From positions 16,956,601 to 17,020,600 of the forward strand of contig OY987237.1 of NCBI GenBank assembly GCA_963920705.1: a stretch of DNA of 64,000 nucleotides, read 5' to 3'. Under the pieces are notes generated by a model. That model was given only the letters and a program-made list of their open reading frames with translations. It did no database searches and had not been told where the DNA came from. The translations under genes and the position numbers were made by a program. This document shows positions 1 to 64,000 of this stretch, piece after piece. The stretch is from Odiellus spinosus (Eukaryota; Arthropoda; Arachnida; Opiliones; Phalangiidae). How positions within the stretch are numbered: the stretch's first letter is position 1; each line of letters opens with the position of its first letter.

Positions 1-3000
1 CGGAGTGAAGGAAGAGGGGTCAGTCGTATACGCCTCTATATACACCTTTGTTTCGGCTAGACTCTAGCGGAAAACGGGATACCTCCATTATGAAAGAAGA
101 AAAAAAAGACGTTGCAATTTAATAGTGATAAAGGCTACGAGCGACTACGTTTATCAATGCAAAATTTCCAGGGTTTTCGAAGTAGCTTAGTATATAAGAA
201 CGGCGGATTGTTATACCGTGTTGAGTCCGATAGAAATTCTTCTCGTCGCGTGTTAATCTATTCGAGATCCGTCAGCGAGTGGATATCTATTATATCTCTA
301 AGATACGTTTAGTTATAGTTATACAGGGAGACTAGCTTCGGTCACGTTGACCAACGAACTGGGCGCGACAACTTTAGTTTACATTGTCCATTCCACTTTC
401 CAAATTTCTTAAAGTTCTCTTTGATTACGAACTCTACTCGGGAACCGATTCTCCCGTCATTTTCACTAACGCGTACGTCTAACTCGCGTTTTTAACAAAG
501 AATATCTTAGACGTACGAGTACGCGTTCCTTATAGGTAAAATTTAGGACTAATATAGCGGGTTTTGTTAGGCAAAATAAAGTTGGCCCCTTCCGGCGTTC
601 TTTTCCTTGAACTCGGAAGCGTGGTGGCTGAAACGCTTCTACAGGGGCTAATAAGAAATACGTTGGAATCTCAACCCCTGAATGGTAGCTTCTTCCGCGA
701 AAGCCGAAAATTAGTAGTTGGACTTCAACACGCTCGTTTAAAACGCGATGTTCAACGATGGAGTCTAAAAATCCAATGTTTCTTAACTTTTCTGTAGTCT
801 AAAAACTATGGTTTTTCTCATCCATGGTTATCGGGGGAGAGGGGGAGGTTTGAGCTCTCAAAAAGAGGCTTAAAATAGTTGTGACGCGCGCGTTTGAGGT
901 TTATCAGTTGGGTGATTCCCTGGCGATACGCGTAATATAGGCCGAATCGCCTTTCTAAACTAGCTTCCATTCGCGCCGCGGTCTAAGAAACCGAATTTAG
1001 CTTTAGCCCCCTTTCCCATCGTAGGCTGATAGTGGTTCGAGAGACTGTTTATCGTCTCCTAACGCCTGACATTAGGTATTAATCCGCCTTACTCTCGACT
1101 TTACTTTGAAATCGTTCGCGCGAAAGTGGATATCATTCGTACGTCTATAAATTCGAAATTTCTTTCAATAACTATGTCGGGGCTATCCGTAGAGAAAACC
1201 ACGGCGGAGTAATACTCCGCGTTAAACCAGTGCTTTGTAAAAGTAGTTCTTCGTACTAAACTTGGGTGGAATAACGCTCGAATATGGAGTTTAGGAATAT
1301 ATATGTGCGGGGAAATTTTTTTAGTTCCTAGGTTTTTTTTTTTGGAATAAGTTTCACGGAGGCAAACAAGGAAGACCCGCTAGCTACGGTCGAAACCGCT
1401 CCGAGTTCGCAGCCAGGACCGAGCTTTCCAACCTATTCGGTTGATTTCGAAGGAATTCGGGTCTCGGAACCTAAAATCGTAGTGAAAATCCAAGCTGATT
1501 GGATGCCACCAGTACAGAAAGAAGAAATGTTGAAAAAAGGCCTAGGCGACGTCAACGGTCCGTGGCGCGCTCACCCTAGCTACCGCGGCTCGTCCTTAAT
1601 TAGATTAGGACAAGGAGAGCTGCCGAGGAGAAGATAGACAACTCTTCGCTATATATTCATTGTACCGCCGAGGTGGGTGGGAAGAAGGGAGCCAAGAAAA
1701 AGTTTACTCGATTCACCCACGCACTACCATCGTAGTCTGTCGTCGTCGAAAAGCGAATCTCTTTAGATTCGACGGGATAATCGCCGGCTAACCTGACACT
1801 ACGGTCGAAATCGAAACGAGCTCTTATTAAGGGCGAGCTCTCCTAGATTAAAATTCAAGTTTTATTTTATTAACAAGAAGTCATTTACGCGACTAAGAAC
1901 GCGAATTTTTCCAAATGGAAATTGAGTAGCGTTCGAGAAAAGATCGATAGAAAACGTCGGCGTATTTACAGTGACAGCAAAAATACTTATTTTCTATTCT
2001 CCATTTTCGTTATTTTAATAGTATTCCCCGCTATACTATTAAAATCGCGCTGTTCTAGAGCCTACAGCCGATTCTCGCCCGTTCTGTCACTAGTGATAAG
2101 GTCGCTTTCGCGCGGTCTTCTTAGTTGAAGTACTTGACCCAGATTAAATGAAAATGATCGTTAATCGCGTTCCAGAAATAAACTACGTCGTATATAAGAA
2201 AAAATGAACCTATGTATAAGAAAAATTTTGGTCCGAATACGGTATTGATCGGAAAAGTCTATTGGAATGGTTTCCTCCTACATGGGCTCCATCTACGCCT
2301 CGATGTCCGTCTTAAGACGTTTATCGACCTTCGAAACCACGCTCGAAATAATTAATATTCCACCCCAGTTCATTTTTGATTTAAAATTTAATATTCGTAA
2401 ATCATTGGAGCGACGTCTTTCCCAAAGACTCAACCGGGATATTGAATAATTTTTCCGGGCGTTTGCGTTTTAGTTTCAAGTAGTCCCGAGTCGTGGGTTC
2501 GAATCGTGACTCTTTCTTTCGCGTAATTAAATAGCCAAATGATTTTCCGCTCGTAAACCGGGTTGATTCCCGCGCGATTTTAATAAAGTTAAGATTTTCT
2601 CGACTGTAGCCAATTAGCGTCTAAGCGCGGAGGAAGGTATCGCGGGGAAAGGTTGCAACCTTTCGAAATGGGACTGAGGTGATTTAGTACTTCAGTCCCT
2701 CGATTGTTTCTCGTCAAAATTGTCTATTTGTGTTTTTATGGCTGGTTTTTGTTTTGAAATCCGCGCCTTTTTTTTTTTCCATCAATAGACAGCGCTTCTC
2801 AAACTTTTCGATCGAAAACTAGAAAATATATATGTTCGCCTTTAAACGTAAACCGAATGTTTTTTACGGATAATATTGGTATTATTTTAACGTTATTTAG
2901 CGTATATATTCCCAAAAATAGATCCGTAAATACGTTATAATAAAATTTGTCAATTATCTACCCAGTTTGTGATTTTCCCAAAGACTATACTAAGATACCT

Positions 3001-3390
3001 TAGTTTGTCCGTCCACCTTTATTGCCTAGTCTCTACGCTAAACCCCACTCTAAGCCTAAACGTCATGCATTGCAATGCGGGGGAAGTCTACTCTCTAGTC
3101 ACGTAATAAAATCGTTCGATCTAAATGATTCGAATTTCTAATTTAAATTTAATTAATCGCTTTGAATTAAGTTTTAATACAAACTTCGTTTAATATCGAT
3201 CTTAACGTTATGTCGTACGGATATTTAGATAATCTTAGCGTTTTATAAAATCAGAGCGATAAAAGGGGTAAGAGATAAGGCCGAGGCTTAACGATTCTGA
3301 CAATTTATATCGTTTAGGGAAAGTTCAGAAACGTTATTACTATTCAAAATATCTTCGAACTAAAGCGAAATTAGATCCTAATTCGTGGTT
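1..3390. other. Region without a recognised gene
   Basis: No complete gene could be recognised on either strand. The longest open stretch is 1332-1634 on the plus strand (101 codons with no ATG near its start), treated as a finding. A repeat copy related to sequence near 45.4 kb lies at 2127-2210. Scattered T-rich tracts occur. The last bases before Rab30 look like an intron or promoter region ending in a pyrimidine-rich splice acceptor. The start and end of any gene here could lie outside the window. Confidence 0.5.
2127..2210. repeat. Dispersed repeat, family with AAGTACTTGA and TACGTCRTATAT motifs
   Basis: This stretch reads AAGTACTTGA, then GTTCCAGAAAT, then TACGTC-TATAT. The same order and near-identical wording recur at about 45383-45492, and a weaker partial copy lies at 18520-18625. 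No coding capacity is seen. It is probably a short non-autonomous element whose ends I cannot place. Confidence 0.55.
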
Positions 3391-3402
3391 TATTCTTTTC
3401 AG
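3391..3402 (+). promoter_or_regulatory. Splice acceptor just before the Rab30 start codon
   Basis: A pyrimidine-rich run ending in CAG (TATTCTTTTCAG) stands 12 bases before the Rab30 ATG. It implies either an unseen upstream 5'UTR exon or a spliced-leader trans-splicing site. The sequence alone cannot tell which. Rab33 has a similar AG 8 bases before its ATG. Confidence 0.55.
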
Positions 3403-3414
3403 CTTTCTAATGAA

Positions 3415-4444
3415 ATGGAGGATTACAAATTTCTGTTCAAAGTGGTTCTCATTGGCAACGCGGGAGTCGGAAAGACTTGTTTAGTTCGTAGATTTACGCA
3501 AGGTCTGTTTCCTCCCGGTCAAGGAGCCACGATAGGAGTCGATTTCTTAATTAAAACCGTAGAAATTGACGGAGAAAAGGTCAAGGTAAGATCCTAACTA
3601 TCATTCTAAGCTTTAGTTCGGTGTCTAACCCCCTCGTTTGATTGTTTTAGCTTCAAATTTGGGATACCGCTGGTCAAGAAAGATTTCGCTCCATCACGCA
3701 GAGTTACTATCGCAGCGCTCACGCTCTCATCTTGGTCTACGATATTAGTTGCCAACCCACCTTCGATTGTTTACCGGATTGGCTGCGAGAGATAGAACAA
3801 TACGCTAATCCCAAAGTTCTCAGGGTTCTCGTTGGTAAGTCCCTTATTGATTCTTATTTTTTCCCATTGATTGGTTGTAGTCGCTTCATTGGTCGTAGTT
3901 TATTGGTTGTAGTTGATCGTGGTTTATTGGTTGTAGTTCATCTCATATGGTCCATTGGTTGTAGATGATCGTGGTTTATTGGTTGTAATTGATCGGATAA
4001 GCACTTTTTTTTGGTTTTGTAGTTTGGCACGCTTCCCCTTCACGCTGCTTTTTTATTTTTGGTCTATTTGGTTTTTGTTTTTGGGCCGTTTGGTGTTTCC
4101 CTCGCATTTTTTCGCTCATTTAGCGAGTTCAAAGTCTCGTTGTTAGAAAGATGATTGGAACGAATGACTTTTTAGGAAACAAAACGGATCGAGAAGATCG
4201 CGAAATTCCTTGTTTAATCGGAGAGGAGTTCGCTCGTCGAAACGACATGTATTTTATCGAAACTTCCGCTAAAGAGAGCGATAATGTGGAGAAATTATTC
4301 TTGGAGATCGCAGTCAGGTTGACGAGGGAAGCTCGTATGACTTCGTACGGTTGCGCTAAGAGCAACTTGGATCCCTCGTCTTCCTCTTTCTCGGAACGCG
4401 GCGTCAACGACGAAACTGAACATTCTTGTTGCAAATTCTCCTGA
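3415..4444 (+). CDS. RAB30: Rab30-type small GTPase
   Basis: The gene has three coding exons, 3415-3585, 3651-3834 and 4176-4444, all with GT-AG introns, and encodes 207 residues (vertebrate Rab30 is about 203). The P-loop GNAGVGKT is at 14-21, the switch I motif GATIGVDF follows, switch [11 protein letters not shown] starts near 61, and NKTD is at 120-123. ETSAKES near 150 completes the guanine-binding set. The stretch [18 protein letters not shown] and the later [10 protein letters not shown] and WLREIEQYA are characteristic of Rab30. The tail ends CCKFS, giving a CC prenylation pair as in the family. Rab30 is a Golgi-associated Rab in other animals. The start is the second of two close ATGs (3410 and 3415), the only one in frame with MEDY. 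The gene converges on Rab33. Intron 2 holds degenerate short repeats. Confidence 0.95.
3846..3995 (+). repeat. Degenerate short tandem repeat inside Rab30 intron 2
   Basis: Within the 341-bp second intron the phrase TTTATTGGTTGTAG and variants of it with TGATCGTGG recur about six times over 150 bp, spaced roughly 20-40 bp apart. The other introns of the two Rab genes are 65-90 bp, so this repeat expansion explains most of the extra length. Confidence 0.8.
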
Positions 4445-5816
4445 AGTTTTAAGTTTTTAAGCCTTCTTTTTCCGCCCATTCCCCTTTTTTTTTTTTATTT
4501 CGTCCACCCAAAGCGACGGTTTTCGTGCGGAAATCTAATTTAAATATTCAGTTTCAAATAAGATTTTAAATTTGGGAAGTAAGAACCTAAAATGCGCGTT
4601 TAGAAAGCAATTTTCGTCACTTTTGAACGAACTAAAATCTCCCGCCCAACTTTGGTTCGATTCCCGCCCAACCACTTATCATTTTGAAATTAATTTTCTA
4701 TAATTTGGGCATTCGGGGAAACTAGTTCGACCCAAATATCTTTTTTTAGTCTTTACCAATTTGTAGCGTCCGTTTCTTCCCCTTTAACTTTTAATCCTCG
4801 GCTGAAATTAATGACAATTTATATGAGAGATGGAAATTCGCTACGTTTTTTGAGGACTCTTTGTATATTATTTGGTTCCTAGTCAATTAGTTTTTTAAAC
4901 CGAGTTTAAAAACAATTTAAAAGTTGCGCTCGATTACATTCCAAAAAAAAAAACAAAAAAAAAAATCTATTTTTTTATTTAATTTAATCTTTATTTAATT
5001 TTAAGTGAAATTAATTATAATTCACCCTTAACGTCCAAAATGAGATTTATGAGCCAGTATTTACCTAATTGAGCCAGTTAAAGGGTTTTCTTGCGCTGAA
5101 ATTAAGTGACGCGCAATTTTATCAAAATCAAATTAAAATTCTTTTTTTGACGCGGATTAGAATTTTTTGTCGTGATATTTTTCCTTCTGAGGTTTTACCG
5201 TAATAGATTTTAATATATATTGATTCTTAGCTCGGCTGCTCATTTAATATTCGCCCGTCTCCTCTTTATCATAGTTTTTTTTACATTTCTCAGTTTGATC
5301 TCGCGACGAAAGAACGTTATCATTAAGATTTTGGAGAGAGAGAAAAAGTATTTAAAAAATGACGTAGAAATCCGATTAAAAAAGAGATTCCTTTAAAAAT
5401 AATTCTTTATATTTAATTTTGAAGTTGAAAAAAAACGTTTTATTCCAAAAATGGAAAAGCGGCGTCGGGGAAAAGTTTGATTTTTATTGCGTTTGCGTTC
5501 GGTTGTTTTTAAAAACTAAATATATATACTCCGACTACGCGCCCAATAAACTAGCGTCTCTTTTTTTTAACTCCTACAACCAGTAAGCTCAATTTTGATC
5601 GTAAGTTGTTTACCAACGAAGCCTTCGCTTTTGTCAATTTGGTTATTGATAAAATTAATTCGTTTTAATGATAAGTTATCGGAGATCTTACAACTTTGCG
5701 CTAAAGAGACGCCTCTCTTTAAGGAAAAGTAACTTCTAGAGTCGGGGTGGGGTTATACGCGAGGTGCGGGGGATAGTCCCTGGAAACACCCAGAATTTTA
5801 AAACACTCAACCCTTA

Positions 5817-5905
5817 CCGAAAAAAGTTAGTCTGATCCGAAGAGGTCCTCGAGAACGCTTTTACAAAAGACTTCTAGATTTAATGAAAGACTTAACCACT
5901 TAATA
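5817..5905. repeat. Dispersed repeat copy 1, AAAAAGTTAGTCTGATC family
   Basis: It begins AAAAAGTTAGTCTGATC and continues through AAGAGGTC and GAGAACGCT to TAATGAAAGACTT. The same order of phrases recurs about 1.1 kb downstream at 6909-7030 in the same orientation. No coding capacity is seen. Confidence 0.75.
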
Positions 5906-6908
5906 TTAACTTTTTTTTTGGTAAGGGGACTATCGTGATTATTCCTGAAGCTGCCAATGGCGTTTATCAAAATGGTTAACTAGCCAAAAATACGTGTTTT
6001 TTGAGGCTAAAGAAATTTGAAATTCATTGATGCGTTATATTTTAGCAAATTCGATCAATTTAGGTATTTTTAGAAACCCAATTCTAGCCGCTGTTTGTTG
6101 CGGAAGCGGATCTTTATAGCGTTATAAGATCTCTCTCGTTATAATCCGTGTTCTATTTATTAGTTTCTATCTAATCAATACTTAACTTATTAATTATTAT
6201 TAGTTTAGTAATTAATATGAAATTCTTAATCAATATTAAATTCTTGATTAATATTTATTTATTAATTCAATATTAAATTAATCAATATTCAATTATTAAT
6301 CATTATTAAATATTCAATTTCAATATGAAATTCTTAAATCTATAATTCTTATTTAATACTTATTAATCGATATTCATTCATTAATCGATATTCATTCATT
6401 AATCGATATTCATTTATTAATTCAATATTTAGTACTCAATATTAAATTATTCAACTAGTAACCCGTCTAAGAAGTATGCCAAGTGATCTAAAATAGAATT
6501 GAATAAGAAAGCGAGCATTTTTTTTTTGATAGATCCATTTTATTTTACAAAGAGGTATTTCTAGTGGGGAATATATAATTTGGGATTGATCATTACCGCG
6601 AGTCTTAAAACATCTATATATATTTTGGAAACTCTGGTTTTAATATTGTTTTAAGCGGGAGATTGTTAAAGAAGCGACTGTTATTTATCAATCGGGATTT
6701 CGTATCTTTAATTTTAGGCTTTATTCTCCCTTTAAAACTTATTTTTAATCCAAAAGATTAGATTATCGAGAAAGGGGGTCAATCTAAATATTCCATTCGT
6801 TACGAGTAATACAAAGCCAGATATAAATATTTCGGCGGATGAGATTAGTCCTAAGGGATATTTTAATTTAAATATAAACGATTGCCAACTAACTTAGTTA
6901 TCCCTTAT

Positions 6909-7030
6909 GGGAAAAAGTTAGTCTGATCTGAAGAGGTCTTCAAGAACGCTACAAAAGTCTCGAGGAAGTCTTTAAGACCTCCCCAAGACTTCTTGAAGTA
7001 ATGAAAGACTTCCCCAAGACCTCTTAAGAC
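6909..7030. repeat. Dispersed repeat copy 2, AAAAAGTTAGTCTGATC family
   Basis: This is a second copy of the element at 5817-5905, with an internal run of AAGTCT/AAGACC/AAGACTTC phrases that looks locally amplified. It lies about 300 bp from the Rab33 stop codon. Confidence 0.75.
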
Positions 7031-7310
7031 TTTTTTCCGTGATGGTTTAGGGGCTTACGCTACTACGAGATAATTACGTTACTTAATAAAAAATATATAA
7101 GAGATTGTATTTAATGCGAATCAAAACGCTTTATCGACCCAGTATTTGTAACCTAATCTAGTTTTTCTCCCAAATTTTTGGTCCTAAGTGTACGAACGAT
7201 CGATGGTTACGATTTAGGACCCCCAAATATTAAAATCTGGGCCAAAATTACTAGATTTTTGGGTCGAAAGAAACCGTTTAATAGTTTTTAATTCCAGTTA
7301 TTTGATATAT

Positions 7311-7316
7311 TTTATT
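7311..7316 (-). terminator. Rab33 polyadenylation signal
   Basis: AATAAA on the minus strand, about 11 bases after the Rab33 stop codon. The 3'UTR would be very short. Confidence 0.6.
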
Positions 7317-7326
7317 TTGTGGCTCG

Positions 7327-8254
7327 CTAACAAGAGCAATTAGAGTCAAAGTCGCGTTCCTCGCTTATGGGAGTTTGTCTGGATCGCTCGTGTTGGGAAT
7401 GTTTAGAATCTACGATGATGTTAGAGTTTCTTCTATTGTTAGGTTGAGCCGCGGGTGGCATCATTGGTTTAGAGTTCTTAAGTTTGTGAGCCAGGGTCAT
7501 AAAAATGGCTTCCACATGATTAGCTTCCGAATCCTCTTTAGCGGATGTTTCAAATAACGGCATTTGGTGACTATCGGCGAAACGTTGAGCTCGATTTGTA
7601 GAAACGGCCGATGATTTGGCGTCGGATTTATTCCCCACCAGAATACGCGGAATCTGGAGTTAAATTATCGGATATTTATAGGAAAAAGGTGGTTTTAAGA
7701 AGCCAATCGTTATTCGATTTACCTCGGAAGTTAGATTATTTTGATCGCATTCTTCTAGCCATAAAGGTAGATTTTCGAAACTAGAGATTTTTGTCACGTC
7801 GTAGGTGAAAACGACGGCGTGAACGTTTCGATAATAATGTTGAACCATTGATTTGCGAAATCGCTCCTGACCCGCCGTGTCCCATAATTGTAACTATATG
7901 GAAAACGAAAATATAACGCCCTAGATCGAGACAAATTTTCATTTAAATAATAATTGGGGAACCAACTTTGATTCTTTCGTTGTCAACTTCGACCGTTCGT
8001 TCTCGAAAGTCGACTCCTATCGTAGCTTCGGTCTTTTTAGGGAATGAACCCGTGCAAAACCTTAATTAGGAAGATATAACGCTTGATTATTAGATACTTT
8101 AACGGGAAACTAACGTCGTAATAAAAGAGTAATTAGGCTTAATACGAAACCTATATGTTAGACAAGTCTTCCCGACGTTCGAATCGCCGATAACTATGAT
8201 TTTAAATATACGATTCTGTTTTTCGAAACTAACGTTTCCCGTTATTTGCGCCAT
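7327..8254 (-). CDS. RAB33: Rab33-type small GTPase
   Basis: The gene has four coding exons: 8254-8151, 8060-7967, 7893-7723 and 7653-7327. The introns are 90, 73 and 69 bp, and the protein is 231 residues. The P-loop GDSNVGKT lies in exon 1, [12 protein letters not shown] in exon 2, and [20 protein letters not shown] opens exon 3. NKSD and LFETSAKED are in exon 4, followed by [14 protein letters not shown]. These phrases match Rab33A/B closely. The protein ends NCSC, a CxC double-prenylation motif. In mammals Rab33 acts in Golgi traffic and, through Atg16L1, in autophagosome formation. The donor of intron 2 is the weak AAA/GTTGGT; it was chosen because it alone restores phase and the conserved KLQLW. 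The variable tail (about 45 residues before CxC) is rich in Asn, Ser and Arg. An AG 8 bases before the ATG resembles an acceptor. Confidence 0.94.
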
Positions 8255-11200
8255 TTAACATGCTGTTATAATTTATGTTAATGTTTTGGGTTTAATTTAA
8301 ACAATATCGAGCAATGTTTTCACTTATACTACGTTTAATTTTGACAGACGACAGAGCGGACGATATTAGACTAGGAGTAGGAGGAGGGAAGGAAGTTAGA
8401 GATAGAGGGGCTAGAAATAAGAATCGCGCCGTTTTAAAAATACATTTCTTTATTTAAAAATTAATCTTCGTCACATTTGATATTATTATAATTCCCTAAA
8501 TATTTGCTTAATTTAATTCGAGACTTATAAGGTTTATTAGATTTTATTTCGATAAGGCCAAGTTTTACATAGTTTTAATTTTGATAGACTAATTTAAGGC
8601 GGAAACTCTTAGAAACGGAAATAGGCTTAGTTTTATTAGGGATATTTTATCATCCTTATTTGAAAAAGGCGTAAGCGGACGACTTCTGTGAGAATCGAAC
8701 CTAATTAGATCTATGAAATTAACGTTTGATAAGTAAAATATGGATAAATCACGCTTAGTAAGTTGGGGATTGGGGAATACGCTTCGCTAACCTCCAAATT
8801 ATTATATCTAAGACAATTTTCCGTTCCTTGCGCGAAGAAGTCTGTAAAAAGGGGACTTTGAAATCTATGTTTATTAAAATAGTCGCGATATTATTAAGTC
8901 TTAAATTCCGTCAGTAAGAATCCCGATAGTACGAAATTCAATCGCTTTCGACCGTCTGGTTGTTATTATTCGTAGGCGAAGTAACGATTTCTCCCAACGA
9001 AAAATTGCGTTCAATTTAATCGCGCCGTTGTCTATTTTTCGAGTGGTTTATTTGGGGGCATTAAGAATAATTGCTCGGTGGGTTCGTAGCTGTCATCGAT
9101 GGCGCGATTAAGAGTCGTAAACCACGTTGAACCCTAATAGTCAGTCTTAATACGCGGGCTAGTCTGTTTTTCGAGGGTGGTAAAATGAATGTCTAGAAGC
9201 CGCTGCCTGCTTGAAAGGGTGGGTGGGTTAAAAATAGTCTAGTTTGGCACCTGGCATTTTTCGGCAACGACTCTAGACACCGGATTCTTCCCTCTATCTC
9301 TCCGCCACCGCCCGGGATTCGAAAGAAACTGGGTTTTGTTTGCCTTCTATTATTACGAGATCAGCTTTGAATGACTAGTATTTGGCCGCGAGCCCGAAAA
9401 TGAAGAAGTTCATTGCCTGAACTATACCGAGACGCGAGAGCCCTCCCCCCTCCCATTCTGACGTCACGTCATCAAGCGCGGTTTACATCCAGGGATTTAA
9501 TCCGTAGGCCTCAGTCGCTCTCCATTCTCTTATCCATCCTCCTCCTACGACCATCCATAATTTTCTACCACCTTTCGTATCAATCCTATATAAGGGGGAT
9601 TGTCCAGTAATATGACAATAGTCAAAAATCCCAAACCAAATAGGCCTAAATGTCAGACTGCGCTGACTTCCTAGGATGTTTTCCGTCGTAGAAGCGCGGT
9701 TTCAGGGTCGTCCTTCGAATCTCAATATGACGAATTTACCTTCGTTTCTCTCGAATTAAAAACGCCAGTTGGCTTTTGGCACGACGACCCAAGTTTTGGG
9801 GAATTCATCGAGTCAGTTCTTAACTATTTCCGTCGAGACCTTACGATTTAGCTTACTTATTGGGCGGTGGAATGGAGGGGAGTTTACTTACGATATCAAC
9901 GGGAAAATAAGATAAATTGGTTTTTGAACGCGCGCGAATTCCTTTTTTTTTTTTTGACAGTCGAATTAAAGGGTGATTGCTTTTGACGTTGGATATCTCG
10001 CGATAGGGGGGGGAGGGGGCAACCATCCCCACTCGATTGTTTGGAGCTTAATCTTTACGCGCCCGGGACCATCATCCTCCGAATCTTCGCCAGCCGGGCT
10101 ATCAAATAGCCAATCGTATTATAGAGATATATACTTTGTATGTTATTCCCCCGGGGGGATATTTTATTTCGATTTTTATCTAAGGAAGAAATTTTAATTA
10201 CTATATCTATCGGGCAACGCGCGCGCGTCCTCTTTGATAGCGAATTAATTTCGCGTTTTAAAAGAGATTACGAACCTGATTAGTATGCCCTCTATCGCCT
10301 AATCATTAAAGGTAGGGTGACGTTGTTTCGAGATCATCCGGGAAAATCTTTAAGGGAAGCTGCCGCGAAGAAAGTCCAACGCCTAACAAAGTCTAGGTGA
10401 CTCGTTTTCCCAGATCTTATAGACAGACGTAGTCTTTGTTGACATCTCGTGGTGACGATAGATTTAGTTTTCAGCTAGTAAAAGCGAACGGGACACCCTT
10501 TTTTTTATCACGTTACCATTCTTTAGCTCTATTTTCTTTATAAATACCCTTTAAATTTCTGGCATCTTCAACAATAAGTCTGAGGACAGGTTTTGTAAGC
10601 ACCCTTCCCCTCGTAGATCTTCCTCGGTTCCATCTTGGACTTCTAGGTCTTAGAATTTGATAATAGAGAGTACTAAGCTATACTAACGATAGTAATTTGT
10701 GGAATAGTGTCACCGGGCCTTTAACGTTACACGTTGGTAACGAGCTGTTTGGGTGCGCGGGGCGTATCCGCCTAATTTAGTCTCGGGCCAAATTATAAGA
10801 CTCTTTTTAAATAAATATTTATAGAAATAGCCGTCTCTCGAGTACTTAGTCGAGTTGTTAAAAGTCCCGCGCCTCCGTCGAAGACGAGTTTTTTTTTTGG
10901 TTGTCCGACAACGCCCCTAGCACCCTATAGCCGGGTCCCGTCCAGCGCCCCTCGTCTCGCTAGTTTCGCGTCAATGTTAATAAAATCGGAGTCGTTAATA
11001 AGTTGATCTTTGGCAGCGGCGACGACGCGCCAAAGAATCCCCGACCATTAACTCGTCTTATCAATTACCTTTCAAAGCCAGTTACGTCATACGGATTACC
11101 TAGAGTCTTAGGGACTATCCTATACACCCTATCAAACATTTATTCGCTTCTATAATTGAACCTGACCCCCGAGGGAAAACTAACGAAAGTCGAATGATTT

Positions 11201-12768
11201 TAAAATTGAAAGGTCATCCGTAGGTCATAGTCCTAAATTGCGTAATAAAGTAACTTATAAATAGGGGATTAATTGTTAAGTCTTATTTTAAAGGAACTAA
11301 AGGAATCCTAAGTAATATATTTTCATTTTAGCCACGTCAGAAAATTTGGATATCTTACATCGGGATTGTCAAGACATCGTCGTGGGATTATATCTTCATC
11401 GTCCGTGGTTAAATCGTGAGTTTTTAATACAAGTTTTCTTATTTTAACGTAGGCGTATCATGTTTTTGATTCGCGTTCGAATTAAGTATGTTTTAAGTTG
11501 AATAATCGGACAACAAATCCAATAGAGGGAACACGATACTTCATTTGGGTACCTCTTTTCACCGAAGTATGTTTGGGTATTTTTTCGGGGCTTACTAATA
11601 CGTTAAATTTAGTTAAGACTCCGACATGTTTTGACATTATACTCCTAAGTGTTCGTCGAATACGCGAATGAATTAGCGGACGACTTTGTTCCTTACAAAT
11701 TGCACGGTTAAACTATAAGATCATTGTCAATGCGCAAATTCTAGAGCCAGTATTAGGCGCTTTATTATAAATAAGTTTACATTTTATCGCGATGAAAATT
11801 AAGACGAATTGAAAAGCGCGAAATCAGCCGGTTTGTTTCCATCGTCCCCGCTAAACTTTAAAGTGAAAACGCGTGTCGCGCCATTTCTAAAAAAACTCCT
11901 TTATACTTCCCCTAAATATATAAAGACTCCTTAAGCTGAAAATCTTGTAAATAATTGTAGATTTGTTGGTTGGTTTTACCGCGGTCGAAGCTCGTCTTCT
12001 TTGGGCTTTTCTTAGTAAACGATCTTTAAGGCTCTTAAGGTATAATATAAAAGAGTGGGGCCTCTTTCGCTACGTCTATATACGCCGCGAGCTTCCAAAG
12101 AATCTTTTTCTTTACCTTTGAATATCCTGGTGCGTGATGGCGACTCTAAGAGTATCGTTTTTTTACGATCTGATCCTAATAGATACGTAGAGAGAGAGCA
12201 TCTTCGGTTCATCTTTTTGACCGCGCCTCTCCAATACCTTTCTCGCTCGCGTGGGTGTCCGCGACCAGCCCTAAATGCCGCTTGTCCGTTACACCGCCAT
12301 TCCTACAAACTCTTAAAGGAACACTCTCCCTGTAAACCCCCCCCCCCCCCCCCAATAGAAAAATGGCATTTTTAGTTATTTCAGTTCGGCGTTGCGCGGT
12401 GGTTAGTAAAGTTGTTAATCGTAGGATCGCGAATAGTTTTCCAATATTTGTTTTTTGATTTCTGGGCCATGGGTAATAAAGGGACCCCAAAGAGGATGAC
12501 GCGATTGGGACCCCAAGATTGTTACAAAGAGGATGACGCAGTTGGGACCCCAAGATTGTTAAATTAATGGGCCGAGTCACGTCCGTCCAATAGGAGTAAT
12601 TGAAACCTGACTGTCACTGAAATAACTTTGGGCTAGCTTTTCTAAACCTTCTCTATGGGAAAATTAATATTTAAATCTTAAAAATTGCTTTAAAATCTAT
12701 CGAAAATAGTAAAATCAATTAAGCAAACGTGGCGTCTGACCTCGACCGATTATTGTTAGTAATCAAGT

Positions 12769-12817
12769 GATTATCCAAATATTGTCGGATTATCTCGTCT
12801 AAACTACAACGGTCTCT
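12769..12817. repeat. Dispersed repeat, GGATTATCTCGTC family copy 1
   Basis: The phrase TATCCAAATATT-CGGATTATCTCGTC followed by AAA-TA-AA recurs at 32883-32935 in the same orientation and at 30740-30785 inverted. It is probably a terminal segment of a short element. Confidence 0.6.
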
Positions 12818-13337
12818 ATCCTCCGCTATCTCGATACTCGCTCTTTGAAGGTATTCCAGAGGCCTCTAGAACTCTCTCTCTCTTGGCGTCTCACCCTTGA
12901 CGTCTGAAGGGCCTTGGATGTTGGGGGGGAGGGGGGATGCCTAAGTAAGAAGGGCGTGATAAGTTTCCCAAATTGCCCCGATAAGCCCGAGAATTAAAAA
13001 CGTACGGCTTACTCCCTTTATTTAAGCCCCAAAACGCCGAGTTTCTACCATTAATCTAAATTGGGAAATTTCTAGAATTTCTTAGAAAAAAGGTCCAATC
13101 ATTTGTTCGCCGCGTTTCGGATAATTATCGGAGTTAGGCCTTCGACTGGACTCGTTATCCGAAAGAGTTATGACCCTCTAAACGCTTTCGACGTTAATGA
13201 TAGAGTACGCTCTAATCGCCGTAATGGTGTTGAACCAGATTCAAATTCATTTCTCCCTCAATAACGCGAGCCCAAATCGCGCCTCCTCACGCCTATTTCT
13301 CAAAAATATTTATTCGTTAGCTCTAAAATCATAACCA

Positions 13338-13682
13338 ATAGTCTATGACTTTATTCTATGAAAGTAAACTCATTAGTTTAATACTATCAGCAAAGGTCAG
13401 AGGGTAAATGTACCCGCAGATTCCGATTCGAGGAAGCTACACTCTGCGAGGAGAAATTCCAAAGTTGGGGAAGACGATTTAGGCAAGCGCGGCCCGCCTA
13501 AATTCCCTCCCTCTCTCTTCCCGACTCAAAGTATCGAGTCCAAATCACTCGAACCAGACAAGGGTGATGACTTATTTAGGCTATTTTTAAGTGATCTGCT
13601 ATGACGTCAAACTGGACCTTCGTAATAGTATTAAGATACTCGGTGTTGTTTACTTTTGTGGAATAAAGTCACGTACTTCTGA
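13338..13682. mobile_element. MITE family A, full copy with terminal inverted repeats
   Basis: The left end reads GTCTATGACTTTATTC-AT and then AAAGTAAAC. The right end is its reverse complement, GTTGTTTACTTTTGTGG then AATAAAGTCA. The inner part contains GCGCGGCCCGCCTAAATTCC and the phrase GAGTCCAAATCACT, both shared with the copy at 61635-61900 and with the truncated copy near 46.8 kb. No transposase ORF is present, so it is non-autonomous. Confidence 0.85.
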
Positions 13683-16489
13683 CGTTCAGAAAAGTCTACC
13701 GGAGATACCGATTTCTTCGGTAACGCGTCTCTGGTCGAAACGGGTGTTAGGAATTAAGAATGGTTTATTCGTCTTCGTAACTTCGTGGATGTCCGATCGC
13801 TCTTGATGCGTTTTTAGGTGGGCGAAGTGGATATCTTCATAGTGGGGCGCGGGTTAGCGGAGTTCTCGGCTTCTTTGATTAATCCATTTTGGGGGGGATT
13901 TGATGGCGCGGCGGGAGGCCCCGTCGTTTCTCAACCCGAGTTCTTGATAATGGTGGTAGCTAGCCCTTCCTCGCCTCGTTCGTGGCATTCCTTCTCGAGT
14001 TCTCCCGCTGTTCTCCTATCCGTTAGAGTCTAGAGGAGATGATGGTCTTCTGGACGCGTATACCGATCACGACCGTGACCAAAATGAGATTCCGATTAGA
14101 CAACGCTAGATTTCGTTCTTAAGATATCCTCGGACGCCTTTCCGAATAATTTCCAAAGACTTCTCAACCCGAAACCGCGACTAGAGTTTATTATAGCGTG
14201 TAGCGTTTAATATCTCGCGGTGGCGAGAGCTTAGCCGATATCCCTCTCTATGAATATTATCTCCGAATCCATTCAAATCGATTTTCGAGCGAAGAATTGC
14301 AATTTTTGACGAATGATCTCTACAGATTTTCCATTTTGACTTTTCCAAAACTGTAAAAAAAAAAGGTTTCAAACTCTCTAGCCGCTACGAGTTCCGTTAG
14401 AAAACTAACGGCTTGTATTTCTTTTAAGAATTGTCCTTGAAGAGAACAGTCGGCGAACGATTTCGATTTCAAACTCCGCTAAGCCTAATTCCACTTTCTG
14501 TCGCTTTATCTCTAGTTTATGGTTCCATTTAATAACTCCCAAGTTCTCAATTCAAGTCAAGATAGTTGGGCTAGTTGGTGTCTCTAATCGGTGTCCGGTG
14601 CAAAAGCACTCTACTATATTTCGCCTATCCTTGAAAGTTTTTTTTAATGTTTTTCGCGGCTGGGGGTTGAACGCTACCCACTAGCCTAATTGCGTTAATA
14701 ATATTAATGAATATTAAAAAGAGGGCTTTCTCGAATATTACTTTCGTCCCACGCCAGGGATTATTTTTTTCGATTGACTAGCGGAGTTCTGGTTCCCGGG
14801 GTGGGAAGAAGGTTTGGCTCGCTGCTAATGCTAAATCGAGAAGATCTTATCTTTACCACGGAGCCACGAAAACCGAAGACTACTTATCACGTTAGTTGAC
14901 CGAGTGAAATATAATTATTAATGAATTTTGACATCCGAATGTTATTGCTCCTTGGTTGCCAAAGTAATTGGCCTAATTCTAGTTGGGTTGGGTTAATACT
15001 TCGTCTTACGAGCCATTATACAACTTTTCTTTGACGCCTATCATTCGGAAAGTTTAAGATAACGGAAAAATGACTTAAAATCTCTTTGTATCAAAATCCT
15101 GGGAATTTTGTAGATTTCAAATTAATTTATCTCGCGTATTTCCGCTGGTCGTAGATTTAGTATTTTTTCCGAACTCCCAGGGTTGTACTTAGTCCGTAAC
15201 CGTAATTATTTAGCGGTGGGTGAGTCTGATTTGTGGGTGGATAAATTTTAACTACTTAAATATAAAATTGAATAGGAAATGATTTGAATGGGAATTACCC
15301 GGACCGTGTAGTTGTAGTTCCAAACTGTATTTAATTTGGCATTTTTAAAGCCGGAGAACGAGTGATTTATTGGTATTTGGTCGGTGGTGGCCCCTTAAAC
15401 ACCAGCCACTATTATCCGATAAGCTTAGATTTATTTATTTCGAAACAGTCGGATTAAAGATTAACTCTTCCTAGGGGTCTTTTTTTGAAAATTGTTTTAG
15501 GGCGATCTGGTTCCGAGAAGTCATTTTTCTTGATTTATTTCCGCGATAATTCAAAGAATCTAACCTAGAACGAGCTTGTTAATATCGTTATAATAACGGT
15601 ACATCGAGCTTTATCGCTGTTTCTCGCCCTCTTAACTTATCGCCGATCAACGATCAATCCATTTATCACCGCGCGGCAACAAACTACATCATTTACAATT
15701 CCTTTTTTTTTTTTTTTTTTTTGGATTTAATTTTGCTTGGCGTTAATCTCGATTTAACTATCGACGCGCGGCCTTGAGTCTTATCCTTGTTATACAAACA
15801 TCCCAGTTTGTTCGCCGGATTAAACCGAACGCCGCCGCGAGCAGCCGCGTAAACTAACTTGACTATTTTAACTAGTAATATTAAGTCTGGAAAAAGTAGG
15901 CTTAAATAGATAATCTTAAATGAGATCTGTCTTGGACATAAACTCCGACCTATTCTCTTAATGTTCGGACATTAAAAGCGCTGATAAAGGCTGAAATAAT
16001 ACGATTGGTCGGAATAATTAAGTTTGTTTCAAATCCATTTTTTTGGCGCTAAATCGGTATCATTAAATAAAATTAGTTGTAGGACCAACGCGCTCTAAGT
16101 TTCGATGATTATATTTCAATCCGTCATCTATGGGATTACGCGTCTGGCGCGAAATTCGCGATATAGAGGTGAAAGGTCGGGGAAAATACTTTGTTTATAT
16201 TATTTATAATGCCTCGAACGAATTTAATGTTTGGCTTATATTAGGGATGTCGAAATTCCTCGTAATGTTTTTATTTAAGCTCAGTCCGCGCGTATCAATT
16301 GGGCAGGTACATTTCGATTGGGAAAGTCTCATTTAATCGCGTCCCGTATGAAATAATAATGATAATCCGGGGCATCTCGCGCCTTCCAGTTTATTCGCTT
16401 TCATTCCCTGGAAGTCGACACTTTAGACCTTGGAGGAACGAACGAGGGAATGATGGAAATGTTTCGAAGTCGGCGTTACCCGATTGGTT

Positions 16490-16570
16490 AAGCCTCGTTT
16501 TCAATCAAGATTGTTTTGGCCAAAAGAAGTAACTTTTTTGACACAAAAATCTTGATTGAAAACGAGGCCT
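16490..16570. mobile_element. Hairpin MITE family B, copy 1
   Basis: GCCTCGTTTTCAATCAAGAT on the left is matched by its reverse complement ATCTTGATTGAAAACGAGGC on the right, about 35 bases apart. The whole element can fold into one stem. A second copy with almost the same arms lies at 21631-21744. Confidence 0.88.
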
Positions 16571-18684
16571 AACGCGCGGAACAGTTTGATAGGAAAAAAA
16601 AGGCTTAACGTAGAAAAATAGCTTTAATTTTAGTTTCGAGTATCCCTAGAGCCCTTAAATAATGTTTTCAGATAGATAGAAGCGCGGAGAATTTAAATAT
16701 GATTGTTAAAAGGTTTTTAAATTGCCCCAAAATTGAAATTAAATCTTCAATTTTCTTCGTTAAAATCCCATAGACTTTTATGCGTATTTTTCGGGTTAGG
16801 TTAGGAAATTGACCTCGATAATGAATACGTAAACTATATAGGACTATTTCTGGCCCCCCTTTTTTCTTCATTAGTCATTTTCTATAAAGTTATTGTTTAT
16901 ATATTAAAAGAATATTCTTTGGGCCTTCTTTGAAAATATACGTGACATCAGTCGCGTCAACTCCTTCGATAATTCCTCCAAGGTTATAAAAACAAATCCT
17001 CTTTGGCGCGTCTCCTTGGGGTTTCCTTTTCTCTGACGCTTACGTGACGGACGATAAGTCAACCTCTTTTAAAAGTGAAATCGCGCGGCCGAGTTTATAA
17101 ATTAACGCGCGCGTTTCGTAGCTTTTGGAAATCGAGCAAAAACCCTTTAAGCGAGTTATTTCGATAAAAATCAGCTTTCCCAATTATTTATTATTTCTCG
17201 TTCGGTTATCGTTGAAAGAAATCCGATCTTCGCTTACTTACCGCGCGTAGCTTCGCTCTCCCGATAGCACTGACGAAAGGGACGACATTCGCCACGACCT
17301 AGTTCCTTAAATCGCTTCCTTTTAAGACTGCCACCGTTTAATTTTTTACCTTCTGGTTGCGGAGTAGTTTTTATTACGCCGAAAGATTCGGAAATTATTT
17401 GGGCGAAACAGTTCGCCCACGCGAGACAACTTCGACTCGTAAAGTCACGCTGAAACTGTTTATCGCATTCCGACTATAAAATCATCAAAAGCTCTCCTAA
17501 TTATTTATCCCTAGCTAATTGGTTGGCGAAAGCCACCTTATCCCTTAGCGACAGTCAACTCTATAGAGCAATCAGGCGACCATAGTCATGACGTAATATC
17601 GCCGGGAATGTTTATTTTAAAAATATCGAAAGTGGCGATTATAAAATATATTTTGAATCGTTTTTGAAGGTTTTTTTTTTCTCGAACTCTACTCGATTTG
17701 GATGGGGCGAGTTGATTCGTAATCCTTGTCAGCCTCGCTTTAAGCTATGTTTTATAATATCGGTGGTCTGGAAGTTTGGCGGCGTTGCTAGAGTCTTTCA
17801 ATCAGTAAGTATTTGTATCGGTTGCCGGCTCGGATGGCCGCGCGGGTACTGAGATACATTGTAGCCAGAGTTATTTTCATTCCTTTTTTCGCTTCGACGA
17901 CCGATCTATCGAACCAAGAAAAAAACTCACCCCCAATTACTAAGTCGAAGAAAGAGATTTATCGGCCGCGCTCAAACCACCCCAATTATATCCCGATCAT
18001 ACGGTTCAGCGTCTGAACGTCTACCGTCGAGTTGAACTAGCGCGGCTATAAGACTGGTATCGGGGGGTGCTTGCCTGGCTTTGGAAGGCGTTGAAAACTC
18101 GCCACGATCGAGTTTCGTTCCGATCGCGGAAAAAAGTAAATGAACGAGACGATTTTGTAGCTCTTAAATTCTTGTTTAGACTTTGTCTCGAAGTTACAAC
18201 TTTGACGAACTAAAAGAAACCAGGCTTTTAAAGGAATCGCGAATACGACGACTCGACCTCTTCCCAAACCCCATTTATCAAACGCCTATTCCATTATAAG
18301 AAAAGATGAGGGATGACTGGGAGATTTCGTGTCAGACGCGTTATTGGTTCTAAAGCGAAGCTGGCAAGCTTTTTTCACCAACTACAAATGGAAATGAAGT
18401 CGTATTTTCGGGTTAAAAAAATCATTCAAAATATATATACGTATGTAGAATAGAACCAAATTACAGCGACACTAAAACGTACTGATTTTATAATCGCCAT
18501 TTTCGAAAATTGCTCGCGATACTACGTCATCATGGCACTATGGTCACGTGATTTCGTTAAGTACTTTATCTACATCGAGTCAACTAGCTTTCCTACGAAA
18601 ATTTAGAATACGTCGTTTTAATTGGTAGAAATAGGTGTTAGTTTGACTTTAAATTCGTTTGGTTCCTTTGACGTTTCCTTTGTG

Positions 18685-20427
18685 ACGCGTGTGGACGGGC
18701 TGTTGACGCGTGTGGACGGGCTGTTGACGCGTGTGGACGGGCTGTTGACGCGTGTGGACGGGCTGTTGACGCGTGTGGACGGGCTGTTGACGCGTGTGGA
18801 CGGGCTGTTGACGCGTGTGGACGGGCTGTTGACGCGTGTGGACGGGCTGTTGACGCGTGTGGACGGGCTGTTGACGCGTGTGGACGGGCTGTTGACGCGT
18901 GTGGACGGGCTGTTGACGCGTGTGGACGGGCTGTTGACGCGTGTGGACGGGCTGTTGACGCGTGTGGACGGGCTGTTGACGCGTGTGGACGGGCTGTTGA
19001 CGCGTGTGGACGGGCTGTTGACGCGTGTGGACGGGCTGTTGACGCGTGTGGACGGGCTGTTGACGCGTGTGGACGGGCTGTTGACGCGTGTGGACGGGCT
19101 GTTGACGCGTGTGGACGGGCTGTTGACGCGTGTGGACGGGCTGTTGACGCGTGTGGACGGGCTGTTGACGCGTGTGGACGGGCTGTTGACGCGTGTGGAC
19201 GGGCTGTTGACGCGTGTGGACGGGCTGTTGACGCGTGTGGACGGGCTGTTGACGCGTGTGGACGGGCTGTTGACGCGTGTGGACGGGCTGTTGACGCGTG
19301 TGGACGGGCTGTTGACGCGTGTGGACGGGCTGTTGACGCGTGTGGACGGGCTGTTGACGCGTGTGGACGGGCTGTTGACGCGTGTGGACGGGCTGTTGAC
19401 GCGTGTGGACGGGCTGTTGACGCGTGTGGACGGGCTGTTGACGCGTGTGGACGGGCTGTTGACGCGTGTGGACGGGCTGTTGACGCGTGTGGACGGGCTG
19501 TTGACGCGTGTGGACGGGCTGTTGACGCGTGTGGACGGGCTGTTGACGCGTGTGGACGGGCTGTTGACGCGTGTGGACGGGCTGTTGACGCGTGTGGACG
19601 GGCTGTTGACGCGTGTGGACGGGCTGTTGACGCGTGTGGACGGGCTGTTGACGCGTGTGGACGGGCTGTTGACGCGTGTGGACGGGCTGTTGACGCGTGT
19701 GGACGGGCTGTTGACGCGTGTGGACGGGCTGTTGACGCGTGTGGACGGGCTGTTGACGCGTGTGGACGGGCTGTTGACGCGTGTGGACGGGCTGTTGACG
19801 CGTGTGGACGGGCTGTTGACGCGTGTGGACGGGCTGTTGACGCGTGTGGACGGGCTGTTGACGCGTGTGGACGGGCTGTTGACGCGTGTGGACGGGCTGT
19901 TGACGCGTGTGGACGGGCTGTTGACGCGTGTGGACGGGCTGTTGACGCGTGTGGACGGGCTGTTGACGCGTGTGGACGGGCTGTTGACGCGTGTGGACGG
20001 GCTGTTGACGCGTGTGGACGGGCTGTTGACGCGTGTGGACGGGCTGTTGACGCGTGTGGACGGGCTGTTGACGCGTGTGGACGGGCTGTTGACGCGTGTG
20101 GACGGGCTGTTGACGCGTGTGGACGGGCTGTTGACGCGTGTGGACGGGCTGTTGACGCGTGTGGACGGGCTGTTGACGCGTGTGGACGGGCTGTTGACGC
20201 GTGTGGACGGGCTGTTGACGCGTGTGGACGGGCTGTTGACGCGTGTGGACGGGCTGTTGACGCGTGTGGACGGGCTGTTGACGCGTGTGGACGGGCTGTT
20301 GACGCGTGTGGACGGGCTGTTGACGCGTGTGGACGGGCTGTTGACGCGTGTGGACGGGCTGTTGACGCGTGTGGACGGGCTGTTGACGCGTGTGGACGGG
20401 CTGTTGACGCGTGTGGACGGGCTGTTG
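18685..20427 (+). repeat. Minisatellite: 83 identical 21-bp units
   Basis: The unit ACGCGTGTGGACGGGCTGTTG repeats 83 times without visible change, then ends in a partial unit ACGCGA. One plus-strand frame stays open because 21 is a multiple of 3 and gives a (TRVDGLL)n string of 611 residues with flanks. That string has no ATG, no signal peptide and no related sequence, so I do not call it a gene. The perfect identity implies recent amplification or continuing homogenisation. Copy number in an assembly of such an array may be unreliable. Confidence 0.97.
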
Positions 20428-21630
20428 ACGCGAGTAAATATTGATTGGTATGTTTAGTCTTAATTCGTAGCGTCGCGATCCAAATAAATGCGAGTTCGCC
20501 TTTTAAACGCTCGCTCCATCATCGTCTCGGAATTTTTCAATAAATAATTCCAACTAATAATTTCGACCAAAATTCATAAATAGACGAAGAATTTCAAAAT
20601 CCAATAAATAGAGACGATGAAAACGAAATTCTCCTCGAAATTACTCGAGTTTTCACTATTTTTTTTTCCGCTCCTCCAAATAAAACTTTACTTTCCCGCG
20701 TTATTACGTCATAGCGCTGTTTAAACGAAGCGCTTCAACCAAATTTCTAAACAGTCGTAATCACTTTATAGGGGTCTTTTAGAAAACTTCCAAATTCATC
20801 ATTTTTTTTTTTTGTCGATTTTCGTAAAAACTTAAAAGTGGTACGAAATTTGAGGTCGATTGTCGGGGGCGTATCCGCGAAAGAAATCCGATAGCGATAC
20901 AATTTAAATCAACTCGGAATTGAAAAAGATACGGGCAAAATTAAGTATCATTATAATCTAGGATACTTTTTAAAGTGGCTGTGTCACCGATGCCTTTTTC
21001 CTGATTTTATTATTAAGTTATTTTCATTTTTAATTTAAAATTTCTTTATTGTTCCCGTAATTTTTCGGTGATCTAAATTTACCTTTAATTAATATTAATT
21101 AATATTAACGTTTATATTGAAATATATTAGCGTAGTTTTGAGGCGCGGTTAAATTGTACATTTTATATCGATGGATAATTCGGTGATGGCGTCACTTTGA
21201 TCCAAAAATAACCCCCGAAGCCTTTCATGCCGGAGATTTATTTTTTCTTTATTTGGTTAATCGAGTATCTGTCGTACGTATGTCCTCCTATTTAGCGAAA
21301 GGGTTAAGATTAATAGTTATTTTCCGTAGATATAGCGCTTGATAAATGAGCCTCGGGCGAAGAAAGCGCGTAGGGCGTAGGGCGGGGCCGGGGCTGTTAA
21401 TGCTCGCGTGTACGTGTTTCAATTTGAATGAATGACTTCGGGCTCACCCCCCTTTTTAAATTAGTTTTCGACATAGAATTAAATTAACCACCAAATCGTT
21501 GGGATATTAGCTCCTTCTCTAATAGGCTTAACTATTTCGGCTTAATTTAGGGAGCCGCTATTCTAGCTTGTCCTGGAGCCAATCGTATTTTCGTCAAATT
21601 TCTTATTTGTCGACTAGATAGTGACTTTTT

Positions 21631-21744
21631 AAGGCCCGTTTTCAATCAAGAGTGATTTTTTTATTCGTAACTAAGATTAATTTCTATAATTACGACGAAA
21701 AAGTTCGTTTTTTGGGCAAAAAACTTTGATTGAAAACGGGCCTT
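21631..21744. mobile_element. Hairpin MITE family B, copy 2
   Basis: AAGGCCCGTTTTCAATCAAG on the left pairs with TTTGATTGAAAACGGGCCTT on the right, with about 70 bases between. The arms match the copy at 16490-16570 except for one or two bases. It is non-coding. Confidence 0.88.
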
Positions 21745-22149
21745 TATTTATTGAAGCGTAGGAAAAAGTGAAATAGGCTTAAGTCCAAATAAATTATTCG
21801 TTTCTTTTTATATTTAATTTTTATTTCGCATTTTCGCGAGACACTTTAATTATTACAATATTTCAAAAACATTTTTTTTTTCCAATATTTTATTCGAGAT
21901 TCGTTTTATTATCAGAAGTATATTACATTTTTATTGTCGGAAAAGTATTAAATAAATTTTTGGAGGCGAGTGTGGCCCTGGGAAAACAAAACCCGTCGTT
22001 TAAGCGAGGATGAAGAGGAAAAAAAACTAATTTTAAAAATAAGATTTTGTCGAAAAATCGGGAAAGATACAAAATTTGACGTTGAATCGAAAGAAGAACC
22101 TCCGACCAATAAAAAATCGTTCCCCCGTTCCCTTTGCTTCCTTTCAATC

Positions 22150-22187
22150 GGCGCGTGTCGAGGGAATTTTATTCAATCAGAGGTAGA
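22150..22187. repeat. Short dispersed repeat, GCGCGTGTCGAGGG family copy 1
   Basis: GGCGCGTGTCGAGGGAATTTTATT followed by an AATCA-AGGTA phrase recurs with few changes at 40112-40153 and 54790-54828, all in the same orientation. Full element ends are not placed. Confidence 0.6.
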
Positions 22188-25100
22188 ACTCTATTTATTG
22201 GTCGAAGGTTCTCGTTCGAATTTCCTCTTGACCCCGTACGCTTCGGCCTTTATGAGGTCGCGCGGCTTAGTCTTATTAGCTTAAGGTTTATAGAAGTTTT
22301 TAGGCATTTTATCGTATATATTATTAGGTTGTCTGACTTTGGGGAGCGCGCCCTATAAGTTTATAGCGAATAAATAATAATAAATATATTTTTAAAAATC
22401 GCGCCAAGTTTTAATTACGTATGAAATGGAAATACCGGCTTCTTTAATCCCAATTATAATCCGGAGATAGAGCGGGATTAAAAGGTGACGCGAGCGCGAC
22501 CCCCTCGTCGTTTTATCCAAAACAAAAAATGAGGGAAATTCCGTCAGTGGTCAATTTTAAATAGACCGAGGTTACCTAGACTCCGCTTAAACTTTTCAAC
22601 TAATTTTAAATCGCTAATTAACTTAAAATGGCCGCGCCATTAATGCTAATTATAATGGAGCCAGGATTCTAAAGAGTCACGTGACTGGGCGGTGGTCCTC
22701 TTAATCCGGCTATGTATGGAAGAAATGAAGTTGTCGCTTGTCACCTTTTAAAGTCGCTTTTCCAGTTCACGCGGTAAATCAAGTTAGTCTTAAATACCGG
22801 TATTCGTTTATTTATAAGATCGGTTAGAAATTTGAGTTTCGTTTATTTTTTTAAAGGGATAATGAAATGTAACGAGTAATTCGATACGTTTTCAGCGTCA
22901 GTTGAAGATAATTAAAATATAGGACTTTACTTTGAGGGCTTTATTAACCAGACTAAAATTTACAAACAAATACTTCTTCCGATTTAACTTTTTGAATTAA
23001 TCTACTAGTTGTCAACTAGTCAACTGGCCTTTTAATAATATTTTTTTCATTGACCTTGACCGGTGCCTCGTTCGCGCTCGCTTTCCCCTTGTTTAAATCT
23101 ATTTTTTTCGCGACTGAATCCGCGTTTTGATTTGAAAATGAAAGTTTAGCCTTGTTTTTTCTCTCTCTCTCTCTTATACATTTCGACAAGCGTACGTTTC
23201 TCTGGGGGGGATTTTTGGCACGTGATTATTTTATTTTATTTATAAAACGGGTGCTGGAATTATTTCGAGTCCCATTTCTTTGTACAACCAGTTTTCGTTC
23301 GTCGCCCAGACTCGAAAGGATAAAATGAAAAGAGTATTTTTAGACACCCTCCGCCACTGCATCACGGAGCGGAGAGACCGCCGCCGCCGCCGTGTTTAAT
23401 AATAATAAAACAAAAGTTCATTCTAGATCGTTTTTCTATTTAACAAAACCACCGGAATCCGATCAAAGGGATCTTACAACGGACTCTGATAAGATAACCC
23501 GTTATTTTCAAATCGATTTAGATCGTTGTTTTTCTGACGTCATTGCTTACGTCGCCCGTATTGACCTATTACGGCAAATTCTTCTATATCGATTAAAAAT
23601 AACGCGTTTCCAGAGTCTGTAGCGTGCCTTTAATTGGGCCGCTAATTATATTTCCATTGGACTAAATTCGCGATTTAATTATCAGTCATTTTTTCTTTAC
23701 AAAAATATTCTAAAAATATAAAGTCTATAGTAAAAAGTGTAGTGAAAAGAATGTAGGATCGGATTGGAGGGAAAAGGGGGGGGGGGCGTGGCTGACGAAA
23801 TTGGTTCCGTACTAAATGAGGCTTCAAAGTAATCTCTATACGTTTAGTTCGGATTTTTGATTCGATCCTCTAAAAGGAATTATAAAAATTTGTCTATTTG
23901 ACACTGACTAGTAATTAAAACGCGCTCGACCTGACGAGACCATTAAAGCTCTCTTCATCGCCTCTCCTACGCTCTCACCGCGTAACCAATTCGGACAAAA
24001 ACCGAATCGCGTTAAATTAAAAATAAAACAAAAAAACAATGGAAAGAATTTAATTTTTAATAGATTTAATCGCGCCGATTGTTCGCGCCTTAAAGGGGCT
24101 GAAATAAAACAAGACGACTCGAACTAGGAAGCTTTAGCGCGAACGAAAGTACGGAGAGCCAGTTAGGCCCGTTTTTCGCTATTTCAAGGCGCTATCTGCT
24201 CCGAAATTTGCCCCTTCGAAGGGTTAGTCGGCTCTCCGTAATTTCCTCCGTGGCTTTCGGCTTAGTTGGCGTTCCGAGGTATGTCAAGGTCATTCGTCGC
24301 GCGAAGACGATTCTCTCGTTTCCACCGCGAGTTGGCGGAGGACGCGAAACGGATCTCTCTTTATCTTCTAGTCGAGGAATATCGTTAGGGTTAACGTTAC
24401 TTATCTCGGTCCGCCAACTCCGGATGAACATTCGCGATAATTTGACTTTGTTTTCTCTTTCCCGTTCAAATGTCGGCCTATTTTTATTTTACTTCGAATG
24501 TCGCGAGTTTCGACGTCAATGACCTTGATTCTCGTCTCTCGAGTCTTTATTTCGTACCTTTTAGGTAAATCCAATCGCCACGATCGTTAATACCCGCGAA
24601 TTAGTCGACACGACCTATCTTAAGTTTAAAACGCCCCCTATCATCCGAACCGAACTTCTTTAATTTCGAGCCGCGGATTAGCTAATCCCCCCCCCTCCCC
24701 TCGCTCGGGGGCTCTCGACTTAATTAAACCTAAAATGTAAATATGGAAGACGCGATCGAAACTAATCGAGAAATGTCGATTTTCTTTTCGGTTAACGGAA
24801 TGACTCGGTGGTCAGACTCGAAAGAATTGAACGGAATAAATAGGGGTCATCCGGTTCGGACGATAGTGCCCAGGGGGGAACGCCTTTTAGGAAATAAACT
24901 CGGAAATGGATATCCCCCGCGGGAAAGTTTCTTCGTATTTATATATAAAGAGATATCCAGATCCAATCACTCGTCGAAGAGCTTTCGATCGAAATCGAAC
25001 TCGCCGCTACCTAAATACTGTTTCGCTTCGTTTCGCCGTCGCCTTCGCGTAAAGACTTGGTGACGTCACGTCCGCCATCTTCCCGCCATTAATTTTTACA

Positions 25101-25262
25101 CTGATACGGAATACGGGCATTTGTTTTCGCGGATCGCCATTACCTTCCATCGCTTTGTCCTTTTACTCTCGCGATGGTTGAATCTTCGTCGTCTAACCTT
25201 TCGATCCGCGTCCACCCACGCGTTCTAGGACTATTACGCCTTCGAGATCGAGTCATTTTATA

Positions 25263-28200
25263 TTAGTCGGCTTCTTGGGTCTCGACGGTGTCCGTTTGGT
25301 GGTCCGGGGGTTCGTTGTCGGGGGGCGTGTCCGTCTCCGGGGGTTCTACGTGTTGGTGGCCCGTTTCGGGATAAGGGGGCGATTCGTCCTCTTCCGTTTC
25401 GGCCTTGACGGGTAGAATGTAGAACTGGACGCTTCTCTGTTTCCGTTTCTTGCCTCGCCGCGCGCGACCTTTTCTGTTTAAGCCGATGTACAATTGGCGA
25501 CGTTTTCGCGAGAACTTTCTCGAACTGTACACGAATGTTTTAGTTTCCAAATATTCTTCGACGAACACGCACTCCGCGTTTCTCCGTCTCTGAAACGAAA
25601 TTAAATTCTGATCAATCGAAATGCTGGTTTTCCTTCTCGGAAATATTTTCTAATGTCCGAATTGGTTTTTAGGCCTCTCTTGGGGGATGAAAAATGGTTA
25701 AAATTGTACTCGTTGAGGGACTCGATTAGCGTCGAAGCCAAATTCTTTTCACCCTAAAGCCGGTCCTAATAAAATTCTTCGATAATAAATCAAGCCTAGT
25801 GGATTTAGCGCGGGGGAATTTATCAGACGTCATATTTTCTCTGGCGGTAAAGCGCCTGTCCCGCGATTTATAACATTTTTTTTTCTCTGTCGGGTCGTCG
25901 ATGGGCGATGATTTATTAATTTCTTCCAAGAGGGTCCGTGTCGAAAAAAAAAAGTTGTTGGCCAAAAAAACTCGATTCTTTTCGCCCTATTCGGCTAAAG
26001 AGCAAAAAATGTCTAGCTAGCGCGGTTTTGACATCTTCCCTACGTGACGAGAAGATGGTGCAAGACGATCCACCATCGACTCAACGCGTGACTACTCGTG
26101 GGAGGAGGAGGAGGAGGAGGAGGGATGCTTATTATATATTGGTATTCCGGTCTCGATCCGGCCGGAAGACTTCTATAAGAGCGAACCCGTAATAAGCGTA
26201 GAATTCTTCGAAACCCTAATCCCCCCTCTTTCTCGACCAAGCCAAACTCACTTACTTTTTATCGTTCTCGAGTGTATAAAAGAAAAATAAGTGTCTAACA
26301 CCCCCCCCCCTCCATCCGCCTCTATCCCTTCCCTCCCTCCCTCCCTCCGCCCGCCATCCAGGATTATCTCCTCCTTTCCCATGGATAGAAACGCTCCAAC
26401 TCTATCTAAGATGGATAATCCTCTATCTTGGCTTCTTCCAACAAACTCACTCTTAGAAACAAAATATTTTACAGCCTACGAATGTTCGAGATAAAGTTCG
26501 AACGCGAGATACTTTCATTTGGCCAAAGGGCTGTACCGAGATATAAACCTATCACCAGGAGCTTATAACAAACGTCACTTGTTATGGGGGTAACTTAACT
26601 ATTTTCGATGTTGGTATTCGGATCAACTGAGGTTTCCCGAGTTTGCCAGCGACACTTAAGCCTTTTTAACTTCCGACTCGAAGTTAAAATGTTAGTAGTG
26701 TCTTAGATATCATCGGTTCTTGTCGTTACTGAGTTTGAACTTGGCGTGTCCTCCCTATTTCGCCGGGTACGTTATAAACTCGCGGTATCGCTCGACAGAC
26801 TAAAGCTAGCGCCGTTACTTTTAATTCGATAAATTAAGTTTTCAAACTAGTCTCGGGTCCTTAACGGGTGAAAACCGAGTCACTCCGGTATTCTCGGAGG
26901 CACCTTCTAAAGAATGGTTCTCTTAACCTTGGGAAATATAGAGGGGGGTTCTATAGCTATATATTTTGACGTAACGTCCTAACGGTGTTGATGAAGAATG
27001 TGTCGGTTGCGTGAGAAAGGAGAGGCGCTTGTTGAAAAATTCATTTGTCCGATGATAATATATAGATGGTAGATTGTTATTTACGCGGAGTCGAGCGCGT
27101 GACGCGGTGGGGTGATGAGAAACGAACTGGATTCGACGCCTTCCTAAGTAGGTCACTCAGTCAATCGCGCCAACAAGAATTATTTCTTCGTTGAAAAGCG
27201 GCGTTTTATCTCGAAATTTGATTTGGTTCGCGCCGCGTGTCGGCGGGGCCCCGTTTCTCGGGCCTCTAAACGGAATTGACGGGCCAACGGCTACGAGGCC
27301 CCAACCACCCGCCATTGTCTCGAGAGCGAAATTGACGCCTGTCTAAGCAAATATAGCGATAAAGCTCCGGATTCCTAAGCATAATTCGAGTTGACCCCGC
27401 CTTTGGCTTCCCGCGCGGAGGATACCCCAACGGACCATCTAGCAACCCGCCAGGGGGCCCGACACCCAAATATTTTCCACTTATTTATTTCCTCGGCCAG
27501 CGGTTCGCCTCCCCGTTCATCTACCTATCTATCTAGGAAGGGCGCGTTCGCGCTAGAAAGATCATCTAGCGAATCTTGGAATAAGCGGACGTTAAAACAA
27601 TTTTGAAAAGCCGAGACCTCGAGGAGGATGAAACGCCTTTTCTTTCTAGACCATTAATTCCTTAAGAACGAATGAGATTAAAGTACCTTGTCGACAGACA
27701 TTTCAAAAGTATCCGCTAAACAGATCATTTTCCTATCTAACAGCGGCCACATATCCTCGTAACTACATGGTCTACATCGTGTCCCCCGTACCCACACACT
27801 CCACTCCACTCCACACTATGGCGCTCGCGTTACAGACACGAATTTTGAATATTAGAACGCGCTGTTTCTGGGATGGAGGTCCGCGTGTTTTCAATAGGAC
27901 AAAACAATTTGGTTTCTCCGACGCTTAAAATTTTCTCCCCGATTGACCAATCTATAGCTATAAAGAAGCTAGCTCTGATATAGCGCGAACGAAGCTTAGA
28001 TTCGTATGTTAGGGGTGGGGGGGGGGGCGTCGTGGGTTGGGCTTATCTTTCATTAAAGATTGATCCGATAATTTTGGCGGGCTGATATCTTGTCCCCATC
28101 GATCGCTCGTCAAATTTCGATTCCTTCTCGATGTTGGCCCACCTACGTTTCTCTCTCTCTCTCTCTCTGTTTCTCTCCGAGGGCGGCTGAGTACTCTTCG

Positions 28201-31200
28201 CCTTATTTTAATTTAATTATATCGCTTGTTTTCTCGGAAAGGAAGGAAGGAGGGGGGTGGGGGAAGGGGGCGTTACGATAGTTAGCGGGTCGCGTCCTCT
28301 ATTATTTCGGGAAGAGACGAGCTTGCCAAAATTACATCACGCCAGACAAACACGCGGCGCTTATAGACATCATCGAGTCACCCGCCATTCTCACTTCGTT
28401 TAGTTCTATTACGTCTAATTCTAACGGATACGAAGATAGAAGATGTAGAGGCTTCGCGCTAATTGACAACTCCGGCTGAATCTCCATTCTGGAGAACGGT
28501 CGCGTAGGGCGTACTAAAGGTCTCTCCGACTCCTACCAGTCTTCATTCGCGCGGTGACTTCTAATTTCAGCCGCGCGAACAACGACAAACTACCGTTATT
28601 TTCGACAACGACGTACGATTCTCCCTTAAGCCACTTTCACACGCCCGAGGACCAGAGTAGGGAACCCCAAATTTGGGAAAGTTCGAATTTTAAAAATTCG
28701 TAACTTTAGTTTGACCCGCTCGAATTAAGGTTTCTAGGGCGCGTTTTGTTGACGCCATATCGGGCTATTGGGTTAAAACAGTTTGGACACTCTAGGAAAA
28801 GATACGACGCTAATTAGCCCACTCCCTAATTTCACTTTTTAATTATAAGGGAGTTTTAGGGCTCGGGAAATAAGATTCGACTTGGAAAAAAACCTACATT
28901 TACGCGAAAGGCTTCAACGTCTCTGAACAAAAATTGTCCAGGAATTCGTGTGAAAAACATTATTTTAAATTAGGTACGAGGGACTAAACCCGCTCAGTCT
29001 ATATTTCTTCCCACATTCCTAAGGAACCTTTGGGTTCTTTATATTTCAAATCTTCCCAAAATAATTCCAATTTTGTTTCTGCAATTTTTGGAGTCGGTAT
29101 TTTTTCTAGCACCGTTCTTTAACTCGGCTCGGCTTCGTCGAGTTCTGATGGGTTTTTTTTTTATTATTTTTTTTTTCGTCTAGATGGTGTCTCTCCCGCG
29201 TCGGCGGAAATGTTTCGTTGTTTTTATATAGGGTAGACTTGGCCTATTTATATCTCTCTTGGTTCGGACGCCGCTGTAATATATTAAGAAAGGGGTTTTT
29301 ATAGCGTCAAGCTTACGTTCTACCCAAATACCATATAAGAAGCTATTTAGGGACTCTCTCTCTTATAATAGCGTCTTTATTACGAGCGAAATTAATTTAA
29401 CGTAATCGTCGGTTCACCGGAAACCTTAATCAAACGGGTGTTTCCGCCAATTAATTCATTACCTCCTTCAACCCTTTCGCTTCTTCGTCTCCGTCTCAAC
29501 TCCCGAGCTTACTCGAGGCTCTAATCGCTATTATTATCATTTTTAATATTCGTCTTTTTGAGCGAACCTAATTTTGTCCGGGGGCCACGCGTTGTTATCC
29601 AGCTATCACCTAAGACTATTAAACGATGGATAGATAAGCGAACTTGGAGCCTGGGTGTTATTATTATTATTATTAGGGTTGGTGGGCGGCCCGCTCGCGT
29701 TGTCTAATTGTTAGGAATCTTACCGATCCGTACATCTTTCCTTTCCTGTTCATGCAGACGTAGTTTCCACCGGGCGTTGCGCTCCGAATACTGACCAGTT
29801 TCACCGCTACTCGCAACATTTCCAATATCGCTATCAGTATCGCCAACGGAAACGGACGGACAAAAAAAAAAAAAAAAAAAAAGAACAGAGAGAGAGAGAG
29901 AGAGACAAAGAGAAATAAAAAGCAAAAATAAATATTTTAAATTCAGATTCGTATCAAAAGTCTATAACTATATGCCATAAAAGTAAACAGCGCCCCTTAG
30001 CTTAATTTCTCCTTGCAGAGTATCGCTTCCTTCGTGGACTGCGGCCGCTAGAGTGGGGTCTCGAATCAGAATCTGTCTGTACATTTAGCTTACCGTTTGC
30101 TGATAGGATTAATCTACGGGGCGTTGTTTACTTCTATGGAATAAAGTCATCGACTTTTGGTATGAAATAATAGGAAAATAAGTTAATAACGGATTAAATG
30201 GCCTTTAAAGGGAGAGAACTGACATTTTCTATATAAGCGGAACGTCGTTAAAATGGCTAAAAGATAAGTTTATATGGGTTTTTAAGGCGCTACCGTAATA
30301 ACGTTGCTATAACGAATAGAGAGAGCGTCCTTATTAACCGCGCCAGCGGGAGAAAAACCGGAAAATTTGACGCGAGCTCATTTTGATAAGATTCCGCGTT
30401 TCGCTCGTAAAAAGCGTTTATCGTTTTCAATTGGCCATTTTCCCAAATTTCTCAACCGGAAAAAAATCCCATTCTAATTGAGCTATAAAAATTCCCAAGA
30501 TGACTTTGTACTTCTACTCTGGCCATTTAATGGAATCGAAGGGGTCGCGACCCCTCCATTAATTCGAGGAAGGGAGCTTTCGTTATTTCGGGGTTTCTGA
30601 CCTTTGTCCTCGCATTCCCGAAGGGGACATTCCCCAATTATAACCTTACCGCGATTCCCTCAAATATACTTTATCCTTTTTCTAGGCAATTTGACCCGAC
30701 TCGCGTTAAAAAGACGCTCTGACCCAAGGTGTAGAGGTCGAGCTTCTTGGACGAGATAATCCGCCAATATTTGGATAATCACTTAATTATTTAAAAATTA
30801 ATTAAATATTAAATTATATAATTGGACGGTAACTTCCAAGTTTAAACGTATCGATGTTGGCGTAATTGAAGACTCCGCGAGTATTTGCCAATGGGGAGGA
30901 GGGGGATTTATGACGTCACTTTAAAGCCGCGTTCGCGCTAGAGAGTTTCAAACGGTTTAGAATATTGAAATCGACTTCGAAAGAAAATTGTTTTTTAGCT
31001 ATACGAAATCAGCTCTACAGTTGAACCCTCGATTTTCTAATTTGACCTTTCCAAATCGGTTTCGAGTCTCTAGCGTGAACGCGCTTATCTATCAGGAGCG
31101 CGCGGTTAATCAATTCTTGGTGAAATCGAATGTCGAGGGATTCTAGGTAGAGTAATTAATGCCGGTGTCCTCGTAGGACACTCGTAATTATTCTTTGGTC

Positions 31201-34200
31201 TCCTATAGAGATTCTATTGGGGATTAAACCGCGCTAATAGCGTATAGCTGACAATGACATATATATCTATAATCGAGCCATTGTCATTCGGGCTGGATTT
31301 ATTGCCGAGGTAAATGACTTTCGACCTCGATCTTGGCGTTGAATTTAAAGGACCCACCCAACTACCCGCTATTCTCGCGCGTTCCAACGAGGAAGAAAAT
31401 AAGATAAATTATTATAAAATCCCGCTCCCCCGACCATAACCATTATATTTCTAGCCAATAAAAGGGTTACGTTAACATTTTTTTAAACTTGAAAAGTGAT
31501 AAAAAAGCCATTAATCTCCGCACCATGATCGAAATTTCATACGCTTCTAGTATTAGACGCGCGTTTTTAGCTTTTAAACTTCTTATTTTATTCGTAGTTC
31601 TATTTATTTTTGCGCTATTTATTGTTAAGCGTATCAATAAGTGTATATATTTATGGCCCGTTCGTTGAAAAACCAATAATGATTTGGATGTTCCTCATCT
31701 TCTCCCCCGCGTTCGTTAAATAAGGAAGACTGCCACTTTTCCCGAGTTGAAGTTCGCTCTCTCTTTCTTTATTTCGAGATCTGTATATATGTAGGGTAGG
31801 GTAGGGTACTATAGGTACGCGGTTTGTAAGACTAATATTTGAACGAGAGCGAATCGGTGTTTTCGAGTACGTATATTATAGCGCGTTGTTTAAAAAAATA
31901 TTTGCGAGTGTTATCTTGTCTCGGGCGGGCCTCTTCGTCATTCGCGCTAGTCTAGCCGTCGCGAGATGTTAGCTATTGGCACCGAACGCTACAATTATAT
32001 AGCAAACCGCGAGTCTCCCAGTTAAAGCTACTTTCACGCTAGAGACTTCAATTTTGCTCCGCTTTCGATAAATACCCGTTGGAATATCGTTCCGTTTATC
32101 GCGGATTTACGATAAAACGAGCCGCCTTTAAATCGATTTCGATTCGTTAAGAAACTCTAGGCGTATAAGCGAATTAAAAGCTCGTACGTCGGGCGAAACG
32201 GGCGCGTTTTTATCCACTCCATAATCAAATTTATATATTGTAGTCGTAATTTGACAATGACTAGCGAAGGATGTTTTAGGACTGACACTCGAGTTGAAAG
32301 TCCATTTAGAAAAGCGTGTAAGAGGGGATTACGAGAACTGTTCAGGGGTTTTTTTTTTTTTTGGCAACTGAACGATGAAGGACTAGAAGACACCGCGTGT
32401 CAGACAAATAGAATCCTGATTTTTTTCGTTACTTTTATCTTTTTTTTTTTTTTTCCCAGGTTGACAATTCCCCAATCCTAGCGTATCCTCCGCGCTATGG
32501 TCGTTCGACTTATCGCGACCAATATAGCGTCCCTATAGCTTCCGAGTAGATAGATTAGAGAGTAAGAATTGGTCCGCCTTATGGCGTATTAATTCGGTTG
32601 AGTCGAACGGCCGGGAAGACATTCGTCTTTAGACTCGACGCGCGCGTATAAAGCGAAATTACGTCGGATCTTGTAGTAATACCGAGTCGTTTATTTTGGA
32701 ATCTCTCTCCCGCGCGCCTACACTATCTATCTATCTACCTCGATCTTTCAAAGGGCGCGACTCTCCTTCCAGAAATTCATTTCGGCTTTATTTCTAATTA
32801 TTTGTATCTTTATTCGTGATTTCAAATGATATCCAGCGCGGGAAGTTCTACGATACATCAATCAATGTCATCGAAATATTGGACTGATTAACTATCCAAA
32901 TATTTTGCGGATTATCTCGTCCAAATTATAATACGACTCCCCTTTTTAATTCCGAATAAATTTCGCCTTGAAATTTATTTATTAATTGAAATTTTCTAGG
33001 AACTAGTTCTGCCCTTTAAGAACGTATTTTTTTTTGTTAGTTTTTACTTCCGGGGGGTTTAAACTTGACCCTTCCGCTTGTTCGAAATTGCGGGCGCGAC
33101 TCCGCCAGGAAGAAAGACTCTAGCGTATAGTTCTCGGGACTGCGCCCACATCCCCCTAACAACCTTAATTACTTAATTGTCTCTCGTTTTCGTGAGCGTA
33201 TTCTTGGGGGGATTTTAATTCATTTTTTTCTCCTTCAAAAGAGAGCTATTAATTTTCGCGCCCGGAAATATTTGTTTTAAGAATTAGGCGTAATTTCCGT
33301 ATAGAATCTTCAGGAGGGTTTCAGCCGGATTAATCCGCGTTTCGAGAAAAACTTTTAGGCGTTCCAACCCGAGTAAGCGGACCCTAGCTGCACTTGGCGT
33401 TTTATTTCCCCGTTCACCTTTATTGCTCTGATTATTGCGGGTGAAACGTAATTTTAATAACGGTTAATTTCTTATTTAATAGTTTCTTAAAAAAGTTTAA
33501 TATCTTGTTTTTGTTTCAATATGAAGTGGCATTGACCTCTCCCTCTCTCTCTCTCCCTCTCTCGGCGCCCCGATGAATTAATTCGGTTTTAGCTCGAATA
33601 CTTTAAGCTCCGTTCCTTCGGACGTAAATCCGTTTTTATCGAATCACTCCCGAGAATAAAATGTGTCCAAATTAGCTTTCATTTTCGATCAAATAATAGC
33701 TATATCCACTCTCTCGTAAAACTTAAGAGAATAGGCCCCCTTCTTCGAGTCCCCGCCGCATCGAGAGCGGCGCCCTCTACGTTACGAGTATACCAAATAA
33801 TACCTGGGCTAATTTAATTTACTAGGAAGTGGCGACTTTACCCCGTTAGTTTTCCAGATCTCGCCCAATTGACCCCTAGCCAATCATTAAGAACGCGTTT
33901 TTTTAGGCGGGGTGGGATCCCGTATTGTTAAAGTTGGACTATCCCTTTAAACTCGAAGGCGGTTGGTTTAAAGCTTAATAGATCCATAGCGGCCCGGCTA
34001 ATTATTATCGGAGGTAATTAAGATCCCCCCCCCCCCCCGAGGTCAACGAACCGACGTTTAAATTCCTATTAAACGCTAGAATTAAAGACATTTCCCGAAT
34101 GTAACTCGTAGAAGTTAATAGCGTTGGAGCTACGGGAGAGCGATTTGGCAACGAAGGCGGAAGTGTCCGCGAAAATCGCCCTATCATCATCCTATTGGGT

Positions 34201-37200
34201 AATTCTCGCGCGGATCAACCAAAAAAATTTAAATTTTGAACCCCACCCTCGACGAAAACCATCTTTCGTTTCTAGGGTTTTTTGGGCCATAAAAGAAGAT
34301 TCCGAAAGTTTTATAGCGATCGGGCGAGCCATTTTTGAGATACAAGCGTTGGTCATTTTAGAGAAAATGACCACCACCCCTAAAGCGCTTTTAATTTTAT
34401 CTCAGCCGCTATTTGTCGTAAACGATCGTGTAAGAGCTTATTTTAAAGACTTTTTAGAGCCAAAAAAGAATATTACGTCTAATTGTTCATCCGGATAATA
34501 TTTAAAACATTATCAGTTTTCAAAATCTTTGAACTTTGATTTTGACCTTTCACTAAAATTAAAGGTCAAAAATTTGGTCATTTTCGTAATCCTCGCCCTC
34601 TAATGCGCACGAATCACTTAAAATTCCCATGCCGTATTTTTTGTTCCCGAGATATCGATTTTTGAAATCGTTTATGACGAATAGCGGCTGAGATAAATTT
34701 AAAAACGCTTTAGGAGTGGTGGTCGTTTTCTCTAAAATGACCAACGCTGTATCTCAAAAATTGGCTCGCCCGATCGCTATAAAACTTTCGGAATCTTCTT
34801 CTATGGCCGCGCGGGCCAATCCTAGAGCGTACCAGAGTCGCGGGCTGAGCGAGTATCGGGCTTACCTCATTTTAGGTTCGCGAGCCCTTAAAGGGAGAAT
34901 GAAATTCTCCCGAAACGATTTAGCCAAAATTAACAAAGTCTGTCTACGCGTACTTTAATGACGAGATATTAACTCTCCGCGGATCCTCGCTAAGCCTTTT
35001 CAATTTGAAACTGAGGATTTGTTAGTAAATGTTTTTATCCGTGGGAATAAGTTGGCTTATTGAATGGTCGCTCACCGGACAGGGTTGAGTATTCTCTTTA
35101 AGAGTTTAAATCATTTCCATTCTGGATGTGGATGGTGGAACGGGGGGGCGGGGTGTGGGGGGCGTTCTTGTAGTTCATCGATTCGTTCGCAATCTGTGTT
35201 TATTTTCTCGCTTAGCGGTATATTCGTTTCCCCGTTCCATCTAGATCGTCGGGCCTCACTATTTATTCCTATTTTGGCGGGGCGCTCGATCCTTAACCGC
35301 TACTCTACTTCATACCCTATACGTATAACGCCGCGCTCGCTCGTAAAGTTTAGACTTATAAAGATCACGGAGTCATTTTATACAGTTTTCAACTTCCGTA
35401 TCTACATCCGTACCGCCATAAGTAACGCCCGACACTATAAGTATAGTCAGAGAAGCGGCCATACACTCCGCAACTACCAAAGCTAAACTCTTCGCGCTTT
35501 ATCAAAGCTGACGCGTTTGTTTTAGGCGAGTAAGTGAACCCGCTCGACCGTTTTCTGACCGTTTTACGCCGAACGTAAAAGTCATTGAAAAGTTTCTTCT
35601 CTAAAAGTATCATATTTCGCGACAACCGAAGCGAAAATACATTTTTATTCGTTTTATCGACATTTTCGAGTAGAATTTTAACTCGTGTTTAAAACGTAGG
35701 GTTGATGGCCGCAGACGCCGCTTTAAGTCAGAGCCCATAAACTTGGGGATTTTAATCAAATTTACAAGAAAAAAAAAACCTCCATCGCCCTAAGCGTAAA
35801 TGTCTTCAAATATCGTATTTCTCTCTCCAATCAATTTGAATTATTTAATTTTTTTATTTTTCTTTGTAAACGCTCGCTTCGTTCTTTCTTACTTGGGGGA
35901 AGAATTGAATACTTGTGGCGTTTGGAATTTGTCTCAATCGTGATTAAGCTTGAACGCGTCTTTGTCGGATTTGAGTCAAACTCGTTAAATTAAATCTGAT
36001 TCTATTTTCTAAGCTAGACCCTTAATATAATAGATCGTGGGAAAGTTTAGGCGGATTCCTATCAAACTGTAAAACCGAAAATATGAGCGCGATAATTGAC
36101 GCCAAAATAGGGCGTTTTTGGCGGGAAGAACTAGTTTTATTCCCATAACGTATCTCGAGCCTAACAGGATATTTTATAAAGCACCCCTTGACGCGCGCGA
36201 AAATATTTCCAAAAGGGTAGAGTCGAAGGAATCGAATTCAAGTCACCCTGTCACTCGGAAATTATTTATGTTTTTTTCGAATGACAACATTTCGGAGCTA
36301 ATTACTTCGTCATCGGGACGACTCCCGATTCCACGACGAAGTAATTACCTCGGAAACGTTCTCATTCGATAAGATTTCTTGATAAGTACCTTCCCCCTCG
36401 CGATGGGTTTATTCGGAGAACGCGTTAGCGTTCTACGTTACGGGCCATTGATGAACTCTAATACTATTTCAATTTTCTTAATTTGGAAATAACTCAATAT
36501 CGAATGAAATCGCTCCATTTTTTTTCTCATTGAAATTGAAATAGATCCGTTTGTAGCGTTTCACTATGAGCTCTTTCGTCGCGATATTTGCTCGTTGTTG
36601 CAATTATTATTATTGATGATAGAAAACGCGTTTTAAATATATATCTCAACTATATAGGTCTAATATATCTTTGTAGCAAAATCGTCTCGGGGGTTTACCC
36701 TTCGAGAAAGGTTTATTTGCCGGGGGGTGAAGATATTCTCCCGAGAGAAACAATATTATTATAGGGTTTATCGAATCTAAATTGACCTTGAAAAGTGTCT
36801 AGCTGGCGGTGGGCGGAAGCCGACTATCAATCTTAGTTAAAATGGGACTAGCGCGTTTAGAATAAAGATAAGAGGAATGTGTCAGGGGGGGGGGGGGCGA
36901 TAGGACGCGTGACGTAACCGAAGATCGATCACTCTTCAATTTCATCGTCTATTAAGATAGTATTTAGGCTTTTCGCGCTACTAGTCTTTTAACGATAGAC
37001 CTCGAGTTAAATTATTGGCCCCGCTATAAAATATATCCTTTTCCAATCCATCGGTACCCCCCAATCTCGATCCAATTTGACATGTTCGAACGAAACAACC
37101 CTTTTTTTTTTTTTCTTGTCGCGAGTAATTGGCGTTGAGGCATCGCGGCGTTCGAGTACCTTCTTTAGTAGCGGGTCCGTTTTTATCTAAACTCGTCTCG

Positions 37201-38900
37201 CCCCCATCCGTTTGAATCGTGCCGGGTCATTTCGATTTTTGGCGTAGTCCTATCTTTATCTCGAATCAACTTCGTACCCAATATCTGCCGTATATATTTC
37301 TTTCAACCCTTTTCGTTGAAATTTACGGCTAATTTTGTATCTAAACTAGCCAGGGCTATAAAGATATATGTCCCCTCTAAACCTCTCTAAACGCGCGTAG
37401 AATATAATCACCTCGAAAATAATCTAAAAAAAATGTCACCCCTCCCCAACCAAATTGCCTACTTCTTTTTACGTACTTCTGATCGAGTTTAAAATTCTTA
37501 GAAGATTAGGAGCGTACTCGAAAGCGTGATTAGGGGATTATAATAACGCCCCGATTCAAATTTAATAGTTCTTAACGTTCCTAATCTCCGGATCAGTCTG
37601 GCCGAATATATTTAAAGAGTGTCTTTCCCAGCCCCATCAATCGAGTTTTAAGCGGGGTATCCCTCCGCCTTAGCTTCGACTCGTTTTCGCGGTTCATCGT
37701 AATAATTCAGACGCCACCAATCCGAATATTTAAAGCGACTTTGCCACCATTTTCTTTTTCCCACAATCTTTACGGATTATATCTAACGAATTTTACGCCA
37801 CCGATTAAAATAAAGAAAAAGGTACGTCTGTCTGTCGGTCAGGAACGCCACGTTAGCGACTTCGTTGGGAAAAAGTAGTTCGGGGAAACTCCCTTTATTT
37901 CAAACGCGTTGTTTTAAATTAGAAACGCTCGAGATTAATTTCGAGTTTGAATTTTATTTATTTAACGAGAGACGAAATTTCAATTAAGCTTATTTTAATT
38001 AATAATAGTTAATATTCTGATCGCGCGGAAATTGGGGGACAGAGTCGCTTTAAAAGAAGAAAAACTCTTTTTTTTTAATCGCGTTTTTATTCGAATGATT
38101 TTTTTTCAAAAGAGAGGGATTTTTTCGTAGCTGTCGCCGTGACTCGAGATTAAAATGGGAATATTTCGAATAATTAATTTTCAAGGGCAACTGAAAAAGA
38201 ATGGCCAATATTAAAAAATGAGAGATAGGTTCGACAGGCGATGTCAGTGACCCCGAGATCAAATCCAAAAAATTGGAGTTATCCTCCCATGGCGTGACCA
38301 AACTTCGAGAGCGGCCGCCGTCTAATTGTAAAGCGTCGTTCGCCCGGGCCATTTCCGCATTTCGACACTCAATTTTTGCCCGCGTCTTTTAACGCGGGTT
38401 AACTGATTTGGGAATTTTAAATTCCAAATAATTGAACCTCGAAGAAGGAGCTCGAAATTGATTACGTAACGTTACGCGCCGATAATGAAAAATAGGTCGT
38501 TCCCCGGGCCAAGAGAGAGAAAGTGACGGGAACTCGGTCACTCTCTTAGGAATTGGGGGATACTGAACGGTTATTTTAAAACAAAACACCGCCAGGAAAT
38601 CTACTGGTCCGTACGCGCGCGTGAACATTGTCAGTGTCGTGCCAATTACGATACGATAAGTAATTTGTGACGTAAAGATATTGTAAGTTATTCGATAATG
38701 TCGTAAGGAATCGGTTTCGGCGTGATCCCTATTCCTCCACCTCTCTCTTAAAGAGTCTTCAGTTTTGTTTACGATATCTCGAGTAAGATCATTACGCTCC
38801 CGACGTCATAGGACCTTGAAATTTCCCCGTTGCTTTTTCAATCGAAAAAAAAAAAAAAGGGTTAAGTGCCGATCGTCACGTAGACCACTAGAGCAACCAG

Positions 38901-38935
<35 letters not shown>

Positions 38936-41588
38936 AGTCGTTAGTCCACCTTCAATCTATCTTCTCGCAATCTAAACACACTTATTACTTAATACAATTC
39001 CAGTTTAATACGTTCAGAGAGAAATTTTCTCACCCTCCCAACCAAACTTTTAAGGTAAATTTAAGAAAAAGTTCGTGTATTTGGCCCAAATAAATAAACT
39101 TGTCGCGTGATCCGTCTATTCTCGAATCGATTTCATTCGATTTCTCGAACCAGTTTAAATAACCGATTCGATTTCGACAACCGATAGACGAAGCTACGAT
39201 AAATCGATTTATAAAGATAACGCGTGACGCTTAAATCGATTCTACAGAGCGCTCGGTTTGATTTTTTTTATCATTTGAAATCGATTTAGAAACGTTAGTG
39301 CGAACGTAGCTTTCCCGAAGCGATCTTCCCTAGGCTATTCCTTTTTTTCATTTCGAGAGATTATCTCTGGCAGTGGCGGGGCGGCGAGCTTTTATATTTG
39401 GCAACTGAAGCGTTTTTCCACTATTCGTCTAGTTCTCCGGACATATCCCCCCCCCCCCCCCCGCCCCCACCTCTTCCTTCCAACTTATCGCGTAAGGAAT
39501 GGGAAAAAAAAAAAAAGGATCTAAAAATTTTCCCCTTTTCCATATTTGTTATCCGAGAGAGCGATTTACGTTCGTAATTTATTAAAGGAAAACTAAAAGC
39601 CAAAATGAATTTCGAATTAAAAAGATTTAGAGATTGTCAGCATTTCGTTCGAGAATTCGCGTGGATTAGCTTTTTAGAAATTGAAAGGTATTGGTGACTT
39701 GATCAGGATTAAGTACTTTATCGAAGACGACCGCGTCACTCGCGACAAAGAATTAACTTTTTTGGGGGTGGGGGGGACAAAGAATGGATCATTTGTCCCA
39801 AATTTCCCTTTTTAAAATCATCCCTAGTATCAAACGGAAGCTCGAGAGGAATTTTTATTTATCAATCGCGCTATGAAAATTAAGCCTGATTCCTATGGAT
39901 TAAAATAATCGGGGAAAATGTACTTGTCGGAAATACGCGAAAATAAAATTGATAAGATTCCGAATTGTAATTTCGGCGATTAATCGAGAGATGAACGCTT
40001 TAAAAACCTTTGGCCCTGAACTAAAATATCCTACTGTCGTAACTAGGCTAGATTGTAGACGAATGAAAATAATATTGAACCAGATTTGGCGGGATGGTTC
40101 CGAGAGCGAATCTCGCCGCGCTTGTCGAGGGGATTTTATTAAATGAAAGGTTCGTGGGTGTATCGGATTATTCGATCGGAAAGTTTCCAATTCTTCGTAC
40201 ATTTTCGAGACACTAATCTTATTTTTAGAAGAAGAATCAATCATTTTGGTTCGCTCTTGATCGCGGTTTCCCCTTTAAAAGAACGTCGCTCTAAATGCCA
40301 ATAGCCTTTTTTTTCTCTTCTCGAGAGCTTTATGTTAATTTGAAGAAGATCGGCGCGCTGGAAATCTCCGATGGAGTTCGAATTAAGATAAGAAGACGTC
40401 AAAGTATCGCTTTTAGACTTGATACAATGTTGCCAAAGTTAATCGCGAAACGAACGAACGAACTCGCCGTATCGCTCGAATAAGAATTTCAATATTTTCA
40501 ATAAGGCGTACCAGCGCGAGCTAGTAATCATCTCTATAAGAACTCCGGGTCTTCTTTTAATTCTTCAAACTACCTTTCAAAATTTATTTACGGTTAATTT
40601 AACAACGTTTAAAGGCTAGCTCCCACTTGGCCAGATTTTCACCTTGCCACTTAAAAATTGTTTTATTAATGATTATTATCTAATAGGCGTAATGTTTGGT
40701 AAATACGTAAAATATCCGTTTCTTCGACGTCCGCGCGATGGTCAGGATTTGGACCAGATATTTCCGATTCTATTAATTAGTCTTTCCTTTATTTGTCGAC
40801 TGGTCATCATTGCCCAGTTCGGTGTCGCTAGGAGGTGCCAATAGCTAGAGAGTTACCGGAAGTAGAAATACCCCCCGCAGTTTCCTCTGAGGTAATAATA
40901 GCGGGAGATTTAGACGTTTTCCACTCGAGTTTCGACGACCTACTCGAATCGCGATCGAGGGTCAAGAGCTAGCCCGCCAAATATCGTAGCCCTTAAAGGC
41001 CCTATCTGCTCTAGAATTTACCGAACGCTCAGTCAAGCTTCGCTTTTTACGATTTGTTTCGTCCAACGTCGTCCGCTAAGCGAGAAAAGAAGGCGACTTT
41101 AAAGGGGCTTCGAAGGAAAGTTTCGATATAGAGTAACCCTTTCCGCGCGGGTTAAGTCAAAGAATCGCGTTCGAGAAACGGCTATTATCCCTTAATTGAG
41201 TCCGGTCCGGGTCGTATTTACGAGTAGGCACGGTACTTAAGGAGAACCTCGAGTTCAGGTTCGTGTCGCGCGATAGAGGCGAATTGGACTCACCGAATTT
41301 GTTGGCGGCGTCCTTGGTTCCGTTAACGGTTCCGTCTAGGTGACTTTGCAAGTAAAATCCATTCTGGCAATAGAGACGACACCTGAGGGCGCCGAAGGAA
41401 CCGACCCCGACGGCGCTATTGGCTCTTCTTTTGACGCGAAGCGCGAATTCCGTCTGATAGTTTCGCGGAAAAGTGTCTTTCGGTCGTTCGGCGAAGGGCC
41501 AAGGCGACTTTGAAGGTAATAGCGGTCCCGAACGGCAAACGGCGACGGCTAAGAAAGCGAGGACGATTAGGGACCCATTCAGTCCCAT
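25263..41588 (-). CDS. FGF9/16/20: Fibroblast growth factor, FGF9/16/20-like
   Basis: Three exons, 41588-41294, 29830-29724 and 25589-25263, join in matching phases (1, then 0) and encode 242 residues. Exon 1 opens with a hydrophobic signal peptide (about residues 1-18), has a furin-like RVKRR at 51-55, and then the FGF core start LYCQNGFYLQ with DGTVNGTKD. Exon 2 reads AILEMLRVAVKLVSI, then GNYVCMNRKGKMYGS. Exon 3 carries the conserved cysteine in ECVFVEEY, LYIGLNRKGRARRGKK and FYILPV. Both intron positions are those of vertebrate FGF genes. The ILE...VAV.LVSIR run points to the FGF9/16/20 subfamily. The tail after the core is about 45 residues, rich in Glu, Asp and Pro, which is unusual. 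Product: secreted ligand for FGF receptors with a basic heparin-binding surface. The introns (11.5 and 4.1 kb) are filled with repeats, unlike other genes here. Confidence 0.92.
29955..30161. mobile_element. MITE family A, internally deleted copy
   Basis: CAAAAGTCTATAAC-ATGCCATAAAAGTAAACAGCG on the left is matched inversely by GCGTTGTTTACTTCTATGG and AATAAAGTCA-GACTTTTGG on the right. The inner part is unlike the other copies and shorter. It lies only 125 bp from FGF exon 2. Confidence 0.82.
30740..30785. repeat. Dispersed repeat, GGATTATCTCGTC family, inverted copy
   Basis: GGACGAGATAATCCGCCAATATTTGGATAAT is the reverse complement of the phrase at 12769-12817 and 32883-32935. Confidence 0.6.
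30921..31087. mobile_element. MITE family C (GCGTTCRCGCTAGAG ends)
   Basis: The left end GCCGCGTTCGCGCTAGAGAG then TTTCAAACGGTTT is matched inversely on the right by CCAAATCGGTTTCGAGTCTC then TAGCGTGAACGCGC. Single ends of the same type occur near 27545, 32025 and 42560. It is non-coding, inside FGF intron 1. Confidence 0.8.
32883..32935. repeat. Dispersed repeat, GGATTATCTCGTC family copy 3
   Basis: TATCCAAATATTTTGCGGATTATCTCGTCCAAATTATAA matches 12769-12817 with few changes. It lies in FGF intron 1. Confidence 0.6.
34280..34808. mobile_element. Long-armed foldback element
   Basis: Two arms of about 145 bp (34280-34432 and 34664-34808) are inverted copies of each other, with a spacer of about 230 bp. 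Both contain GGCGAGCC-TTTTTGAGATACA, a TCATTTTAGAG phrase, ACCACCAC-CCTAAAGCG and TTATCTCAGCCGCTATT. Translated outward-to-inward, both arms read similar peptides (LEK-TTTPKA then LSQPLFV), with some differences at the third codon base. The arms may derive from a coding sequence. No transposase is seen. Confidence 0.85.
38900..38937 (+). repeat. CT microsatellite
   Basis: A near-perfect (CT)n run of about 38 bp in FGF intron 1. A similar tract lies at about 41926-41950, upstream of FGF exon 1. Confidence 0.9.
39085..39315. mobile_element. MITE family D (AATCGATTT-rich), copy 1
   Basis: It contains TATTCTCGAATCGATTT, TCTCGAACCAGTTT, ACAACCGATAGACGAAGC, ACGCGTGACG and finally AAATCGATTTAGAAACGTTAG. 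The same ordered phrases occur at 49005-49245, 54925-55205 and, inverted, at 50285-50465. It is non-coding, in FGF intron 1. Confidence 0.8.
40112..40153. repeat. Short dispersed repeat, GCGCGTGTCGAGGG family copy 2
   Basis: CCGCGCTTGTCGAGGGGATTTTATTAAATGAAAGGTTCG matches 22150-22187 and 54790-54828. It overlaps a 114-codon minus-strand ORF that I therefore regard as repeat-derived. Confidence 0.55.
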
Positions 41589-43810
41589 CCTACGAATTCG
41601 GAAGCCGACCAAGATCCTTCTCGGCGTCCGTCCGAACCGTGGACGGCGGAGGTCTCCGACCCGTTCATCGGTGACGTCCGGAGGTGGTCGACTCCCCGAA
41701 ACGCGTCTTCTTTCACCCGCGGGTCACGAGCCGATTAATTCTATACTCCTAGTCTCTAAAGACTTTTCCGCCTAAATTCGACCATCGTCGCTTCGCGAAT
41801 AAACCTAGACCAACGACTTTTAAAAACGTAAGTCGGTTGGGATAATCCTGGACTGACTCTTTTAATTCTCTCGTTCCAACGTCTTACCAGGACGGAAGAC
41901 GCGTGCCGAGTGAGTTTCGTCTCCCTCTCTCTCTCTCTCTCTTTCTCTCTAGTCTCTACGGTTGTATCGACACCGCGCGCGAAATGTCGAGAGAAACGAG
42001 TCGACCTTACTTCCATTGACTCCCCCATCCAGAAGCCCGCGAGCCTTAATTATCCACCTATCCGACTCTGAGGTTATCACTTACTCTCTATAACCAACTT
42101 ATTCTCTATTACCGATTTTAAGTCTAATTATTAGTAACGTAACGTCTTCAAATTACCCGGAGTTTCTCTTATACTTTCTTCCAGTTTAAACATGGCGAAA
42201 AACGTAATAATCCCCGAATCTCTAATCTCTAAAGCTACCGTAGATTAATTAAACTAGGCCTCGTTAGGCTTAATCGACGTCACAAACTCGCCGCTTGTTT
42301 TTTTTTTTTTTAATAAAAACTGAGCCCATTTTGCGATGAAGTTTAAACATAGGGCATCTAGTTTAACGTTCCACACGGACAGACAGACAGACGTTCCTAG
42401 AGAATTATACATTTTTATTTGTCGCGATTATAGGATGTGCCAATTTTAATTACGATTAATTTAATTTTCAAATAAACGCGACGTAATTCAACTTATTTTA
42501 TTCCCCGTTTCACTCGAGCTGACCCTAAAATTTTTAACGTCTGACCTTTCCAAAACGGTTTCAAAGTGTGTAGCGTGAACGCGCCTTAAATATTATTTCG
42601 TAACTCTAACGTAACACTGAATCCCTTCCCCCTCCCCCCTCTCCCCGATTAAGAAAATAAATTTAATACTAAAAACATTTCATTTAATTCTACTTATTCC
42701 TCTTCCTTTATTAAAACACTAAATATTAACTCTCATCCGTAAATATATAAGCGGGCTAGATACCGACGGAAAACGTGGGAGGGAAGATTTCGAATGGGGG
42801 GGGGGGAACACTCTCTCCGGAAAACTTAATACGAACACCATCTATTTGCGAATGTTTAAAGCTAAAGATAGTACTACGGGAATTCTTCGTAAAACGCGTA
42901 GAACATTTGTCTCGAAGAAAAATTACTTATGTACAGACCGCGTAACGTTAGTTTGAAAATTCGTCCGCTCTGTCGTCCGCTTTAGTTTTGATTTCGAGGG
43001 CGGCTCTGTTGGCCGCGTGTTTTGTTTCAAACTCGACGTTAAATTTGAGTAATTAATTTCGTTAACGACTCTAGTTGGATTATTATAAAATAAGCTAAAT
43101 ATCGGAAACGCTCCGAGAAAGAATGAAATCCTTAATAGGAAGAAAAGATTCGAAAATGATTTCTCCAAACCCAAAGGTACAGTTTCTATTCTTTATAGAA
43201 AACATTCGGAACTTTTACGATCATTTTTAACGCGTTACGTCGTTTTACCATAAGTAATTTTTAGCTAGAAATACGATACTTAAACTTGTAAACTTGTATT
43301 TTGAAAATACCGCGACGTAATTACGGAAGTCCTGCTGGAAAGTTCCATTTTCCCTGGATAGATCGCGACACTTTTCAAGGAATCTTCCAGCACTGACGAG
43401 AGTTTCGTCTCTCTTTCTCCTTTGAAAAGGGAAAGTCTCGCGAAATAAGACGCGTTTTTTGACGCTGTTCATTGTCAGAGCGGATTAAGAGATTAGATAG
43501 AAAAATTGAGAAAGAAACGTATAAATAGTAAATTAATTCAAAGCTTAGAATAAGATCAATTTTCTTTATTTAAGAATTAGCCAAGTGAAATCAAACGGAT
43601 TTGTAGTTAAACTAAACTCGACACTAATTATTAAGTTTAATGATAACATTCTTTACTATATCTTTACGAGTGTTTTCATCGTTGCCTGGATATTTTAGAT
43701 TATCCGCCTGGCGGCAACGCTTTCAACTAGCTTCAAATGTTCGCGCCTTTACCTTATAAAAGTAACGAGTCGGCGACGAAATAAGTAGACGAGTATTAAT
43801 ATATCTTCGC
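41589..43810. other. Intergenic region upstream of FGF and downstream of protease A
   Basis: No gene is seen. The first 300 bp, before the FGF ATG, are richer in G+C and probably include its promoter and 5'UTR, but I see no clear TATA box. A CT microsatellite is at 41926-41950, a T-run at 42299-42311, a single end of MITE family C near 42530-42595 and a G-run near 42797. Confidence 0.55.
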
Positions 43811-43812
43811 AT

Positions 43813-43818
43813 TTTATT
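43813..43818 (-). terminator. Protease A polyadenylation signal
   Basis: AATAAA on the minus strand, about 95 bases after the stop codon of the chymotrypsin-like gene. Confidence 0.55.
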
Positions 43819-43913
43819 TAATTTTAAATTAGTATTTTACAATATTACAAATCGTAGTTCGAGAAGCCAAAGTTAATCTCAACCCTAGGATTAGTAAACT
43901 TGGTTAACGTCGT

Positions 43914-45633
43914 CTAACCGGAAGCGACGGTATCGAGTACCCAATCGCGGTAAGTCGGAACGCGAGCGAAAACGCCCGGGTAACGAGGCCAAGCGCATCC
44001 GACTCCCCAGGAAGTAATACCGGCTTGGTACCATTTTCCATCGTCCAAGAGACATTGAAGGGGTCCGCCGGAATCTCCCTGTAACCAACGAATAATATAT
44101 TAGGGGATCAATCTTGTTGGAATTCGCCGTCTCTTAATCAATCGGTCTTACGTTGCAAACGCTCTTTCCGCCTTCGTCGTAACCGGCGCAGACCATTCCA
44201 TCGGTGACGGTGTTAACGAACAAGAAAGCCCTTCGACACACGCTGTTCTTCCAGATTGGTACGTCAACCTTTTGCAAAACGTCCGGTTGACTTCCCTCTG
44301 GAAATCGAAGGAGCGTCAGCGCCATTATAAAGGATATAGCCTATTATTTTTTCGCTTACGGTGTTTGGTTAGTCCCCATCCGGTGGTGGTGCAGACGCGT
44401 CCGTCCAAGTTAGCGTTCTTATCGGCGAGGCAAGAAACTCCGATATGACTGTGAGCTCCGTCCAAGTCCAAAGGAGTAGCGAGTTTCAAAAGGGCCACGT
44501 CGTTGTTGATGGTTCTAGAGTTCCAACTGGGGTGTTTGATGACCTGTTAAGGAAACCCTCACTCTCGTAAATATAGAGCCGCTTGTAGTCTGACACCCCG
44601 CCCAAAATGTCTTAATCGTTCTTACCTTCGTGACGGCTAAGTCGACTTCGGTACCTTCGTCGACTTTGAGGTTATGTTCGCCGACTCGTACTTGGTAGGA
44701 TTTAGGATTGGCTGATCTTTAAATTAAGAAATAAAAGAATGTATAAACGTTATAATCGCGCTTATTTGATGTCGCGTTGGCTTACCCGTCGACGCAATGG
44801 GCGGCGGTCATAACCCATTCCTAGATTACAAATATACGTTAAAGATTTAAGTTAACTTCGTCCTTAATAATATTAGCGCTTCGTTCGTTTCAGGTATACC
44901 TTGTCGATGACCGATCCGCCGCAAATGTGACCTCGAACCGCTCCGGTGTCCAAGTTAAGCAGACGGAGGGAAATCTGCCAAGGCCATTCCAAAGGTTCGG
45001 CGTCTTCGCCTCCGACGATTCTCCACCCTGGCTTATCAAATCGCGACGACCTAACGCCACATTCTAAGGATTTAAAGATTAGGTAAGTCCCAAAAACGTT
45101 TATTTCTTATAATGGTAGTTTGATTGTACGCCTATACTGAAGTTAAGTCATCCTTACTCGTTAAAACCAAACTAATATAATCGGACTAGCAAATCGATCC
45201 TTAATACCAAATTTATTATTCACTCGAAATGCCCCCCCCCCCCCCATTCTCCTCAATTACCATTTCTTCCAATTCAATTCGTCTCGTAATTGGTTAGTTA
45301 TCCTATTTCGGTAACGACTAACTTAAATAAACTCGTAAGAGATGAAATGGTCCAATCCCCGCTTTACTACGTCATCGCGCTAAAAAGTACTTGATCTAGA
45401 TCGAGTCAAAGTGTACTTTTCGTACGAATATTATGGTTAATTACGTTCCAGAAATTAAGTTACGTCATATATCGGAACAAAAATGAGCCATAAATATTAG
45501 ACATTTAATCGTTAAGTTTATAATTACTTGGCGCGTCAACCGGTCTTAAAGAATGGTGGCAGTACTTACCTCTCGCGGCCAAAGCCGCGACGCAGAGCGA
45601 AATTAGCGCAATTTGAAAGAGCCCGGCCGCCAT
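43914..45633 (-). CDS. Chymotrypsin-like serine protease zymogen (paralog A)
   Basis: Seven exons, 45633-45570, 45063-44900, 44820-44786, 44716-44626, 44543-44360, 44297-44152 and 44078-43914, encode 282 residues. A signal peptide ([20 protein letters not shown]) leads a short propeptide with one cysteine, which fits the C1-C122 bond of chymotrypsins. The activation site is R36 before IVGG. The triad is His84 (TAAHC), Asp133 (NNDVALLK) and Ser231 (GDSGGP). The S1-pocket residue (position 189 of chymotrypsin) is Ser225 in KSVC, and SWGVG supplies the open Gly216, so aromatic P1 specificity is expected. Role: secreted, trypsin-activated digestive-type endopeptidase. It shares exon phases with paralog B but has one more intron (44821-44899), just before EWVMTAAHC. 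The protein ends in VASG. A TATA box lies about 42 bp before the ATG. Confidence 0.93.
45383..45492. repeat. Dispersed repeat, AAGTACTTGA family copy 2
   Basis: AAAAGTACTTGATCTAGATC, then a TTAATTACGTTCCAGAAAT phrase and TACGTCATATAT. It matches 2127-2210 and lies in intron 1 of protease A. Confidence 0.65.
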
Positions 45634-45673
45634 AGTTGACTGCAGTGTGTCGTTGTATCCACCAAATGGACAT

Positions 45674-45682
45674 CTTTTTATA
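45674..45682 (-). promoter_or_regulatory. TATA box of protease A
   Basis: TATAAAAAG on the minus strand, ending about 40 bases before the ATG. With the usual 25-30 bp spacing the 5'UTR would be only 10-20 bases. Confidence 0.7.
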
Positions 45683-46135
45683 CCCGGAGCGTTTTTACGT
45701 CTTATTCGATAATAATTCGTTAATCTATCGGGCTTATTGTAAAAGCGATAATATTTAATCCGCTTATTAGCGGGTCTTAAGCGGTAGGATTAAGGATTAT
45801 AGGCGGATACGCTTGATAAGAGTTTTATTAAGTAATTTAAACCTTAAATCCCGCGTTAAATACGTAAATAGATTAAGAAATTCGACCTTCGTTTTAAAAA
45901 GTCCCAAGTTATAGGTAATTAGAATTTACCTTCCGAGCAAATTTTGGGTTGCGAGACGCGCAATTTGTTGCCCTTTTCCTTTTACTTAAAAGTTTGATTT
46001 TTTTCCAAGTCCGTAAACCGGATTTCCCGGGATCTAAAAAGTAACATCATCTAAAATTCTCAAATTTGGGAGGGGGTGGGCGAAAAAATGGTTGTCAGGC
46101 CATTATTTTAGAAATGGTAAATAAATTTAATTTTT

Positions 46136-46492
46136 TTGCTTAATTTCAATACACGATTTAACTCGGTTTGTGTCAGCTCCTTTTCTACGCTAAATCGCCT
46201 GGCAGCCATAACGTAACATCAAAAATCCTTCGAGCCCTGCCGCGGGAAAGAGGGGGCTGGGAGGGGGAAATAAGTTTCATTTTTTGCTTAATTTCAATAC
46301 GATTTAACTCGGTTTATGTCAGCTCCTTTTCTACGCTAAATCGCCTGGCAGCCATAACGTGACATCAAAAATCCTTCGAGCCCTGCCGCGGGAAAGAGGG
46401 GGCTTGGGGGGGGGGATAAGTTTCATTGTTTGCTTAATTTCAATACGATTTAACTCGGTTTATGTCAGCTCCTTTTCTACTCCAAATCGCCT
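46136..46492 (+). repeat. Tandem repeat, 147-bp unit, about 2.4 copies
   Basis: Units begin TTTGCTTAATTTCAATAC at 46136, 46283 and 46429, so the period is 146-147 bp. Each has TGTCAGCTCCTTTTCTAC, AAATCGCCTGGCAGCCATAA and GAGCCCTGCCGCGGGAAAG. Copies differ at a few bases and in a terminal G-run. Confidence 0.93.
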
Positions 46493-46762
46493 GTTAGTAT
46501 TTAAAATGAGCGTAATATGGAAGGGTTCCGAAGCTTAGTATCTTGTTCTAAACCCGGGTGAAGCGTCTAGTGTATTTCAAGATCAACTGACAGCTGAATA
46601 GTTATACGGAATATAATCAATCGGGGCTGAAAGGATAATTAGGAAATGATTCGGAATCAAGATCACCGCGCGTTTCGCCTTTCGTTTCGAGCGAACCCTC
46701 GCCCGACATTTTCACCCATTTCTGTATATAACATCGTTAAAAAACCATTCAATATAGAAATA

Positions 46763-46990
46763 TCTAGAAGTTTATAACATTATTCCGTAAAAGTAAACAA
46801 CTACCCGTAGTTTAATACTATCAGCGAAGGTCCAGTTTGACGTCATAGCCCAGCGCTTAAAAATAGCTCAAAAAGTCATCACCCCTGTCTGATGACTCGA
46901 GTGATTTGGACTCTTCAGCTCGATATTTTGAGTCTTGAAGAGAGAGGGAGGGAATTTAGGCGGGCCGCGCTTGAATATATATCGTCTTCC
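46763..46990. mobile_element. MITE family A, truncated inverted copy
   Basis: It starts with AACATTATTCCGTAAAAGTAAACAAC and contains the family's inner phrases inverted (GTGATTTGGACTC, GGGAGGGAATTTAGGCGGGC). The opposite terminal repeat is missing or too divergent to see. Confidence 0.75.
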
Positions 46991-47511
46991 GTCTCAACTT
47001 GGTGGTATTTCTCCCCTTCCTCCGTTGACTATTTCCACGGCGACTGTGGCCGCTAGGGTGTCTCCAATAGTCACGGCACCGTGTCGCTATATTTTTCGGG
47101 CGGTTTCTTTCATAGGCGTTTGAAAAATAAATAGAGAGACGCTCGCTTTGAAATTTGTTCTTTAATCACGATGTATATACTTCGTTAATTAGTGACGTCA
47201 CGATACGAAACCACGAAATCGTTAAAACTCGCCTCCTCCTTGTTTGTATTTAAACTATACAAGTTGAGCTTCGATTAATGGACGGGTCTCGTTTTAAGGT
47301 TATTTTGATTATAAGGTAGGCCTACAACAATCGGAGTTAACGCGATTGGGAATGTTTCGGCGGATTGCTTCGATACGAGCTTTCAAACCTCCTAGGGGGA
47401 AAAATGAGTCGTTAGGAGTTGTCCAATTCATTCATTAAGTCGTCTCGTACGGACAAATAAGTTTATTCTCTACCGAATCGAAGGTTTAAAGGGAGAATGA
47501 AACGCAATGAA

Positions 47512-47662
47512 AACTAGGCTTAGCTATTCCCGGATTTCTCGGCGTTGAATGGTCAGCGCCCAATGATCGAAGACCAATCGTTAAGACGAGATCTCGATTG
47601 GCCACTGACCCTTCAACGCGAAGAAATTCGGCTAATCTCCACGAATCCGGCTAAGCCTATTT
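47512..47662. mobile_element. Palindromic MITE family E
   Basis: ACTAGGCTTAGC at the left pairs with GCTAAGCCTATT at the right. Further in, GGCGTTGAATGGTCAG pairs with CTGACCCTTCAACGCG, and the centre CCAATCG...CGATTGG continues the stem. The whole 150 bp can fold on itself. It is non-coding and lies 330 bp before the glycine-rich secreted-protein gene. Confidence 0.85.
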
Positions 47663-47995
47663 TTCGGGTAAGTTTTAAATTTATTTCTAGTTGAATATTT
47701 GTTGGTTAATTTTTAATTGGTTGATTAGCCGTCGCGTTGTCCCTTTAAAAGCCGATGTAAAAATCATCTTGTGTAATCATCTGCGCACACACGGCGGGCA
47801 AACCCGCGCGGGGATAATTGTAAGAAAGCAAAATGTTGATTGAACCGAGTTTATTTTACGTCAAACGTATCTCGACCTTCGATAATAACATCGCCAAATA
47901 TTCGAGTTTCAACTCTTTACGATCTCCTCGTTAGCCGCGCTTCGGCTAGTTTATCCGGGCCACGAACCTCGGCTGTAAGCGAACCGCGCGGTCAG

Positions 47996-48562
47996 ATGAC
48001 TTTAAAGTACCACGCGGTATTAGGTTCGGTAACGCTCGTGTTTTTCGCCCACTTTTTAATGAGAGAAACGGCGAAGGCCCAACTAGAAACTGTCACGACC
48101 AAGATTGAAGCGGATGCCAGTCTCAGCGGTGCAGGAGTCAAGCCAAACGGTTCTGGAACGGAGGCTGACGCCACGCTCGTAATAAAACAGGAAAATCCGC
48201 GAACTCAAGGTGAAGGATCAGCTAGGCAAAATGACGGAAGCGGAGGTGAAACGCCCGGTGGCGGTGGAGGTGGAACGCCTGGAGGTGGAGGTGGAACGCC
48301 CGGTGGTGGAGGTGGAACGCCTGGTGGTGGAGCTCAAAGGCAACCCCCAACACCCTTAGTAAAGATCCTCCGAAACTTATTGAATAAACTGAAAAATTTC
48401 TTAAATAAAACGAGACTAAGTTTGAAGACGGCCGCCGCTCGAAGATCATTTCGAGTGGGATACGTCCCAGCTGGTTCCATTCGATATCAACAACCAGGAT
48501 TTGGAGCTTCCGGCTTCGGTCAACCGGCTCTCCGACCCGTCATAACCCCAAATTTTGGTTAA
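47996..48562 (+). CDS. Secreted Gly-rich protein ending in PNFG
   Basis: Single-exon gene for 188 residues; the family is not recognised. The start at 47996 is the first ATG of the open frame and begins a clear signal peptide (hydrophobic core at about 8-21, ending near AKA28). Residues 30-85 are polar, rich in Thr, Glu and Gly. Residues 86-112 are repeats of TPGGGGG. Residues 119-150 are basic and amphipathic, rich in Leu, Lys and Asn, and the last 38 residues are Gly, Phe and Pro-rich, ending RPVITPNFG. The layout of signal, low-complexity body, basic helix and glycine-ended tail is shared by three other genes at 51-56 kb. AATAAA is at 48708-48713. CAG lies directly before the ATG. Function is unknown; a secreted structural, mucous or antimicrobial role is only a guess. 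Confidence 0.85.
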   Translation: MTLKYHAVLGSVTLVFFAHFLMRETAKAQLETVTTKIEADASLSGAGVKPNGSGTEADATLVIKQENPRTQGEGSARQNDGSGGETPGGGGGGTPGGGGGTPGGGGGTPGGGAQRQPPTPLVKILRNLLNKLKNFLNKTRLSLKTAAARRSFRVGYVPAGSIRYQQPGFGASGFGQPALRPVITPNFG

Positions 48563-48707
48563 GATTTATTACAGGGAGAATCAATAACCTAAAAACGAGG
48601 AGGTTTTTATCGATACCTTCGAGTTTAAATTGAATTTGAAGCTCCATCAATGTTTTAGTTAATTTATTACGAAATTTAAGTTTAAATAAAAATCACTGTT
48701 TTCTCGC

Positions 48708-48713
48708 AATAAA
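48708..48713 (+). terminator. Polyadenylation signal of the PNFG gene
   Basis: AATAAA followed by a T-rich stretch, 145 bp after the stop codon; an earlier AATAAA is at 48685-48690. It is 9 bp from the minus-strand signal of protease B. Confidence 0.7.
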
Positions 48714-48721
48714 GTTTTTAT

Positions 48722-48727
48722 TTTATT
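48722..48727 (-). terminator. Polyadenylation signal of protease B
   Basis: AATAAA on the minus strand, about 40 bases after the protease B stop codon. It sits almost on top of the plus-strand signal at 48708, so the two convergent transcripts probably overlap at their 3' ends. Confidence 0.65.
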
Positions 48728-48767
48728 TACAAGTTATTTTCTGCGGGTGCAATTTGTAATTCAGTTT

Positions 48768-50746
<1,979 letters not shown>

Positions 50747-50786
50747 GCTTCAAGCTACAAGTGTTTCGTTAAGGCTTCGAAGCTAT

Positions 50787-50794
50787 CTTTTATA
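50787..50794 (-). promoter_or_regulatory. TATA box of protease B
   Basis: TATAAAAG on the minus strand, about 41 bases before the ATG, in the same relative place as in paralog A. Confidence 0.72.
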
Positions 50795-51216
50795 CTCTAT
50801 CCGCGCCGGATCCTGGAACTACGCCTTATCGTTTAACTTAATCCGAGATTAACCAATATCTTAAGCCGCCATAAACTTAAAGACCGTTAATCTGGTTAGG
50901 TTTACGACGCCACGTTGATCTTTTATTAGACTTTATCGTATAAATTGCTCAATTATTTTACAATTTCTTCGAAATAACGAGAGCTAAGATGAAATTAGAA
51001 TGTTCAAACGTGACAATTTACGCTTTTAAATTCTATATTAACTCTATATTAATATAGAACGAATCAAAACGTTATTATCATTGTAATATTAAATTTAAAA
51101 TAATTTCTAATAATAATAATAATTAATATACGAATATAAAGATATTCTAGATGAAGTAAAATTTTCCTCGGAGTGTCCCGTGTACCAAAAACCATAGTTT
51201 CCTATGAACTTTTATA

Positions 51217-51222
51217 TTTATT
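51217..51222 (-). terminator. Polyadenylation signal of the PNLG gene
   Basis: AATAAA on the minus strand about 100 bases after the stop codon at 51321. Confidence 0.5.
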
Positions 51223-51320
51223 TTTCGTGCCAAGATTCTTTCGTGAAAATTTCGTGTATTTTAAAAGATTAGAAGGTTATTTTCAGTCGCTTTCGGAATT
51301 AATTCAAAGTAAATTTTCAA

Positions 51321-52139
51321 TTATCCGAGATTAGGTTGAGGTCGTCTCTGCGCCTGCTTAGAGTTAATATTTCTTTGTTTCTTGACGTTTTCTAGCGCAT
51401 CTTTCACATTTTTAAACTTATTTATGGTCAATTTCTGATTCGTTCGATTCTCATTCTGGCGCGAAGGTCCATTTCCGTTTGTAGGTCTGCCATTCGCCTT
51501 ATTCTTATTCCTAGTTCTTCCATTTACATTATTCTTGTTCGTAGCTCCGCCATTTACGCCATTCTTGTTCACGGATCCGCTATTACCATTATTGTTATTA
51601 GTATTCCAAGGTCTTTGCGTCCTGGATTTAGGCTTAACGCTAGAGGAATAAGGCTCGGGTGTATTGGTTTCTTTTTCGATTGAACTAGACGCTGCCTCGG
51701 ACGTCCGTGTCTCCGAGACCACGGGTGAATTGGTGACGGTCGCGACTTTGTTGGCAGTTGTTGATGGTTTCGGTTCAGTCGAAGGATTCTTAACGTAATT
51801 CGAAGCTGTAGTAACAACTCCTCTCTGATTGGTAGTCGGCCTCGATGAAGGACCAGTTGTTGGAGATATCGCGGACGTTATTGGCGAGAACGTAGTTGAG
51901 ATCGCGGTCATCGGAGTTGTTGGTGAAACATCTAAATAATTAAAACTTATCAACTAATAGAGTGTTTTTTTTTTGTAATTGGCGGATGGATACTTATTCG
52001 AGGCTGCGAGTGTGGTTCGCGTCAAAATATTCTTGACGGCTCCTTTAAAGGCGGAAAAGTCCCAAGCGGCGTCTCCGGGTTCGGCGAAGATACCCGCTAA
52101 TATTAGGCCTAATATAACAATATTTAATCTCAAATCCAT
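51321..52139 (-). CDS. Secreted Thr/Ser/Asn-rich protein ending in PNLG
   Basis: Two exons are proposed, 52139-51994 and 51945-51321, giving 256 residues. The 48-bp intron has the donor AA/GTATCC and the acceptor GATAAG. A nearer consensus acceptor (TTATTTAG, 51934) would put the long frame out of phase, so I prefer the first. Exon 1 encodes a signal peptide (MDLRLNIVILGLILAGIFA) and a short segment with an FSAFKGAVKNIL helix. Exon 2 is mucin-like: Thr, Ser and Pro for about 80 residues, then Asn and Gly repeats with NKNGVNG and NKNNVNG, then a basic stretch (FKNVKDALENVKKQ) and the end RRPQPNLG. Many Thr and Ser suggest O-glycosylation. No family is recognised. The end resembles RPVITPNFG of the gene at 48 kb. 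Confidence 0.8.
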
Positions 52140-52771
52140 ATCGAAAAATTTAATATTCAAAATGATTTTTAACGTGGAGTATATTTAAGGAAATCCGTTG
52201 GTTTTATATCGAATTTGAAGCGGTTGAGCAAACACATTCGACGAATGAGCTCTGGGCGTTCCTTCGATCATTTTCGTATCAAATAAATCCATCTTTTGTT
52301 TAAAGATTTTTCCGTAACCTTAGATTCGCTTGTTTAATAAGTAACGTCACTTAAAGCCTGAATCAATAATTGAAGACAAATGCTTCGAATTTCTAACCAT
52401 CAAAATTCCAAATTATGTTTTCTATATTTAACCTAGACAATTTGAGAAGCATTTTAAAGCTTTGTCCCTTATATCGCTCGGATTTGTCGTAATCTTTCGT
52501 CTTTGACCGCCAAGAAGCGGAGTTCGGCAATCGACAAAGTTTTCGTTAAATTCTTACTTACGACCTTAGCTTACTCGTAATTCTGATCTTGACACCAATT
52601 TCTCAGCGCTGTTTGCGCAACTTTCCCCATTCGAAGCTAGCTCGTTCTGATAAGACGTTCTAGTTCCTTACGTAATTTTGAGGCTTAATTGGTTGCTAAA
52701 TGTCAGCCATTTGTACTTAATAACGAGGGAAAAAAGAAAAAAGCATTTGTTACTTTTGATTTTAAATTAAA

Positions 52772-52777
52772 TTTATT
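52772..52777 (-). terminator. Polyadenylation signal of the first VYG gene
   Basis: AATAAA on the minus strand about 30 bases after the stop codon. Confidence 0.6.
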
Positions 52778-52806
52778 TTAGAACAAAAATAAACGCGGCT
52801 ATGAAT

Positions 52807-53262
52807 TTATCCGTAAACCAGATAATAATTGTATCGACCGTCCGATCCAATTTGTCTGGCGTAACCTCCTCCCAAATACGATTGGCTCAGTAACAGTCTC
52901 AAAATATCTAAAACGTTGAAGGTTTGAGTAACAACCGGAAACCCTCCTCCGCCACTTCCTCCTCCGCCGCTTCCTCCGCCGCCACTTCCTCCACCACCAC
53001 TTCCTCCGCCGCTTCCTCCGTCACCGCTACTTCCACCATCGTCGCTTCCGCTTCCACCATCGTCGCTTCCGCTTCCACCATCGTCGCTTCCGCTCCCACC
53101 ATCGTCGCTCCCGCTCCCACCATCGTCGCTTCCGCTCCCACCATCGTCGCTCCCACCATCGTCGCTCCCGCTCCCACCATCGTCGCTTTCCTGACTAGCT
53201 ACTAACTTAACCCGAAGAAGTGTCAACACTAGTATCAGGACTAAGGCGGAACATTTCAGCAT
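52807..53262 (-). CDS. Secreted Asp/Gly/Ser repeat protein ending in LVYG
   Basis: Single-exon ORF of 151 residues from an ATG. Residues 1-23 form a signal peptide (MLKCSALVLILVLTLLRVKLVAS). Residues 25-77 are an acidic repeat of SDDGGSG units, and about 78-107 are Gly-Ser with GGGSG units. The last 44 residues are ordered in look: VVTQTFNVLDILRLLLSQS can form an amphipathic helix, and the end is RYNYYLVYG. A TATA box lies about 51 bp before the ATG and AATAAA about 30 bp after the stop. The acidic repeats could bind calcium, but that is inference. The plan matches the other glycine-ended genes in this cluster. No known family is recognised. Other-frame ORFs here are by-products of the repeats. 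Confidence 0.85.
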   Translation of the reverse strand: MLKCSALVLILVLTLLRVKLVASQESDDGGSGSDDGGSDDGGSGSDDGGSGSDDGGSGSDDGGSGSDDGGSGSDDGGSSGDGGSGGGSGGGGSGGGGSGGGGSGGGGFPVVTQTFNVLDILRLLLSQSYLGGGYARQIGSDGRYNYYLVYG

Positions 53263-53312
53263 GATTTTAGATGGTCAAAATGTTGAATGAGTTCGGTCTC
53301 TATTTCGACTCT

Positions 53313-53323
53313 CTTTTTATATA
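53313..53323 (-). promoter_or_regulatory. TATA box of the first VYG gene
   Basis: TATATAAAAAG on the minus strand, about 51 bases before the ATG at 53262. Confidence 0.65.
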
Positions 53324-53329
53324 AGTTTA

Positions 53330-54260
53330 GTTTTAATTTTTATCAAAAGTTCTAGGTTAATAATTGAGTGTACAGTTGCCTATTTAGGCGCAGTCCAATT
53401 ACGAAGCCTATTATTATTAGTCTTATATAATTATACGTATAGTCAGAAGTACGTAAAAATAAATCGGAGGTGAAGTTTTCATCTAGGTTTGGTTTTATTG
53501 GAGCAGTCTTATCGATTTCCAATTCTTAAATTTAATGAACGAACAATTTACAAAATATATTTTGAGTTATATAGGTAGATAGATAAGATGTTTTAGTTTT
53601 GAAGGGAATACGCCAATCGAGGTTGAAATGGAATTTTAATTCAGAGATAAACCTAGTTACTTCCCCCCCGAAGTTTTATACACTTCTGATACGATTTAAT
53701 GATTTCCCCCTCTCCTTGTTAGCGCGTCCTTGAAAGCTCCAAAGGTTAGAAATAATTTAGTAACTTAACGTAGATACCCGCGCGTAATTTCCGTCCTAGT
53801 CAGTTGTTTCAATATTAACGCGTATCAAAAATTGCAATCGATTCGAAGTAAAAAGTTATATTTTTATAGTTTCGTATTCAAACAGCGTCTCCGTACAAAG
53901 ATTATAATATCTACTTTTAAACGTTAATGTACTTGTACTTAAAATTAGCCGCTGAAGCCACATTCGAAACGTCCTAGCGCACGCTGATCACTTTTACCTG
54001 ACCCACCACCGTTATTTGTTCTTCTTAAAGGGTTAAACTACTAGATTTTCGTAACGAGTTATTTCTAATCGACGTCAACCGTTATAATACGCTTAAAAAC
54101 CGTGAATCTAAACTGGCGCTAATTCAACGTTAATAATTAACGATTAATTATCGACGTCGCCTACTAGACCGCGTTTCAAATGGATTAAGAAATAAAGGAA
54201 CTTTATTAAGCGCGTAATAATACTCGGATTTTAATCGTCGCCAGTTTTAATCGAAGCTTT
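53330..54260. other. Intergenic region between the two VYG genes
   Basis: No ORF or repeat of note was recognised. It should include the promoter of the gene at 53262 and the 3' end of the gene at 54350; a minus-strand AATAAA at 54266-54271 fits the latter. Confidence 0.5.
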
Positions 54261-54349
54261 CTAAGTTTATTTTAACCGCGAATCGATTAAAAATAACTCT
54301 TTTTTTTCCCAAAGTCTAGTCGCCCGTTGAATTAGTTTTTGAACTTATT

Positions 54350-56009
54350 TTAACCATAAACGACAGTTTGCGCTGGCCTAATGTTGCGCATCCTTTTATT
54401 TTGCTCCATTCGTTTCATTGTTTTGAGCATATTTTGCATCGCTCTCAGTTGCTTTTTGTTTTTGCCCTTCTTTTTCTTTTTCTTGGGCTTTTTCTTGCCA
54501 CCGCCTCCACCGCCTCCACCTCCACCGCCTCCTCCTCCACCTCCCGGTTCCATACCACCAGCGGGTTCCATGCCACCAGCCGCTGGTTCCATGCCACCAG
54601 CGGCTGGTTCCATGCCCCCGGCTGGTTCTCCACCAGCTGCTGGATCGCCTCCACCCGCTGGTTCTCCACCGGCTGGTTCTCCACCCGCTGGCTCGCCTCC
54701 CGCCGGTTCTGATTCCGCTCCAGCCGGTGCTGGTTCCTAGTAATAAATTTAATTTCTAATTTCAAATTTCATTCGTCCGAGTGTTCCAAGGCGCGTGTCG
54801 CGGGGATTTTATTAAACCAAAGGTACAGCTGGGAGTCTTACTCTTAATTTAATGACAAAATCCGGATTATTGCGCAATTTAGAGACGCGTAAGGAATGTT
54901 TTACTAATGAAACGTGTCTAAAAAGCCTCGGAATCGATTTAAACCGTTTGAAAACGTTTGGCTAGAGTCGCGCGAACGGAAAACCGTCTTTTCTCGAATC
55001 GATTCGATATCTCGAAAGTGCTTCGGGAACCAGTTTGGTAGCGATTCGTCTTGAAGAACAGATACGTGGATCTACGATAAAAATGATTTCTAAAGATAAC
55101 GGGCGTGAGGTTTCAATCGATTCCTGGCTGGCGATTCGAATCGAGCGGTTTGATTTTTCCGGTTTCAAATCGATTAAGAAACGCTAGTGTGAACGCGGCG
55201 TAGAAAAATTTCATCATTTTCTTGTTGGGCTTCTTTTAAAGCGTTTTAACAAAGTAAAGAGGGCCAGATAATTTAATAGTTTGCTCATTTTAGGACCCAG
55301 TTTAAATCAACTTTATTTATTCTTTTTGGCCAAGAAAATACTTCTTATTAAATGGGTTTTGTTTTTAAAAATTAGATTTTAATCATTTTGTTAAATTTTG
55401 CTCGTGGACCGAATACTTTAGGGTTCTTCCCTTATTTAGAGCACGCGATATCGTTGGAAAATCGATAGAAAAGGTCAGGGAAAAACCCGCGAAAGTCAGG
55501 GAATTTGAATCTGATGAAAACTGTTCCAAAACCAACAATCCAATAAAAATGCTCCATTTTTCCCATTGATATATAATTAAAATTGACTTTTTGGAGGACA
55601 TTTTAAAGGAGGGTTGAAGAAGAAAATCGAGTGAAATAAGAGCATTATTAATTAAAACATTATAAAAATATGTTTTAGTCTCGATCGCTGTGGAGAGGCG
55701 GCAAATGATTCGAATTAATCGTAAATGAACTTCCAACGTACCTTTGGCTTTCTTAGGCGCGATTCGACCAATTAAATTAATTAATATTTATTTTAATTAC
55801 GCGTCTAAACAATTTGAGGCAACCAATAAAGCTTTTTCTAGCTTTTTTCTCACGTTTTTAGATCAAGTCCAAAATGACCAATTTTTAATATTAACTCTAC
55901 GTAAAATTCCGTTAAAATGGCTTACCGGTTCTTGTCCATCAATGAGATTGGCTAATAATATAGCCGTTAATAAGGATGCCAAACAGAAGAGCCACCTTTG
56001 AGTAGCCAT
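54350..56009 (-). CDS. Secreted Met/Glu/Pro/Gly repeat protein with Lys-rich tail, ending VVYG
   Basis: Two exons, 56009-55926 and 54736-54350, are joined in phase 0 across a 1.19-kb intron; the product has 156 residues. Exon 1 is almost exactly the signal peptide (MATQRWLFCLASLLTAILLANLIDG) and ends QEP before a GTAAGC donor. Exon 2 continues EPAPAGAESEPAGG, with repeats of GEPAGG and MEPAAGG, then about 16 glycines. A block of about 20 mostly lysine residues (KKKPKKKKKKGKNKK) follows. The end is a basic helix (LRAMQNMLKTMKRMEQNKRM) and the tail RPAQTVVYG. No family is recognised. The strong positive charge contrasts with the acidic neighbour at 53 kb. The intron holds a family D MITE and another repeat. 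The joining of exon 1 is inferred from phase, donor and acceptor. Confidence 0.8.
54790..54828. repeat. Short dispersed repeat, GCGCGTGTCGAGGG family copy 3
   Basis: GGCGCGTGTCGCGGGGATTTTATTAAACC then AAAGGTA matches 22150-22187 and 40112-40153. It lies in the intron of the gene above. Confidence 0.6.
54925..55205. mobile_element. MITE family D, copy 4
   Basis: The longest copy of the family, from GGAATCGATTTAAACCGTTT to AAATCGATTAAGAAACGCTAG then TGTGAACGCGGCG. The ends are imperfect inverted repeats of each other (CTAG with GCGCGAAC against GTGAACGCG). It lies inside the 1.19-kb intron of the 54-56 kb gene. Confidence 0.85.
55465..55510. repeat. GTCAGGGAATTT repeat
   Basis: AAAAGGTCAGGGAAAAACCC then AAAGTCAGGGAATTTGAA. 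Related strings occur near 58866, 60265 and 62580-62665, so this is a dispersed element fragment. Confidence 0.55.
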
Positions 56010-58700
56010 TTCAGGATTAAGCGAGATCTAGGCTTAATCTTATCCGGATGAGGAGGCGCGAAGTCGTCGAAGAAGAAACGAGTTGAGAAAGTCAGTTCCC
56101 GTAATTCTAATCATTATATTTTCGGATTATCGAGTCCGCTAATTCTCGATTAAGTGCCGAAATGAAACGGACGTCCAATATTATAAGCTTAAAGTTGTTT
56201 TTCATTGATATAAACCTTAATGATTTAACGTAGCTTAGAACTTGGGATGTTTTAACAGCGGTTGCGCCTCTCCCTCCGCCTTTAATAGAATATAAATTAA
56301 ATGTAAGGCTAATTTTTGTTCGCTCTTTGACGAAGCGCTTTTAGTAGAATTAGCGAATTAGTCCCGAATCAGATCGCGATTAGCTCGGAAATTTCAGCGG
56401 CTGTAAGAAGGCGTTTCCTTTTGTTCTATAGGTAGGAGCGCGTAGGCGAAAGAAAACTCTTCTTTCCCTATTACGTTACCGCTGAAATTTAAGTATGGCG
56501 AAAAAAGCTTACGTGATAATTTTTTGTAGAGCAAATATTTGACGAGTTTAACAAATATTTTCGTCAGGAAATACGTATTTATCGCGAGGGTAAAATTACG
56601 ATGAAATGTCTTTATTTGCTAGAAAGAAATGTGTTTCACTCGTTAGGACCAAGGTTTTTTTTGTTATACAAAGCCGAATAAAGAATTAGATACGTAGGCT
56701 CGATGGTGATTCGAAAATTGGCCGAGAATGTCCAGTTCTCCTTAACGACAATAGGAACGTGGATCTCTCGAGAGCTCGAAAAATGTCCGAAGACGGTCTT
56801 CGTATAGGAAATTAAAAACTTCTTGAAAATCGTAAATTGTAGCGTAATATCTTATTAATTAAAGTTAATTGACAAGAATAAGTTAATTGAAATATTTTTG
56901 AGGCTAAAAAGGGTTAATTTCGCTATATAGAAGCGCGAGGAGTGTTTTTCAGCGCTTATATATATTCCTAATCTAGTTTTAACGTAATTAACGTACGTCG
57001 CGCGTGTACTTTAAATGAAATTTTTAGAGCCTAAATACGTTAACGAGCGGACAATCAACCTTGACTGGAGGGAATGATTCGGACTCGTAGCGTCAAAACT
57101 TGGTTTTTACTCATTCCCGATGCAACAGGCTCCACCAAATCAAAATTCCAGAAAAAAAAAAAAAAAAATAATAATAAAAATTCCAATACAAAATTCCCGC
57201 CCAAAACAAAAATATACTAATTCGAAATTCCCGCCAAAACCTTCGTGTTTAAATTTTAGACACATGGTGGCGCCCTCTCGCCTCTTTAGTTCTTTTGGAC
57301 GACACAATAAGTCAGGCAGTGAGCCCTTGGATGAGTATGTATTACGTAGTATTTATACTCATCCAAGATTTAGGCCTAACACTAAGAATTATTTCCAATT
57401 TTTTTTTGGGATGATTTAACATTTAGAATTATTTCCAATTTTTTTGGGATGTCAACCCAAAGTTGTAAGGAAATAGAATACACTAACCGGTGTTTCCGGT
57501 ACATACCGTTGAACTAGGATTTATTATCGCGTCGTCTGCTTTGACGTCCTGTGTGCCTGTCTTTCGCGCGGGATTTACTACCCCTCTCGGGGTAATTATA
57601 AAGATTTAAAATTTAAACGTAGGATATTTCTTTACTGTTATATTCTATTATTCCTTTTGTTTCAATTTATTTTTATTTTTTCAGAAAAAATCCAAGCCCT
57701 AATCTAGCTCCGGATTACGCAATTTTAATTTTCTTCCGCACGTTAAGCCGTAGGAATTGGGAAAACCAACGTTGATGGAGAATCGGGGGTTAAATCTAAT
57801 GAAAAGGTAATTAAATTTGATTACGATTATATTTTAAGTAAAGCTCGTTATTATTCTAATTATAGAAAATGGCCCGCTCATGCGTCATTTTAATTATTCA
57901 ATTTTAATCTCTGACATTTCAGTGGCGAAGAATTTGTGAAGTTCGGAAAACAACAGCCCTCTACTGACGCTGATATCTGAAAGACTAAAGAAATTGAAGC
58001 CGTAACAGCTCCAATATACAGTAAGGTTTAAACGATTGTCCTCTATAGAGTTTACGTAGTTTTCAATCAATACATAACGTTGTTTTAGATTTAGCTCTTC
58101 CTTTAGCTCTGGTACTTTGTATGAAATTGATAAACTAGGGGGATCGAAGCTTCCGGAAGCAAATTTGGTCAAAGTCACTTCTTATTACTAACAAATCATT
58201 GTGGGGAATCATTTTCTCGCACCTATTTTGTTTACGTTAAACTCGAGAGAATACAATCCCTACTAATAGATCTTTTTCATCGCAATCAACTTAATTCTTG
58301 ATTGAAATCTATCGAAACTGAATGCAAGTTAGTGAATGAATTTCCCACTCATTAAACGACGTGGAACATAATCTTAATCGTGAAAAATTAGTCAAAGTCA
58401 TTATTAATCTATCGTTTAAGAGTTGCCAAGTAATTGGGAGCTTTGTTTATCATTTTTAAATGGAAATATTGGTAATTGATCCGCGAATATCCTGGTTTTG
58501 TCAATTTTTAAGTTTGAACTAATCAACCCTTTGAAATCTTTCAAATCTTTTGACATTCGTCTTTCCCAGATAACCAATAATGGAGCTAAAGATTTTTCGT
58601 GGCTATGCTAAGTATTTTGCGGCTCTATTATAATCATGACATTATTACTACGTGGTCCTTGACATCCTGCTGCCAAAATTGCGGGAACTTGCCCTCATAC

Positions 58701-58821
58701 CCTCTTCTGACGAGCTGTTTAATCAGATTTAAGTTAGGTTTACGTAGCCTTCTCTCTCAGTTTCTTAAACCTCGGTTAAATCTGATTAAACCAGGCTAAG
58801 TAAGCGGCTTGTCAGAAGAGG
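58701..58821. mobile_element. Hairpin MITE family F
   Basis: CCTCTTCTGACGAGC at the left pairs with GCTTGTCAGAAGAGG at the right, and TTTAATCAGATTTAA pairs with TTAAATCTGATTAAA inside. It is a stem-forming, non-coding element of 121 bp. Confidence 0.85.
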
Positions 58822-60977
58822 ATTTAAGCTTCAACGAATAACCTCAAACGCTACAGACCTAGGAAAGTCGGGGATTTCAAAATGGACCTAAAATGCCATG
58901 GAATTTTTTAAAGTCTGGGAATTTCATAAATGAATATCGTAACTTAATTTAAAATATCCGCGTAAAAGATGCTTTTCCAAAGATGAAAAGGTTAATTCTA
59001 TTTTTATTTGTCAATTTAGGCGTAATTCGTTTACCATAAGCTTAATTATTCATTTCTTCAGTATTACGCTTATTTAATTTAAAATTTAGGGTAAATTTTA
59101 GTAGAATTATCCCAATATTTCCATTCTATAGCTTTTTCCTAATCGTTGATTGGCCGATTCGCGTCACGTGATTCTCATCGGCTGCTTTTAACACCCAATT
59201 CAGTAGCATTATTCCCAATGAGAAGCTTGTGCCGGTTCGCTGTGTTCCCATTTAATGTCTTATTACTAAATATTAAAACGTTAGAAAGTCTTAAATTTTG
59301 TAAAATACGTCAATTTGAACTCCCAATTAACGTCGCGAAAGAAGAAAAAGAGGTAATTAAACTAGAATTTGTCCGGAATCTTGGTTTCAATTTGAGCCTT
59401 CGCCCCGATTGAAAAGATAGCCGAGGCTTAGCTCAATTATTGAAAAGGGGGCGTTTCTCGCTCTCAAAATAACGAAGGGATGTTAGGGGAAGGAGAGATA
59501 CCCGCTAGAAAAATTAAAGGTCTTTTTAAAACGTGTTGAAATGGTTTTGGAGTTGCCAAGTTGGAAAAAGCCATTTATTATTGAAAATTAACGAGTTTTA
59601 ACTCGGAAATTAATGGATCTTTTTAAAAAACAAGCCAACGTCAATTTAGGAGATGAAGTTTTCAGGATAGAATTAGATTTAAATAGGTAAGTTGGCAATT
59701 TAGTTTGGGACCCTCTCCGATATTTAAAAGTTTTTAGTGGTAAATGGGGTAGGAACACAATGCGGTCCTAAGTTTTCGCCCCGAATATATTTTGTAAATT
59801 TTGGATGTGCCGTATATTTCTAGGCTGATTATTTGACGAAGTTTTCTAACCATTTTTTTTTCTGAACAGATTTATTGGAGGATGAACTAATTAACGATCG
59901 AACTACGACGATTATGGACAATCAATTTACCTAACGTGTCACTGAGGGTGTACCGGAGCTGTTAAGGACGTATCAACATCCCTAGCTCCTATACAAATCA
60001 GAAAGAGGAAATGTGGAAACTGCGATCACCAACGAGAACTTCCAAAAAGGTAGAGAAAATTCTGTTACAATTGTCTCGTTAAGCATTTCCGCTAAGCCTT
60101 CTTAGAGTTTAGCCTTCGAACCGTATCGTCTAGTCTCAGTCGCAATTGGAACCAAATGGTTTTCAATAATAACTCCGAGAATACGGTACGATAATAGTTG
60201 GCGGTAGACGATTGTTTAAAAACAGTGTATTATGGTGTAAAATAGTGTCGTACGCGACTCGCAAATGTCAGGGAATTTGGAAATACCTCGAAAAAAGAAA
60301 ACTTGAAATCAATTTGAAAGGGAACGCGATTTTTACAGATTGTCTCGAGAAGGGATTAAATTCCACGAAATTTTTCAAACCATCCTAATAGCGAGTTAGC
60401 GAGTCGTTTTTAGGTTTTAGCGAAGCTTTCAAAATGTCGTAGAAGATGGTCTCTTCGCTGGTTCTTACCCGGAAGTAACGAAAACGGAATAAATTCTATG
60501 AAATTTTCCAAACCATTTCGTAAGTTAGCGACGCTAATACTAGAGTGCACTATTGCTAGAAAGCAAACCTGTAGGGGATTTTTTTTTTTTTTTGTTGTTC
60601 TACCCAATCTGTATTCTCTTTTTCCCGCCTTTTTCTTCCAATGGGAGAAGGAGTTTCGTTTTAGCCGAAAGATATAAACGAGGGAGGGGAAAGCCCTTTT
60701 AACCTTTAGGCGAAGAAAGATCCGCTCTATTTAGTCAAAGAATAGGCGGCGGCCTAATAAAAGCCGCTTGTTTTTCTTCGCCTAGGCCTAAGGGACGTTT
60801 GTATCCTTCTTCCGAGCTCCATCCACTTAATTATTCGATAGGAACGAACCACTCTTTAGCTCGTGAACCAAGAACAAATTTATAAAAACGGGGGAAAATA
60901 AGCTTAATTGTTTTTCTGGCCACATCAAAGCGATTTTATACGCGATAAACGTTCCTGATAAGAACTTGGTTTTTTAC

Positions 60978-61016
60978 CGTTTACTTTTACGGAATAAAGT
61001 GATGGACTTTTGGTAA
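60978..61016. mobile_element. MITE family A, solo end
   Basis: CCGTTTACTTTTACGGAATAAAGTGATGGACTTTTGG is one terminal repeat of family A. No partner end was found nearby on its left. Confidence 0.7.
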
Positions 61017-61634
61017 TATTGACTGTAAAATTTTGGGGGTCATCTATAAAGATGATTTACAATTTAAATTGTAAAAGTTTGAAAAATTTCGCGTTATGTT
61101 TCGAGCGAGAACTTGGCTCAAGTGTCGCCATTTCAACCAACTGTTTTCTTATTATAATTAAACTTTTAAGGGGGTATTGGAGGGTGACGCGACTAACCAT
61201 TTAACCAAGACGATAATAAATCGCCGCGAAATAATTAAAAAAAAAGCTATCCATTGTTGGCTTCCGAACTCGGAGACTCGGAATGTACTTCTAGAAAAAA
61301 GTAGCGGGATTTGATTTCAAACAAAAGAGTTCTTTCCTTCGTCGGACACCCCGGATAAAAAATTTCCTAATAGATTGGAAAATTTCCTTCATTTCCCTCG
61401 TTAGTGAAATGGAAATTTGAATGAATAGGGCGCCAACTCCCGCAGCCCCGGAATGACTATAATCCCCTCGAGATATTAACGAAACTTTTATTCGAAAGAA
61501 CCGTCCTTTAACCTTCGACCCCTCTCTTCTTTGTTTCGGGATTAATTTTCACGAAGGGAAAGACAATTTTAGGAGTAGAGTATTGCCGACGCGGCTGACG
61601 TAATCCTTTTCTATTCTTAGAAACACCTTCCCTC

Positions 61635-61900
61635 AAGTCTATTATTTTATTCCGTAAAAGTGAACAACATTCTGTAGCTTAAAGGTCGGGGTTAGGAGGG
61701 AAGACGATATAGGCGAGCGCGGCCCGCCTAAATTCCCTCCTCCTCTTTCTTCCAGACTCAAAATATCGAGCTGAAGAGTCCAAATCACTAGAGTCAGTCA
61801 GGGATGATGACTATTTTGGCTTTTTACGTAAGCGATGGGCTTATAGTATTAAGCTACGTGGCGTTGTTTACTTTTACGGAATAATGTCATAGACTTTTGG
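61635..61900. mobile_element. MITE family A, full copy
   Basis: AAGTCTATTATTTTATTCCGTAAAAGTGAACAAC on the left is matched by GTTGTTTACTTTTACGGAAT then AATGTCATAGACTTTTGG on the right. The inner part (GCGCGGCCCGCCTAAATTCC, AAAATATCGAGCTGAAGAG) equals the copies at 13338 and 46763. Confidence 0.88.
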
Positions 61901-62574
61901 TGATCTGGGAATCCAAAATTGTAGATTAAGGGGAAAATTTCTCTAGTCATTGGCGAATGTTATTAACAGGAAGTGGGTACGCTATTTTATTAACGCTTGG
62001 AAAACGAGGCGTTGTGTGGAAAATTATATTTATTGAGGAGTTATTTTTATACAGTTTTTAGTTCCCTCGTATTCGCGACGCTAATTTTGCCACTATTCTT
62101 TGAAAATGATATTATTTGAGGGGGATCTTTTAAAATATTTAAAAATAATTATATAAATTGAAATAACGGAGACTTATTTAAAATAAAGTAATATTCTAAA
62201 ATGATTGGGGAGTCGGTAAGTACTATACAATTTAAAAACAATACCAAATGTATATTGTATAATACAATTAACACGTACATTTCATCAATAACGTCAGCTT
62301 TTTTTCTTTTTCTAACATTTTTTTTTTTACAAATTAATAACGAACACAACGTAACAATTTAAATTTAACGATTTCACTTATATCATCATTAAAATCAATA
62401 ATTTACGCTTCATTAATTTGACTAATTAATTTAAGCTCCGCGCTTTTAATTCTTAGTTATTAATTTTTATTTTACTGATATGACATGGGCTTTGATTTTA
62501 AACATTTTTTTTCTCTTCGGAATACGATTAAGTCTCTTCTAATTACGCGGGAAAATTCCCGTACCAAGGTTGCC

Positions 62575-62680
62575 ACGGTTCAGGAAAAAGTCAGGGAATT
62601 TCAAATGAACCCAAAAAAGTCGGGGAATTTTAAGATATTTTAAAAAGTCACGGAATTTCAAGGTCTTTCGAGAAGCCAAG
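62575..62680. repeat. GTCAGGGAATTT repeat cluster
   Basis: Three neighbouring phrases, AAAAAGTCAGGGAATTTCAAA, AAAAAAGTCGGGGAATTTTAA and AAAAAGTCACGGAATTTCAA, about 30-40 bp apart. Single copies lie at 55.5, 58.87 and 60.27 kb. Confidence 0.6.
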
Positions 62681-64000
62681 AAATTGCGATCATTATCCGC
62701 GGAAAAGATTCTCAGCTGACGGCGTGTCAGTTCTATAGATTACAACAAAGATACGCCTGCAACAAAGTTTGACTTCCAACTTCTAGTATTTGAAAGCTTA
62801 TATTAGGAAAAACCTTATTTGATAATACTAACGCGAATCGAGGTTAGTTTAGGGTTAAAATTGGTCGAATGTAACTTAATCGTATTCCGTTAAATGATAC
62901 TAAAATGGTCCCTTCGAGAAAACGTTTTAAAAACTATTAGGTTAAACATTGTTTTGTACACGTACGCGGATAATAGGTTACTCGGATGACGTGGTCTACA
63001 ATTGTCGCGCGCGGGTCCCCGAAATAAATAAACTTTGACCCGGTATTCAAAAATAAAATTGATTAGAAATGGGTTATTCGTACTCGCTAATCATTGGTTC
63101 TCAGGCGAGCATTTTTTGCCCCTTATTGCCGCGACACTCGTCTTTGGTGCTCTAAGGGAAAGAGCGCCTGATTTAAGGGGAAAATGTAGTAGAGAGAGGA
63201 AATTGGTGAAACCCCTACACGGATGAGGGGAGAGGATTGAGGGGATGGGAATGGTTAATCAAACTTAGTTAGGCTTAGCCGAAATTTCACCATTTCTTTA
63301 AACTTTCGTGGACTTTTTCTAAAATTTCGCCGATTTGTTTACGAAATTATCTCGGTATAGTTAATTCGCGAACCCGGATGTCCAAATTTCCTAGAAAATA
63401 TCTTGGAAAAGTGTAGGTTTCATCGACTACGTATGACCACGAAAAATTCTGATCCTATCTAAGCCGCCATTTGGGGCTTAACTTAAAGAAATTAACTTTA
63501 TTTCGTAATGATATCATTCCATTACCCTTCAATTCCGTAGAGGTCGAGTCGCGTCGCGAATTCGGCCGTATCTCTGCCGCGAATAAAAATGACCAGCGTT
63601 GTTTTTCTAGGCGTCGTAGCTACCACGAATTTTATTCCCATTTCTATTTTTTCCGGGGAACTCTCGTCTAGGCTCGTTTTATTTCGTTCTATTTTTCCAT
63701 CTGGGATTTGAACTTAGATGAAAGCTCGACCTTCGCCGAAATAATCAGAGATTTTTCTCGAGTTTTGTTGGGAGGAGGGAGGGAGGAGATCTTGTAGTCT
63801 AGAAAGGATCCGTTTTCCTCTTTCTTCAGTCACTAATATTAGGACTTCTTTTCGGGTCAAATGTGGAAAAATGTAATAAACTAGCGTTTCATTATTAACG
63901 AAACGAAGAAATTTTGGAAGGTATATGACGCGTGCGCCTTGAAATCGTACGAAATTCCGCCATTTTCGCCTTTGAATCGAACCAACGAATAGGAGGAATT

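Follow-up and report, generated by a model that had tools for sequence, protein, structure and literature searches.

Four clustered harvestman genes for secreted proteins with a common hydrophobic-glycine ending, a possible site of C-terminal amidation

Four genes for secreted proteins, here called G1 to G4, lie clustered within 8 kb of a 64,000-nt stretch of DNA (the window) that sits 0.2 Mb from the end of chromosome 13 in the harvestman Odiellus spinosus. They follow a common plan at both ends, with a signal peptide at the start and a bulky hydrophobic residue, glycine and a stop codon at the finish, and this plan is real and unlikely to be a product of chance. We suggest, with a probability of about 0.4 judged from the sequence, that the four genes encode lineage-restricted secretory precursors whose terminal glycine would serve as the donor for alpha-amidation, as in amidated arachnid antimicrobial peptides. 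The idea of "precursors of defence peptides", raised in an initial annotation of this DNA, is sharpened by the amidation reading and is a live option. The common tail is more likely to reflect shared processing than demonstrable common descent.

The four genes and their protease neighbours

Along the window the gene order is chy2, G1, chy1, G2, G3, G4, with G1 on the forward strand, opposite to G2, G3 and G4. The initial annotation had described four open reading frames with a signal peptide, a low-complexity middle and a glycine-final tail, and all four were confirmed where it had placed them. G1 (47996..48562, + strand) is a single exon of 188 aa, with TPGGGGG repeats, a cationic amphipathic segment (LVKILRNLLNKLKNFLNK) and the C-terminus LRPVITPNFG-stop. 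G2 (- strand, 256 aa) has two exons, obtained by enumerating in-frame GT-AG introns: exon 1 (51994..52139) encodes the signal peptide and a AWDFSAFKGAVKNIL segment, and exon 2 (51321..51945), whose acceptor is less certain, encodes a Thr/Ser-rich and then Asn-rich body that closes with QRRPQPNLG-stop; one second in-frame splice choice was also found. G3 (52807..53262, - strand) is again a single exon, of 151 aa, with SDDGGSG and GGGGS repeats and the ending RYNYYLVYG-stop. G4 (- strand, 156 aa) places its signal peptide in exon 1 (55926..56009) and, in exon 2 (54350..54736), EPAGG/MEPAAGG repeats, poly-Gly and a Lys-rich helix before IRPAQTVVYG-stop. The G2 intron lies in phase 2 after codon 48 (48 nt) and the G4 intron in phase 0 after codon 28 (1189 nt).

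All four look like real genes. Signal peptides are present in 4/4, as seen in a hydropathy scan for G1, G2 and G3 and by reading exon 1 for G4, and poly(A) signals were found. Codon-position bias is seen in three: across the entire repeat regions of G1, G3 and G4, compared at a period picked by DNA identity, third codon positions account for 82 of the 170 mismatches at the best period (10/18 in G1, 28/53 in G3 and 44/99 in G4). TATA boxes precede two, G2 (TATAAAA, 52202..52208, - strand, 69 nt before the ATG) and G3 (TATATAAAA, 53315..53323, - strand); the latter is followed 33-35 nt on by an initiator-like TCATTC site, and in a scan of six genes G3 alone had TATA-initiator pairs. With both proteases, TATA boxes occur in 4/6 genes, and the motif TATAWAA has a background of 5.4% of random 110-nt stretches. 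TATA promoters fit tissue-restricted expression. G1 and G4 have no TATA box within the 110 nt examined, which counts against amidation.

The gene between G1 and G2, chy1 (48768..50746, - strand), encodes a protease of the trypsin/chymotrypsin family; its hand-spliced six-exon protein matches Pfam Trypsin at E = 5.2e-71, and a TATA box lies about 50 nt before its ATG. The second protease gene, chy2 (43895..45633, - strand, ends approximate), also has a TATA box, and its exons match those of chy1 at 44-71% identity. An earlier description of the four genes as interleaved with chymotrypsin genes is generous, since one protease, chy1, lies among them and chy2 precedes G1.

A common ending behind dissimilar spacers

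The tails are RPVITPNFG in G1 (48533..48559, + strand), the last glycine being the putative amidation donor, RRPQPNLG in G2 (51324..51347, - strand, from the spliced model), and RYNYYLVYG in G3 (52810..52836, - strand) and RPAQTVVYG in G4 (54353..54379, - strand), both from the gene models. Glycine is thus C-terminal, as X-Gly-stop, in 4/4, and such a hydrophobic-glycine ending is the customary signal by which the end of a peptide is capped. The narrower ending [F/Y/L]-Gly-stop occurs in 4/4 as against 9/1090 control ORFs (13/1094 counting the four), the controls being stop-to-stop ORFs of at least 60 aa in 264 kb, most of which are not genes. Of these 1094 ORFs, 69 (6.3%) end in glycine, and a hydrophobic residue precedes the final glycine in 12/65 glycine-final controls, compared with 4/4 here (P = 0.0021). 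At the control rate, the expected chance of four [FYL]G ends is about 5e-9, before allowing for the choice of motif and genes. The four genes had been picked for their tails in the initial annotation, before any test; that the tails were noticed first and tested after counts against amidation.

The spacer makes up more of each protein than any other part does (82-193 residues), and no cysteine follows the signal peptide in any of them. Three spacers contain 33-53% glycine and are acidic, with a middle charge of -4 in G1, -18 in G3 and -13 in G4. The G2 middle has 6% glycine and is basic (+14) rather than acidic, an observation that counts against amidation. The C-terminal part carries a net charge of +13 in G1 and +19 in G4, and a cationic C-terminal part behind an acidic middle is a layout known from peptide precursors. 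A Leu/Lys/Asn-rich helical segment had been attributed to all four proteins. An amphipathic helix stands out in G1 and G4 (P = 0.011 and P = 0.036, respectively), whose cationic segments have a charge of +5 over 18 residues and moments of 0.72 and 0.61, but the attribution is not borne out for G2 (P = 0.34) and G3 (P = 0.51). A basic pair precedes the tail in G2 (RR before PQPNLG) and in G4 (KR before MRNIRPAQTVVYG). G3 has no basic pair, and its C-terminal part is nearly uncharged (+1); these traits, together with the lack of an outstanding helix in G2 and G3, likewise count against amidation.

Under the amidation reading, each gene would export a protein made of a low-complexity spacer and closed by codons for a bulky hydrophobic residue, glycine and stop. 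The arachnid PHM/PAL (PAM) enzymes of the secretory pathway would then consume the glycine, leaving Phe, Leu, Tyr and Tyr amidated at the C-terminus. G1 and G4 would each yield a peptide or domain that is cationic, amphipathic and amidated, either freed from the Gly-rich spacer or tethered to it, and that may act on membranes, whether for defence or as part of an exocrine secretion; G2 and G3 are predicted to be amidated secretory proteins. The sequence itself shows the gene structures, the codon-position bias in three sets of repeats and the tail statistics; expression, the presence of PHM itself, amidation, cleavage and membrane activity are all things that we infer. The domain PF03712 (copper monooxygenase, C-terminal) is common to PHM and the dopamine/tyramine beta-hydroxylases. 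Its exons were found at three places in the genome, all over the cut-off, and the domain alone cannot tell PHM from the beta-hydroxylases. Sequences of the dual amidation system have been reported in the harvestmen Siro and Trogulus, according to the accessible part of one paper (PMC6669573).

Glycine-final, Gly-rich secreted proteins can also be structural, which counts against amidation. The four could be structural or mucous secretory proteins of the cuticle, a glue, an egg or genital secretion or the gut lining, in which the Gly-rich, Thr/Ser-rich and Asp-rich spacers are the working part and the last glycine reflects composition or convergence rather than a signal for processing. The dominance of the spacers, the glycine content of three of them and the missing cysteines are what such proteins would display; the repeats of G1, G3 and G4 vary most at third codon positions, and the protease neighbours have TATA promoters, as in exocrine tissue. 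However, composition leaves the penultimate F, L, Y and Y unexplained, given how seldom glycine-final controls have a hydrophobic residue there, and four very different spacers carry but one kind of ending. We regard a structural role as doubtful, though worth serious attention.

Common descent, coincidence and a dispersed repeat

The initial annotation had derived the four genes from one ancestral gene by tandem copying and repeat turnover in the middle, leaving the tail alone recognisable. We consider this unlikely, and tandem duplication from one ancestor is unsupported. As that annotation itself noted, the proteins have no alignable body: the best blastp match is G2-G4 at E = 4.5, with G2 in an early splice model. 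No exon-intron structure is common to G1-G4 (none, phase 2, none and phase 0), G1 lies on the opposite strand, and a DNA-level search of the flanks for relics of duplication yielded nothing specific, only dispersed-repeat copies and Gly-codon runs. A protein search of the O. spinosus genome, run with the early G2 splice model and with shortened G3 and G4 repeats, revealed no further members; G1, G2 and G3 matched only themselves, and the best non-self match of G4 had E = 0.285. None was seen by eye among the ORFs of 264 kb; a lack of further members is among the outcomes that the initial annotation had named as refuting it. At E <= 1, Pfam matched none of the four, G2 again being represented by the early splice model, and a search of 5.8e9 proteins at E <= 10 gave no relative for residues 115-188 of G1.

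What favours common ancestry is the clustering, an arginine 7-9 residues from the end, counting the glycine, in each tail (as read in G1-G4 alone), and a similarity among tails that appears marginal. The two tail pairs proposed at the outset, G1/G2 and G3/G4, are not confirmed: at 10 residues they reach P = 0.046 and P = 0.037 when set against control tails, and 0.075 and 0.030 when set against shuffles, all uncorrected for the six comparisons made. The highest-scoring pair is G1/G4 (LRPVITPNFG / IRPAQTVVYG), which at 10 residues beats 99.86% of 2080 control pairs (P = 0.0014; 0.0076 with 5000 shuffles). The mean of the six pairs gives P = 0.016 at 10 residues and 0.013 at 12, but 0.11 at 8 and 0.058 at 15, and three of the six pairs do not outscore unrelated tails.

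A dispersed repeat (48557..48633, + strand), which has 12 more copies in the genome (79-87% identity), lies against the G1 stop codon. Of the 12 matches, 3 begin inside the final codon or on the stop codon itself, and 8 begin 5-11 nt past the stop. Because the stop codon abuts this repeat, the final Gly-stop of G1 may be partly an accident of its insertion, and this too counts against amidation. No genes like G1-G4 were seen by eye beside other copies, at six loci of the 12. A check of whether the other tails lie in dispersed repeats gave no other genomic match for G2 and G3 and, for the G4 tail region, 4 other matches, each of them in DNA at least about 180 nt past the stop.

The repeat at the G1 stop, the 6.3% frequency of glycine-final ORFs and the three tail pairs without similarity are also what one would expect of four independent orphan secreted genes whose glycine ending is a coincidence helped by selection by eye. 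We hold this to be improbable in view of the low expected chance of four [FYL]G ends, even though that figure takes no account of the choice of motif and genes. Scarcely probable, on the sequences at hand, is a secretory family of this harvestman lineage defined by its tail, in which a signal peptide and a short amidation tail ([L/I]RP..T..[F/Y]G) would have been kept while the bodies between them were swapped for unrelated repeats and new bodies were recruited, so that the genes would remain related solely at their processing ends.

Comparison with known secretory peptides

A literature search gave one harvestman antimicrobial peptide (PMC5172563, seen in part), so secretory peptides seem to have received little study in Opiliones; a paper on nuptial gifts (PMC6131725) deals, in its available text, with free amino acids and mentions nothing on proteins. 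If the amidation reading is true, G1-G4 are predicted amidated secretory products of Opiliones for which the last two residues, and not homology, are the means of finding them, and the same rule could pick candidate peptides from the genomes of other arachnids. Otherwise the case would be the ordinary one of secreted proteins that are rich in repeats and restricted to a lineage, a class that is common.

The harvestman peptide, longipin, has 18 residues ending in F, is similar to tick heme-lipoproteins and may be a piece of some larger protein, as far as the available part of its description goes (PMC5172563). It is a cationic defence peptide from Opiliones, and G1-G4 show no resemblance to it by eye. 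Among the glycine-rich antimicrobial peptides of arachnids, acanthoscurrins, serrulin and ctenidins are amidated, in the portion of the source consulted (PMC6784228). They and G1-G4 are alike in their arachnid origin and Gly-rich stretches, with a C-terminus that is amidated there and predicted to be so here. In those peptides, however, the Gly-rich part is the cationic active peptide, whereas in G1, G3 and G4 it is an acidic spacer and G2 is not Gly-rich, so that a cationic Gly-rich mature body was not seen in any of G1-G4. Acanthoscurrins and serrulin are amidated on Lys, and the residue before the glycine in G1-G4 is F, L or Y.

Cupiennin-type precursors, which give rise to linear cationic peptides in spiders, contain acidic segments. 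In the accessible text of the relevant paper (PMC7889660), a terminal glycine used for amidation is present in every cupiennin family except two, and on that account the cupiennin type resembles G1 and G4 as a cationic helical peptide with a terminal glycine. Cupiennins are venom-gland products cut from multi-peptide precursors with short linkers, whereas each of G1-G4 has one peptide-like end behind a long repeat spacer. To our knowledge, harvestmen have no venom gland. Unlike amidated neuropeptide precursors, G1-G4 have, by eye, no repeated peptide copies or flanking Gly-basic-basic sites, and they carry long Gly/Thr/Asn-rich spacers; G2 and G4 nevertheless resemble such precursors in their succession of a basic pair, a short peptide and glycine.

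Gene models and genomic setting

Four neighbouring genes, G1 to G4, are predicted to encode secreted proteins with low-complexity middles. G1 (47996-48562, + strand) and G3 (53262-52807, - strand) are single-exon open reading frames (ORFs); in G4 (- strand), an exon carrying the signal peptide (56009-55926) is joined to the remainder (54736-54350) across a phase-0 intron of 1189 nt. For G2, which starts at 52139 (- strand), two of the GT-AG combinations enumerated gave an open frame, and we prefer the one whose donor looks better by eye, 51994/51945, which removes 48 nt as a phase-2 intron. AATAAA occurs within 150 nt past the stop in all four genes. TATAWAA, with a background of 5.4% of random stretches, lies at most 110 nt before the ATG in four of six genes examined, namely G2, G3 and the trypsin/chymotrypsin-family protease genes chy1 (48768-50746, - strand) and chy2 (approximately 43895-45633, - strand); it is absent from the 110 nt before the ATG of G1 and G4.

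The reading frames of G1, G3 and G4 look coding. Within their repeat regions, with the period set by DNA identity alone, mismatches between adjacent units fall at third codon positions in 10 of 18, 28 of 53 and 44 of 99 cases, respectively, where one third is expected without constraint; this bias carries no P value, since positions are not independent, and is read without a non-coding control repeat of similar divergence, the minisatellite at 18672-20441 being nearly uniform. That minisatellite (period 21, 15 mismatches in 1749 comparisons) has several of its frames open, on one strand as well as the other.

On the basis of lengths and ND2 kinship, the window, at 16956601-17020600 of a 17.21-Mb contig, is placed on chromosome 13 of O. 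spinosus, with 192 kb between it and the chromosome end. Its CpG observed/expected ratio is 1.58 and that of TpG 0.66, the opposite of a methylation-depleted genome, and its GC content is ~41% versus 36.0% for the chromosome as published (PMC11503004). The genome note puts the assembly at 443.70 Mb, split into 310 scaffolds, with a mitochondrion of 16.07 kb and chromosomes that include 29.37, 25.33, 24.62, 19.72, 17.21 and 13.74 Mb (PMC11503004); the genome searched here comprises 443.07 Mb in 286 contigs, with a mitochondrial contig of 16,074 bases. The closest named matches of mitochondrial ND2 are Oligolophus tienmushanensis (71% identity), Opilio parietinus (59%) and Phalangium opilio (58%).

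Elsewhere in the window, a secreted ORF with an FGF-like start (41163-41591, - strand; Pfam FGF E = 5.6e-4, 20.3 bits, under the 24-bit cut-off) probably represents the initial coding exon of an FGF gene, and exons of two Ras-superfamily genes (3382-3965, + strand; 7330-7893, - strand), with a Pfam match for one exon of each gene, appear Rab-like by reading. The genome also contains a repeat-unit array of ~208 kb (C1:15781758-15989506) in which a single degenerate pattern of 29 bases has 68 exact matches, counting both strands, a large cluster of protease exon matches spanning ~190 kb (C4:23501859-23688802), and several COX1-like stretches on C17 (1.1, 3.0-3.1 and 4.2-4.4 Mb) that contain internal TGA and TAG and are probably mitochondrial DNA copied into the nuclear genome in clusters.

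The shared terminal glycine

As the initial annotation had noticed, all four proteins end in Gly, each preceded by F, Y or L, an ending found in 9 of 1090 control ORFs (13 of 1094 with G1-G4 included). The 264 kb surrounding the genes contain 1094 ORFs of at least 60 aa, of which 69 are Gly-final; without G1-G4 the count is 65 of 1090. A hydrophobic residue precedes the final Gly in four of four genes versus 12 of the 65 Gly-final controls (P = 0.0021), although these tail statistics make the case look stronger than it is, to an unknown degree, as the controls are mechanical ORFs, mostly not genes, and G1-G4 were preselected for their tails.

A bulky hydrophobic residue, then Gly, then a stop is a direct substrate form for alpha-amidation, and we give a probability of about 40% to the tails being amidation signals. 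PF03712, the copper monooxygenase C-terminal domain, has six exon matches at three places in the genome, all above cut-off; the domain is common to PHM and beta-hydroxylases, so these matches are no proof of PHM. We retain the estimate despite this weaker point because amidation enzymes are reported for the harvestman order: the scorpion system is described as dual, and among harvestmen its sequences are reported for Siro and Trogulus (PMC6669573). Spider cupiennins are described as amidated (PMC7889660), as are acanthoscurrins, ctenidins and serrulin, which are glycine-rich (PMC6784228).

A defence peptide is the best fit for G1 and G4, whose spacers are acidic and whose helical ends are strongly cationic, and a poor fit for G2 and G3. 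An amphipathic helix stands out in G1 and G4, but not in G2 and G3. That the proteins serve as a structural secretion is a possibility to which we give somewhat less credence than to amidation.

Common descent and chance

That G1-G4 descend from one ancestor by tandem duplication, with tails paired G1/G2 and G3/G4 as originally proposed, seems unlikely. The best body alignment among them, between G2 and G4, has E = 4.5. Over 10 tail residues, the pair G1/G4 scored 20 (P = 0.0014 against 2080 control pairs, 0.0076 against 5000 shuffles), G3-G4 11 (0.037 and 0.030) and G1-G2 10 (0.046 and 0.075), the remaining three pairs giving P of at least 0.65 against controls; the mean over six pairs gave P = 0.11, 0.016, 0.013 and 0.058 at 8, 10, 12 and 15 residues. 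Allowing for six comparisons, these values leave the proposed pairs indistinguishable from chance. The introns are unlike in presence, place and phase, and direct or inverted repeats across 46.5-57.5 kb link the genes only via runs of Gly codons and a dispersed element, of which two copies lie in chy1 introns, inverted to each other (49006-49271, 50268-50430), and one in the G4 intron (54927-55230).

The further family members anticipated did not emerge from protein searches of the genome, in which G1, G2 (an early splice model) and G3 (repeats shortened) returned only themselves, and G4 (repeats shortened) itself and two weak matches (E = 0.285 and 0.578). Pfam gave no match for the four, and G1 residues 115-188 had none at E <= 10 (39 candidates from 5.8e9 proteins); beyond the O. 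spinosus genome, apparent orphan status is shown for G1 only. Of 27 signal-like ORFs in 264 kb, three are Gly-final: G1, G3 and a proline-run ORF at -97856, which we did not take for a gene. G2 and G4 could not be flagged, their signal peptide and tail being on separate exons.

The DNA immediately 3' of the G1 coding sequence belongs to a dispersed repeat, of which 12 further copies were located in the genome; matches start 5-11 nt past the stop in eight, 24 nt past it in one, and at the stop codon or inside the codon before it in three. One locus, L004, reads GGTTAAGA, as does G1. The repeat may have supplied the G1 stop, in which case the terminal Gly of G1 would be partly accidental; DNA around the stops of G2, G3 and G4 had no other genomic matches at the sensitivity used. 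Coincidence in all four endings is the least probable explanation, slightly behind common descent.

Comparison with known secreted proteins

No description of these proteins was found in searches of open-licence PMC listings. Secreted proteins that are rich in repeats and restricted to one lineage form a common class, so that, unless amidation or a tail-only family is shown, G1-G4 would be a variant within a familiar type. Longipin (PMC5172563), the one harvestman antimicrobial peptide found, is unlike G1-G4 by eye.
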